Assembly (NCBI GenBank): GCA_029204225.1
Contig: CM055097.1
Coordinates: 69,616,572-69,680,571, forward strand
Length of the DNA stretch: 64,000 bases
Reading direction: 5' to 3'
Source of the DNA: Diphasiastrum complanatum
Lineage: Eukaryota; Streptophyta; Lycopodiopsida; Lycopodiales; Lycopodiaceae
Part shown: one piece after another, positions 1-64,000 of the stretch
Layout: the number at the start of each line of letters is the position of its first letter
Numbering within the stretch: the stretch's first letter is position 1
The notes under the pieces: model-generated
What the model saw: the letters and a program-made list of their open reading frames with translations, nothing else
Databases searched by the model: none
What the model was told of the DNA's origin: nothing
Program-made: the position numbers and the translations under genes

Positions 1-1984
1 AGGATGATCTCATACCAATGAGCCATGCCTTGACTTATGATGGCAATGGTGAACTTACGAATGAGCAGATTCTCAATCATATGAGCAAAGAAAAAGTTGA
101 GGATGATTCTAAAAGTTTGAATTCTAGTAAGACATCATCATCTATGAAGTCTTCACCTTTGAAGAAGAGTTTATCTTCTCAGAAGTCATCACCTCCACGA
201 TCAATTCCTGCTAAGAAGGCTAAGCAAAGATCCAAGACAAGTCCTTTTGAAAAAGAACAAGCAGATGTAGTCTAGCATGATATGCCCAAACATTTTCAAT
301 GTTATACATTGGATGATGTGGTTATCATATTACCTAAAGCACATCGTGAACCTGAAGAACACATGCTAGAATCAAAAGAGGTTTATGATGGCCCAGCTAG
401 GACGCATCCAATGAATCTTGCTGAACCAAGAGAACCAAAAAAGATTGTAAAAGTTGGATCACAACTTAATCCTGAATAGTATCAAGCACTACGCATGTTA
501 CTTATTAAGTATCAGGATTGCTTTGCATGGACTTATCAAGATCTAAAGTTATTCAGACATCAGTGATTGAACATACCATACCTTTAGTACCTGATGCAGT
601 TCCAAAGGTTACAAAGTTCTATCACTGTAATCCTAATGTTGTGGACCTGATAAAGAAAGAACTTCAGAGATTGCTTGAAGCCGATTTCATTTATGAGATC
701 AAGCATATCGAATGGATTTCACCCATTGTCATTGTTCCTAAGAAAAATGGAAAATTGTGAATATGTGTGAATCTCAAAGCGTTGAACAAAGTGACATGGA
801 AGGATCACTTTCCGTTACCTTTTACTAAAAGCATTTTGGATCGCCTTGTTGGAGCGGTAGCCTACAGTTTTTTAGATGGATTTAGTGGTTACAATCAGGT
901 GAAGATTGCACCTGCCGATCGCCACAAGACTGCTTTTGCAACATAATGGGACACCTATGCTTACAAAGTAATGCCCTTTGGACTCTGTAATGCACCAAGT
1001 TCATTCCAAAGAATAATGTAATTTGCTTTTAGAAATTATCTACAAATTTTTTTTGAAATTTACTTGGATGACCTGGAAGTCTATAGTACAGATATAGACC
1101 ACCTGGATCGATTGGAGAAAGTATTTGAAAGATGCCGCAAATATCAAAATTTTCTAAATCCAAAAAAATGTCAGATATGGATTTCCCACGAAGTTGTGCT
1201 TGGACATGTGATATCGAGACATGGTATTGCCACAGATTATTTTAAGATCAAGGTTATTGTGGAATTGCCACTGCCAACAACAATTCGTGGAGTTTATGTG
1301 TTTATGAGTGCGAACTACTATTGGATTTTTATTATCTTCTTTGCAGATTTAGCTCGACCTATATACAAACTGACTATTGTTCCTATTTGGACAGTAGAGG
1401 CGTTAGAAGCCTTTGAAAAGTTAAAAAAAGCATTACCTTTAGCACCAATACTGCGTTCTCCAGATTGGACGATAGAATTTCATGTTCATACGGATGTCTC
1501 AAAATAAGCCATTGGATCAGTTTTGACGCAGCCAGGTGACTATAAGAAGGATTATCCTATACGATCTGCAAGCATACAACTTATAGATCCAGAGAAGAAT
1601 TATTCAACAACAGAATGTGAGGCGTTAGCCATGATTTTTTCTGTTCGAAAATTTTGTCACTACCTCATGAAAACTTACTTTGCATTTTATACGGATCACC
1701 AACCATTACTTTACTTGGTAAACAAGACTTGCAATACTGGACATATCACAAGATGGTTATTGTTATTGACTGAATTTGACTTTCACATTGTGGTTCGAAA
1801 GGGGAAGCAACATTATCTAGCCGATCGCGTCTCGCGAATTGAATCCACACCAGTTAATACTGAAGTGGATGATGAACTGCTGGATGCTGCATTGTTCTAT
1901 GCTGAAGCAATACCTGAGTGGGCAGCGGATATTGTTGAGTACTTGATGCTAGGACAACCGAATGACTCCTTGACAAAAGTATAG
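1..1984 (+). pseudogene. Ty3/gypsy pol remnant: protease-RT linker, reverse transcriptase, RNase H
   Basis: Decayed retrotransposon polyprotein, cut by the window edge on its 5' side. The first 280 bases encode a Ser/Lys-rich linker. Reverse transcriptase follows: a VPKKNGKL block near 740, a block with FSGYNQVKIAP near 890, MPFGLCNAPSSFQRIM near 970, and the catalytic YLDD at 1,061-1,072. RNase H is visible from about 1,480 (HVHTDVSK, then TECEALAMIF and TDHQPLLYLVN). The gypsy order RT-RNase H-integrase is kept. Several in-frame stops (about 758, 942, 1,018 and 1,505) and at least one frameshift near 520 make it non-functional. The catalytic YLDD survives, so decay is moderate. Gag and the 5' LTR must lie left of the window. 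Confidence 0.93.
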
Positions 1985-1988
1985 AAGA

Positions 1989-2491
1989 TTGGATTATGTT
2001 GGTCCTATTCATCCTACCGCGCAAGGATCTCAGACCCGAAATATTATCGGAGCAACTGATTATATGACCAAGTGGATTGAAGCCAAAGTTGCTGATGCAA
2101 AATCTACGGCCAAGTTCCTATATGAAAATATTATAATCAGATTTGGATGTCCGATCGAGATTGTCAGTGACCGGGGTACACACTTTGTTAATCAAACAAT
2201 AAAGTGTTTACTGGAAGATTTTTTGTTATACACAAATTTAGTACTCCCTACTATCCCAGAGGGAATGGCCAAGCTGAATCTTCCAATAAGATTCTCTGCA
2301 CCATTATGACAAAGACAGTTGAAGCGAGTCGGTCTGAGTGGGAACATAAACTATATGCAACATTATGGGCATTCAGAATCGCTTACAAAAATAGTACAAA
2401 AAGTCATCAGCATGAGAAAAAGAAAACACAGTATTTTTTGATGAAAAATGACTTAAAAAATCACTGTTTCGGTCAGATTTGGCCTATATAG
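1989..2491 (+). pseudogene. Ty3/gypsy integrase remnant
   Basis: Integrase core that follows RNase H. The first readable block is MDYVGPIHPTAQGSQ, followed by ATDYMTKWIEAK and IVSDRGTHFVNQ, which carry the first two acidic catalytic residues. A frame change near 2,210 leads to a block with RGNGQAESSNK that carries the third. The zinc-binding H2C2 domain expected between RNase H and the core is missing: RNase H stops at 1,984 and the core begins within a few bases. This points to an internal deletion. The reading frame ends in a low-similarity Lys-rich tail at about 2,490. Confidence 0.88.
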
Positions 2492-2981
2492 TACCAGAAA
2501 CCTTTGATGAGATCTCAGACTGTACATCCACTGTAGATTTATCTAATTTGAGGTGGGCGAAGGTCCCTGTCAAAGAAAAATCCAATTTTTGAGTCAGGCG
2601 AAGGTTCAGTGATATGCCATTTTGGAAACCTTCTTAACTTCATTATGAACCTTCGCCGACCTGCTAGATGATCTTAAAATGTCAAATTAGGTTATCCATA
2701 GGTACAGATTATGAGACCCCCATAAATCTTCGTCGAAATTTTTATAGCCTAGTTTTACAGTATTGTACATGCTTGCAAATTTTTGTTTAGAACTGATCAA
2801 CCAAACTAGTATTCAGTGTAATGGACCCACCAAATTTACCTATAAGTTGGCTGAATTCGATTCATTTCTCACTTGTGCTAGCGAAGCTCTTGCGAATTTT
2901 TCCCTCGACCAAAGCTTTCCAGACTTCCTGACTTGCTTTCTGATATACTTTCTCACATCTTACTTTTTGTTTTTGCTCACC

Positions 2982-5912
2982 ATGTCTTCTACCGATACTT
3001 CCCACTTTCCGCACTATACTATCCATCGTGATGTCCCATCTGCAACGGACATCATGATCCTTCCTAGCACAAGCATGGTCACTCAGTGGATGACCCTTGC
3101 GAAGTCTCTGCTCACTGCAATGGGTATTCATGAGAGAGCCTTTTTTGGTTGAATCAATAAGGATTTCATCACTCTTTCCTTCAGTATGTGGAAGGAAAAG
3201 AAATCCAGATTTTATATCACTTTCCAAGGAGCCACACACAAGGTGCGCGTCAATGAGGCCGCCCTTGCAGCCATAGGTATAGCATCTGGTACACAGGCCT
3301 TACCCAATCACAAGTAGGCCAAACATGCCATCAAGCCATACATTGACCTCACCAATGATCTGCACTGAACAAATGATGGATACCTTCTAGAAGCCATCAT
3401 CGAGCCTTCAATACACGCTGCTGCCCAACTACTAAACATCTACTTGATGTTTGGCAACCTCAAGAAAGACCACATCACGTCACAAATCCTCCATAGGATA
3501 GTGGAGTCCCACACCAAGTTGGCCAAAGTCCCACTTGAACCATATAATTGGTTCAAGACTATTTTTGGTGAGCTCAAACGAGCTATTAAGGGCAATACTA
3601 AGCAGCAATTCACTGCTGGCTCTTTATTGTCTCTTCTAGCCGCTTCTCACCTAGAAAACAAAATCCATGGCTTCCACCTGAATTCTATACTTGTGGTCTA
3701 CAAAGAAGCACCGGTTGAGTCATCTCACCAGGGCTCGAGTTTTCATAGTCGTCGTCGTCCACATAGCAAGATTGTCATTCTTGACTCGCCTTCCACATCA
3801 CGACATCGCACTAGGCATACATCGTCAGCTGCGCTTCCAACCCCAGCTGATGTTCGCACTAAACTTCCCATTCCCCTAGCTTCTGATGCTTCTCTTGCTT
3901 GTGTTTCCAATCAAGAATAGTTTGTGACCATTGGGCCTACCATTTCCATCATAGCTACCCAGGCTGCCTCACCCCCATACACCAAAGCCACTTCACCAAA
4001 CATGCAGTTTTTCATGGATATGTTCGATGATTCTGAGCCCCTTGGGGCCACTGAAATTTTTGAAACTCCCCAGAGCCCTGCGCCCTTTGAACTCCAATCC
4101 CTTGAAAGAGGATTTGAACAGATCCATGAATCAACTGTCGATGTTGAAGATATTAGCTAGCAACCTCACACAGAAGATAGCCCAACTGCACTTCGAATTG
4201 ACAAAGATGTGAAATTATCGAAACAGTTCGATGCCACGGTGTCTGAGGGATTTGAAGAAGACATTTTTGAAGAAGAAGAAGTACTGGCACCTATTCCACG
4301 CCAACCCAAGATAGTACCATCAGGTTCTTCTACTGTTGTCGCCTCCACGATCGTCGATTCTGGTGATGCTCTCGGTTTGGTCTCAAGCCTTACAAAGTGA
4401 TCCAGTCTATGCTGGATAAGAAGAAGGAAATAGAGCAGAGAATCTCCGAGATGGGGTCCGAAAACACTTTGATCAGCCAAAAAATTGTCCAGCTAGATCG
4501 AGAGTTAAAAGATTGCCAAACAACATGAAGACAAGGCTGAAGCTGAAAAGAAGTTGGCCCAGCAACAAGCTGATCACTTGGAAGAATACATCAGTTCTCT
4601 ACAAAACGTCCTGACAACCGCACAGGATCAGGTGGATAAGGTCGTGCAGGATGCAAAACAATAGGTGCAACTGCTGACGGGTCAATTGCAGATGGCAGAA
4701 CAGGATTGCATGCATCTCCAAGGTGAATTGGATGTGACCACCCTTGAGCATGATGCTTATCTTCAAACGCAAATACCAGATCATCCGGTCACACCGATGA
4801 AGATCGCATATTTGTTCAAGAAAGTGGAGACATACAAAGTGGCCCTTCAGGGATTCCAAGGCCCCTTTGATAGGTTCAAAGGAGTAGCTTCATCTGAGTT
4901 GGCAAAGGCTAAAGAGACCATCATCGCCTATGAAAAAGCAACCGCTTAAGTGTTGGAAGCCGGACCACAAATTCCCGTACCGGTCATGCCGCAATTCTCC
5001 CCTCCGCGCCAAAAAGATGTACCAATGGATACAGGGGTAGATTCGAGCATGGACCAGGAGGGAGCTCCAGATATAGGAGAACAACCGCCAATCTTACCAG
5101 CAGTACAAGCAGGTCCATCCTCATCAAGGACCACACCTCTATTCAGAAGGCCCATCAGTGTCGAGGACCAGATCCAGACCTTCTTAAAGCAACATTCTCA
5201 TGAGTCCTCTCGTGGTGAATGGGTTCTGAAGTTTAAGACCTCTGAAATAGAGGCCGGCAAAGAGTTGGACAAAATACCTGCATTGGAAGAGCAGTTAGGA
5301 TGGAGAATCATTGTTTTCGAGAAAACTTTGAAATCAATTAGGAGTTACGTCACCAACCCTCGCCAATTGTGGGTCGATCTCTATTATGTGCCAATGCCGC
5401 AAAAGAATAAATGAAAAGATTTGGGATTGGCTATGGACAAAATCACCATCCATACGCCAAATTGGCCAATCATCCATCAGTCCTATATTTGGACCATATC
5501 AGTGGACTTCCACCGAGCCTTACAAGCCTATCAGAAAGAGTATGTCCACTCTCTAGATCCAACGGTATGACAATCGGCAATATTTGCGAAAGATCTAACT
5601 CTATTGGCGTCAATGGCAACCAGATGGGACGATTGCCTCCCTCCTCTGGCATTTGATCCAAATAAGTTGATAGCCTCAGAGCAAATCAAAGATCGGCTGT
5701 CGGTTGCTCATTTATACTTTCGTGCAGCAATGATGGGATTCTCTTGGGAATCATGCTTCACATCATGGATAACCTCAAAGTGGATTGCCGGAGCCCACCG
5801 TTGTTTTCTGCCACACAACTTGGATTTTAATACTGCCCGTCTCGACTTTATGGAGAAAGTGCGGTACCATTCAATAAAGATTTGGTGCGAAGCCAATAAA
5901 AGTCCCCAATAA
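2982..5912 (+). pseudogene. Long 3' ORF of the gypsy element (extra ORF after integrase)
   Basis: A single reading frame of about 976 codons, beginning MSSTDTSHF, can be followed from 2,982 to 5,912. It is interrupted by roughly ten stops and by a stretch at about 4,400-4,530 that reads in another frame. It lies between integrase and the 3' LTR on the same strand, the position of additional or env-like ORFs in some plant gypsy lineages. The N-terminal third looks globular. A middle segment (about 4,400-4,950) is Glu/Gln/Lys-rich with heptad character, probably coiled coil. It is followed by a Pro-rich linker and a second globular region at 5,600-5,912. I see no signal peptide or membrane anchor, so an envelope role is not supported. 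It may be a gag-like or plant-mobile-domain protein; function is unknown. Confidence 0.7.
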
Positions 5913-5950
5913 CTACATATTGCAAGTGTCGTGGGACCGCCACCAGTTTT

Positions 5951-6540
5951 GGTGGGGGATACTGTTGGAGGATTTGTGGATCCCGAGGCAACCCTAGCCC
6001 TAGTTAATAAGTGAGAGGGATTTGACACCCTGCGTGTGTAAGTCCAACCCGATGATCACATAGTGATTTGATTAATTAGAAAGTCAATAAAAGGACTTTA
6101 GGCCTTTTTGTGGGACTTTTAATGTCGCAGGGCCTAAATGTCAAGTTAGTGAATAAAGTTGGGTTTCCCTCCAATTTTGATGGTTCCCACACTTTTTTAA
6201 ATTTGAATTAAAAGAGAGGCAAGAATGGACCAATATGATTCAGAGGCCAGGGTCCTCCTCTCTATTATAAAAAGGGACCAACTCGAGTTGCTCCTCATGT
6301 TCATTTTCTCATTTCAATAAAGCAAATTGGTTCTCTTTAGAAATGGATTGATAAATGTCCTTGCTCTTCTTCTTTCCTTCTCCATCTCTCATGCTTTCTT
6401 TGGTTTTTGCTAATTGTTGGCTTTGTATGTTATTGGGATTGTATGTTATTATACTTTTTATGAGAGAGAAAGAGTAAGCTATCTTTGTTGTGGATGTGTA
6501 GTGTTAATGGATCGTAGTGTTAATGTTTAGGGTTAATGGA
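5951..6540 (+). repeat. 3' LTR of the gypsy element with polypurine tract
   Basis: A purine-rich tract (GGTGGGGGATAC) is followed at 5,963 by TGTTGGAGGATTTGTGG, the LTR start. The same sequence recurs at 63,483 in the same orientation, which defines it as a repeat. Promoter-like features inside are TATAAAAAG at about 6,266 and AATAAA at 6,316-6,321. The right edge is uncertain because the second copy runs off the window, so about 6,540 is an estimate. The preceding ORFs make this the 3' LTR of the element whose 5' part lies outside the window. Confidence 0.85.
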
Positions 6541-8784
<2,244 letters not shown>

Positions 8785-9105
8785 GGATAGTACTTACTAT
8801 TATATGCTATAATTTGCTACATACGAAGGGGCTATAGAGGCCATGCTTTCTAAAGGTCTTCTACTTCTAACTTTTTAACTTGCAAAAAATGAGTGGAAGC
8901 CACTAGATCAAGATTATGTAATAAATTATCAAGAGCAACTTCAAATAACAATGAAAAATTTCATGTTGTGATTGAGGTTGAGAAAGATTGGAGTCTCAAT
9001 CACATTCGATCAAAACTAGACATGTTGCAGTTCAATCTACCTCAGTATTATCAATTTCCATTGAGTGGTGTTAAGGTATGTTGTACTTTTAGTATCTTCT
9101 TAGGT

Positions 9106-9293
9106 TCTATTATGGCGGTCTCCCATCTAATAGATTTAGGATGATACTAAAATGCGTTGTATAGGGTGAGTACGAATAAGATCCACTCAAATGGGGTGCC
9201 TAGATATCTTCTAAGGCAGTCTCCCTTCTAGAAGATGTTCTAATAAAAAATGGGATTGGTTAATATCACTATGGCTGCCCCCCATCTAGTGAT
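9106..9293 (+). other. Three hairpins with a conserved 15-nt loop and different stems
   Basis: Hairpin 1 has arms 9,106-9,112 and 9,128-9,134 (TCTATTA/TAATAGA) with loop TGGCGGTCTCCCATC. Hairpin 2 has arms 9,206-9,213 and 9,229-9,236 (ATCTTCTA/TAGAAGAT) with loop AGGCAGTCTCCCTTC. Hairpin 3 has arms 9,265-9,271 and 9,287-9,293 (ATCACTA/TAGTGAT) with loop TGGCTGCCCCCCATC. All stems are perfect but differ from each other, while the loops share WGGCNGYCYCCCWTC. The first and thirteenth loop bases also co-vary (T with A, or A with T), which extends an inner 3-bp WGG/CCW stem with a 2-nt bulge. I do not recognise the family. Confidence 0.8.
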
Positions 9294-10570
9294 TTCTACA
9301 AAAGCATAAACAATCTAGTTAACTCCATAAGGGATTGGAAAATAAGATAAACTAATTATCCCATAAGTAAATACAACAATCCAAAGGAGAAGGGCTAGTG
9401 GGGCTCGAGCACCTACCACAAGTAAGCATAGAAGGATGACACAAAAAGTGTTCTATTAAATCAATAGCTTGTACAAGTGTTGTTGAAGGCACTCATCCAC
9501 TTCCATATATGGCAAAAGTGGTGGGCCTATGCTCTAACATGCTTATGGGACTAAGTCCAAGCTTAATGCTAATTAACTTGTAAAGTTACAATAAACTTGG
9601 AACTAAACTTGAACTTAGGAATTAACTTTGGGCTTAGGAATTAAATCTTAAAATTAGACTTTCTAAGTTGAACCATTACAAATGGTTGTTTGTAATAATT
9701 AAACTTAAAATTATAAAAGGTCTAGATATAAGGTTTTTCCTAAACCTTGTTTGAATTTACTTGTGGGCTTACGAAACACATGCCACAATATTAAAGCTTT
9801 AAAGGACCTTGGGACCAACCAGGTATGTTACGTCATATGAAAATTTTGATTTTTCTATTTGTTAGTGATTCAGTTTTGCAAGATAGGTTATACATCAATA
9901 ATTAATCGAACATAAACAATTTCTCATGTGCAGGTATGAGCAAGATAGGAAGAGCATATAAAATGCAAAGACATTGGTACAACCATCAAAATTGAAGATC
10001 CATAGAATTTAAAGAACATAATTTCTGTATACATCATGTTCGAAAATATATGAATTGCTCAACTTGAGTATCATCGTTCAAGTTAAGGCTTTTTCTTTTC
10101 TATAATCTATATATCCATTTGTCCATATGGAAGTAACTTTGGTGGAGATTGTGTAATTTAAACTAAAGCCAAATTTTTGATAACAATTTTTATTGTCTCC
10201 TACCGAAAATGCATTATCTCCTTTGGGGCGACCTTCGGGGAAATTTTTTTCAAAAAACCAAAACCAAAACAAAAACAAAAGCACATATTGTTAATCAAGA
10301 ATAAGTGATTGTGAATTATGAATAGGTGATTGTGAATGTGAATAAATAGATTACCTCAAGTAGATTCGAAAGCTTTTTGTGTTGTATAAGAGTAAACCAT
10401 ATACCAGTCACAACTAACATAGTCAGTTTGTTGAGAGGACTAGTTCAAATAAATACTCCGGTTAAAAAAAAAAATTGTTTTAAAAAAAAAGATGGAATAT
10501 TGGATCAACGTGCAAGTAATTAAATGGAAATCTACAAAAGAAACAAGCACACGTAGAATTGATATAAAAT
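9294..10570. other. No gene recognised
   Basis: AT-rich with short open frames only. An A-rich, C-interspersed tract occurs at 10,255-10,281. No domain or repeat boundary is evident. Confidence 0.5.
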
Positions 10571-10574
10571 AAAA

Positions 10575-11966
10575 AAGACCTCAGCATCAAACATTATAGG
10601 CTTTGTATACACTATTGCACTTGGCACTGGAAAGAGTTCCACTACTTTCTGGATAAGGCTCATCGCTTCCTTGTGAGTGTGTATAATAGAGTTCATCTTT
10701 ATACAAATCGGATTACATACACCCTCATCATTGAGATATAAAGATAAAGCATATAAGCTCTAATGGCTACTACAATTAGACATCAATTTGTTTTTTACAT
10801 CGTAAGTAAAATCACAATTCATATGAAAAATTCAACTACTCAAAATGTGAAAAAAATTTACTTGTGTATGCATGGAAGCACAAGCAATGGTGTCCCCTCT
10901 CTAATATTTTTTATCATCGCTGAGTGCAAGGTGTGAAAATCGGGGAAGTGGAAAGCACTCATAAAATGGATAGGCAACAATGCAACATCTATAAAAATTG
11001 GAGTTTGAAAAATCTCCAGCCAATACTTAATGGCCCCTGTTCCTACATTGTTTTTTAACATGTTATCCTTATTTTCTAATTCACCTGTGTCTAATTTGTT
11101 AAGGGGATGATTAATTTTGCTAACTAGCATTTGAAAATTGTAATGTGAACCGAGAGATTTAAGATGTGTAAAAAGTAATTGGTCATACTATACATATTTT
11201 GGAGAATCTACAAATGTAAGTCCAGGGGGTGCATGAAGTGATATTGAAAAACCAAAAAATGAATTATCTTTAAAAAAACGAGTCGACCTGGACTAACTCT
11301 ACTCTTGATGGTGGAGGGGAGGACATAATAGGGGGAGGCGTAGGAGGAAATTTAGGTGTTGATTGAGAAGAAGATTTGGATGGGGATTTAGGAGACGTAA
11401 GATATTTAAGAGGAGATTTAGGAGGAGATTGAGAAGAAGATTTGAAAGAAGAAGAAGATTTGAATGGGGATTTAGAAGACCTAGGAGATTTAGGAGAAGA
11501 AGAAGAGAGTGCTCTCAAAATATCCTTGAATGGAGAGGTTTTTAAAAAATCCCTAGCTTTTTGAGGAGTACCATTAGACCTCCTCCTCTTTGAGACTCCG
11601 CCACTTTGCACCCGCAATATCAATCAGGTCAGTTGAGGTTGTTGTCATTTTTTCTTTGCAGTCACCTTTTTCGGGGGAGAGGAGAGAGCTGGATGAAAAC
11701 ACTCAACAAATTTGTCCGCAATAGCAAAGATGGTCTCATAAATGTTCATCTGAAAATTACGGACCTGCGCTAGGATAGTAGCATCCTTGCACAAATTCAT
11801 TGCTTACTTCTATCAAAACAGTGGAGGGATCAATCAGGATCATGAATCCCAACCTGCATTGATCAGCAAGCCTCTGAAACTCTTCAATGTTCATCTTGCT
11901 CCTGACATTAGGGCCCTTTTTGCTCAAAAAGGGCCTCTTCCTTGCCTAAACAAGTTTCTTAATCAT
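10575..11966 (-). pseudogene. Decayed intron-bearing gene with Ser/Pro/Lys-rich middle, partner of the 12.1-15 kb gene
   Basis: Not recognised. On the minus strand a start at 11,966 (MIKKLV, then a stop) leads into a readable frame with MNIEEFQRLADQCRLGF. A frameshift near 11,770 follows, then a basic, repetitive Ser-Pro-Lys region (11,270-11,623, many SPKS/SSSPKSP units). A globular part then contains ISLHAPPGLTFVDSPKYV and continues to 10,858. The frame ends at a possible splice donor (AAGTAAAT). A further frame, MNSIIHTHKEAMSLIQK, follows at about 10,580-10,760 after an AG, so an intron of roughly 100 bp is inferred. There are at least four disruptions. It is divergent from, and within about 170 bp of, the next gene. 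I infer that both belong to one transposon. Confidence 0.5.
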
Positions 11967-12130
11967 AACTAGTGTAATGCTAATCCATCCTATGTGGCAC
12001 CTTTACCATGGGTTACCACATAGAGTGAGCATGAGTTAAGAGCTATCTCTAAGATCTATTTTCATAGACTTTAGTAGGTTTGTTACATAGACTATACTAG
12101 GGTAACCTTAGAGTAGGACAAAGCCTATCA

Positions 12131-14955
12131 TTGAATGTCATCCCAAAAGTACACACACAGGACCTAGGCATGACACAATACTCCATGTCTAGCTCATTCA
12201 TTAAGCCAAATTCGTTTTTGAAGATCTTCTTGGACCTTGGACTTTTTCAAGATGGGAACAAAATGTCACTTGCATGTGAATTAGAGAAGGAGTATTCCAC
12301 AGCCAAAGCTGCATGGGGTGTTAACCTGAACTCATACGAAATGCATTGTTGGAGGTTAAAAGGAATGAAAAATATCGATCTATGGGTAAAAGGTGATTTG
12401 TATCCACCTAATCCATTGACCAATATTTCTCCTCAATTTTGTGATGTACATAGTTTGTTAACGTTCGTGGGTGATGGTGCCAACGGACTTCTTGGCTACT
12501 GTCAAGTTATGGATTCTCAAAAAATCCAAGTTGAAATGCTAGCGAATAGTGCAAACATTCATATTACATACATGAATGAGCAATTAAAATCATTGCAACA
12601 AACAAATCAGACATTGGTTAAAGAGATAACAAATCTAAAATTAGAGCTCACCAGATCTGTCACAAAGTTTGAAGAATTGCAATCTTCAAATATTAGTCTT
12701 CAAAAGATATTATATGGATTTTAGCGAAAGCGTCGAGTCTCAATGGATGACCAATCAAAAGACAATACTAAAAGGCGCAAACTAGATGTTCTGACACCAG
12801 GTGGTGGTGCTAGTAAAAGATGCAAGAGATTGACGAAAGAATTTTTGAATAACACGGTCGGAGATCATTTCCAAAGCACCAAACATATGAAGCAATTCAT
12901 GAAGGGTAAAGATTTGATGCAAATTGTGGAAAATGAAACGAGTGATTCATTTCGTTTAAAGATTTCAAGAAGATATGCTACCAGGTTTCAACCAAATCCA
13001 AATGTTAGAGAAATAGTTTATGCATGCGATCAAGGAGGTGTGAGTCAAAAAGGATATAGAGCATTGAAAAAATTTATGAAGAAATTTGACCAAAACGGAT
13101 TGAAACGACATCAAATATTACCTGCTTACAAATTGCTTGAAACTACAAAGCGAGAATGCAATTCATTCATATAAAATGAATCAGGTGAATTCTTCCATAT
13201 TCAGAATACTTTTAAAATATCCAGCAAGCAAAAGGGATCTATTGTTCATTTTCATTATAACCAATACAACAATATATTTTTGGATCTGAAAAAGGTCCAA
13301 GCAATGATGATACGACATTTCAATGTCAAAAGAGAAGGTGAGTTCGTTTCACAACAATTTCAATTATTATTTTTTTATTTTTTGTAAGCAACAATTATTG
13401 TGTGTATGTTATTTACAAGAATTTGGTATTGCAAATTTTGGAGGCAAAGCTATATTTGTCATTAAGTTGGATGAAGCGGAGATCGTAAAAGGTCACAAAC
13501 TAGAACGTGTCACAATCACGTTGATGAACCAAGCATTGCAGGAGTCAACTGGAAGTGAGTCCAATAAATTTAGTGTGCAATCCGAAAATCATATATGGTG
13601 GATAGCTGCATTTGAAGTTCATAAAGAGACCCATGATGTGTTGAAGTGGGTATTTGGACGATGCAATATATCCAAGCTAATAGAAGCACAAAATGGAGGA
13701 GAATTGCTAAGTGTTGATGGGCAAAATTTTACTGTGGAATGGCACTTAGCTGCCGATTTGAAGACCCTAAAATGCATGTTTGGTTGCAGGCTTGGTGCGA
13801 ATGCCAAACATTTTTGCATATATTGTATGTCTGAAAGTGGCCGAAATAAAGGTGTGTTGCATTGCAACCAACGAGTTCCACCAAATAGGCACAATCTAGA
13901 CAAAGCATGGAGTCCCGTATTAGAGATTCCTCTCGAAAGAGTCCAATTTTGCACGATGCTGGTGAATTGCGGATATTGGACGGGTTATATTTGCATTGTT
14001 GCTATGCATGGAATATGCAACCCAAATCATGCGCGGATGTTAGCATTCGAAATCTAGAGATAGTGTTATCAGAAATGGGACTTCACAGAGGCCATGTGAA
14101 TCTTTTCAAGGACGTTGAGTTGAGTGGAAAAACTCAAGACTTATCAGCAAAGTTTCCATGGGGGGTGCAAAAGCAAGGCATTTCTTGTCAAAACATACTG
14201 GATGAGAAAGTAGTCTTCAATGGGAGTATTGGAACAGAGTGTGTGAATGCACAACAAATATTGGCTTGGATCCCCGTACGGCTGCCACACGTGCAAAGGT
14301 GTGGCAAGCATTTGATGCTGACTATCAATAAAAAAGACTTGAGGGAGGAAGATTACGATAGATATCAGACGGAAGTACAAGCATTCACTTGATTGATGAT
14401 TGATGCATGGGGAGAAACACACATCACTCATTATATGGCGAATGTTTTGTCTTTATTTTTTCTTTGTAAGTTCTATCCAAGTGAAATGTAGTAATTAGAT
14501 TCTTTTGCAAACAACACATTTTGTACGCTCATAGACCTTGGTTTTTAAAGACATATGGATCATTGGTTATTTGGAATACCCAAGGGATGGAGAAGAGTCA
14601 TTACAATGCCAAGGCTGTGTATTTCAAAAATTCAAGACACGGTGGAGGTAAAGGTCATAGCAATGCCTTGGTAGAGATATTTCAGTGGTTTTATAGAGGA
14701 GTTTTGAGCAGACAAAACATCGAAGAAAAACGGGCTCGAGGGTTGACTTCAATGATTACTTCATCAAATTTAGCCAGAAGAGCCGCTTGGAAGTCATCCA
14801 ACACTAATGCAAGGCATAGGGAATGGAGGATGTCTCGGGTTCATGTAGGGAAGCGGTGGGTTCCTCGGCAAAGAACATCCAATGAAGAGGATGGCATTTC
14901 AGAAATAGCACACAATGAACAAATAGAATCTATTGAGAATATTACATTGTTTTGA
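12131..14955 (+). pseudogene. Decayed transposase-like gene with introns (unrecognised DNA-transposon family)
   Basis: One frame runs from 12,131 to 13,174 with a single TAG at 12,722. It includes a coiled coil (about residues 135-195) and then a basic region starting MDDQSKDNTKRRKLD. After a stop at 13,173 it stays open to 13,337. A good intron follows (GTGAGT at 13,338, AG at 13,419). Exon 2 carries WHLAADLKTLKCMFG and a Cys pair CIYC. A one-base loss near 13,960 shifts the frame to GELRILDGLYLHCCYAW, which runs to 14,392. A final block (YAHRPWFLKTYGSLVIW, then QGMEKSHYNAKA) lies at 14,521-14,955. The pattern of an acidic-basic D-L-K block, a C-x2-C and a late H/E-rich block suggests a DDE-type or related transposase. 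I cannot name the family. Confidence 0.5.
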
Positions 14956-15047
14956 AGTATGGTGGTATAATTTATTTGATTACTATAAATAGACTTTATT
15001 TGGTCTAATATTAAAAGTCATATGTCTATTTTTGAAAAACTTTTCCC

Positions 15048-15055
15048 TATATAAG
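15048..15055 (+). promoter_or_regulatory. TATA box for the 15.2 kb gene
   Basis: TATATAAG lies about 130 bases upstream of the first ATG of the small gene at 15,177, followed by a pyrimidine-rich leader. The match to the plant TATA consensus and the placement are good; use is inferred. Confidence 0.55.
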
Positions 15056-15176
15056 ACCACTTTATCTCATTTTCAAGCACACATTTTTCTTGCTCTCTTG
15101 GCTTCTTAGTTTCGGTTAAATGCTTTGCACTTGCGCTCGTACTAATAGTCTTTTGTATTGTCTCATTACGTTCACG

Positions 15177-15743
15177 ATGCATCCTTCAAAGACAAAGTTG
15201 GCAAATCTATTGGCCGACACAACATTTGCTGATCAAATAGATCGCATCTATGCTATGTTCACTGCCTGAATAGATACCCTAGCAACTCTACGTGCAAATA
15301 GTGATGATTTCAAGTATGTAAGTGAGTATATAGAAGAGAACTTGATGCCTTACTCTTTAGGAATACCTCGCTATGATATATTCTTATATAATGTACTGTA
15401 GTATGCGGTGGAGATTGACAGTTTTGCAATGAGGAGCGGAGGTTCTCGTGAGGATCGAACAGAGCGAAGGCCAGATGCATCCCTAGCATACTACATTGGA
15501 CAATTCCCTGACAACTATATCTTTTGTTTTAGTAATGAGTATAGTCTTGATGGGCCCACTGAGCTGGTCAATTGCAAAGCATTATCAAAGCATCTTGTAG
15601 ATGTTCCACTTCCACAGACTGCACCAAAGGCCTACTGTGTACGAAGGAGCGCTATCTTGCACAAATTCTGCGCGAGGTTTGAGTCCAGATTACTTCTGGC
15701 CTCAGCAGTTGGACCTTATGAGGAGCATACTGATGCTCGCTAA
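15177..15743 (+). pseudogene. Small unknown gene broken by two stop codons
   Basis: From ATG 15,177 (MHPSKTKLANLLADT) a single frame of 188 codons runs to 15,743. It is interrupted only by TGA at about 15,271 and TAG at about 15,402. After the second stop the frame reads MEIDSFAMRSGGSREDRT and ends PYEEHTDAR. Composition is protein-like, with no low-complexity tract, signal peptide or membrane segment. I do not recognise the family. A TATA box upstream and the lack of frameshifts suggest a recently inactivated gene, or a second ORF of the neighbouring transposon-like unit. Confidence 0.45.
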
Positions 15744-15889
15744 TGTAAAAGAATTTTAAAGGAAAATGTATTTTTTTTTCAAAAATATTTAGTTCAGATT
15801 GCATGTGCTCAAAAATTTCATTCATCATGGTAGGTTATGAAAATTTCTACCAATCATCTAAATTGGGCATTAAAGTGCCATTTTGCACT

Positions 15890-16440
15890 TCAAACAACCC
15901 CCCTCCGTGCCCTTGCGTGATTTGCATGCAAGGGCACGAAGGCGGGGTGTTTGATCTGGTCCAACGGAGGGGCACCATTTGACCCGATCAAACACCCGCT
16001 GTCCACGCCCTTGATGCAAATCACACAAGGGCACGGAGAGGGGCTGTTTGATTGGGTCAAACACCCCGCCTCCACGCCCTTTCGTTGAAATCATGCAAGG
16101 GCGCGGAGGGGGGGCATTTGGCCAGGTCAAACGTCCGTTGTCCGCGCCCTTTTGTGCAAATCGTGCAAGGGCGCGGAGGGGGGCCTTTGACCCGATCAAA
16201 CGCCCACTGTCCGCGCCCTTGCATGCAAATCATGTAAGGGCACGTAGGGGAGCCATTTGATCGAGTCAAACACCCCACCTCTGTGCCCTTGCGTGCAAAT
16301 CACGCAAGGGCACAGAAGGGGGCTGTTTGACCAAGTCAAACACCCCGCCTCCACACCCTTTCATGCAAATCATGCAAGGGCGCGAAGAGCAAGCGTTTGA
16401 CCTAGTCAAACATCCCCCCTCCGCACTCTTGCGTGAAAAT
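15890..16440. repeat. GC-rich 70-bp palindromic tandem repeat (about 7.5 copies)
   Basis: The motif GTCAAAC recurs every 70 bases (about 16,055, 16,125, 16,195, 16,265, 16,335, 16,405). Each unit holds two dyads. One is GTTTGACCnGGTCAAAC. The other has long arms, CCTCCGCGCCCTTGC and its complement GCAAGGGCGCGGAGG, around a spacer near RTGCAAATCAT. Units differ by scattered transitions, many of them C to T or G to A, as expected of a methylated repeat. Open frames of 60-110 codons on both strands here come from the repeat and are not genes. The surrounding DNA is AT-rich, so the array stands out sharply. Confidence 0.9.
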
Positions 16441-16602
16441 CAGCATTGGATATACACTCATTGATATAAAATAAAGTGAACCAAAAACATTCACAGAAAA
16501 CTGTATTTTATCATAAAATAAATTCACACAATAATTCAACAGAGTCAGATGATAAAAATGATCATCTTCTAATATTATATCAAAATTTGGAGTACATCAT
16601 TT

Positions 16603-16977
16603 TTAATTCCTCTCATGTCTCAGCCTCTTTGCCAACAACATATCCTTTGGAAGTATAGTAACTCTCTTACAATGGACAACACACAAAAATGAGTCTTCAA
16701 ACAAATTTTTCAAATACATCTCTGCCACCTCTTGGATAGCCGAAGCAACCTCACCCGTAATTCTGAGCCCAAGAGAGAATTTGTCCATGATCTCCTTGAT
16801 GGTCCGGACAAATGGAGCTCTCGGTATGAGGAATGTCGTGGATTTCTGGTATTTTCGAATCTCCTTATACCAGTTCGGAATACGGATCTTTCTTCGGCGG
16901 CGTGGTTGCGGAGGCTGCATCCTTCTGAGGACCTTGCCTTGCCAGGATGGTGGCGGCATGGCTGCCCTTCTCCGCAT
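16603..16977 (-). CDS. Divergent histone H3 variant, intronless, CENH3-like in helix 1
   Basis: An intact 124-residue ORF. A basic Pro/Arg-rich tail (residues 1-35) precedes a full H3 fold: alpha-N YKEIRKYQKST (37-47), alpha-1 LIPRAPFVRTIKEI (50-63), alpha-2 with AIQEVAEMYLKNLFED (80-95), then CVVHCKRVTILPKDM (99-113) and alpha-3 LLAKRLR (114-120). LIPxAPFxR resembles plant CENH3, whereas canonical H3 has LIRKLPFQR. Loop 1 is not lengthened as it is in most CENH3 proteins. The canonical ARTKQTARKS tail is absent, so K4/K9/K27 contexts are missing. The start is the first ATG after an in-frame stop at about 17,025; an upstream tail exon spliced in at an AG there is possible. The palindromic repeat lies 160 bases downstream. 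It could be a diverged retrocopy or a cargo gene of the CACTA element that begins at 17.5 kb on the same strand. Confidence 0.75.
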   Translation of the reverse strand: MRRRAAMPPPSWQGKVLRRMQPPQPRRRRKIRIPNWYKEIRKYQKSTTFLIPRAPFVRTIKEIMDKFSLGLRITGEVASAIQEVAEMYLKNLFEDSFLCVVHCKRVTILPKDMLLAKRLRHERN

Positions 16978-17558
16978 TGCTGGCTGGCTAGGACCTACCT
17001 CATCTTGCGTGGGAGGGTCCTGCTGCTAAGTCATAATCGGAGTTAATGAAGCCAACGATAGGACTAGAAAATAGATCATAGTCGTTGAAAGAGTGAACAA
17101 GCTTGCACTCAAGCTTCGAGCTTACCAGTGAGTTTGTGTTGTTTCAATTTTTTGATTATTTGAATACATTACCTAACATAGTAAAAAAGTCAAATGTAAT
17201 TAATCACTTTCATTTTTTAAAAGCAATGTTGTATTTTAACATACACTAGGAATAATATGAAAGAGTGAAGTGTAGGTAATTAAAATTCCCAATCCTAGGA
17301 AGGTGTGTAGCCTTTACTTTTCTCCCGTTAAAGGCAATGTTCTAATCTCTCCTTGAATGGAAAAATCTATACGTCGCAGGGAGGGAATATGAGGTGACAT
17401 TCTGAAATAGGACATAACCGCAAGGTTTGGGTATTGTAATTATCACATTCAACTCTAACTAACTATAAAAGTATACATAAAAATATAATTGCAAGGAATA
17501 TTAAAAAAACAAATGAATGCAAGCGAATTCAAGTCTTAATAATTATAAATCATCCTCG
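16978..17558. other. Upstream region of the H3 variant, no gene seen
   Basis: AT-rich, with no ORF of protein character. It contains a GTAAGC motif on the minus strand near 17,125 that could be a splice donor for an upstream exon of the H3 variant. I could not find a convincing tail exon. Confidence 0.4.
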
Positions 17559-18665
17559 TCATTTTTTTTCCTTTTTGGCTTTTTCATACCTTGAAATCCA
17601 CTTTTCCAATTGTCCACAATTATATAATATGAACGTGTCAATTTTCTCTTTTAATTGAGATGGAAGTCTCTTTTGCACACCATTTCCTTGTGGTACTTCA
17701 CCCTTAACACGTTCATCTTCTTCTTTACACCACATTTGTGGACTTGCAAGATGCAATTGTGAGATTATTTTGGTGATATAAAACAAAAATTCTTGTACAA
17801 GCCAACCTAAGTCTGCAATGCGGCTTGCCTTTTGTCTCACAAAGACCTTCAAAACTTTCATAAAGCGTGTGCACTAGAAGATGAACTTGTATGTCCAAAA
17901 AGGAAGTTAAAAATCTCTTTCCAACAAACATACCATTTCGATCATTGGATTCTCATGGAATCCAATTCATTATTTTTTATTTCTTTTGAGGAAATCCACC
18001 TGCAACAATATTGATATATCAATAGGTTGTTTAGCACATAAAAATACTGAAATATCACATATTTATACAAATGTTTAAAAAGATATACAAACTTAATCAT
18101 TGATGAGAAATTGTAAAGCGTATTTCGTACATCATCGTTAAATAGACCTCGAATAAAAAGTAAAAGTATGAATTGCAACATCTTATGCAAATAATGTGAT
18201 TTCAATCCACTTAATTTACCATCTTTGGTAAATGATTTGCATAAAGAATGGGCATAGCCTGTTGGAGTTCTCATTTGTTTCATGACATGTTTAACATGTG
18301 AGATTTGCTCTTTTATAAGAATCCATGGCAGAATCTCATCTCCACCTTCAGTGTATTGAATCCAATAGGGTCTTCAATATGTTTTCATGCGGGTGAGTCA
18401 CTTGGTACTCACGTCACATCATCCATAGATCAATTTTTGACATGCCAATCCATTAGTTGTGCCAAAGATTTACATCGAAATAAACATTGCAATTGTGGGA
18501 TAGTTGGAAAATGTCGTAACACATTTTGTGGCATTTTATCCCCTTGTACGTCATCTCAATAATGTGAAGTGTTACACATTGGACATTGAAGCTTTTCTGA
18601 ATGCTCACCTCTATATAAAACATGGTCTTCTTGACATGCATATATTGTGTCATAATCCATTCCAA
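17559..18665 (-). pseudogene. CACTA (En/Spm) TNP2-like transposase, C-terminal two thirds with deletion
   Basis: Minus-strand remnant of a TNP2-type transposase. From 18,665 downward it carries the Cys-containing N-terminal block (RGEHSEKLQCPMC near 18,600) and a block with DWHVKN and PSDSPA near 18,440. It then jumps, without the catalytic core, to the DUF4218 region: MRTPTGYAHSLCKSFTKDG and LSGLKSHYLHKMLQF near 18,200, then MKVLKVFVRQKASRIADLG near 17,840. Many stops and frameshifts are present. The right end at 18,665 is where copia A inserted. The missing N-terminal part of this frame is at 35,511-36,080, in opposite orientation. Confidence 0.85.
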
Positions 18666-18670
18666 GTACG
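18666..18670. repeat. Target-site duplication of copia A (3' side)
   Basis: GTACG, which reads CGTAC in the orientation of the element, directly abuts the LTR end at 18,671. Its partner CGTAC is at 36,076-36,080, next to the other LTR. Confidence 0.85.
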
Positions 18671-19320
18671 TGTGAAAGATTTCAGATCCTTAAGATCCAA
18701 TCTACTTGAATGATCTTTGGTTAGAAAGAGAAATACACTACCAATTTCACCAATGTAGAAAAATCAGCATCTACACACAATTTGAGATGCAAACACTAAT
18801 AGAACTTGATCAAACTTGAATGAAATGATTATGTACTGTCGTTGTCTGTACAAAACCAGCAAGCTACTGTACTTCACACGTGTGGATCCAAAAATAGCAA
18901 ATATAGATCATTCTACACATAGAATTGCGAGCAATCACCAAGATAGTGCACCAATGGATAGTAGAACCCAAGAGAACCATGTATAAGCATGAAATGAGAT
19001 AGAGAAGAGAGAAGATGACTCTCTCCACGAGTTACATCCTTTTATAACAGGTCCAAACCCTATTTGGCCACTTGGCTTTCCCACCAAAATGCTAACCCTA
19101 CCAATTTTGGGTCTAGATTCAATGTACCCAACTTATTCAAATTGAATCTACTCAAACTCGCATTCTATCTTTCCCACACTTTCAAAAAGTGTTTATTCAA
19201 ATGAAATTTAGACTAATGAACTTTGAAAAGTCAACCTCTAAGTCTAAAACAAGTTTTGGCCTCAATATGCCAAATATGGAAATATTGCAAAATGTGATAA
19301 AACTAGTTGAATCTTTCACA
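18671..19320 (-). repeat. Copia A 3' LTR (650 bp)
   Basis: On the minus strand it begins TGTGAAAGAT and ends ATCTTTCACA, a perfect 10-bp terminal inverted repeat. It is nearly identical to 36,081-36,730, which has exactly the same length. A purine-rich tract (GAAGAGGGAG on the minus strand) precedes its start, as expected of a 3' LTR. An internal TATAAAAGG sits near 19,043 (minus strand). Confidence 0.95.
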
Positions 19321-19876
19321 CTCCCTCTTCAACTAGTTTTAGCATAGACTTTGATAATACTCCAAGTGAAGTCCTATGCTTCATGAACAAGTCTTTTCTC
19401 AATGCTTTGGTGAAGATATCAGCTACACATTCCCTTGAAGACACATGTTGAAGCTCCACCTCCTTTGCAATGACTCGCTCCCTCACAAAATGATATTGTA
19501 TCTCAATATGCTTGCTCCTAGCATGAAAGATAGGATTGGATGCCATTCTTTGGGCTGATTGATTGTCACAAAAGATGATTGGGCTCTCTGAAAAATCCAG
19601 CAAGTGAAGATCCTTGATCATCCTCTTGATCCATACCATCTCCTTTGTGCAATGTGTAAGAGCTTTGTACTCGGCCTCACTAGATGACAATGAGATAGTG
19701 GCTTGTTTCTTTGACATCCATGATATAGCTCCATCACCTATGAAAATACAATAAGAACTAATGGATTTCCTATCCATTACATCTCCAGCATAGTCCAAAT
19801 CTGAAAATCCAAAAAGATTAGGTGACGATCCCTCATACAATATGCCAAAATCTCGAGTTCCAATGATGTACCTCAA
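19321..19876 (-). pseudogene. Copia A RNase H domain
   Basis: A 186-codon frame beginning MRYIIGTRDFGILYEG and ending just inside the LTR boundary. Ty1/copia RNase H signatures are intact: FSDLDYAGD, SSSEAEYKAL, CDNQSAQRM and ARSKHIEIQYHFVRE, giving the acidic catalytic residues and the late His. The frame is uninterrupted. It differs in frame from the preceding 301-codon ORF, so the polyprotein is broken there. Similar in sequence to the copia B RNase H at 45.4-45.8 kb. Confidence 0.92.
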
Positions 19877-19887
19877 AACTCACTTTC

Positions 19888-20793
19888 CTAGCTTCCAATG
19901 CTCCTAGCATAGTTTTTGCCAATAGAACTTTGATCCATCACAAGAATGATCTTCTTCCTAAGAATAGATCTCCTTTCAATGATCATGTAATGCTCAAAAT
20001 AGAAACAACCATAATTGATATAGAGAATAGTGTCCACTTGGGATGCTTCACTATTTCTTACATCAATTTTACATGTAAAAATGTGACTAGAACATGAAGA
20101 ATCAAATAGAATGTAAATAAAATGATTCCACCATGCTTCCAACTCTGAACTCTCTGGAAAAATACAGCAAACAAACAATAAATATGAGTGATCAACTTTT
20201 TCTTGCATGTCTCCTCCTCCTTTGTCCTTTGTTGCCTTGTATCCACCATGATACTCCATGAATGAGCCTCCATCTTCATCTTGCCACAAGAAACCATCAA
20301 ACCTTGGAAATCCATGAGTAGGTGAGCACATAAATGATGCAAATCCAGCACCACATGACTCCATAAACCAAGTAGTTTGCACTAGTCCATCTTCAAGATC
20401 TACTTGACACAAGAAAATGACCATGAATTCACCAAAAATTGACAATCTCCAAGTATTGGCACCAAGTAGCTCAACACTTGAGAACTTAGCCATGGATGAG
20501 TGACATAATGAACCTCCAATAGCTTCATTTCCATCAGCAAAATCAGCCAAGAATGATAGTACAAATCCAACATCAAAACAATGCTCACCAATGTAGCTAG
20601 TTTTACCATATCTTGACAATTTGCACACATCCACATGAAATTGCTCAAACATGAGATAGAACAAGTAAAGTAAACTTGAACAACACTTCCTTGCTGATCC
20701 TTTGACCTTACTTGAGTCTTCAATATGCTGCAAAAATAGATCCATAACACCTTTGCCAATTACCTCTCCTTTGATGCTCTTGACTAGCTCCAA
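19888..20793 (-). CDS. 301-codon ORF of unknown origin replacing reverse transcriptase in copia A
   Basis: Uninterrupted frame (MELVKSIKGEVIGKG to GKNYARSIGS) between the integrase and RNase H of copia A, exactly where reverse transcriptase should be. It has none of the RT motifs (no YVDD). Residues are rich in Phe, Cys, Ser, Gly and Trp, with short hydrophobic stretches (for example around LYLFYLMFEQF) but no clear membrane-segment series. Two other frames on the same strand are also fairly open (98 and 119 codons), so low stop density rather than coding selection may explain it. It could be a captured host fragment or the insert of a non-autonomous copia family. Function unknown. Confidence 0.4.
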   Translation of the reverse strand: MELVKSIKGEVIGKGVMDLFLQHIEDSSKVKGSARKCCSSLLYLFYLMFEQFHVDVCKLSRYGKTSYIGEHCFDVGFVLSFLADFADGNEAIGGSLCHSSMAKFSSVELLGANTWRLSIFGEFMVIFLCQVDLEDGLVQTTWFMESCGAGFASFMCSPTHGFPRFDGFLWQDEDGGSFMEYHGGYKATKDKGGGDMQEKVDHSYLLFVCCIFPESSELEAWWNHFIYILFDSSCSSHIFTCKIDVRNSEASQVDTILYINYGCFYFEHYMIIERRSILRKKIILVMDQSSIGKNYARSIGS

Positions 20794-20813
20794 ATTGCCA
20801 ACTTCCCTTTTGA

Positions 20814-21362
20814 CTAGTTGAAGCGCTTTGAGATCAACCTCCCATTGTCACCTCTCAAGCACTTGATCTTTGTGGAAAATTGGTTCTCCCTTGCATTCTT
20901 GAACTTGACAAAGACATCATACACTTCATCCTTGCTCTTTAGTAGATAGATCCAACAAAATCTACTAAAATCATCAATGAATGTTACATACATCTTAGCT
21001 CCACTATTGCTAATTGTAGTAAATCCATGAAAATCTGAATGTACAAGTTGAAAAGGCTTTGTAGATCTAGAAATAGATCTAGTATAAGGTAGTCTATGTG
21101 ACTTAGACAAAGCACAAGACTCACAAACATGCTTGTCATTACTTAAGGAACTTGGAAGACCAATCACAACCTTCTTCCTTGCCATTACCTCCAATGACTT
21201 GAAGTTGAGGTGTCCCATCCTTTTGTGCCAAACCTCTTGAATAGAAATTTGCTCCCTTGCAACACATCCAACTTGGTTAGCAATAACACAAGCATCAAGT
21301 TTGAACAACCTGAACTTGAAGTGATCCTTCAATCTGTAATCCTGGACACACAAATGAGTCAC
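20814..21362 (-). pseudogene. Copia A GAG-pre-integrase and integrase core (truncated)
   Basis: A 182-codon frame. It begins with the end of the pre-integrase region (LFKLDACVIANQVG), then the zinc-binding block HKRMGHLNFKSLEVM with CESCALSKSHRLPY. The integrase core follows with LVHSDFHGF and FIDDFSRFCWIYLL (two catalytic Asp). It breaks off after CLRGDN, before the catalytic Glu, where the unknown 301-codon ORF begins. The upstream gag-protease part of this element is at 37,332-38,552 on the opposite strand. Confidence 0.92.
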
Positions 21363-22509
21363 TTGTCGAAAGAAAGTGAAACCGATATTCCGTCATCTAC
21401 TACAATGTCCAACCAAGAGCAACCTTCACAGGGAATTGACAGTTTTTCTCCCCTTCTACAACCTCAAATCTATTTGTCTTTCCACATGCTGATAAGATTT
21501 CCAATGTGCCAATACACAATATTTCTCGGATTCGGAAATCCAAATAGAGATTCGGTTCTGAATCTCTTGTTCACAGAGGTTCTCAAGATATAGTACCTCA
21601 ATAATACCTGCATCTCAAACTATATTTTACAACATTTGCTATCACTGATGGTCGATACTAGCGTCACCCACCCTGCCTTGTTTTGACAAGGGCATGTCAG
21701 AGTAAGTCACATTACTCTACAAAACAACTGAAATATTGCAACTATCAAGGTACATTATCAATGTTGATGAATGCAAGTTTTGTTCGACAAGTTGGAAGAT
21801 GTTAGTCTCTCACTGTGATCCAAGAAATGTGAACATTGATGTTGATCCAACCTATGAAATCTAGCAACAGATTGAGAACAAATTCTCAACACAGAAAATC
21901 AATCTACCTTGAATTTGGATCTTGCTTCAGTCACAAAAAAGAAGCACATGCAAGCAAGAAGTCTATCTCTCCCACGTGTTTCAAAGTACTCATAAGCTCT
22001 CTAGGAACTTACTTTCAACTCAAACACAGTAATATGTGTGAAATGAAAAGTCTAAGACCTCATAACACTTACTTCTATTCAATTCTACTTGATTGACTGT
22101 GAAAAATGATAAAAATGGTGAAAAAGACAAATGTGTGCTCACTTTGGCATATCCCACGAGTTGAGTACCATCTCAAACTCTATGATTGTCTAAAACTCTT
22201 CTAAAAACAAATCAAATTGATTTACAAATTCAAGCAACACATTCTACTCTTCAATACCTATCCAACAAGCTATAGAACATCAAATTTGGATCATTCCTTG
22301 AGAAGTAGCACTCATTAATGAGGGCTGATTTCACACTGTGAGCTTTTTATCAGTACAGAGCTCCACTGGATCAGATCAGATCAAATCCACTTATGATCCA
22401 CAGATTGCTTGTTTCTCAGCAAGATTGAATCCCTCTCCCAAATCTGAGTTCCTACAAGCAAAAACACTAATGATCTGATGTACACACCCTCACCTCTTCA
22501 AAGCATGAA
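21363..22509 (-). other. Copia B 5' internal leader, no coding seen
   Basis: About 1.15 kb lying downstream (minus strand) of the copia B 5' LTR and primer site. Untranslated leader is expected for the first 600 bases. I find no gag in it. Its left end abuts copia A integrase sequence, so a junction between the two elements lies here, probably close to 21,363. Confidence 0.5.
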
Positions 22510-23251
22510 GCTCTGATACCATGTGAAGTTTTTAGCACGTGTGAACTTCACCACACACCCTACAGGATCTTACTAAGGTGTTGTGATTGCACAACATTGA
22601 TCAGAGAACAGTATACTTGAAAAATGTATGACAAGAGCACAATGGCATACATCAGATGAAAAAATCTAACTCCTCACTATGAGAAATGAATGTCAAAAAT
22701 AATTCTAAGTCTTTAGTATGGAAAAAACAACCTGCTCTCGGGTAGAGAGAGAAAATCAATGATGGAAAACTCGGGTAGAGAGAGAATGAGTCCAAAACAC
22801 CAAAATCTCGATATTCACAATATGGCAAAACATGCCAAGCTTTCCCTACATGAGAGAGACTCAAATTCCTATAGTGGAGTTGCATGGAAAGTCCACTTAA
22901 CTGAACTAATTCACCTACCAGAGATCCACATGTGTAACGGCATGCATGGATGTTGCATGTACTACATGTCAACTCATAAAACTGCCTAAATATGTGTAGA
23001 TCACAAAAACCACTTTGCATGTTGCATGCACTGATTGCATGTGACTTGCATGCATACAGTATGACATTGCATGCTATCTAAACTTCTGCATGTCATCAAA
23101 ATTGAATCTATCTAACTCAAATCCGAGTTATACTAGAAGGTTATGTGCTCAATTCACATACCTTTTATGTACAACATGAAATCTAGTGAAAATTACCATG
23201 GATATGGCCCCAAACTCGAGATAGGAAGATAATATTTTAATAATCTTCACA
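22510..23251 (-). repeat. Copia B 5' LTR (730 bp) with primer-binding site
   Basis: On the minus strand the LTR begins TGTGAAGATTATT at 23,251 and ends AAACTTCACA at 22,522. It is followed directly by TGGTATCAGAGC (22,510-22,521), the usual plant copia primer site complementary to initiator methionine tRNA. That makes it a 5' LTR. The other copy is 45,829-46,556 on the plus strand. Flanking CTACC at 23,252-23,256 (GGTAG in element orientation) matches GGTAG next to that other copy. Confidence 0.94.
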
Positions 23252-24230
23252 CTACCTCACACTTTGTGACATCAAGATGAATTATGTCTAATTTCAGAAG
23301 TGCAGATCCTTCAAGATTCATTATTCTTGGAGATGGATCCAAACATCAAGTGAACAATATTGGTTCACTCTGGCTCAACACGAATGGTAGAGACAGATGA
23401 CTCGAAGATGTTCTGTTCGTGCCTACACTGCCAAACACAAACATTGTGAAGATAGTGAGAGATGTCAGATTCGATGAGAGCATGACAATGGCCAATGATG
23501 ACCCTGTCAGCTATGAGGTTCTGGAAAGACAGTACTATAATCTGCCACCAGCGACAGAGGGAGCAAAAGACGAACACAAAAACGAAGATTTTTGAGTCGC
23601 TTCGCATTCAAGTGACGAATCAAAAGATGAAAGATTCGAGAGGGCACTTTCTGCTACAGTGCCTATAAACCAAGATGGTTCTGGACCTAGCAGAGCAGAC
23701 AAAGGCAAAGGCATTGTGGTTCTAGGAGTTTCTCCTAGAAGGTCGACAAGACAACGAAGAGCGCCAGCAAGATACATGTCAGGCATCTTAGCTTCCACAT
23801 TAGAAGAATTCTTGGATTTAGTGGCGAACCATAGACATTCAAGGAGGCAATTGAATGTCCAGAGAAGGACAAGTGGATCCAAGCCATGAAAGAGGAGATG
23901 GACTCCATGAGGAAGAACCAGGTATGGACGTTGCAGTCATTACCTGATAAGCGAAAGATTGTGAAATGCAAATGGGTCTACAAGCTCAAGTATGGACCAG
24001 ATGGGGATGTCTCAAAATACAAGGCAATATTGGTAGCAAAGGGATTTTCTCAGAGATATGGTATTGATTATTTTGAAACCTTCTCTCCTGTCATCAAACA
24101 TTTGTCCCTAAGTTTGTTATTTGCATATGCAGCTGCTTATGACCTCAGGATCCACATTGTGGACAAGAAGACAACCTTCTTGCATGGTGAGTTAGACGAG
24201 GAGGTCTACATGGATCAACCTCCAGGTTAT
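23252..24230 (+). pseudogene. Copia C protease tail, linker and start of reverse transcriptase
   Basis: Begins in mid-protease: SHFVTSR, then RFIILGDGSKHQVNNIGS. It continues through a linker with SPRRSTRQRRAPARYM (23,730) to reverse transcriptase: DKWIQAMKEEMDSM (about 23,870), KCKWVYKLKYGPDGDVSKY, KAILVAKGFSQRYGIDYFETF, and EVYMDQPPGY (24,220). Frameshifts and stops are present. RT is cut at PPGY, where LTR-derived sequence follows. The upstream half of the same protease is at 46,557-46,700 on the minus strand, and the reading continues exactly across the copia B insertion site. Confidence 0.9.
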
Positions 24231-24534
24231 TGCTTGATTGATCTTGTTGCAAATTATTTCGCTTCGTTTCGTTTCATATAGTTTCGTGATCTGTCTTTCA
24301 GCATGAATCAATGTTAGTGCAAGTTTCGCTTTGCTTCGTTTTGTTTCGTTTTCTTCTAAAATTCATCTCATTTCGTTTGGTTGCATTATAGCGCCTGATT
24401 GATCCAACTCGAACAAAAATAATTTGAGTGTCGCTAAAAGTTTCACGAATCATTCGTGATTTAATTCTGTCAGTTTGTCACCAGAGTTGTTTTGGCTAGA
24501 ATTTTGCATTTTCTGAGTGCATTTCTTGTCATTA
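24231..24534 (+). repeat. Copia C 3' LTR fragment
   Basis: The sequence with many TTTCG/CTTCG motifs matches the reverse complement of about 47,735-48,040 and ends ATTTCTTGTCATTA, against ATTTCTTGTCATCA in the other copy. It follows truncated RT directly, so the rest of pol has been deleted between RT and the middle of the LTR. Confidence 0.8.
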
Positions 24535-24539
24535 CTTTC

Positions 24540-24995
24540 AAGCCTACATTATCAATCTGCACTGGACCACCTGCGGTGATGCTATCCAAGTGAGCTTGCA
24601 ATAAATCTCGCTCATACTCAATAACATCCTTACAGATCTGCAAAGTACTTGCCTCTCTTTGATATTTTGTGATTCTCTCAAAGTATTGAGCATTTTTACC
24701 CCATAATACTTTGTTATCATCTTCTATCTTCCTTGAGTGTGTCGATACATGTGTCCTTCTCCTTCATTTGTAGCTGGTACTGATGTAACTTGGGTATTTC
24801 TTCTTCAGTATGGCGTAGCCTCGTGGTTTGCTCCTCATGTAATGTCTACCAATACAAGACCTCCTTTTCTAAGTGAAAATAGTTCCGCAAAAATTCTATG
24901 GCAGGCCGGAATGCCGGTGAAAATTCAGATGTCATGCATAGAAATCCCCTAAGCTGGTCCTCATCTTGATATGACTTCCATACAGATGCTAGCCC
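24540..24995 (-). pseudogene. Coiled-coil ORF fragment, probably from a retrotransposon
   Basis: Minus-strand frames with few stops: DQLRGFLCMTSEFSPAF, then RLRHTEEEIPKLHQYQLQMK, KDTCIDTLKEDR and QYFERITKYQREAST. The Glu/Lys/Gln heptad pattern resembles the coiled-coil part of the gypsy 3' ORF at 4.4-4.9 kb. Two frame changes are needed. Assignment to that family is an inference. Confidence 0.4.
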
Positions 24996-25016
24996 GTTCG
25001 TCTATAGTGTATCAAC

Positions 25017-26790
25017 TTGGATATGCAGGATGGTGTCAAAAGACTAAGACCAGACTCTTCTGCAACTATTACAAGAGAACCAATCACGACATCAAGGACT
25101 GTTGAGCTCTCAAGCACAATGAAGCAAAGAAGAAGATGTAGTAGGATGGTGAATCTGATTTTGCCAGAACCTCCACAAAGAATCAACACTGCTAATGATA
25201 CAAGATGAACCCATTAGAGAAGCTATGGATTGGTATCTCGATTCTAGTGCTTCTCAGCACATGAATGCATGTAAGTTCCTATTCGAAGACCTCACACCAG
25301 TAGATTCGAAGTATGTCTACTTCAGTGACTCAAGTGCACTAGGAAAAGGATCTATACACCTTTATCTTCCAAATGGTAAATTGACCTTGCTTCAGGATAT
25401 ACTTTATGTACCCAAACTGACCAAAAATTTATTGTCAGTCAACAAGCTCACTATAGAGCCTTGTTCAATTCGAAGCTATATACCATTTTGGATAAGAACT
25501 ATAAAGAAGCTCTCTCTACAAACAAAGAAGGTAATTTTTACATTTTGAGGCATGAGTATGCACTTACTACTGATGTGAGCACTTCAAATGCCCAATTATA
25601 GCATCAAAGATTAGGACACTTAAACATGAGATCAATCTTGTATATGCATCATAATAGTATGGTCAAGGATCTAAATATTAATGTTGCCTCCACTGACATT
25701 CGACATGTCTGTGAGGTGTGCCTACTGGACAAATAGCCTATATCAAGATTCCCAAAGGGACAGGCCACTAGAGCTAATTCCATTTTAGGATTGATACAAA
25801 GTGATCTGTGTGGCCCTATGAGTGTTCCATCACTGGGTTCAACACTATATTTGATACTTTTATCGATGAGTATTCAAGATTTACCAGCATTATGTTCATT
25901 AAGAACAAGTCTAAGGCATTCAACTATTTCAAAGAATTCAAACAGTTTGCTGAGACACAGACTGGTCAAAGACTCGAGACCCTATGTAAAGACAGTGGTG
26001 GAGAGTTCATGTCACATGAAATGTCTGACTATTTATCATCATGTAGCATTCATCATCAATTCACCACCTGCTACACACTACAACAAAATGGAGTAACCGA
26101 GAGGAAGAACCGAACATTACTTAATGCAATACGATCAATGATGTCAAATGCTCAGCTCACCAAGAATTTTTGGGCTGAAGCTATTTCAATAGCTTGCTAT
26201 TTGTAGAACTATTCAAGCACCAAGGCGGTCAACTCAAAGACTCCCTTCGAAGCTTTCTATGGCTACAAACCGAGTCTAAGACACCTTCAAGTGTTTGATT
26301 GTCTTTGTTATGTGCAGATTCTCTCTAATCTGAGAAAGAAGCTTCACCTTGTCAACTACAGGAGTATCTTCATTGGATACTCGACATCACACAAAGCCTA
26401 TCAGATCGATGATGTTGAGTCAAGTTGTATCTCAGTCAGTCGAGATGTAGTCTTCTTCGAAGACAGGTTTTATGACTTCAAGAAGAAGCAATAAACGCAG
26501 GAGTTCGTTCCAATGACTCCCATCACCATCGACAGGCCTCAACCTGCGACTGTTTTGACAAACATTGAAGATACCCACATCGCACATCAAGGAGAATCAT
26601 CATCTCAGCAACTGACTTTTGTTCGAAGATCTGCTTGACATCGACAAGAGCCTGATCGCTATACCCCTCAGGCATTCATCAATAATGATGGACCTGCCTC
26701 AGTAGCAAAAGCATTGTCGAGTTCAAATGTAGACAATTGGCGTTCTGCCATGCATGCTGAGTACAATTCATTGATGAAGAACAATCAGAG
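25017..26790 (+). pseudogene. Copia D gag zinc knuckle, protease, integrase and linker (disrupted)
   Basis: Starts in a zinc-knuckle-like stretch (FCNYYKRTNHDIKDC). The protease is WYLDSSASQHMNACKF, where the usual DSGA is DSSA. Pre-integrase follows (QHQRLGHLNMRSILYM), then integrase: LIQSDLCGPMSV, a frame change, FIDEYSRFTSIMFIKN, LQQNGVTERKNRTLLNAIRS with its Glu, and TPFEAFYGYKPSLRHLQVF. The linker continues to AMHAEYNSLMKNNQ, the first residues of RT. Several stops and one frameshift occur. At about 26,790 the coding sequence switches abruptly into LTR sequence. Confidence 0.88.
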
Positions 26791-27294
26791 ATCTTAGAGA
26801 GAGTGAAAGTTATTCAAGAAGTAGATATAGTTATTCAATCTATAGCTAGATAAGTAAGATCACAACACATAGTGCGCTATTACTGTGAACCATTCTTGGG
26901 CACATGATCGTGATCTGATTGTTGTATTCACAACAGCTTAATTCAAATTTTCTATTTTCTTATGTGTGTTGCACTATGAATGCTTTTTGATATTCCTCTT
27001 TCATACACTAATACTCGCTCCACGACTCACTCAGGAGACCTAAATTCGAAGGAAGCATGGCTGTCTTAGACGCCTAACTGTGTTTTGCTCCCTTCATGGT
27101 TGTCTTTGACACCTACAAGATATCCTTCCTGTCGATCTAAGTTAAAGTCTGAAGCTATAGTTTGGTAGAGATCTTGTTATAATTTGCATGTTGAGTTCTC
27201 TCTATTTATTCCGCATACTAGAAACCCAACAAGCTGGTATCAGAGTTATTCAAACCCAACTCATTGGCATTATCAGACCAATAGGAACCCAACA
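26790..27294 (+). repeat. Copia D LTR fragment (3')
   Basis: Matches 45,160-45,440 (same strand) and the reverse complement of 48,843-49,055. It ends GGAACCCAACA at 27,294. No primer site follows, so it serves as a 3' LTR. The left part of the LTR is missing because of the junction with RT. Confidence 0.8.
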
Positions 27295-27486
27295 AGGCCT
27301 CTCTTTTACATTCAACTCAAGTAGAGACTCCGACCTTACTTTCCAAGTTGAACATTCAGTTGAGTTGAGCTATCATTACTTTCGAACATGATGCCACTTG
27401 TAGTAGCCAGCATGTATGATGATTACTTCTTCTCTTTGTCTATTCTAATGCACTAAGCACTCACACTGCTCTCAACAAATGATATT

Positions 27487-28100
27487 GCTCTGATACCATG
27501 TCATAAATTTAAGATCTAAAATGATTCTAAATGTAAATCTAGGCACAATAGAATATGCACAAAAACAAATGTCAAATTTGTAGCCAATTCTACGTGCATA
27601 GAATTTCTAGTTTGATCAAGTAACTCTACTAAAGCAAGATAGAATCAAAAGCTATTCAACATATGGAAAGACCTAATCCAATTCTCTGTTAGTAGGCCAT
27701 AAAATAGAAACAAATCATTTATTGCCACTCTCCAATAGAGATAGATCAAGCTTACAACAAGTATTCTAGTAAAGGATTAGAATTTTAGAGAAAATATTCC
27801 TCAGATTTGGGTTTTTCATTGCTAGAAACATCTCCTCTCTTGTATTCAATCATTGTGGCTCAAGGGTGAAGTTGATGGAGGATTAATTTTTAATCTTTCT
27901 TTGGTTGTGGGTGATTTGGCTCCACAACTCTACTTTTGGTATTCGTAGCTGGATCTTAAGGATCTACACAAGATGATCTGCACACAAACAACCCTAGAAA
28001 GCATTGGACCAGCATATGCATGCATACTTGTGGAAAGTCTAACTCAATGCTTGAACTGAAAAAATAGTAATTAATAAGGACCAAACTTTGAAAGCACCAA
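27487..28100 (-). repeat. Partial LTR of another copia family with primer-binding site
   Basis: GCTCTGATACCA at 27,487-27,498 is the reverse complement of the copia primer site and is preceded on the minus strand by an LTR end ...TTTATGACA. The LTR therefore extends right from 27,499. Its outer edge is not visible; about 28,100 is a guess. No internal coding sequence of this element follows to the left. Confidence 0.55.
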
Positions 28101-29989
28101 TTGTTTACTAAAGTGAACTTTCATGTCTATAAACACTCCCTTTAAGGTTGAATTTTTACAATATTCTTGTATCTCAAATTAAGCAAGGTGTCTTATTGAA
28201 GTAGTAAGTTTCATATAATGATTCTAGTTTGTATCTTTCTAGATTTTTCAACTTAAAAGAACTGCTTGAACAATTTGAATATTTAGATAAAAAATTTCTT
28301 TTTCTATTCAATTTAAGATAAAAGAAAACATGCTTTATGTATCAAAGGAAAAACAAAGTTGTGGAATCTATGTTTTGCTCGATGGGATAGAAAAGTGTGT
28401 TGCTGAAAGGTTTTAGGAGGATTGTGATTAAATGTCTATATGATTGGTTTGTAATTGTTGGAAGGTACAATGGTGACACCTTTTAAAGTGAGATGGGACC
28501 AAATTTAGAATTACAATACTAGCTTAGAAGTACATAACAATGTCTCTTCAAGTTCAATGTATAGAGAGGAGAACTTAGGGATATGGAGTAAGAAGTGGTT
28601 TTTGGAGAGAATCATTTATTGTGTCTTCTGATTGAGCTGTTATGGTAGTATTGTAGGATTCTTGCACAAAGAACAAGTTTATCTATTTGAATTCTTTTGA
28701 GATATTCATGTAATTAGAAAAAAAATGTTAGTGTTGTAGAATATTGAGAGAGTATGTTTTGTATACTCTAGGTGTATTATCTTAAAATTACTTACTTGGC
28801 GATTCGCTACACTTGTGTCTTGTCCTAAGGACAAAGGCGTCTCGTTTTGTTTGTACATCAGTTTTCAAAGAGGAAGTGGAAAGGTTATTTTTATGTTTGA
28901 AGGATAAATGGATATACAACTCAAGGAATCCAAAAAATAGCTAAAAAATGGTTGCACTGACTCAAAGACTAGAGATGATAATGTTTTTGTCAACTTTGTG
29001 TAAGATACATTTGTCCATGTAAATACATGTGTATAAGATTTTGATTGCATGCCATACTTGCTTAGGCAATTGCACATAAAGTAAAATGCCATGTTGCCAT
29101 TTTGGATTTAGAATGACAAGGTTGTTTTGTATATTAGATTCCGTATTTATAAGGAAAAGAGCGATGCGAAGTAAATATAAAAAACACCGAGCATGAAGAT
29201 GATTCTGAATTTTGTGAAGACCAACAATATGATATTGATGTTGGATGTTCTAAACATGTAGGGCAAAGAAAGAGGTGTGCTTTATATCACTAAATTGGAC
29301 TAGATGTGAATTTGAAACAAGAAATTTGGCAACTTTTGGGGAAACACAGTCGACTCCATGGAGCATATGATGCCAATGGAATTAATTCTTCACATGAATG
29401 TAGTCCCAACTTTGTCAAGCCTACTTAGCAAAGAACCTTTTGAAAGCACATGATATTTGTTATGTTGGATGCTCTTCATATGTAAAAGTCCATGTCCCTA
29501 TATCTGAAGTTATAGATTGTGTGTTGTAGTTTTAAGTTCTAGTCACTATGTGAATCAAAAATTTCTTCCTTCTCAAGAAAAATTGGAGTTATTTTTTGTA
29601 GTTGTGTAAAGATGGTAGTCGTACTTCAGTATGGTGATGACAATGTTGCATCGTACTTCAGTATGGTGATGACAATGTTGCTCTAACTATGTGCCATTGT
29701 TCGTAGCATAGCACAAGATATTCAAAACAAAATTTATATACTCAAACTATGTTTGATACTTTGCATTTCCAAGGCAAGCCCAAACTTCGGCACGTTCTTT
29801 TAAATTTGACTTGTTCACAAAACTAGTGACCCTACTACTCCAACACAATCTTGAGTTGGAAAAGGCAAGTCCAAAGCAATCCTCCTGAGTCATGATGAAG
29901 GAGTGCATCTAAATTCTTCTCTATATCCTAAGATTTACAATGATAACTTTACCAAGGGAAAGAAATTAGTTAAATAGAATGATCCAAGA
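28101..29989. other. Gene-poor stretch with a 32-bp duplication
   Basis: No gene recognised. A perfect 32-bp direct repeat occupies 29,619-29,650 and 29,651-29,680 or so (TCGTACTTCAGTATGGTGAT and onward). A plus-strand frame at 29,185-29,430 with one stop reads acidic and protein-like (SEHEDDSEFCEDQQYDIDVG) but has no recognised relatives. Confidence 0.4.
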
Positions 29990-30404
29990 ATTGACGGACC
30001 AAGGAAGGGGGGGCTGGGGAGGGGGGGCACGCGAAAAGCTCCCATTGTCTTTTTTACATTTCGTCAAAATTGGGGCCCTTAAGCCTAGGGTCCTTCTTGG
30101 CATGGGGCATCAGCACGCGCGTCCAAGGGTGGGGGTCCGACCCCCAGGCGATGGCCCGTCGGTAGGACCTACCACTGGTCGGCGACGGCCTGGCGGCAGG
30201 AGAATATACAATCATCGCGTCCTTTCTGGAATCTGAACTCTTGGGTCCAATCCGGCCGACCTGTCTGCCGGCCCGGCCGCCGACGGTCAGCGTCGTGAAC
30301 CTTTCTTTTTCCGGCCCGGGAGTTTTACACGGTATGGGTGACGCATGGCAGTGGCGTTGGATGATGCAAGTCCCAAGAGGAAGCCAAGGTTCCTTTCAAA
30401 GACA
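29990..30404. other. GC-rich island in AT-rich DNA
   Basis: About 400 bases with many CpG and GGCC motifs, sharply different from both sides. It contains small dyads (GGGGGTCCGACCCCC, GGTAGGACCTACC). Two overlapping short ORFs have no domain character. It could be a CpG-island promoter, a captured fragment or foreign DNA; the sequence alone does not decide. Confidence 0.5.
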
Positions 30405-30412
30405 CCCCCCCC

Positions 30413-30454
<42 letters not shown>
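30405..30454. repeat. Poly-C run followed by (CT)n
   Basis: About 19 C residues, then about 31 bases of CT repeat, directly at the right edge of the GC-rich island. Confidence 0.95.
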
Positions 30455-30457
<3 letters not shown>

Positions 30458-32194
30458 CTTTCAAAACAAAAACAAAAACAACCATTTTAAAATTTCAATG
30501 ACGGCCAGTTTATGGAGCTTGCTCTAAAAAGCTTTAAAGTTGATTTTAAAAACTTCATCTAAAGGTCATCATCATTTTTCAAAATAAAGGTTTGCAAGAT
30601 GCTTGTGAGATCTCCTTACTTTTCAAATTTTCAATTGAGTATCAAAAGGTGGGATATAGCATATTAAGTTGTATTTAAGACAAAATGGCACGCTTCACTT
30701 GGTAAAAGAATGCTATTGCTAATTGCAAACTTGTTGAGAATTCAAACTCAAAAATGTTCATCCTAATTCTAAGCTTGATGAGGATTCAAACTCTCTTCTT
30801 TCTATTCATGTTTATCATGCCACCTACACATTTCACACTTGGACTACATAATAGGAATTATGGTTTAGAGCACAAACGCCATAAGTTCCTTCTGACAAGC
30901 ACAAACGAGGATTTTAGCGTGCCACATGTGACACTTTTATCCAACTGAGTGACAGTGCGGGGACTACATAGAAGCTCATATTTTGGATTAGTCAAAAAAA
31001 AGTTGAGTGAAACAAGCTATCATCCAAGATTTAAGGCGATCCAAGCACCCACTAAAAATGAGTAATTACAAGTTTAATATATGTTATGGCTTTAGAACGC
31101 ACTAGCCCTTCAAGCCTAGCAACATAGATAGAACAAAAGATGTGCATCCTTAATCATTACCACTTTTTTCTCTCTCCCTTAACGATAAATGTCCACAACA
31201 TGCATTACTCTACTACTTATGGAATAAACTTCCATGTTAGCATGCTCATTTTAGATTTAACTAAAAAACTTCAAGTTAAAGTACGCCATGCAAAACAAAA
31301 TCAAGTGTTTCTTCTTATGTATCAGACTCTCTCTTGAGCTTCACTTTATAAATTCCATACAGAGTGTAGTTTTAAAAAACTCGGACTTATCTTTGCTTAG
31401 GGATTTGAAAAACATACTAGTTAGTTGTATCTCAGTGCTACAAGGAGTCGCATCCACATCTTTTGAATAATTTTTCATGTATGAAATGATGCTATTTTAT
31501 TTCATTATGTTTCGTTCTAGCGTGAAAGACTAGATTTTAGCTAGTTGTATGGCACCTTGACTATCCTTGAAAATTGCATATTTTTTCTGATGCCAATCTC
31601 ACTCTCAAGTAATTGTCGTTGTCATACAACTTCCTAAGTTGTTGAACTCAATGCCTTATAATTAGGTTATGTGGTCGAAAGAGATATGATGTCTTGTTTT
31701 TTGCTAGGCCAGGAGAAATAACCATCGGCAATCTCAAAGCTTTAACATTTAATTTTGATATTATCTACCCAATCAATGTCAACACATCTCTGCAGTTTTG
31801 GCAAGTCATCATGTCTTGTGTAAACTAGATCATGACTAGATGCTCCTTTTATACACCTCAAAATTTGTTTGGATGCTTCTCAATGATCTATCATTGGCAT
31901 TGCCATGAATATTCTAGTCAAACTTACAATATAGCAAATATTTAGTTGTGTGGTGGTAACATAAATGAAGTTTGGTCTTCACATCATATCCAACAAAAAT
32001 ACATCTAATGGATTTTGATTGTAACTTATATCTCTCCACCTTTGAATTTTCAAATGCTATAATTGGACACCCCATCTAGCTTACTGGCTTCTCCAAGCAC
32101 AGTTCTCCTAATCTTGCAATCCTATCAAAAAACTACTCCTATAATGGCTTAATGAGCCCAAAAGGAAAGCTTATAGAGTAATAAAAAACTTCAA
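30455..32194. other. No gene recognised
   Basis: AT-rich with short ORFs only; no transposon domain visible on either strand. A block near 31,700-32,100 (minus strand) has the flavour of decayed copia pol, but I could not confirm motifs. Confidence 0.4.
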
Positions 32195-32222
32195 GGTTTA
32201 GGGTTTAGGGTTAGGGTTTAGG
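32195..32222. repeat. Interstitial plant telomere-type repeat
   Basis: About four TTTAGGG units, one of them short (TTAGGG). Too short to be a telomere; typical of interstitial traces. Confidence 0.85.
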
Positions 32223-34443
32223 CCCTCACGTTGCTTAAATTGGCCTATCTCACCAAAATCAGTGCAATTTTATCGAATTGCTCCAATGTGGGATCACCAA
32301 CTACCTTGACCCTTGAATGGTATGGTTTGCCCTCTAATGCACTTTCTCTCCACGATTCGATGATCACTCTGTCCAAAAGAAGTTGCACTTGCACTGTACA
32401 ATCCATTTTTGCCCTTAATTTGGAGGATTTTTGCTTTTGGACAGTTGCAAATGGAGTAATAGGCCAAAATTTATGGGCCTTTATAGAATATACATTGTCT
32501 TTTCACTTTGAAGAAAGGCACCTTTCAAGTGAATCTAAACTTTACGATACCTTTCCTTTTGAGATTTTTTTATGAAATTGAAGGGCCCTTTGATATTTGG
32601 GCCCCTTCAAATGAAGTGTGTTGATTGACTTTGAAGATCCAATGATTGAAAATAATCCAATGGCCCATGTTGAAACAATCAACCACTGATTTGGTTCAAG
32701 CTTTGGTTCAAGCTTAATCTTGCAGTTTTGGGTAGAAGTGGATGTTGATCTACTTTCTTTCACCCGATACAGCCCTAAAAGCACTACTCCATCTCTTTGG
32801 ATGAGTGCACATGACTAGCCACAACCCCTCCCTCTATCTTTGTCTCTTCTCCAAGCCGCAATAGGGTCAGCGGAATCCAACATTTATGGACGACATCGCA
32901 ATTTGACAGTCTATGATTACCGACGTGCCGGAGACCAACCCCAGAAATGTCACGTCGGGATCGATGTGGACGTCGGATTCCGACATCTGACATGGATGTC
33001 GGAATTCGATGTCCCACGTGGACATCAGAATGCGACGTCCAATCGTGGACGTGGCGGATCCGACGTGGATGTCAGAATCTAATGTTCCAAGAAGACGCAA
33101 GAATCCGATGTCTGTTAACAAAAATAAAATAGAACATGCATCAAAATGGTCGAACAAGGGTCCGAAGATCTCGTCGACGTCCATCCGACGTGTAAATGGA
33201 CGTTGAATTCCGATGTCCTAACAGTACGTTGAAATGCGAGGAACGTCAGAATGCGATGTATGTTAAGATAACATCCTAAACAATGGTCCGACAGGCGATG
33301 GGTGTTCGACAAATATCTGACGTATGCCCGACGGGCTTTTGTGTCAGAATCTGACGTCTCTGATTAGGTAAAAAAAATAAAAAATGCATAAAAAACAGCA
33401 TGCACATTTTTATCGATGCATTCTTGGAGTGGTGTTCTTAAAGAAGTGTTAGCCTTGGATTGCTTTTGAGACAATATTTTTGGATGCATTCGACATTTGG
33501 ATCAAGTAACAAGCATGAGGTACTTTATATACTTACATTACTTAATTCACATTATGAATTGCAATGTCTTATTGTATTACTTTTTGAAAATCCGACATTG
33601 CACAAAGTTTTGCAATTCCTAGCTAGTGAAGACATTGCACATCTTAGAATACAACATTGCTCATATTTTGGAATCCGACATACAAAACCAATAACGATAT
33701 TGTGACCAATTGCAATAATATATATAATAAAAGTGTCAATCAATGTATCACAAAATTGTTGCTTTCATAGTCTCTCTAACTTACGATAGATGAACTAAAA
33801 TTTATATTAAAAACCTAATCTACTTGTCATCATCTTGACATCCACTCCGCATGGAAACAAGCAAACAAGACACAATAGTATTTAATGTCTGATCATACTA
33901 ATGGTAAAGAGTGAACATGTACACGTTTTACAACAATAATATACGAAGAATACAAAATTTAAATCTTTCAAAGAAACTTACACGTGGAGGATTACCCTTG
34001 CTCTTCAGTTTATCAACTAATATCTCGTATGTTCCCTAAAGGCAAAGTTGTACTCTTCCTTGGTTGGTAGACATCCATAGCCCGCCAACTATCTATTCAA
34101 TTTAAGTTGGAATTGGTTTAGGGCTGGGTTGGAGCAGCTAGTCATTATCCATGTTAAGTAAGAAAATCATATGACATCAAAGACAAACTATAAGAGTAGT
34201 TTAGATTCATGTACCATGCTTGCTTGCAAGCCCATCTTTTCGCTCAAGCCCAACTTAAGGTTGCCTATTTCATGCATCCTAGCAGCTGCAACATCTCTTT
34301 GAATCTTGTATTTATCTGGTGTTCTTTCATCATTTTTTACAGTGTTCCAATTTTCCCTTGAACACCAGTGGGGTTTCGATAACCCATCCCTATAATGTCA
34401 TCATGTTGTATCTCGACGATGTCTTATTCACAAGCCCATATGC

Positions 34444-34845
34444 TTATGAATTTCCTTTGAGTCGAATTTCTCGTCTTGCTCGCAGCATGTGCTCCATCGT
34501 CTGATTGGTCTTGGTACCAACAACCTGTCGTTTAAGATCGTTAGATTGTTCAAACCATTTCATAAACAATCTATCGCCAAAATGGCATTGGCACAAATAA
34601 TATAATCGGTCCATAACCACCCTCCCTTTACGGTTGGCGATTATATTCCCTTGAGGATCTGTGTCATAATAGAAATTCGTGGATGACTCTTCAGTAGGGG
34701 TGGGAGCCGCGGCCACTTGGGAGGTACCACCCTTGTCTTGGCTAAGCATCAAACTTTACAATTGTGCTTTTTGCTTGAGATTTAGTGATGTATAAAAATT
34801 TGAAACATAATCTCCTGAGCTCTCACCACTGTCGGGCCCCGACAT
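34444..34845 (-). pseudogene. CACTA-borne small ORF of unknown function
   Basis: A minus-strand frame from ATG 34,845 (MSGPDSGESSGDYVSNFY) with one stop, then 102 codons from MMLSQDKGGTSQ to REIRLKGNS. The same start occurs in CACTA element 2 at 51,310 on the plus strand (MSGFGSGEISRSYVSNLY). It is divergent from the TNP2 gene of the same element. C-terminal residues (MDRLYYLCQCHFGDRLFMKW) are reminiscent of plant transposon-associated proteins; I cannot name it. Confidence 0.55.
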
Positions 34846-35510
34846 GATTACTACATTCATAAGCATACAATACATTACAATAAACCCTAATCAAGTAGAA
34901 AAAAAAAATTAACTACAAAATTTTAATGCATAATAGAGTTAGACTTTCATACTAGTGATAACAAAATAAAAAGATAGATGTGTGTTTATAACCTGCAACA
35001 AGATGCAAAAGAATCGTATAAGAATCCAAGTATCAGAATCAATACATGAGAATCATACAATAATATGCACATAAGAATCATGGTATCTAAATATCAAAAG
35101 ATAAAATTAATGTATTTTTTAATTTAACTAGGCGTATGTTATTTGTGTTTTGTACTTGTGCATATATGTAGTTTATCACAAGGAGATGAATTACATTCAA
35201 ATCAGTCTAGCGATGAAGACACTACTCAAGTCAACAGGGTACATAATAAACATCCATGTTTTCTTGTTCATAAAGACTTTGTTACTATAAGTTAAACATG
35301 ACCTCAAATATTGTGCTAAAGTGACATGTACTTGATTTTTGTTTCTCACAAAAAAACTATTTTCAAAATAAAATATGGTGCACATGCGTCAAGTATGATG
35401 GGCAAAAGATGCGTGAAAGACGCATTATATGATTTTGTTTTATTATAATCTTCGTCGATCTATATACGCCATTTATTGTATTTGTTTAATGTGTGTAGCC
35501 AATAAATCGA

Positions 35511-36080
35511 ATGCCATTCCACAAAGTTGATCCATCTGTGTTTAATTACAATCAACGTCAAGTTTTGATGGACATGAGAAAACAAAGAACGGAACAAATT
35601 CAAAAGAGTAATCAACTTGATTTTGATGATGATGATAATGAAGTGCAAGACGATGAAGCAATGCACAATAGTTTGAATCTTAGTTTGAAACAAACGAGAA
35701 TGATACTATGCATGCATCTTCTAGTGAAAATGGAGATCACGAACAATTTGAGATGGATGAAGATGAGATTCTATTGCGCAAGGAGGCAGACACTTCTTTG
35801 TATCCAGGAGCACCCATTTCGAAACTAGCTACGTCAATTCTTATCCTAAACCTTCAAGCAACATACAAATGGAGTGACTGTAGTGTCACATCATTATTCG
35901 GGTACTTAATGCATAGCACAACTTTTGTACTAGTATAGTGCATTTACATTAAATTGATTTTTTTTTCTTTTCTAACAACTCACATTGCTATTTTTCTTTT
36001 CATGTTATTGCATAAAATACTTCCGAAAGAAAACGTGATACCTAAAACATGAAAAGAAGCACGAAAGATGATGAACGTAC
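35511..36080 (+). pseudogene. CACTA TNP2-like transposase, N-terminal exons
   Basis: First block MPFHKVDPSVFNYNQ, then an acidic stretch (LDFDDDDNEVQDDEAMHNS). After a frame change come EADTSLYPGAPISKLATSI and NLQATYKWSDCSVTSLFGYL, typical of the TNP2 N-terminus. An AT-rich gap of about 90 bases (probable intron) leads to KILPKENVIPKT ending at 36,080. At that point copia A interrupts the frame. The continuation is at 18,665 on the opposite strand. The uninterrupted equivalent is at 50,755-50,937 (minus). Confidence 0.82.
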
Positions 36081-36742
36081 TGTGAAAGATTCAACTAGTT
36101 TCATCACATTTTGCAATATTTTCATATTTGGCATATTGAGGCCAAAACTTGTTTTAGACTTAGAGGTTGACTTTTCAAAGTTCATTAGTCTAAATTTCAT
36201 TTGAATAAACACTTTTTGAAAGTGTGGGAAAGATAGAATGCGAGTTTGAGTAGATTCAATTTGAATAAGTTGGGTACATTGAATCTAGACCCAAAATTGG
36301 TAAGGTTAGCATTTTGGTGGGAAAGCCAAGTGGCCAAATAGGGTTTGGACCTGTTATAAAAGGATGTAACTCGTGGAGAGAGTCATCTTCTCTCTTCTCT
36401 ATCTCATTTCATGCTTATACATGGTTCTCTTGGGTTCTACTATCCATTGGTGCACTATCTTGGTGATTGCTTGCAACTCTATGTGTAGAATGATCTATAT
36501 TTGCTATTTTTTGATCCACACGTGTGAAATACAGTAGCTTGCTGGTTTTGTACGGAAAGCAACAGTACATAATCATTTCATTCAAGTTTGATCAAGTTCT
36601 ATTAGTGTTTGCATCTCAAATTGTGTGTAGATGCTGATTTTTCTACATCGGTGAAATTGGTAGTGTATTTTTCTTTCTAACCAAAGATCATTCAAGTAGA
36701 TTGGACCTTAAGGATCTGAAATCTTTCACATGGTATCAGAGC
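36076..36742 (+). repeat. Copia A 5' LTR (650 bp) with target duplication and primer site
   Basis: CGTAC (36,076-36,080), then LTR 36,081-36,730 (TGTGAAAGAT to ATCTTTCACA), then TGGTATCAGAGC at 36,731-36,742. That order defines a 5' LTR. Nearly identical to 18,671-19,320, with differences limited to scattered single bases (for example around 36,553), so the insertion is young. TATAAAAGG occurs near 36,355. Confidence 0.96.
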
Positions 36743-37331
36743 TTGTGTTTCAGGTTATGAAGGAGGAAATCAGATTTATCAATGATTTGGTGAAGATATC
36801 AAGTCTAGAGCATGCTAGAGAGGATTCTACACCAAAATCGGATTTTTTGCTTTTGTAGATTGGATCTTTTGTAGATCAAAACAGTAAATAGGTCAATATA
36901 CTTGTTCAATTCTGTTTTTTTGAATTCACATGCTGGATTTGGCCGATTTTTGGATCATTGGTTCAGCCTAAGTGGTGGCTTATAGATTGCATATCAAATC
37001 TTCAGCATTTGCATGTAGATTTGGAATAGTCAATTTTTTGTGATTTTGTCAAAACCCTAATTTTGATTGGATCTCTAGATAGTGAGGTTGCTGGACTTCA
37101 TTTGAGTGTGTTTCAATCTTAGGAAGTGGCAAAAGTCATTAGATTGAGGATAGATCATAGGTTGATCAAGATTCCATGATTCTCTGTGTTGATTTGCTTG
37201 GATAAGTGCTAGAAGAGAATTTGTGAGATAGTTTCAAATCTTGGTGATTTCTTTTGAAAGCATTTGTTGTTGTTCAAAGGAGTGCTTTGTGCATTGAAAC
37301 AGGTTGAAAGAGAAGATCAGGTCATTGCTAC

Positions 37332-38552
37332 ATGGCAACCTCAATTGGAGTCATGTTGGAAGCCAATGATAGGCTTACCTCAAGTAACTATTCATTATGG
37401 AAAGTGAGGATGGAGTCACTTCTTGAGATGAATGATGTTTTGGATATTGCTGTAGGTTTGGAGGAGAGACCAGCAACACAACAAGATCAATTGAGGTATG
37501 ACAGGAGGGCCAAGAAGGCTCTACACATGATAAAGATGAATGTTACCAATGAACTTCTCAAGGAAGTTGGTAAGTGCACATCATCTTTGGAAGCTTGGAA
37601 TTCATTGAAGAAGCTTTATGAATCCAAGTCTACTTCTAGAGTGTTGACTCTAAGAAGGAAAATCTTTTCTTGTTTGCAAAAGAATGAAGAAAGTCCAAGT
37701 ACTTTTGTTTTGAGAATGAAATCATTGAATGATGAGTTAGCTTGCATAGATGAAAGCATTAAGGAAGGAGAGCTTATTCAAGTGATTCTTAATGGCTTGT
37801 TGGATGCTCATGCTAACATTTTTCAAAGTATTTCTATTCAAAAGACTTTGCCAAGTTTGATGGATCTTCAAGAGATCTTGATCAATGAGGAATATAGGCT
37901 TTAAGTAAGAGTGGATCTACATCGACACTTCAAGAGGATGCTATGTTCACAAAGGGCAAATTCAAGGGCAAAACCAAAAGCAAGTGGTCTAAAGGGCAAG
38001 ATCAAGTGGATGCTTCTTCAAGTGGCAAAAAGAAGGATAGATCAAAGCTCAAGTGCTTCTATTGTGGCATCAAAGGACACTTTGCAAGTGAGTGCTACAA
38101 GAAGAAGAGAGATCAAGGAGACAAGCAAGGTAATTTTACTCTTGATGAGGATGGTTTGGATGTGCAAGATGCAAATGATGATGCTTTTGTGATGTCTTCA
38201 TGTATGCTTGCTAATGATGGAGATCTAGATCCTTGGTGGATTGATAGTGGAGCAAGTTCACACATGACCTTTCACAAAGAGTACTTCACTTCTTTGTTGG
38301 CATATGGAGATGACAAGAGGGTGATCTACACAGCCAATGATGGTGAGTGTGCAATCAAAGGGATTGGCACAATTCCTATTTCTCTCTCTACAAATTGGAG
38401 GATGTCTTGTTTATTCCATCTATTACCAAGAATTTGCTTAGTGTGAGACAAATGCTAAGTAAGGGCCTCCAGGTGGAGTTTGATGGAGATGCTTGTTTGA
38501 TCAAAAGGAAGGATGTCTTGATTGGAAAAGGTAAAATCATTATTGATTCTAC
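37332..38552 (+). pseudogene. Copia A gag, zinc knuckle and protease
   Basis: Gag starts MATSIGVMLEANDRLTSSNY and is open for 190 codons (SNYSLWKVRMESLL; IKMNVTNELLKEVGK). A one-base shift near 37,905 leads to a Lys-rich segment, a CCHC knuckle CFYCGIKGHFASEC (38,060) and protease WWIDSGASSHMTFHKEY (38,236). A second shift near 38,395 gives KLEDVLFIPSITKNLLSVRQ to GKIIIDSTG. There it stops abruptly and a different gag begins. The rest of this element is at 19.3-21.4 kb on the other strand. The first shift may be natural gag-pol organisation or decay. Confidence 0.92.
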
Positions 38553-40578
38553 AGGATGTAATGGATATTGTGAGTGGAGTTGAAGAAGAACTGCTGCACC
38601 TAATGAAGCTGCAACATTTCACAAAAGAACCAGAATTGCCCTTCATTTCATAAAAATGAATGTAACCAATGAAGTGTTAAGAGAGATCAGTACATGCACC
38701 ACTGCCAAGGAAGCTTGGGATACTCTAAAAACAATCTATGAAATTAAGAATACTTCTAGATTGCTTACACTTAGAAACCAAATCTTTCTAAGTTATCAGA
38801 GAGTAGATGAGAGTGCTTCATCATATGTCATGAGAGTTAAGGATCTTCATCAAGAGTTAGCTGGTATTGGTGATGCTCTTAAGAACACTGAACTTGTTCA
38901 AGTAGTCCTAAATGGACTTAGAGATGAGTATGACAATATTGTGCAGACTTATGCTATCGGGGAGGATCTTCCATCCTTGGAGACACTGCAAGGTGTTCTC
39001 ATTGCTGAAGAAAGCAGGCAAGAGAACAAGATGCTAAGGATCAACAGAATTTCATTGAAAGATGATGGAGATGACAAAGCACTCTTCATCAGAGACAAGT
39101 CAAGAGGCAAGGGCAAAGGAAACAACACTTCAAGAAGGAGAAAGCCCAAGAAGGTAGTGAGGATCAATCCTCACAAGCTGCAACATCCAGTGGCAAGAAG
39201 AAGCTATCAAAGATCAAGTGTTTTTTCTGTGGCAAGAAAGGACACTATGCATCAAACTATTTCAAGAAGAAGAACCAATCTAAGCAAGCTAACCTTACTA
39301 ATGAGAATGAGTTTGAGGGTGTTGAGAGTGAAAGAGAGGATTCATTAATGATGTCTACTTTTTCATCTTTTTCTTTTAAGAATGAAGAAGTTTGGTGGAT
39401 AGATAGTGGGGCTAGTTCCCATATGTCTAGTTCTAGGAACTCTTTCACTAATCTCATGCCTTATCTAGGTGCAAAAAGATCAATCTATACTGCTAATGAT
39501 GTAGAGTGTAGGATTGAAGGATAGATAGTATTCCACTGCATGCATCATCATCAAAATTGTTTTGCTTACATGATGTACTGTATGTACCTATATTGACTAA
39601 GAATCTCATTAGTGTAGGACAATTCTTTGATAGTGGATTGGATGTCAAGTTTCAAGTTGACAAGTGTATAATCTCAAGAGAAAATGAAGTTATTGCTAGG
39701 GGATCTAGAATTGGTAAGTTGTACAAACTAGATTCTAGGGAGAGTGCTAACATTTCAGATATTGCTCATGAGACCAAGGTTCTACAGGAGGATCTATGGC
39801 ATAAGAGATTGGGACATCCCAATTTCAAAGCCATGCACTCTATGGTCAAGGAAGGAAAAGTTGTTGGACTACCAAAGACACTGTCAAAGGAACTTCTACC
39901 TTGTGAAGCTTGTGTGCTGGCCAAATCACATAGAAGGCCTTTTCCTAGATCAAGTATCAAGACAAAGCAACCATTTGAACTTGTGCACTCTGATGTTCAT
40001 TTCTCATCAACTAAGATCAAAGGAGGAGCAAATTGCTTTGTCTCTTTTTTAGATGATTATACAAAATATTCTTGGATCTATATGCTGTCTTCAAAAGCCA
40101 TGGTCTATGATGTTTTTCTTACTTTCAAAGCTTATGTAGAAAAGCAATTTTTTTTCAAGTTGAAAGCTTTGAGAAGTGATAGTGGAGGAGAATACACTTC
40201 CAATAAGTTTTAAGACTTTTGTGAGAGAGAGGGTATTCAAAGAAAGTTTTCTTGTTCATATACTCCTCAGCAAAATGGAGTTGCTGAGAGAAAAAATAGA
40301 ACTTTGTGTGAATGTGCAAAAGCCATTAGGCTAGAAACTTCTCTACCTAAAGAATTCTGGGGAGGGGCAGTTGCATGTGCAAACTATCTTTGTAATAGGC
40401 TTCCAAATCTTGCAATAGAAGGAAAAACACCATTTGAGATGTTGTATAAGAAAAAGCCTAAGGTAGATCATCTTAGGATTTTTGATTGTGTATGCTTTGT
40501 GCATGTGCCTCTAGAAACTAGGAAGAAGGAAGATCCTAGTGCTGTAAAAGGAATTTTTGTAGGATATGTATTTTATTC
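38553..40578 (+). pseudogene. Copia E gag (N-truncated), protease and integrase
   Basis: Begins inside a second gag (DVMDIVSGVEEELL), then a frameshift and MNVTNEVLREISTCTTAKEA. A degraded knuckle follows, then protease WWIDSGASSHMSSSRNS (39,395). Pre-integrase is LWHKRLGHPNFKAMHSM with CEACVLAKSHRRPF. Integrase has LVHSDVHFSSTK, FLDDYTKYSWIYML and, after a stop at 40,211, YTPQQNGVAERKNRTLCE with the catalytic Glu, then TPFEMLYKKKPKVDHLRIF. It ends at VKGIFVGYVF, where a microsatellite block begins. The next expected residues (KAYK...) are at 50.5 kb on the minus strand. Confidence 0.9.
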
Positions 40579-40584
40579 TTATTC

Positions 40585-40640
40585 AAACAAATTACAAATT
40601 TAACTTTCTAACAATGTAATTCATCATATACTATGTATTC

Positions 40641-40692
<52 letters not shown>

Positions 40693-40901
40693 GTCTCTCT
40701 CTCTCTCTCTCTAACAAATTACAAAGCTAACATTCAATTATCAGCATACACTATCTATTCATCTAGTACCTTAAACCCTAAATCAAAATGCAAAACACCT
40801 CTCTCTCTCTCTCTCAAATTTTTCATTCTATTTTATTCTTGTTCAAACAAATTATAAAGTTAACTTTCTAACAATGTAATTCATCATACACTATGTATTA
40901 G

Positions 40902-40997
<96 letters not shown>

Positions 40998-41044
40998 CCT
41001 CCCTCCCTCCCTCCCTCCCTCCCTCCCTCCCTCCCTCCCTCCCT

Positions 41045-41112
<68 letters not shown>

Positions 41113-41130
41113 TCTAACGTTCAATTATCA
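40585..41130. repeat. Complex CT-microsatellite block with duplicated flanks
   Basis: CT runs at about 40,644-40,712, 40,800-40,815 and 40,905-41,106, the last containing about 15 CCCT units (40,991-41,052). Each run is preceded by related sequence (AACTTTCTAACAATGTAATT; CATCATACACTATGTATT) or followed by related sequence (CTATCTATTCATCTAGTACC). The same flank occurs beside the GA run at 50.5 kb in inverse orientation, so the microsatellite travels with a defined repeat. Confidence 0.92.
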
Positions 41131-42140
41131 TCACCACTATCTATTCATCTATTACCCTCCCCAAATTCAAGTGAACTCATCATGAAGTTGGAGGGAGCCA
41201 CTATAATAGAGGATTCTTGGAGAATAGTAAAAATGCTCTATAAATCGAGTATTATCTTGAGGACTCAAGGAAATGTACCTACCTTGAAGAAAGTGCATAA
41301 TTAGTTGGTGAGTGCGACATGCCAACATAGAAGCAAGAAGAAATGCAGCTTCAAAAAATCAACTCAAAATATAGAAAAAAATCCTTCTTTATAAAATATA
41401 AGAGAAGGCAAATAGGCAAAAGGGGCAACAAGGATTTATGGTGGTTGGCTCCTCTGCAAAATTGCAATAGGCTTCAATAAATTTCTTTGGTGAGAATGTT
41501 TAATGATTTAATCTTTTAAGAGATACATGCTCCTGGTGAGGCTATTGTACATCAACTTTTTCTCGACCATTGATAATTGTAGAGTGCCTTGAAGGACTAG
41601 AAGTAATGTCCTATAAATCTGAAGTATATAAAGTCATGTCTTCACTCACTTTTCACTTGTTGTTTAGATCATAAAACTGATATTCAAGAAATATTGCATG
41701 TCTACTAATAAAATCTTCTTTGTCAAAGGATTACAAAAATTATTAGCTTTGCATCTAGAAGCATGTCCTACAAAAAATGACTTAGTGCTAGAGTTATCTA
41801 AATTTTTTTCTAAGCTCTATTGGAGCTTGTACAGATTTTTAAAGCAATACAACTAGCACTACTACAAAAGTGTGCATAAAGGGTGGACTTTGAGGGCAGC
41901 CATTTTTTAGGCCGCCCTTTAAGCATGCTTAAAGATCTTAATCAACCACATAGTCTTGTTTACTCAACAACGTGAATGAGCAAGTGAGTCATGATGTCAA
42001 AAAAAGCCTGGTGGAAAAGCCTTTTCTAGATCCAACATAAGACAAATTTTGTTTCATTATGTAAGGCATCATACTTGCTTGGATCAATTCTCTTGGCACA
42101 TATAATCTATCTAAAAATGAGATTATTCTTATCTAGAAAT
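41131..42140. other. Gene-poor; possible CACTA-type terminus at 41,857
   Basis: No gene. At 41,857 the sequence CACTACTACAAAAGTG followed by GAGGGCAGCC and its near complement GGCCGCCCTT looks like the end of a CACTA-type or MITE-like element. No matching second end was found. Confidence 0.35.
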
Positions 42141-42480
42141 AGAAGGAGGCTGCATAGGCTCACATACATCAGTTTGAATAAGATCTAAAAGACCTTTAGA
42201 TTTGTGAGCAAAAACATGAAAGGAGTCATGTTTGCCAATTTGACAACTTTGACAAGTTGTGGCTTCCATTTTACTATCATAATCTAGATCCTAAACCATT
42301 TTCTTATTTGAAATATGTTGAATGCTATTGAGGTTTATGACCAATCTATAATGCAATAATATGCTCTTACTCATTGAAGTAATAGTTGAGAGAGCTTGAG
42401 TAGTTGATGAATAGTAATTGCCTTTCTTATGAAAATAAACTTGTCTTTTTTCAAGTGCAAGGTAATCTCTTACTTTTATT
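42141..42480 (-). pseudogene. Copia GAG-pre-integrase fragment
   Basis: Minus-strand frame with HISNKKMV, CQSCQIGKHDSFHVFAHKSK and LLDLIQTDVCEPMQPPS. This is the zinc-binding pre-integrase block followed by the first integrase Asp of a copia element. It is degenerate and unattached to other domains. Family not assigned. Confidence 0.7.
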
Positions 42481-43895
42481 GATAAAAATACCTTCTATAT
42501 TAAATTCAACTTTGTGACACAGGTCTACTATTCTACTTATAGAGAGTAGACGCTTTGTAAGATTTTGAACATGAAGAAATCATCACTTTGAAACTATGAC
42601 TTAATGTTGGGGTTCTTTCGGATGAGGATTGGTCCTCATCAAAAAGCCCTAAAAGAGGAAGGCCTCACACTACCCTTATGTGAGTAATTGAGGAAAGGCC
42701 ACTTCCAGTCTTGATGGCTCTCTTGAGCACCCTAGTTCATAAAAGTTCAAATCCACATGCAAGTGCAAACAAGCCAGATATACTATAAATCAATCACATT
42801 CAAGCACTAAAAGATTTGATTTTATTCAATCATGGTTGATATAGCCCATTTCTAGCCCAAAAACACCAATTTTTTGGCCAAAAATCACTGTTTAAGCACC
42901 CTTTTGACTTTTCAATCGGTATGCAATCATTAGAATCAATCATAATGACTGTAAAATGGCAAGTAAAATTTTGAAAAACGTTCAAGATTAGTAGCTTTGA
43001 TAAATTTCAAGCAAAAAATTTGAATTCTAGTTGAAAAATTACAAAAAACCGTCAAAAATCCATTGATATCCATTATTTTCTATGGAAAAAGTCCATAATC
43101 ATGACCAATAGGCTGAAAGTACATCAATATTTAAGAATACGCGTACTTGGAGGTCAATTCCGCCACCTAGAAGTGAAGAGATCCACCAAAAAGCTACAAA
43201 AAGTAAGAATCTCGACTCCACCTTCTGATTGATGTAATCCTTAGCTCGATTGCCAAGTGAAGATCTTCTCAAATACTATTCCATGCAACCAAAAGGACAC
43301 ATGTGGAGCAAAACTACCCAACCAAGATAAGTTTGCTAGTCAATGCCATAACCACTTCAACCCCAAACCCAGATGAATGAATACAAGAGAGGAGGGGATC
43401 CTGGCTTCTGAAATCAGAAAAGACAATCAAGAGATGGACAAGTTCCACTAGGATATATATTATCCAAATGACTAGAGAATATTCTCTCTAAGATCCCTCC
43501 ATTCCTATCAAAAGCAATTGACTTCCTATTCTTGCATTAGTACAATAGTACTACACTCTGACTGATTAAGGCGTCAACAGAGAATCGAGAAATGTTCGAT
43601 GTATTCGCGATTGATGAGGCGTAACTAACAACCTTATAATACACTGGAGGACTGGCTATCCATGTCAGGAATTATTCTGAGTCCCACATATTGGACATGG
43701 ACATAATAGAATCACTCTCATGCATAGTTTTATTCCACAAAAAACCATTCTTGTAGAGAAAGATATCAAGATCTTTGGGTGAAAACCCCACTTGCTTCAA
43801 GAAGAACACCTTCTTTAGTTCTCCTTATTTTTTTCGGAGACTTTCTAAGGCACATTGGCTCTCACTAGAGGTTGTGGTACAACTAGTTTAGTGCT
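42481..43895. other. No gene recognised
   Basis: AT-rich, short frames only. Confidence 0.4.
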
Positions 43896-43900
43896 GAAAT

Positions 43901-44480
43901 TTACAACAAGTCGTTTGGTGTAGTATCGATTGCAAATGATGTACTCTTATCAATCAACACTATGATGTTCCAATGACCAGCTAGAAATTTCGATAGTTTT
44001 CTAGTTTTTGTGTCCTTAGAAAACAATGTCTCTTCTCCTCCTTGAGTTGAAGTGGCTCCTCCTCTTTCTTGTAATCTATGTTCTTTAGCCACCAAAACCT
44101 CTTGCAAGTCCTCAACACTTGGCAATGCCTTTTGGATGGTTGAAACTTTTACAAGCCTGATCATCTACCAATCCATTGAGCATTACTTGTACAAGCTCTA
44201 CTTCTTTAATGCCATCATCAATACATGCTAGATCATCATTTAAGACTTCGACTCTTAAAATAAAGGCATGAGCACGTTCCCCTTCCTTTTGAATACATTG
44301 GACAATTTGCCTTCTTAGGGTTAGAACCCTAGAAGTGGACTTACTTTCATACACCTTCAAGACATTCCAAGCTTCACTTGAAGAAGTGAATTTCCCAACT
44401 TCCTTAAGAAGTTCATTTGTCACATTCATTTTTATGATGTGGAGTGTCTTCTGGGCCCTCTTATCATACCTTAATTGGTC
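43901..44480 (-). pseudogene. Copia gag fragment (A-like)
   Basis: Minus-strand frame IIKMNVTNELLKEVGKFTSS, then KSTSRVLTLRRQIVQC and VLNDDLACIDDGIKEVEL, close to copia A gag at 37.5-37.8 kb. A frameshift near 44,130 leads to TIQKALPSVEDLQEVL. No zinc knuckle is visible. A separate, older copy of the same gag family in opposite orientation to the copia A gag. Confidence 0.85.
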
Positions 44481-44489
44481 TTGACCGAC

Positions 44490-45437
44490 TCACCCGAATT
44501 TGATTCCTGAGCACAAGTATACTACGCAAATATATAAGCTCTCTCTACAACGACATGCAGCTTTACTCTCAAAAGTCGAAACGTCTGTGCAATCAATCAA
44601 CTGAAGTAGAAGCAGGACCAACATCGAAGTCTCCAACTTCGAAGTCATCGACATCCTATCAACAAACTCCATCAACTTCGAAGTCCACATCATCGACTTC
44701 TCTGACTTTGAAGTCCACGTCATCGACTTCCCAGACATCGAAGTCATTGAAGTCCTGGCAACATCTCCATTGACATCGAAGTCCATGTCATCAACTTCAA
44801 AGTCACTGAAGTCATTGACAACAACATCTTCTCAAGAGCAAGCCGGTCAACTCGACTTGCCCAAACTCTTTGACGATCGTCAAATTGTCACCATTCAAAA
44901 TGGAGCTCTTCCTCTACCTTGTCCGATGCAGACTACATTACAGTTTACTTCAGTACTTCTTAGTAACTGCATTGTTTCATGCTCGTTGCACACACAGTCA
45001 TTGTAAATGTTCCGTGTATATATACATAACGGCAACTCATGAATAAGTAAGTCAGCAAGAAGTGAGAGTGATCACACAAAGATCCACGCAGATCAGTAGC
45101 GTAATTCAAAGTTCCTCAGCGAACTCCATTGTATCTTAATTATTTGATTCCATAGGATCAAAGATCTTAGAGAGTGAAAGTTATTCAAGAAGTAGGGATA
45201 GTTATTAAATCTGTAGCTAGCTAAGTAAGATCACATTACATAGTGCACCATTACTCTGAACCATTCTTGGGCACATGATCATGATTTGATAGTTGTATTC
45301 ACAACGGCTTAATTCAGATTCTCTATTTTCCTATGTATGTTGCATTATGAATGCTTTTTGATAATTCCTCTTTCATACGCTGATACTCACTCCATGACTC
45401 ACTCAAGATATCTAAATTTGAAGGAAGCATGGTTGTC
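44490..45437 (+). repeat. Copia D LTR with U3 repeats and TATA box
   Basis: The right part (45,160-45,437) matches the copia D LTR at 26,790-27,070. Upstream lie about ten copies of a TCGAAGTC-type motif (44,610-44,820), often paired as ACTTCGAAGTC dyads. A TATATATA box follows at 45,017-45,024. Repeats before a TATA box are typical of LTR U3 promoters. The left boundary is an estimate. At 45,437 the LTR is cut off by copia B RNase H. Short ORFs rich in Ser/Thr/Lys here come from the repeats. Confidence 0.65.
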
Positions 45438-45828
45438 AGACAACTATTTCCTTATCATCTTGTGAAGTTGAATACGAATCTCTTACAACCACAACAAAGG
45501 AGGTTTTATGGATCAAAAGGCTACCTTTGGAGCTAAAGTCTTATGCAGATGAAGATCTTTCAACTATCAAGAATGATAACATTTCTGCTCAGGCTCTAGC
45601 AAATAATCCAATCTTTCATGCAAGGAGCAAACATATCGAAACGGCTCATCATTTTGTAAGAGAAAAAGTCATTGGGAGAGAGATCTCATTGGAACATGTT
45701 GCATCTTTAGATTGTGTTGTAGATCTTTTCACCAAGCCTCTACTCAAAAATGTCTTTATAAAGATGAGGTCTAACCTTGGCCTAATTTTGAAGTCTATGT
45801 TGATAGGAACATAAATTTCAAGGAGGAG
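45438..45828 (+). pseudogene. Copia B RNase H, C-terminal part
   Basis: A continuous frame TTISLSSCEVEYESLTTTTK, then NDNISAQALANNPIFHARSK, HIETAHHFVREKVIGR and a stop at 45,814. It is the C-terminal half of copia RNase H with its catalytic Glu, Asp and late His. A purine tract (AAGGAGGAG) follows and leads directly into the 3' LTR at 45,829. The N-terminal half is missing. Confidence 0.9.
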
Positions 45829-46561
45829 TGTGAAGATTATTAAAATATTATCTTCCTATCTCGAGTTTGGGGCCATGTCCATGGTAATTTTCTAAAAATT
45901 TCATGTTGTACATAAAAGGTATGTGAATTGAGCACATAACCTTCTAGTATAGCTCAGATTTGAGTTAGATAGATTCAATTTTGATGACATGCAAAAGTTT
46001 AGATAGCATGCAATGTCATACTGTATGCATGCAAGTCACATGCAATCAGTGCATACAACATGCAAAGTGGTTTTTGTGATCTACACATGTCTATGCAGTT
46101 TTATGAGTTGACATGTAGTACATGCAACATCCATGCATGCAGTTACACATGTGGATCTATGGTAGGTGAATTAGTTCAGTTAAGTGGACTTTCCATGCAA
46201 CTCCAATGTAGGAATTCGAGTCTCTCTCATGTAGGGAAAGCTTGGCATGTTTTGCCATATTGTGAATATTGAAATTGGTGTTTTGGACTCATTCTCTCTC
46301 TACCCGAGTTTTCCATCATTTATTTTCTCTCTCTACTTGAGAGCATGCTATTTTCCCCATACCGAACACTTAGAATTATTTTTAACATTTATTTCTCATA
46401 GTGAGGAGTTAGATTTTTTCATCTGATGTAGGCCATTGTGCTCTTGTCATACATTTTTCAAGTATACTATTCTCTGATCAATCTTCTGCAATCACAACAC
46501 CTCGGTAAGATCCTGTAGGGTGTGTGGTGAAGTTCACACGTGCTAAAAACTTCACAGGTAG
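45829..46561 (+). repeat. Copia B 3' LTR (728 bp) with target duplication
   Basis: LTR 45,829-46,556 (TGTGAAGATTATT to AAACTTCACA), followed by GGTAG at 46,557-46,561. It is not followed by a primer site, in keeping with a 3' LTR. Highly similar to 22,522-23,251 on the other strand. Confidence 0.94.
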
Positions 46562-47622
46562 CTCCTGAGTCTAGGATCACCTCTTGTGTGTTAGGCGTTG
46601 ATGCTGCACACACATCTATACAAATGTAGGTGGTCGAACAATTTTTGTTCGATCTTTCTTCGCCCATTTTTGAGCTCTCAAGCTCCTCGACATAGGACGA
46701 ACTGTTACTGTTCTCTTGTTTGCTTTGTGCTGATTTGTTCCTTTAGGCAACAATCCATGGCTGCATGACCCTTCTTGTGGCAGTGGATACATTCAATTTT
46801 CGGATTGAGCCGGCGTGTATCAACTATGTGCCCATTTCGTCTGCATCTCATGCAAGTCTTCTTTTCTCCACCTTGCTGTTTCAACTTCCCTTTGTTCTTC
46901 CACTTGCCTTTGATGGTCCCCTCTGCTTGCTGATCATGATCCCGTCTTTGATTCGACTGCCTCTTAGGCTTGAATTGTTTCTTGGCCTTTTCTTTGTTGT
47001 CGTAGAGAGACTGGTCAGAACCATCCTTGTGATCAAGGTGCTCCCTCGCCTCGGCTTCCTCTCGAATTTCGACAATTGCCTTTTTGAGGGTCATTGTAGG
47101 ATCTTTCGTGAGCAGGGTTATGGTTGTTTGGAAAGATCAGGTAAGGCTCTCAACATGTAAGTGAGTTGCTTCTTAGCTGACACTGTATTTTCTGCTCCAA
47201 AATTGTGCAGTGATAGAAATAGATCCTTCATCTTCCTTACAAAGGAGGTGAGGTCTTTCCCATCCCACTATAGATTGGTCAGCTAATCTTCCAGCATCAT
47301 TATTTGACTTCTTGATTTCGTTTGAAATCTCGTGAGCCACTGTATCCCACATCTCCTTTGTCTTGGAGAGTGTTGCCAGGTCAAGTGTGAAACTATCCTC
47401 GATGGATGAAGATAGCAAGGTTACTGACTTGTCATTTTTCTCTCTCCACTCACATAGCTCTTTGCCTGATGTCGTAGGCATCTCGTCTGTGCCATCCACC
47501 CAGGGGAATAAACCTTCACCCTTTAGTATCAATGATGTCTTAACTTTCCAGGCTAGAAAGTTAGATTTTGAAGAATCCAGAACTGTACAGATCTTGCTCT
47601 GTATGCTGCTGATTGAAGCCAT
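46562..47622 (-). pseudogene. Copia C gag, zinc knuckles and start of protease
   Basis: Gag begins MASISSIQSKICTVLDSSKS at 47,622 with FLAWKVKTSLILKGEG and TKEMWDTVAHEIS. After a frameshift near 47,290 comes a basic region (46,705-47,094) with two knuckles, CMRCRRNGHIVDTR (last Cys lost) and CIHCHKKGHAAMDC. Protease starts as TPNTQEVILDSGAT and is cut at that point by copia B. The protease continues at 23,252 on the plus strand. Confidence 0.92.
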
Positions 47623-47721
47623 TGCTTTTGAATTCGTGTATACTTGTTGATGGTTGATCGTTTGAATGCTCAGCCCCTTGGATCTGATTGCCTTTGGCTA
47701 TGTCGGACTTTGACAAGGTAG

Positions 47722-48780
47722 GCTCTGATACCACTGATGACAAGAAATGCACTCAAAAAGTGCAAAATTCTAGCCAAAACAACTCTGGTGACAAACTGAC
47801 AGAATTAAATCACGAACAATTTGCGAACTTTTTTGCGACACTCGAATTATTTCTATTCGAGTCAGATCAATCAGACTCTATAACGCAACCAAACAAAACG
47901 AGTTCTAGAAGAAAATGAAACGAAACGAAGCAAAGCAAAACTTGCACTAACATTGATTCATGCTGGAAGCACAGATCGCGAAACTATACGAAATGACATG
48001 AAGCGAAATAATTCGCGACAAGATCAATCAAGCAATCAAGCTCAATAACGAGACGAGACGAGACGAAACACAATGAAATGAAATGAAACCTAGGTGGGCC
48101 TCTGAGATTGATTTATCCTTATTGCCAGGTGATCGTGAAGCGAAGCACGAAGCGAAAGGATTCATGAACAAGATCACTTGGTCAGAAATTCAGATGTGAT
48201 CGCTGGTCACTGCCGGCTGTATCACTCCTATAATCCTTCAAAGAGTAGTCAAGCACAACTGATCTACATTAACAAATTAATGCAGCATTCAACAAAATCA
48301 AACCAAGGTGCAGAATAGAATGAACAAGCGAATTAGACACACGAATAGTAGCAGACTAATTGGCATACAAGATCATACAATCATCTAGAATAATAATGTG
48401 CACAATAGCTACAAAATCATCTATTGATTTTTCAGATTCTTCAAGCACTGCATGCAGATCCACACAATGCGTTGGCGTGAGAGAAAAATAGTTCTCTCAT
48501 GAATTCGAGTCTCGCTAACTAGCGGACCTTGGATCTACAGACCCTATTACAAAATTATCTTGCAAGCAGGCAGATTCATATTCTGTATTTTTTGTCTTCT
48601 TGACTCTTGTCTTGCTTACTAGCATTAGACTTACTGTAATGTGCATTGAATCAGAAAGTATATAGTTCACGAACAATTTCGTGTCGCGTTCTTGTAACTT
48701 ACAGATTAGAAAGATTTAACATCTAGAACTAATTTGCGAATTACAAGAGTGGCAGATTAGCCATGATCTAAAACACTTCT
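47722..48780 (-). repeat. Copia C 5' LTR with primer-binding site
   Basis: GCTCTGATACCA at 47,722-47,733 is the reverse complement of the primer site, just upstream of the gag start. The LTR ends at 47,735 (TGATGACAAG on the plus strand) and extends right. Its first 300 bases match the 3' LTR fragment at 24,231-24,534 in reverse complement, with repeated TTTCG motifs. The outer edge is uncertain. Confidence 0.75.
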
Positions 48781-48828
48781 GATGATGTCATGATATCAAA
48801 TCAGATATCTGCACCCAATATATGATGG

Positions 48829-49055
48829 CTCTGATACCAACTTGTTGGGTTCCTACTAGTCTGATAATGCCAACGAGTTGGGTTTGAATATCCCTGGCAC
48901 AAGCTTGTTGGGTTTCTAGTATGCGGAATAAATAGAGAGAACTAACATGCAAATTATAACAGGATCTTTACCAAACTATAGCTTCAGACTTTAACTTAGA
49001 TCAACAAGAATGATATCTTATAGGTGTCGAAGATAGCCATGAAGGGAGCAAAACA
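48829..49055 (-). repeat. Copia D 5' LTR end with primer-binding site
   Basis: The reverse complement matches 27,075-27,294 and 45,400-45,437. The LTR ends at 48,843 (CCAACA on the minus strand) and is followed by TTGGTATCAGAG (48,829-48,840). The upstream side is truncated at 49,055, where copia E RNase H joins. Confidence 0.8.
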
Positions 49056-50500
49056 CAGTTAGGCTCCAAGAAATATAGTGTAAGCACTTGTGGATTTCCT
49101 ATCCAACCTATGTCCTGCAAAATCTGAATCTGAAAAAGCAATCAAAGTCAGATCTTCTCCTTTGTAGAATAATCCATAATCCAAGGTAGAAGATATATAC
49201 CTCAAGACTCTTTTAGCCAGCTTCCAATGATATAACTTTGGATCCTGCATGTGTTGACTTAGCTTACGAACATAAAAGCTTAGATCAGGCGTAGTCACTG
49301 TTAACCAATTAAGTGAGCCAATAAGACTCCTATAAAGAGTGATGTCCACAAAGGATTTTTCATCATCTTTCATAGGATCTTTTACAATGTGCTCCATAGG
49401 TGTATCTATGCCTTTACATTTTCTATCTGGAATTTCTTGAGCAGGGAAAGTGCATATCTACTTTGGCTTATAAATGCATGACCTTTCCAAAAATCTATTT
49501 CAAGGCCTAGAATATAGTGAAGAACTCCTAAGTCCTGCATCTTAAACTCAGTACCAAGTGCATGATTAGTTTCTTCAACTAACTTCTCATTATTTCCACA
49601 AAGAATGATATCATCTACATAGATGAGAAGAATATTTACAAAGTTATCTACAAACTTATAATACAGTGAAGGGTCATATTCACTTAGACAAAATCTGAGT
49701 GATATGAGATAGGAGTTGAGCCTTGCATACCAAGACCTTGGTGCCTATTTCAGTCCATACAAACTTTTGAACAAAAGACACACTTTTGATTCATCACTTT
49801 CCTTCACAAAACCTGGAGGCTACTCCATGTAAATCTCCTCCTCAAGGTAACCATTGAGAAATGCATTAGAAACATCAAGCTGGAACATACTCCATTTGTG
49901 AAAACATGCAAGAGATATGAGTATTCGAATTGTTACCATCTTTGCAACTGGTGCAAAGGTGTCTTCATAGTCAAGACCTTTGATCTGTGAGTAGCCTTTG
50001 GCACAAAGTCTTGCTTTATACTTATTGATAGATCCATCATGATTATACTTGATTCTGAATACCCGCTTACATCCAATCACATGCATGTTTTTTGGTGGCT
50101 CCACAAGCTCCCGTGTGTTGTTTGACATCAAGGCTTCAAACTCTTGGGTCGTTGCTTCAACCCACATCTTGGATTAAAGAGCTTCTTGGACATCTTTAGG
50201 CTCTAAGAGAGCATGGTAGGAAGTTTCACCTTCCACTTGCCTTCCTTCTTCATCATATGTGAGCCTCCTTGGCTCAGATCTTGCTCTTGTAGATCTCTTG
50301 GGTGTGGCTCCTCCTCAAGCCTTGGCCTCACCTCTTCTTGAACATCATCAAGATTGATGATTGATCTTGCATGAGACTTCTTGATCTGTGCATCATCCAA
50401 GTTAAACTTTTGATCTTCATGGAAGATCACATCTCTATTAACAACATTCTATCACATCTCTACTAACAACATTCTTGTCGGTAGAGGGTAAATAAACTTT
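49056..50500 (-). pseudogene. Copia E integrase tail, reverse transcriptase and RNase H start
   Basis: Minus strand. It begins near 50,500 with the integrase C-terminal tail and a 27-bp duplication around GAGATGTGAT. The linker has DVIFHEDQKFNLDDAQIKKS (50,430). RT follows: MWVEATTQEFEALMSNN, KRVFRIKYNHDGSINKYKAR, KGYSQIKGLDYEDTFAPVAK, QLDVSNAFLNGYLEEEIYME and the catalytic YVDD in LLIYVDDIILCG near 49,620. RNase H starts YRSLIGSLNWLTVTTPDLSF and runs to SAYTIFLGA, cut at 49,055. A few stops are present. It appears to be the continuation of the element ending at 40,578 (+). Confidence 0.9.
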
Positions 50501-50509
50501 GTATGCTTT

Positions 50510-50649
<140 letters not shown>

Positions 50650-50699
50650 ATGCATTTTGATTTAGGATTTAAGGTACTAGATGAATAGATAGTGTATGA

Positions 50700-50937
50700 T
50701 GATTGAAAAATGTCGTAACACTTTTCGTGGCACTTTATCTCCTTGTATGTCATCTCAATAACATGAAGCACTACACGTTGGAAATTGAAGTTTTTTTGAA
50801 TGCTCACCTCTATATAAAACATGGTTCTTTTGACATGCATGTATTGTGTCGTAATCCATCCCAAGCATGTTCATCATATTTTGTGCTTGTTTTCGTGTTT
50901 TAGGTATCAAGTTTTCTTTCAAAAGTATTTTATTCAA
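50700..50937 (-). pseudogene. CACTA TNP2-like transposase fragment (element 2)
   Basis: Minus-strand frame MNKILLKENLIPKTRKQ, then MDYDTIHACQKNHVLYRGEH and KLQFPTCSASCY. The Cys-containing motif and HACQKN-like block are characteristic of the TNP2 N-terminus. A stop after CSASCY and a frame change follow, and the sequence is lost at about 50,700. Confidence 0.85.
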
Positions 50938-51309
50938 TAACCTAAAAAATGGCAGTGTGAGTTGTTAGAAAAGAAAGAAAGATCAACATGAAATAAGCTA
51001 TAAAATAAAAAAAAATGTTATGTGTTAATTAAGTATCCGAATAATGATGTGACACTACGTTCACTCCATTTGTATGTTACTTGAAGGTTTAAAATAAGAA
51101 TTGACGTAGCTAGTCTTGAAATGGATGATCTTGGATACAAAGGAGTGTCTGCCTCCTTGAGCAATAGAATCTGTTAATTTTGTTTTTTACTTCACTTCAA
51201 TATATTTTTCGATTAAGGTTTTACATTTCAATATATTTTTGGAATAAGGTTTTACATTTAAGCATTAGGATTCATTCTAATGTATTGTATGTTTTTTAAT
51301 GTAGTAATC

Positions 51310-51660
51310 ATGTCGGGGTTCGGTAGTGGTGAGATATCGAGAAGTTATGTTTCGAATCTCTATGCATCACTAACTCTCGAGCAGAAAGCATAATTGCAAA
51401 ATTTGATGCTTAGCCAAGGCGAGGGTACTGCTCACTCTAATAGTTTGCCTTTGATTTCATATGATTTTCTTTTTCTATGTGCATTATGACTAGTTGCTCC
51501 AACCTAGCCCTGAACTAATTTACACTCAAATTGAATGTATAGTTGGCAGACTATGGACGTCTACCAACTAAACAAGAGTATGACTATGCCTTTAGGTAAT
51601 CCTATGAGGCATTAGTCGATACATTGAAGAGCGAGGCTCATCCTCCACGTGTGAGTTTCT
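51310..51660 (+). pseudogene. CACTA-borne small ORF, second copy
   Basis: Starts MSGFGSGEISRSYVSNLYAS and corresponds to the minus-strand ORF at 34,845. It has an early stop. After an intron-like gap, a readable block DYGRLPTKQEYDYAF and SYEALVDTLKSEAHPPR follows at about 51,550-51,645. Function unknown. Confidence 0.5.
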
Positions 51661-52825
51661 TTGAAACATTTAAATTTTGTATTCTTTGTATATTAATGTA
51701 AAAATGTGTTCACTCTTAAGCATAAGTTAAGCATTAAATACTAATGTGTCTTGTTTGCTTGTGTTCATATGCATGTAGAGCGGACATCATGATGACGATG
51801 ACAACGAGTAGAATAGGTTTAAATTATAGTTCTATTGTAAATATATCAAGTTATAGAGACTGTGAAAGCGACAATTTGTAAAACATTCACATTATCAATA
51901 TATTATTGCAATTCACAATATTGTTATTGGTTTTCATATGTGCAATGTTGCACCAAGAAATGCAATGTGGGAATCCGTTATATGGGCAATGTTGAATTCC
52001 AAAATGTGAAATGTATAACTAATTGGGAATTCCAAAACTATGTGCAATGTTGGATTCCAAAATGCAATGTCATATATACGAATCAAAATGCAATTCTACA
52101 CAATATATAAGGTATTGCAATTGATAATGTGCATGAAGTCATGTAAGAATACAAAGTACCTCATGCTTGTTATTTTTATCCAAATGTCAAATGCAATCCA
52201 AAAATGTTGCCTCAAAAGCAATCCAAGAACAACACTCCAAGAAGGGCTCAATCTAAATTAGCATGTTATTTTTCACCTATTTTTTTTTTCACCTAATCAG
52301 AAACATTGGATTCTGACACTGTTTTATCCATCGCAATCCGACGGATGTCTATTTGTTGAGCATTCGCTGTGGGGACATCCATCAGATATCTATTAAATGC
52401 CTCTAAACATTGTTCTGGTAACAAACATCAAAGTTCGACAAAGTTTTATCCATCAGACGTTTCCAATAATCGTTCTGTTAGCAGACCTCGGAATCCGTCA
52501 TTTTAACATGCGTCGGATTACGACGTCCACGTCAAATTACCCACTTTAGTCCATGTAAGCTAAAATGTGGAATTGGGCGTCAGATTGTGATGGCCAGTGT
52601 GGACGTCGAATTTCAATGTCCAGCTGGCTGCCAGCCTCTACCGTCCGGGTAAGTTGTCTGGCAACCCGATTTTCAAAAGGTGTCGGATTGCGACATATAT
52701 AGAGTCTGTTGGAATCTGAAGACCTTGTTCTAACGTGTTTTGTGAAGCTCGCGACGAACAAAAAAAAATTAAACTAATGATTATCTATCGCAAATCACGT
52801 CGAAAATCGCGACGAGCGTTGTAGT

Positions 52826-53961
52826 GATGTCAACAAGGATGCTTATTCAATTATGTCCATGTCCGAAGCTTGTGCTTGCCTATCTTGAGCTTTTCTTAAT
52901 ATTTCTAGCATGTGTGTTTGACATTACATTACAAGTATCTAAGTCATTATGCCGACTCGACCATGCTTTTGTTCACGTAAATCCAATCATTTTCGTACGA
53001 AAATAAATCAGTTAATTAATCTTTGTGATTTCTAATAGGGATTAACTACAACTTGAGAGACATATGTAAATCGAAGCTTTCTTGTCACAACCGGAAGGAT
53101 AAAACATTAGAGGCATTTTTCTCACGACGATTTCGTGCAACTTGACATTTGTCAAGCAAAGATAAATACCCAACTGACATCATTTCAAATGTGCTCACTC
53201 GGTGCATTGTAGACATTTGTTTTGTGCTTTTTAAATAAAAATAGAATAGACTGAAAAAGATTAATATTGTCTTCAATTTCATGGATTGCTAGGAACTTGA
53301 TCACTTTTTTCCTGTCTTGGCCTCTGTCAAATTTCTCATTGCTTCAACGGCCTCGCTCTTTATTTAGTTTTTCATTTATAAGCTCTCTAGATAAAATTAT
53401 ATACATGTTGGTTACTTCATATATTTGAAGTGAATTAAATCAGGCAAAGAAATTATGGTTCCATCTTTTTTTTATGGGAATCTGAAAATGAAACGTAAAG
53501 CCTATTATCACTTGTGAACGTTACATGTGAGACGAGACACCAAATCTTAAAGTCCATAAAACTTTCCAAAAGTAGTTTAGAGCTCATAAAATGTTCATAA
53601 AAAATTTGGGGCATCACATTACACCTCGTCAAAAGTCAAAATCTATGGGCCATAAAAATATTTTTAGTCGTAATGTAAGATGTGAATCATTTACAGTTGG
53701 GAAAAGTCTTTTTAGTGACCTTTGCATAAGATAAAACGGCCATAAAATTATGGAAAAAATGTGATGTAAGAGTTCACAAAAAAAGACCATTATCCAATAT
53801 ATAAATGAAGATTTAGATTCCTCATCTGAACTTCAAAGATTTTTAAGCACTTTTAAAGAGTAATTGTAAAATCCAATCCACCTTTTGGAACTTAGGCCAG
53901 CATTGAGTAACGACTTTACGGGTTCTTCCAGTTTCCCATACTCGAAGTGGAGGCTCGTCGT

Positions 53962-53964
<3 letters not shown>
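52826..53964. other. No gene recognised
   Basis: AT-rich flank between the CACTA terminus and the next microsatellite. Confidence 0.5.
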
Positions 53965-54010
<46 letters not shown>

Positions 54011-54114
54011 CGCGGGTGCTTAGCCAACTCCTCCCCTTCCCTTTCTCTCTCTCTCTCTCGATGTGGGTGCTTAGCCAACTCCTCCCCTTCCCTTTCCCTT
54101 TCTCTTTCTTTCAT
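53965..54114. repeat. (CT)n with a tandemly duplicated 50-bp segment
   Basis: CT repeat 53,965-54,008, then two copies of a segment with GGGTGCTTAGCCAACTCCTC (54,013 and 54,064), separated by another CT run. Confidence 0.9.
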
Positions 54115-55858
54115 GTTGCGACCCTCACGTAACATCGATCAAACGCCACATAAGACTAAATTCTGCTTTGTCTATGGTATTTCTCATGTGTGACGGAGCT
54201 GCTACAGGATCGGATCAACGGCCTTGAGCTAGGCCCACCCTTTCGCCCCTCCCTGGATCTCCCGCTCCTGGGATGGTCGCATCGCCATCGCACATAAGAC
54301 AGTTGATAACCCCCGCAAAAACAACAGCAGCTGCCGCTGCTGTAGCAAGTTTTGTGCGGTTGTTGCTGAGAAAATGAAAGATCTTAGTGCAGCTTGTCCA
54401 ATTCGTACTTCACGTGCACGCGCGTAGGGCACACATGACACTGCTGATCACATGACCGTGCCCCACTGCTGCCTGAGAAAGACAAGCTTGCAAAGCCATA
54501 TCCTGGAGGTTCTACGCCGCTCAAGCAAACCAGTGATAGAAATAAGAAAATGGTGCGTGGAAGAATTGTTAACAGAAGAGGGTTGCTGAAAGCGCCATTT
54601 GGGATATTCATTCTTGGCATTTTCTTCCGTTTAGCATATATCTTATCTTGATTTTAATTTTTCACCCAGGCGACGCCCATGTGGTAGAGGAAGTGTTGAG
54701 CGGTTTGTCAAACAAGACTTTTTGATTGATCAAGTTTACCTGCTCGTCTGATTCGCCAAACAGGAAACCTAAAGTCAACCTAAGTTCTCGACGACGCCTA
54801 GAAAAGGAAGTTAGCTCATAACGGTCTCTCTCTTACTCTCTTCTTAAAGTTTTGATGCCAGACTAAGAAGAACGGAAGGAGCGTCAATCATCTTTGCGTC
54901 CTCTCATTCACTCCACATATTTGTTTATACTATAAGATCCTAAACCACCTTCTCGAGTAGAATTATTCTTTTTTAGATACTAATTCATCTTTACTTGTAC
55001 AGGATACAGCTAAAAGTTAACTATTCTTCTTGAAAAACACTTTTGCTTTTTCCTTGTCTTCTTAGGGTATTCGTGGGTTACCCAGCAGCCTATCTTTCAA
55101 TCACCTCCTTTTGACGGGCATAAAATTTTGTCCCTCCGAAAACATCTGGGCTAAATTCTCAGTATCAAAGAAGAGAAGGTTGTTTGCTAGCTATGCTGAT
55201 TCCTTTTTAGCATAAAGTATAGACGATTATCATCGTCAGTAGCGCTTACGTCAGATCATCCACTTCAAGACAGAATTGATACAACGTCAGGAAAAATAAT
55301 TTCGTATGTTAAGCTTCGCCGAGATAAGGACCGAGGCTCTGTGAGAACTGGGTTGCTGATCATACTTGATTTGCTATCAAATTGGTGTGGACTCGTTGTG
55401 GAGCACGAGGCTCAACTTTGAGAAGGAGCTTTAGGGCTCAGTCACTGCACACAGCTTGAATGGACAGACTAAGTCCTGAATAACAGATCTTTTATACTTC
55501 GAAGTGTATTATCATCTTAGTTCCCAGTATTCTATTGATTCCTCGTGATGCTCAATTACATAACATCTAGGCTTAACATGGTGCAAAAGTTTTGTTAAGC
55601 TAGTGTTATAGGAGCACCAGTTAAGACACAGATAAAAAAAATTCATTGAACAAGGATAACTCAGTGATTTTTAGAAACTCCTTATCACGATTCACGAATA
55701 AAGTGCACTTCTGGCTTCGTCTTGGAGTATAGATGATATCGTTCTCTATCGAAGTTTCAGGCAGCAGGTTCGACTTTAGTCTTATACTAGTACTTGTTTC
55801 ATAACAGATTTTGAGGTAGGGGTTCATCTTCCCAGTCAATCTAACAGCTTACTGTAGG
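54115..55858 (+). promoter_or_regulatory. Upstream region of the bHLH gene
   Basis: Less AT-rich than the transposon areas. It contains a perfect G-box CACGTG at 54,411-54,416 within a run of ACGTGCACGCGCG, and pyrimidine-rich leaders near 54,820-54,850. No protein-coding frame of note. The transcription start cannot be fixed; a 5' UTR intron is possible. Confidence 0.4.
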
Positions 55859-56269
55859 ATGAACTCTATGAATGCTACATCCACGTACAAGTTTCAGACG
55901 AACATGAGTGAGCACATGGAGAGCGCAGTGCCCTCCTCTTCCAGTTTATGGACGTGGATGAAAGACACTCAGTTTTCTGAGAATAGCTTGTCAGAATGGT
56001 CTAATCCAACTCAAACACAAGGCTCGTCCATCACGTGCAGCTCAATATCTGATATAGAAGGAGCGGAATGGCCACCATCGACTCATGTTGCAGCGAGCAT
56101 TTGTTCTGCGTCAGATGTTAGCGAGCAACTCAAGGAACTGGCAGCAGATTTGGGACAAGAAGTCTTCACTTCAAGCAACGGAGTTGTAGAATCGGATCAA
56201 AGCTCAGTAGGAGTCTTGGGTGGCACAGCGACCAGCATCAGTTGGGGTTCCCTACTTTTGTAATCTCTC

Positions 56270-56327
<58 letters not shown>

Positions 56328-58548
56328 TTTACCACTTGACGTCTGTTAAGTTCGACGTATCCTAGACTGACAAGGCTTCCCAAATCTGTACACAGAGGAG
56401 TCGGAGGTACTGAAGCCCTACAGACACTTGAAAGTTCTTCCTTGGAAGGATTTACTAACGCTCTATACTCGAGGCCTTCAAATCAAGTGGGAAATTTGAC
56501 AGAGCTTAGTGTGAGAAAGTCCGAAGAGTTACTTCCAGCTTGGGACTTCTCGGAAAAAAACCTTGGTTTAGAAGAAAGTGACGTAAATCTTGCGAGTGGT
56601 CAAGCTCAATATTCTCTAGGACAGAATGAACACCTGACTGGCAAACTTTTGGATATAGAGGCTTGGTCTAATATGGATCAATCTCAGAGAGCTCTAACAG
56701 GAGGCCTTCCAATTCAGGACTTCTCTCTGTCTGCATTGGATTTCTCAATTCCAAGCAGAACACACCAGGGATCCCCTAAAATCAAGCAAGAAACTGATAT
56801 ATATTACAACAGCTCAAGCATGGGAAACAGCTCTTTATCTTTGCATAGTTTGGGTTCAGAAGCTTATAGAGGTAGCAACATGACAAATTTTCTAGGACAG
56901 CCATTCAGGTCTAACTTGAGTTCTAGAGAAACGGGTAGTCCTCGTTATCCTGTTAGTAGCAACGAGATTCCCAGGAGATGGGTCACAGACTCGAGTAGAT
57001 TTCCGGCCATGCTCTCCCAACTTTTGCCCGGAAGCTCAGCCAAGCATGGAAATTCCCACGGAGGCAGTACAAGCAGGTCGTATCTAGATTACACGAATAA
57101 CGTAAGGCTGGATCACCAGCAAAAATTTAGTAGGCGTTCGGATTACAGCTGCTTTACAGAAGCTTCTCTAGCTCAGCACGCTCAACACGAGGTGAAGCTG
57201 GAGCCTCGCTCTACCTTGTCCAGAAGAAACATGGTGAGCACCATTGATCACTGCAGATAAATGATCCCTTCATTCTTCCAACTATTACGGCAAAAAAAAA
57301 AAATCGATGCCTAAGGTTGATTCAAATATTATCATTGCTAGTGTAGGTTTAGCATAGTTAATCATGGTAGAACATAATGCCTGTCCCGTAATATTGAGCT
57401 ACAATGTGAGGGTGATGTTGCAGGGACACATTATGGATGAAAGTCGAGAACTGGTACTTGACTCAGCGCGAAGTACGTGTTCTCTGTCAACTTGTGAACT
57501 TACAACTCAAACCTACTTCAAAAGACCAAGGCTACAACAAACTGCTAACCTTCCCTTCAAGGTGTCTATCTCTTGCCTGCGTACAAAATTTGTAGATGCT
57601 TTTGATCATCCATTCACGAGCCACAGAAGATTGTTATTTGTTCTGACAAAGGTAGTTAGTACTTTTTCCAGCTTTCGATTCAGTTCGTGGCCGACATGAA
57701 CCAGAAAAATACGCAAATAAATTGACTGCAGTACGAGTTTAGTCTTTTAATATACTCATATCTCGTAGCTTTTAAGATTGTGCAGCCACGGAAAGAGAAG
57801 CTTAGCGAAAGAATTACGGCTTTGCAGCAGTTGGTGGCTCCTTTTGGCAAGGTGCGTACCAAGTCAATGGCAGCAATTTCATGTGGGCGGCAATGATTAC
57901 AAGCTCAACTAGGCGCATGTAAACAATTAACAAAGCTCCTAATGTCAAACTGATGCGTGGAAGTTGGCTATTTCTTTTGCAGACAGACACAGCTTCTGTT
58001 TTGACGGAGGCGATCGCACACATCAGATGTATGCATGACAAAGTTCAGGTTGGTTTCTAATATATGTCTAGAGATTACTTGAGAAGTTGAGATTGTTGTG
58101 GCAACTTGATATCATATTTCTGCACTAAATTTACTTCAGAATGCAGTACGGAGATTTTAAAATCTCTGTCTGAGACCACTTCCGTTCTGATCTGTCCTCT
58201 GACGATGCTCATCATGCAGCTATTGAGTAAACCGTACCTGAAAAACAGTGGTGCTCCGACTCGACATCTGGTAAGTAAGCGTGCAGCTATTAAGTGCTTC
58301 CACTTCCTTTAATCATACCGATCAGCCTCCTGCTTCTGCTGTAATTGCTCAAAAACTTCGTTGCCTGTACGTTTCAGGATGCCGCAAGAAGCTCCTGGAA
58401 CTCTGACAAAGCTAAAGACGAGGAACATAGGCAGGATCTTAGAAGTAGGGGCCTCTGCCTTGTGCCCTTGTCATGGACTTTACAGGTAGCTAGCGACAAT
58501 GTAACAGAATATTGGGCTCCGATGCATTTGGAAGGAGGCCCCAGATGA
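55859..58548 (+). CDS. bHLH transcription factor, seven exons, 576 aa (bHLH110/112/123-like)
   Basis: Exons read from splice signals and phase: 55,859-56,259; 56,396-57,233; 57,424-57,561; 57,786-57,851; 57,983-58,048; 58,220-58,270; 58,378-58,548. All introns are GT-AG and the sum is 1,731 bases. The N-terminal 415 residues are Ser-rich and low in domain character, with LPAWDFSEKNL and ALDFSIPSRTHQGSPKIKQE. FKRPRLQQTANLPFK precedes the bHLH domain RKEKLSERITALQQLV, loop APFGK, helix 2 TDTASVLTEAIAHIRCMHDK (about 455-505). The basic region lacks the His-Glu-Arg E-box triad, as in the plant group with AtbHLH110/112/123/68. The C-terminus (LRSRGLCLVPLSWT, then DNVTEYWAP) also matches that group. 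Nuclear DNA-binding regulator, probably of development or stress responses by family analogy. The start is the first Met in frame (MNSMNATSTYKF). Confidence 0.9.
56262..56323. repeat. (TC)n microsatellite in bHLH intron 1
   Basis: Starts two bases after the donor GTAATC and ends about 70 bases before the acceptor at 56,395. It makes up nearly half of the 136-bp intron. Confidence 0.95.
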
Positions 58549-60779
58549 TTGTCAAACTCAGAAAAGTGTCGAGGCGATCATGTGGAGAACAATTTTGAGC
58601 TAAAGAATACGCGTGGAGATGAATCTCCTATTTGATATTAGTTACAAAGAAGTATTTGTTCGGGGGGCTGTCTGTATAGTGTATATAAACTTCATCGCAT
58701 AACTATGATAATAGCAATTACGATTTGAGTATTCGTCATCTGCAGCCCGGTAGTGCGATACATCTTCGCTATGGAGATGAACACTGTTTTTAGAATTTCA
58801 GATCATGGGGACATGGAATAACCACCCCTACCAGCTTATAAGAATGAAACCATTAACCTGATACACACTTGAGAATCACTAACGTAAAGATGTCTCCAGT
58901 TCAACAATTGTGCTTCTGTCATTTGAGTTCTCCGCCAATATTTTTTGAATGGCCATCTGCTAGACTTCTCATCTCAAGTGGTTGACATGCGTTAGATATA
59001 CCTTTATAGATTTGAAGTAATCGTCGGCACTGAAAAAGCATATTTTATTTTTCATAAACATGAAAGCATCTGATTCGGAATTGGATAAGAATGTTTCGAT
59101 ATGATTTAAGGTTAAAGTCATCTGCTTCTAAGTAATGTCGCAAGAGTATAGCGACCAACCATCCATTTTCGCACTCAAATCAGTCGGCTTAGACAGAAAG
59201 TGCTCTGTCACCCGCTAGTCTCAGTCAGCTCTATAAAGAAAATTACAAAAACGTATAAAGATCCTACCGTCCAATATGGCTTATGGCACTGCTTTCCCTC
59301 CGCCTTTCCACCATGATCTTGTTTTGACTAGCACGTAATTCCATGGCGAAGCAGAACCTGAGAGCTCTTAGAACTAGAAGCCATATATTTGAGAAGAAAA
59401 TAAAGGTCTCAATAGAGAGCATCTAACCATGTCGATCTTGCACTGTCACTAATACGCCTTGGTATCATTCAATGATTGACAGAATTCTTCAAATTTCTAG
59501 GTCTTACTTAAGCTTGTATGGAAATATCCATTTGAAGTGATTTCATGATTGCATATTAATAAATGTTGAAAGAGAATGCTATCGAAGTATAAGAAATTTT
59601 ACTGGCAAAAGAAAACAGAATCAACATCGTCAGTGTCAAAATTCCGTGTCTACATTCTAAAGTTGGTGCATCAAAAGAAAATGAAAGCTGGATGCAATCA
59701 GATGCTTATAAAACCATAGTATACAGTATATTTTTTGATGCGTGAAATTAGGGTGGACAGTGGCTTTTAGATTTTCAGAATGTAAACTGCTTCCAGATCA
59801 CACTTATATTGATAATGTGAGCTACGTCTAGATCGTAGTGTTGCAATGCCATCGTAAAGTTAGTTGACATTTGCCCACTGCAAGAGTTCAATAGCAACCA
59901 GTGTAGTTGAAGAGTAAACTCGGTGAACCACAGCAACAACTAAGGGATAAATAAATGAGCCATGCACTCCTGACTCATTTGATTGAAGTTGAGCTTTCCA
60001 TGGTGAAAGTCAGGAAGGGAAGACTAAGAAAGGGAATGCAATGTTTAACTGATTACAGAGGAGTGTAGATCCAGTGCTTATTGGATGCAGAAATCAGCAT
60101 TCTTAAAATGACAATGTTCTATTATCTAGCTTTGTCAGAAGTCCATAACTAACCTGGATCAAGTGTCACTAGATCCAGATGAATTGCTGTTTTATCTGGG
60201 AAAGTAAGTTCACTACCTAGCACTCTGCGAGGTTCTGTACACATATAATAATATACGTGATAGCAAGTTTTGTAAGCACATTCCCACTATTAGAAGCTCA
60301 TTCATCATTATTGATAACTTTATTACCATTGCTATTAACGGTCTGTGTGAATTCCTTTTGCTAGTCTACGATCTGAACTCGATGTCAACATTCTAGGTTA
60401 TCGACCCACAGTACGCCCATATCTGATTGGAAGCTAGCAATAATCTACGATCTGAATTTATATACTGTTTCTGGTCCATCTCGGATCAACAGTTCTGACT
60501 ATGGCTGATGATAAATCAAACAACATTCTGAGAGTGATCTAAAAAGTTTAATCCGTGTTGTTTCCCGTGTAAAAATGGAGAATTCGGATGATTCTTGAAG
60601 ATAAGTGTGTGGAAGATCGTTCCAGGTGAGGATCCTTTACCAGTTGAATTCAATATATCACGACACTCAAGGACGCTTTTGACAGATTATCCTCCATTTA
60701 TCATACCGATAATAGGTCTAATCGCATGATTATGAAAGTTGGCATTATGGACTGAAGACGCAATAAAGTGAGGACGTCG
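58549..60779. other. 3' flank of the bHLH gene, no gene recognised
   Basis: No coding frame with domain character. The transcript end is not obvious; AT-rich stretches follow the stop within 150 bases. Confidence 0.5.
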
Positions 60780-61450
60780 CCCTGAAGCGTATTGGCAAGA
60801 TCTGTAGGCTTGTTGCATCTACTGGGAGAAACATTGCAATAAAGGAGCAAGTGGCTGTAATACTAAATGGGCTGCTTGAATTTTATGATAATGTTGTTAT
60901 CTGTTTTCCTTGTTATAGGAAGAAGTCCGCGAATTTTGATGCAGCAACTATGCAGCACAAGGATACTAGAAAGTAGAAAACCCCTCCAGTTACCTCTGAA
61001 ACTGCATGTCTGGAAAAAGCCATCATGAAAGCAAGTCCACTCCACATTAGTAGCTCAAGGTGGAAATCAGTAGTATTACAATCTCCTTTCTGACGAGAAC
61101 TTTTATATCACTGTGCAAGAATGCTGTACAGTTTTCTATAAATTGCAAGGAAAGAATCGATACCAGGAGAAAATTGCAATTACTGCAGTTCATGAACATG
61201 AACATGCCTTCATGATGGCAAATAATTGATTATCATGGATGATTTTTGTTTATGGGGCCACTTAACATGTGAGTGTCTACCATAATTAAGTTCAATCAAT
61301 TTTCCAACCTTTAAAGTCTTGGGGATCTGTACAATATTGGCTAGACTAGGTGGGAAACATTTTGACAATGATTCAAGAAGTTGCTGAAAGATGTTTACTA
61401 TCATTCCCAATTGTTGCTTGTTGGTGAGAATATTGATGGTGTTACGAAGC
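60780..61450 (+). pseudogene. Degenerate copia gag to protease
   Basis: Plus-strand frames: ICRLVASTGRNIAIKEQVAV and ILNGLLEFYDNVVICFP (gag-like), then a decayed protease at about 61,230 (WMIFVYGAT, where DSGAT is expected) followed by HVSVYHN. Many stops. Older than the copia elements at 18-50 kb. Confidence 0.6.
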
Positions 61451-61784
61451 TTGAAAATTAAGATTTGACTGTGCTGTAAAAATACTAAATGGATAGATTA
61501 GTATTAGAATGTCCATGTCGATGGAAATGTATTCGTATTGAGTGGAGCATTATGTAAAACCATGTAAGTGTGTGCTACACTATGATATGATGCACATTTA
61601 TCACATTCAACTAGAGATGCAATGCAAATTATTGAATGACAAGGATGACTTCTTTGCAATTCATGCAACAATTGTTTTGTAGGTTTAAGCTCAAGATGTT
61701 TGAGGGTAATTAGCACTAGAGTTGTAACATTTACCCATTATTGCATTACAAGAAAATTTCTCAGGCAAATAGATGAAATACACA

Positions 61785-62150
61785 ATTTTTCAATCTCACA
61801 TGCCTCCAATAGCATTGCTTGGCAATCTACTACACAAAACATTAGCACATGTAATAGCTTCTTCCCAGAATGGCTTAGAAAGAGAGGCATCAAGTCTCAA
61901 AGATCTTGCACTCACAAAAACTCCTATTCTTCCTCTCGGCCACTGCATTTTGTTGTGGAGTGTAAGGACAAGTATACTCACACTTTATGCTAGGAAAAAA
62001 ACAAAACTCCATCCTAGTGGAGACATACTCTCCTCCATTATCACATCTCAACACTTTGATCTTAGTTCTAAGTTGATTCTCAACAAGAGATTTGTACTTG
62101 ACAAAAGTATCCAACACCATGCATTTAAGGACAAAAGAATATAGATCCAA
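61785..62150 (-). pseudogene. Copia integrase fragment
   Basis: Minus strand: LDTFVKYKSLVENQLRTKIK, VLRCDNGGEYVSTRME, then PYTPQQNAVAERKNRSFCEC (catalytic Asp and Glu). After a frame change, LSKPFWEEAITCANVLCSRL. Close to copia E in type. Confidence 0.88.
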
Positions 62151-62224
62151 GTGAACCTATAATGGCAATCAATGAAGGTCACATACTATTGGAATTTTAA
62201 TTCCCCTTCAAATCCCAATTGATT

Positions 62225-62460
62225 TGCGAATTCATCAATCAAAACTTTAACATTCAAAACAAAGCATAAGCACTTTCATCCTTCTTTTGAAGACTTTGAA
62301 AAATTTTCCTCTTTAGGATTAGAACCCCAGATGTAAACTTGGATTCACCTTCAAGGTTTCCCAAGCTTCACTAGATGTAGTGCACTTACCAACTTCCTTG
62401 AGAAGTTCATTAGTCACATTTATTTTGATCACATGAAGAGCTTTGATCTTTGCCCCCATA
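62225..62460 (-). pseudogene. Copia gag fragment
   Basis: Minus strand HVIKINVTNELLKEVGKCT, then SSEAWETLK, matching the gag of copia A. It ends at about 62,460, back to back with the next fragment. Confidence 0.8.
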
Positions 62461-62462
62461 TC

Positions 62463-62802
62463 ATACATCAAGATATGTGAAGGAGCAAAAGCAATGAGGT
62501 TAGGTGCAAATCTTCCTAAATCTTTTTGGGATGAAGCTTTGTTGCGCCGAATGTCAAGTTTTTCAAAACTTTTAGATGCATTTGCTATATCAACATCACT
62601 CTTGATGATAAGACAAAAGAGAATCCATCTTCAAAGACATGTATAATATTTGCTGGTTATTGTGAGGTGAGCAAGGTTTACAAAGTTTATATTCCCTCAA
62701 CTAAGAAAGTGGTCATAGGAAGAGATGTCATTTTTCATGAAGGAAACATTCCAAAGGTTTCTTTTAAAGAAACTAAGAGTTTCTATCCTTCAAAGCTTTA
62801 GC
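62463..62802 (+). pseudogene. Copia integrase C-terminal fragment
   Basis: Plus strand: EGAKAMRLGANLPKSFWDEA, frameshifts, then EVSKVYKVYIPSTKKVVIGR and DVIFHEGNIPKVSFKE, ending at a stop near 62,802. Junction with an oppositely oriented gag at 62,463. Confidence 0.85.
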
Positions 62803-62954
62803 ATTTTTCTTAGTCTTTCCTTGTTGTTTTTCCTAACTGTTGCACTTTGAACTATGTTTCGCACAGTCTGCATTTTTAAACTGTTTTGCCACACAGTTCG
62901 CAATTTTTAGTCATGAGAAAAATACATCACTAAGTCAAAAACACTTAGAAAATA

Positions 62955-63300
62955 ATTTTTGGCCAGCTGTCCCGACACTGTCTCATTTTTTACATTTCAA
63001 AAAACTGCGACACTGTCTTATAAATGCCTTAGAAATGTTTTCTATCCTACTATCACATTTTTCGCCCTTCGGGAAAAAAGTGACATTGTCTCGCTGTTCG
63101 GAAAAAATGACACTGTCTCCAAATGCCTTAGAAAATATTTTTCAGGTCTTGCCCTTTGGAAAAAAATGACACCGTCGGATTTTTTGCTCTTCAGAAAGTC
63201 TCCAAATGCCTTCCAAAAAAATGCAAAGGTGCCCTCGAAATGTGACACTGCCCTTAAAATTACAAAGGCATCTTTTAGCAAAGTGCAAAGGTCTGCAACG
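62955..63300. repeat. Degenerate repeats around GACACTGTC
   Basis: GACACTGTCTC or close variants occur near 62,974, 63,008, 63,080, 63,110 and 63,168, often followed by AAATGCCTTAGAAA. Spacing is irregular. ORFs on both strands here are likely by-products. Confidence 0.6.
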
Positions 63301-63482
63301 TGAAGTAACGGGCAGAAAGCGATTGATGCATGGAGGAGGACAATGATAGGAAACAGAATCAGTTGTGATTAAGCCTAATGCATTTCTTTTGATTAGAGCT
63401 TTAATTCAATCAATTGCCTAGATTGATCACATAAAGAATCAACGAATGATATAGAGATCAAGAGAAAGAGGAGAGAGATCAC

Positions 63483-64000
63483 TGTTGGAGGGTTTGCGGA
63501 TCCCAAGGCAACCCTAACCCTAGTTAATAAGTGAGAGGGATTTGGCACCCTGCGCGTGTAAGTCCAACCCGATGATCACATAATTATTTGATTGATTAGT
63601 TAAAAGTTAATAAAGGACTTTAGGCCTTTTTGCGAGACTTTTAATGTCGCAGGGCCTAAATGTCAAGTTAGTGAATAAAGTTGGGTTTCCCTCCAATTTT
63701 GATGGTTCCCACACTTCTTTAAATTTGAATAAAAAGAGAGGCAAGACTGGACCAATAGGATTCAGAGGCCACGGTCCTCCTCTCTACTATAAAAAGAGAC
63801 CAACCTGAGTTGCTCCTGATGTTCATTTCCTCATTTCAATAAAGCAAACGGGTTCTCCTTAGAAATGGATTGATGAATGTCCTTGCTCTTCCTCTCTTTT
63901 CCTCCATTTCTCATGCTTTCTTTGGTATTTGCTAATTGTTGGATTTGATCATTATTGGAATTGCTATTTCTTATGCTTTGGTGAGAGAGAAAAGGAGAGA
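63483..64000 (+). repeat. Second LTR of the gypsy family (cut by window end)
   Basis: Begins TGTTGGAGGGTTTGCGGATC and follows the LTR at 5,963 base by base with scattered differences, including TATAAAAAG (about 63,787) and AATAAA (about 63,837). Same orientation. Whether it is a solo LTR or the 5' LTR of another element cannot be seen. A purine run (AAAGAGGAGAGAG) precedes it. Confidence 0.9.

What the first reader, a model, noticed from the sequence alone, without database searches (positions are those of the whole stretch)
18666..36742. Two ends of one copia A insertion lie 17 kb apart and inverted, with matching target duplications
Seen: the LTRs at 18,671-19,320 (-) and 36,081-36,730 (+) are both 650 bp and nearly identical. 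One is a 3' LTR (after RNase H) and the other a 5' LTR (before a primer site). Flanks are GTACG and CGTAC, the same duplication read on opposite strands. Beyond them are two halves of a single TNP2 transposase frame, and an uninterrupted homologous site is present at 50,864-50,870. Inference: one insertion has been broken by inversion, or the assembly is wrong here.
Basis: partly seen in the sequence, partly recalled or inferred. Interest (0 to 1): 0.88.

Follow-up and report, generated by a model that had tools for sequence, protein, structure and literature searches.

The report
Nested retrotransposons scrambled by three inversions
In what looks like a clubmoss genome, one jumping gene was cut in two and its halves flipped apart, and the same stretch shows two more flips that scrambled a nest of jumping genes, leaving a readable record of local chromosome breakage.

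Summary
Copia A is a single insertion. Its LTRs differ at 14 of 650 bases, its target duplications match, and its joined flanks align without a gap, 160/185, to an uninterrupted copy at 50,764-50,948. Its two halves abut within one residue on an in-window relative, copia B.

The inversion model passes an independent test at its other end. Beside the left break lie the 5' LTR and primer site of a second element, assigned to copia B, whose 3' LTR is at 45,829-46,556. Both LTRs carry GGTAG, and their joined flanks restore a protease motif (ILDSGAT|SHF) of the host element D.

Two more flips follow: repeat R3 is split at 45,437/49,071, and copia B's SH3 domain is split at (CT)n tracts near 40.6 and 50.5 kb. 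Undoing three inversions, the minimum for this order, puts 25 of 25 listed features in consistent nesting: A in its host, B in D in F in G.

No N occurs, but no reads or second assembly were available, so misassembly is unlikely, not excluded. Mechanism: ordinary break-and-rejoin inversions. Novelty is low; the case is unusually legible.

The parts
18504..18670 (-). Left flank of copia A: part of a transposase-like frame, ending in target duplication GTACG (18,666-18,670)
   Evidence: 18,504-18,666 is 87% to 50,703-50,865; frame VLGMDYDTIYACQEDHVLYRGEHSE read; family name TNP2 recalled, not confirmed
18671..19320 (-). 3' LTR of copia A, 650 bp
   Evidence: 14 mismatches to 36,081-36,730
19319..21311 (-). 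3' half of copia A: pre-integrase and partial integrase (21,311-20,841), then about 960 bp without a family match, then an RNase-H-like block (19,879-19,319)
   Evidence: Pfam gag_pre-integrs 9.1e-15 and rve 8.3e-06, the latter below its cut-off; no Pfam hit for the other two frames; B residues 67-223 match 21,311-20,841
21311..21374 (.). Left break of inversion 1 (copia A / copia B leader), not placed to the base
   Evidence: A homology starts at 21,311 on the B ruler and at or below 21,308 on the 8 spanning outside proteins; 4 of 112 protein alignments reach further, the longest to about 21,374
22510..23256 (-). 5' LTR assigned to copia B (22,522-23,251), primer site (22,510-22,521), target duplication GGTAG (23,252-23,256)
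   Evidence: 94.5% to 45,829-46,556; GGTAG on both
23257..24531 (+). 3' side of element D: protease continuation (SHFVTSR...), RT fragment (23,835-24,229), R2 terminal repeat (24,229-24,531)
   Evidence: joined frame; RVT_2 2.6e-31; R2 alignment
25159..27296 (+). Element F 3' side: Pol_BBD, integrase, SH3-like, intact R3 terminal repeat (26,784-27,296)
   Evidence: Pfam Pol_BBD 2.5e-19 and SH3 1.2e-21, rve 6.6e-06 below cut-off; R3 alignment
27309..27498 (-). Element G: primer site and gag N-terminal part
   Evidence: 27,309-27,462 is 71.5% to 37,434-37,280; primer motif at 27,487
33003..36080 (+). Right flank of copia A, ending in target duplication CGTAC (36,076-36,080)
   Evidence: 83% (35,766-36,076), 83% (34,729-34,891), 72% (33,341-34,197) and 81% over 42 columns (33,003-33,043) to the inverted homologue 50,869-52,612, with two long unmatched stretches
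36081..36742 (+). 5' LTR of copia A and primer site TGGTATCAGAGC (36,731-36,742)
37308..38541 (+). 5' half of copia A: gag, zinc knuckle, Pol_BBD up to the break
   Evidence: Retrotran_gag_2 1.7e-23, zf-CCHC 7.4e-05, Pol_BBD 6.8e-13; B residues 8-65 match 38,368-38,541
38541..38553 (.). Right break of inversion 1 (copia A / copia B gag)
   Evidence: A homology ends at 38,541 and at or before it on the 8 spanning proteins; B gag-like frame starts directly after it (read by eye)
38542..40568 (+). Copia B: gag, Pol_BBD, integrase, first part of SH3-like domain
   Evidence: Pfam; F SH3 ruler residue 58 ends at 40,567
40569..41157 (.). (CT)n-bearing repeat at one break of inversion 2
44062..44489 (-). 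Element G: remaining gag
   Evidence: 44,062-44,483 is 72% to 37,911-37,482; Retrotran_gag_2 2.2e-09
45157..45437 (+). Element F: first part of the split R3 repeat; break of inversion 3 at 45,437/45,438
   Evidence: 88.7% to 26,784-27,065
45438..46561 (+). Copia B: remaining RNase-H-like block (45,438-45,811), 3' LTR (45,829-46,556), target duplication GGTAG (46,557-46,561)
   Evidence: A RH residues 59-180 match 45,437-45,802; no Pfam hit for 45,422-45,811; LTR and duplication
46557..48036 (-). Element D 5' side: R2 terminal repeat and primer site (48,036-47,722), gag (47,697-47,176), protease start ending ILDSGAT
   Evidence: gag Pfam 1.5e-06; joined frame; R2 alignment
48828..49071 (-). Element F: second part of the split R3 repeat (49,071-48,841) and primer site (48,839-48,828); break of inversion 3 at 49,071/49,072
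   Evidence: 91.4% to 27,064-27,296
49072..50512 (-). Copia B: SH3 remainder, RT, start of the RNase-H-like block
   Evidence: SH3 remainder 50,515-50,450 found by the second SH3 ruler, E 6.9e-06, not by the F ruler at E up to 10; RVT_2 2.5e-17 and 1.2e-27; A RH residues 1-48 match 49,208-49,065
50513..50703 (.). (CT)n tract and related repeat at the other break of inversion 2
50703..52612 (.). Uninterrupted homologue of the copia A insertion site
   Evidence: gapless 160/185 across the site

Best explanation
Copia A inserted once into a transposase-like frame. Nearby, four other copia elements had nested in each other: B in D, D in F, F in G. Three local inversions then rearranged the block: about 21,312-38,541 (17.2 kb, cutting A and B), about 40.6-50.5 kb (9.9 kb, between (CT)n-bearing repeats, cutting B) and 45,438-49,071 (3.6 kb, cutting F's terminal repeat and B). 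Inversions 1 and 3 look like double-strand breaks rejoined by end joining. Inversion 2 could be recombination between inverted (CT)n repeats. Shown: adjacencies, LTR pairs and target duplications of A and B. Inferred: the repair routes, the timing, that the gag-integrase block belongs to the B LTR pair, and that the assembly is right.
For: A flanks and duplications. A halves abut on the B ruler, residues 65/67; 8 of 112 outside proteins match both halves in order. The two LTRs assigned to B are 94.5% alike, share GGTAG, and their joined flanks give ...NTQEVILDSGAT|SHFVTSR... in one frame. R3 is contiguous at 27,064/27,065 but split at 45,437 and 49,071, with the two parts of an RNase-H-like frame on the other sides of the same breaks. 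One SH3 ruler (62,547-62,741) matches both the end of B at 40,457-40,621 and 50,515-50,450 on the other strand. Given the inferred order, reversal distance is 3 with a single set of inversions in 6 orders. 25 of 25 listed features fall into consistent orientation and nesting, though the list includes those that led to the model. 0 N in 64,000 bases. Between break surroundings (150 bases each side) of inversions 1 and 3 only matches of 9 to 19 bases were found.
Against: No read or second genome was seen: the genome search did not complete in 9 of 9 calls. The copia B gag N-terminus predicted beside 21,312 on the minus strand was not found: it was lost at the break, or the B leader holds something else. 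4 of 112 protein alignments run past 21,311, up to about 21,374, so the A break there is not sharp. The 8 spanning proteins leave 14 to 74 residues unmatched at the A break. Inversion 2 cannot be placed inside the (CT)n tracts, and the F SH3 ruler did not find the remainder at 50,512. About ten residues of the RNase-H-like ruler are missing at inversion 3. No clear target duplications for R2 and R3.
Confidence: 0.77

Rival explanations
1. Assembly error: the chromosome still has the nested order and the assembler or chimeric reads flipped segments.
For: No reads seen; the block is full of repeat families, (CT)n tracts lie at two of the six joins, and the 650-bp inverted A LTRs are 98% alike.
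Against: Three flips are needed. At inversions 1 and 3 the break surroundings share only 9-19-base matches, and the repeat finder listed 0 inverted pairs of 40 bases or more (seed 14) in 21,200-41,000. No N. A flip at the A LTRs themselves would not give the ancestral order (reasoning from the order).
Confidence: 0.14
2. LTR recombination: copia A in its host became a solo LTR, the excised circle with one LTR inserted into copia B, and recombination between the two inverted LTRs then flipped 19,321-36,080.
For: Gives the same present order; the LTRs are inverted, 650 bp, 97.85% alike. A one-LTR circle opened at Pol_BBD would lie between B's leader and gag.
Against: Needs three events where one inversion suffices. 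I ran no test that tells the two apart.
Confidence: 0.06
3. Two independent copia A insertions, each truncated.
For: Two separate LTRs in opposite orientation.
Against: Matching duplications, a gapless joined site, complementary halves and the parallel copia B evidence.
Confidence: 0.01

Closest known systems
Nested LTR-retrotransposon clusters (recalled; tools such as TEnest and REANNOTATE)
   Same: Elements inserted in one another, with LTR pairs, primer sites and target duplications that order the events.
   Different: Here three inversions break the nesting. REANNOTATE says it normally makes a separate model for any segment that violates colinearity (PMC2672092, passages).
Small chromosomal inversions with breaks in transposable elements
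   Same: Both ends rejoined, most sequence kept, breaks inside elements.
   Different: For inversions 1 and 3 the break surroundings share no long repeat, unlike ectopic recombination (Galileo, PMC2775673), and the breaks are not at transposon ends as in alternative transposition (PMC8225341); both papers seen only as listing and abstract start.
Local shattering and rejoining (chromoanagenesis; recalled)
   Same: Several inversions clustered in about 30 kb, each with one break in copia B.
   Different: Three ordinary inversions explain it equally well; no evidence of simultaneity.

Membership tests
Ty1/copia LTR retrotransposon (element A) | Two near-identical LTRs with TG...CA ends | tested here: met
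   14 of 650 differ
Ty1/copia LTR retrotransposon (element A) | Short target duplication of equal sequence at both ends | tested here: met
   GTACG/CGTAC, after allowing for the inversion
Ty1/copia LTR retrotransposon (element A) | Primer site next to the 5' LTR | tested here: met
   TGGTATCAGAGC at 36,731; its match to initiator tRNA-Met is recalled
Ty1/copia LTR retrotransposon (element A) | gag, protease, integrase, RT, RNase H in this order | tested here: inconclusive
   copia-type gag, BBD, pre-integrase and partial rve found; no RT seen in A; the RNase-H-like block has no Pfam hit. A looks non-autonomous
Ty1/copia LTR retrotransposon (element B) | LTR pair, primer site, target duplication, integrase before RT | tested here: met
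   holds only if the inversions are undone and the blocks belong together
Simple inversion (inversion 1) | Both new joins resolve into old neighbours when the segment is flipped back | tested here: inconclusive
   A join resolves; the B ends pair with matching duplications and host motif, but the exact B leader/gag join is not shown
CACTA / TNP2 transposase (host of A) | Transposase_21 domain | tested here: inconclusive
   No match above a cut-off for short broken fragments; name recalled from motifs, not filed as a member
Recombination between inverted repeats | Breaks lie in homologous inverted repeats | tested here: not met
   Not met for inversions 1 and 3. Inversion 2 has (CT)n repeats in inverted orientation at both breaks, so it stays possible there

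The most novel reading that the evidence does not exclude
All six breaks arose in one local shatter-and-rejoin event after the recent copia A insertion: each of the three flips has one end in copia B, as if that element was a break hot spot, making this a kilobase-scale chromoanagenesis in a clubmoss-like plant.
Probability: 0.15. Interest if true: 0.6.

Novelty: new member of a known kind. Interest (0 to 1): 0.4.

Why it matters
Nested LTR elements carry paired ends and duplications, so they work as built-in markers of later inversions, datable by LTR divergence, without any second genome. Annotation that requires colinearity would list such pieces as separate fragments. A genome-wide count of LTR pairs with matching duplications in opposite orientation would measure small-inversion rates in a little-studied plant lineage and also flag assembly errors.

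Tried and rejected
Tried without result: search of the window's own genome (genome search, not answered in 9 of 9 calls). Rfam at gathering threshold and ARAGORN gave 0 matches. No family match above a cut-off for the host frame of A and no protein relative. No clear target duplications for elements D and F. I looked for the copia B gag N-terminus beside 21,312 and did not find it.

Papers: five searches on inversions in or around retrotransposons and two on clubmoss genomes. Lists were capped (15 of 17, 20 of 22). No listed title or abstract start describes LTR halves parted by an inversion and identified by their duplications; the papers' bodies were not read for this. I saw passages of PMC2773423, PMC2672092, PMC7156093 and PMC4387472 only. 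This does not show that no such paper exists.

Rejected: two independent insertions; alternative transposition at transposon ends (breaks lie inside copia bodies or a terminal repeat).
Full report
What was checked. The two LTRs are at the stated places, 650 bp each, with 14 mismatches and no gap; flanks are GTACG and CGTAC. In the window's self-comparison (E up to 1e-10, 100 bases or more) each terminal repeat used here (A LTR, R1, R2, R3) appears in two copies, one of R3 in two pieces. Two random 5-mers of the window match in reverse complement 307 of 200,000 times.

One insertion. The left flank of the left LTR and the reverse complement of the right LTR's flank, joined with one copy of the duplication, align to 50,764-50,948 with 160 of 185 identities and no gap. 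In the homologue one frame runs through (ENLIPKTRKQAQNMMNMLGMDYDTIHACQ...), and the two flanks carry its two parts. I recall this as TNP2-like transposase; no library confirmed it and a protein search found no relative.

Complementary halves. The right block holds copia-type gag, zinc knuckle and Pol_BBD; the left block holds gag_pre-integrase and partial rve. Copia B, directly right of A, serves as a ruler: its residues 8-65 match 38,368-38,541 (+) and residues 67-223 match 21,311-20,841 (-). Of 112 proteins found by search, 8 match both halves in the right order; they leave 14 to 74 residues between the halves, and their matches end at or before 38,541 and start at or below 21,308. Against a sharp edge: of 112 alignments of the left frame to these proteins, 4 begin before the residue at 21,311 (P0011, P0027, P0035, P0079), the longest reaching about 21,374. 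I therefore give the left break as 21,311-21,374.

The other end of the inversion. If 21,312-38,541 was flipped, DNA right of 21,312 once lay left of copia B's gag. On the minus strand there lies a primer site (22,510-22,521) directly after an LTR (22,522-23,251). Its partner LTR is at 45,829-46,556 (+), after an RNase-H-like block; identity 94.5%, 38 mismatches, one gap, and both LTRs border GGTAG. The DNA beyond the two copies of GGTAG, joined, reads KNCSTTYICIDVCAASTPNTQEVILDSGATSHFVTSR*IMSNF... in one frame, a retropepsin-type DSGA motif (recalled) cut by the insertion. This pairing does not use copia A at all. That the gag-integrase block at 38,542-40,568 belongs to this LTR pair is inferred from position, orientation and its missing 5' end. 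The gag N-terminus itself was not found beside 21,312.

Two further inversions. Repeat R3 is intact at 26,784-27,296, but its other copy is split: 45,157-45,437 (+) and 49,071-48,841 (-), with no bases missing at the split in the alignments. On the far sides of the same two breaks lie two parts of an RNase-H-like frame (A RH residues 1-48 at 49,208-49,065, residues 59-180 at 45,437-45,802), with about ten ruler residues missing. So 45,438-49,071 was flipped. Copia B's SH3 domain ends at 40,567 on the F ruler. That ruler did not find a continuation at E up to 10, but a second SH3 ruler from 62,547-62,741 matches both 40,457-40,621 (+), whose last residues lie beyond the domain break, and 50,515-50,450 (-), residues 41-62, E 6.9e-06. 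Both places border (CT)n tracts and a shared repeat, so this is the third flip, with unresolved break points.

Order. I wrote down the ancestral order that these adjacencies imply. From it the shortest path to the present order is three inversions, with a single set and six orders in time, so order gives no timing. Mapping 25 features by coordinate gives copia A whole in its host and G(F(D(B))) with 25 of 25 directions consistent. I chose the list, and it includes the features that led to the model, so it is a check of consistency rather than an independent test.

Timing. LTR divergence gives K = 0.0219 for A and 0.0541 for B. With clock rates recalled from flowering plants (1.3e-8 and 7e-9) A is 0.84 to 1.56 million years old; no rate for this lineage is known to me. 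Inversion 1 is younger than A; inversions 2 and 3 are younger than B.

Mechanism. Within 150 bases each side, the two breaks of inversion 1 share matches of 9 and 19 bases and those of inversion 3 of 9 to 12 bases, at E 0.037 to 0.45, so no long repeat links them; end joining fits (inferred). Inversion 2 could be recombination between (CT)n repeats (inferred). The inverted A LTRs were not the break points, though they could now flip 19,321-36,080 by recombination.

Source. A histone-H3-like ORF at 16,606-17,025 has its best relative in Diphasiastrum complanatum (85% identity over 75% of the query), which suggests a clubmoss. This rests on one protein; named relatives of the integrase piece were other organisms, such as Solanum and Adiantum.

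Verdict. The finding is right and larger than stated. It is an ordinary class of event in an unusually legible form.

Noticed in passing
16606-17025 (-): 140-aa ORF with a histone fold (Pfam Histone 8.8e-27), best solved relatives H3.1/H3.2, best protein relative Diphasiastrum complanatum 85%; residues before about 41 are outside the best-matching stretches to the listed solved H3 chains. A possible H3 variant or retrocopy.
   Followed up: partly
19891-20847 (-): 319-aa open frame inside copia A where the rest of integrase and RT would be expected; no Pfam match. Copia A may be a non-autonomous form with a replaced interior.
   Followed up: no
61802-62741: Copia gag and integrase fragments on the minus strand next to integrase/SH3 fragments on the plus strand; possibly another rearranged element.
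   Followed up: no
5958-6471 and 63477-63992: Two 90% identical direct copies of about 515 bp at opposite ends of the window.
   Followed up: no
15890-16445: Cluster of diverged repeats, direct and inverted, beside the histone-like ORF.
   Followed up: no
40569-41157: Two 94% copies of a 144-bp unit ending in (CT)n, with (CCCT)n beside them.
   Followed up: partly
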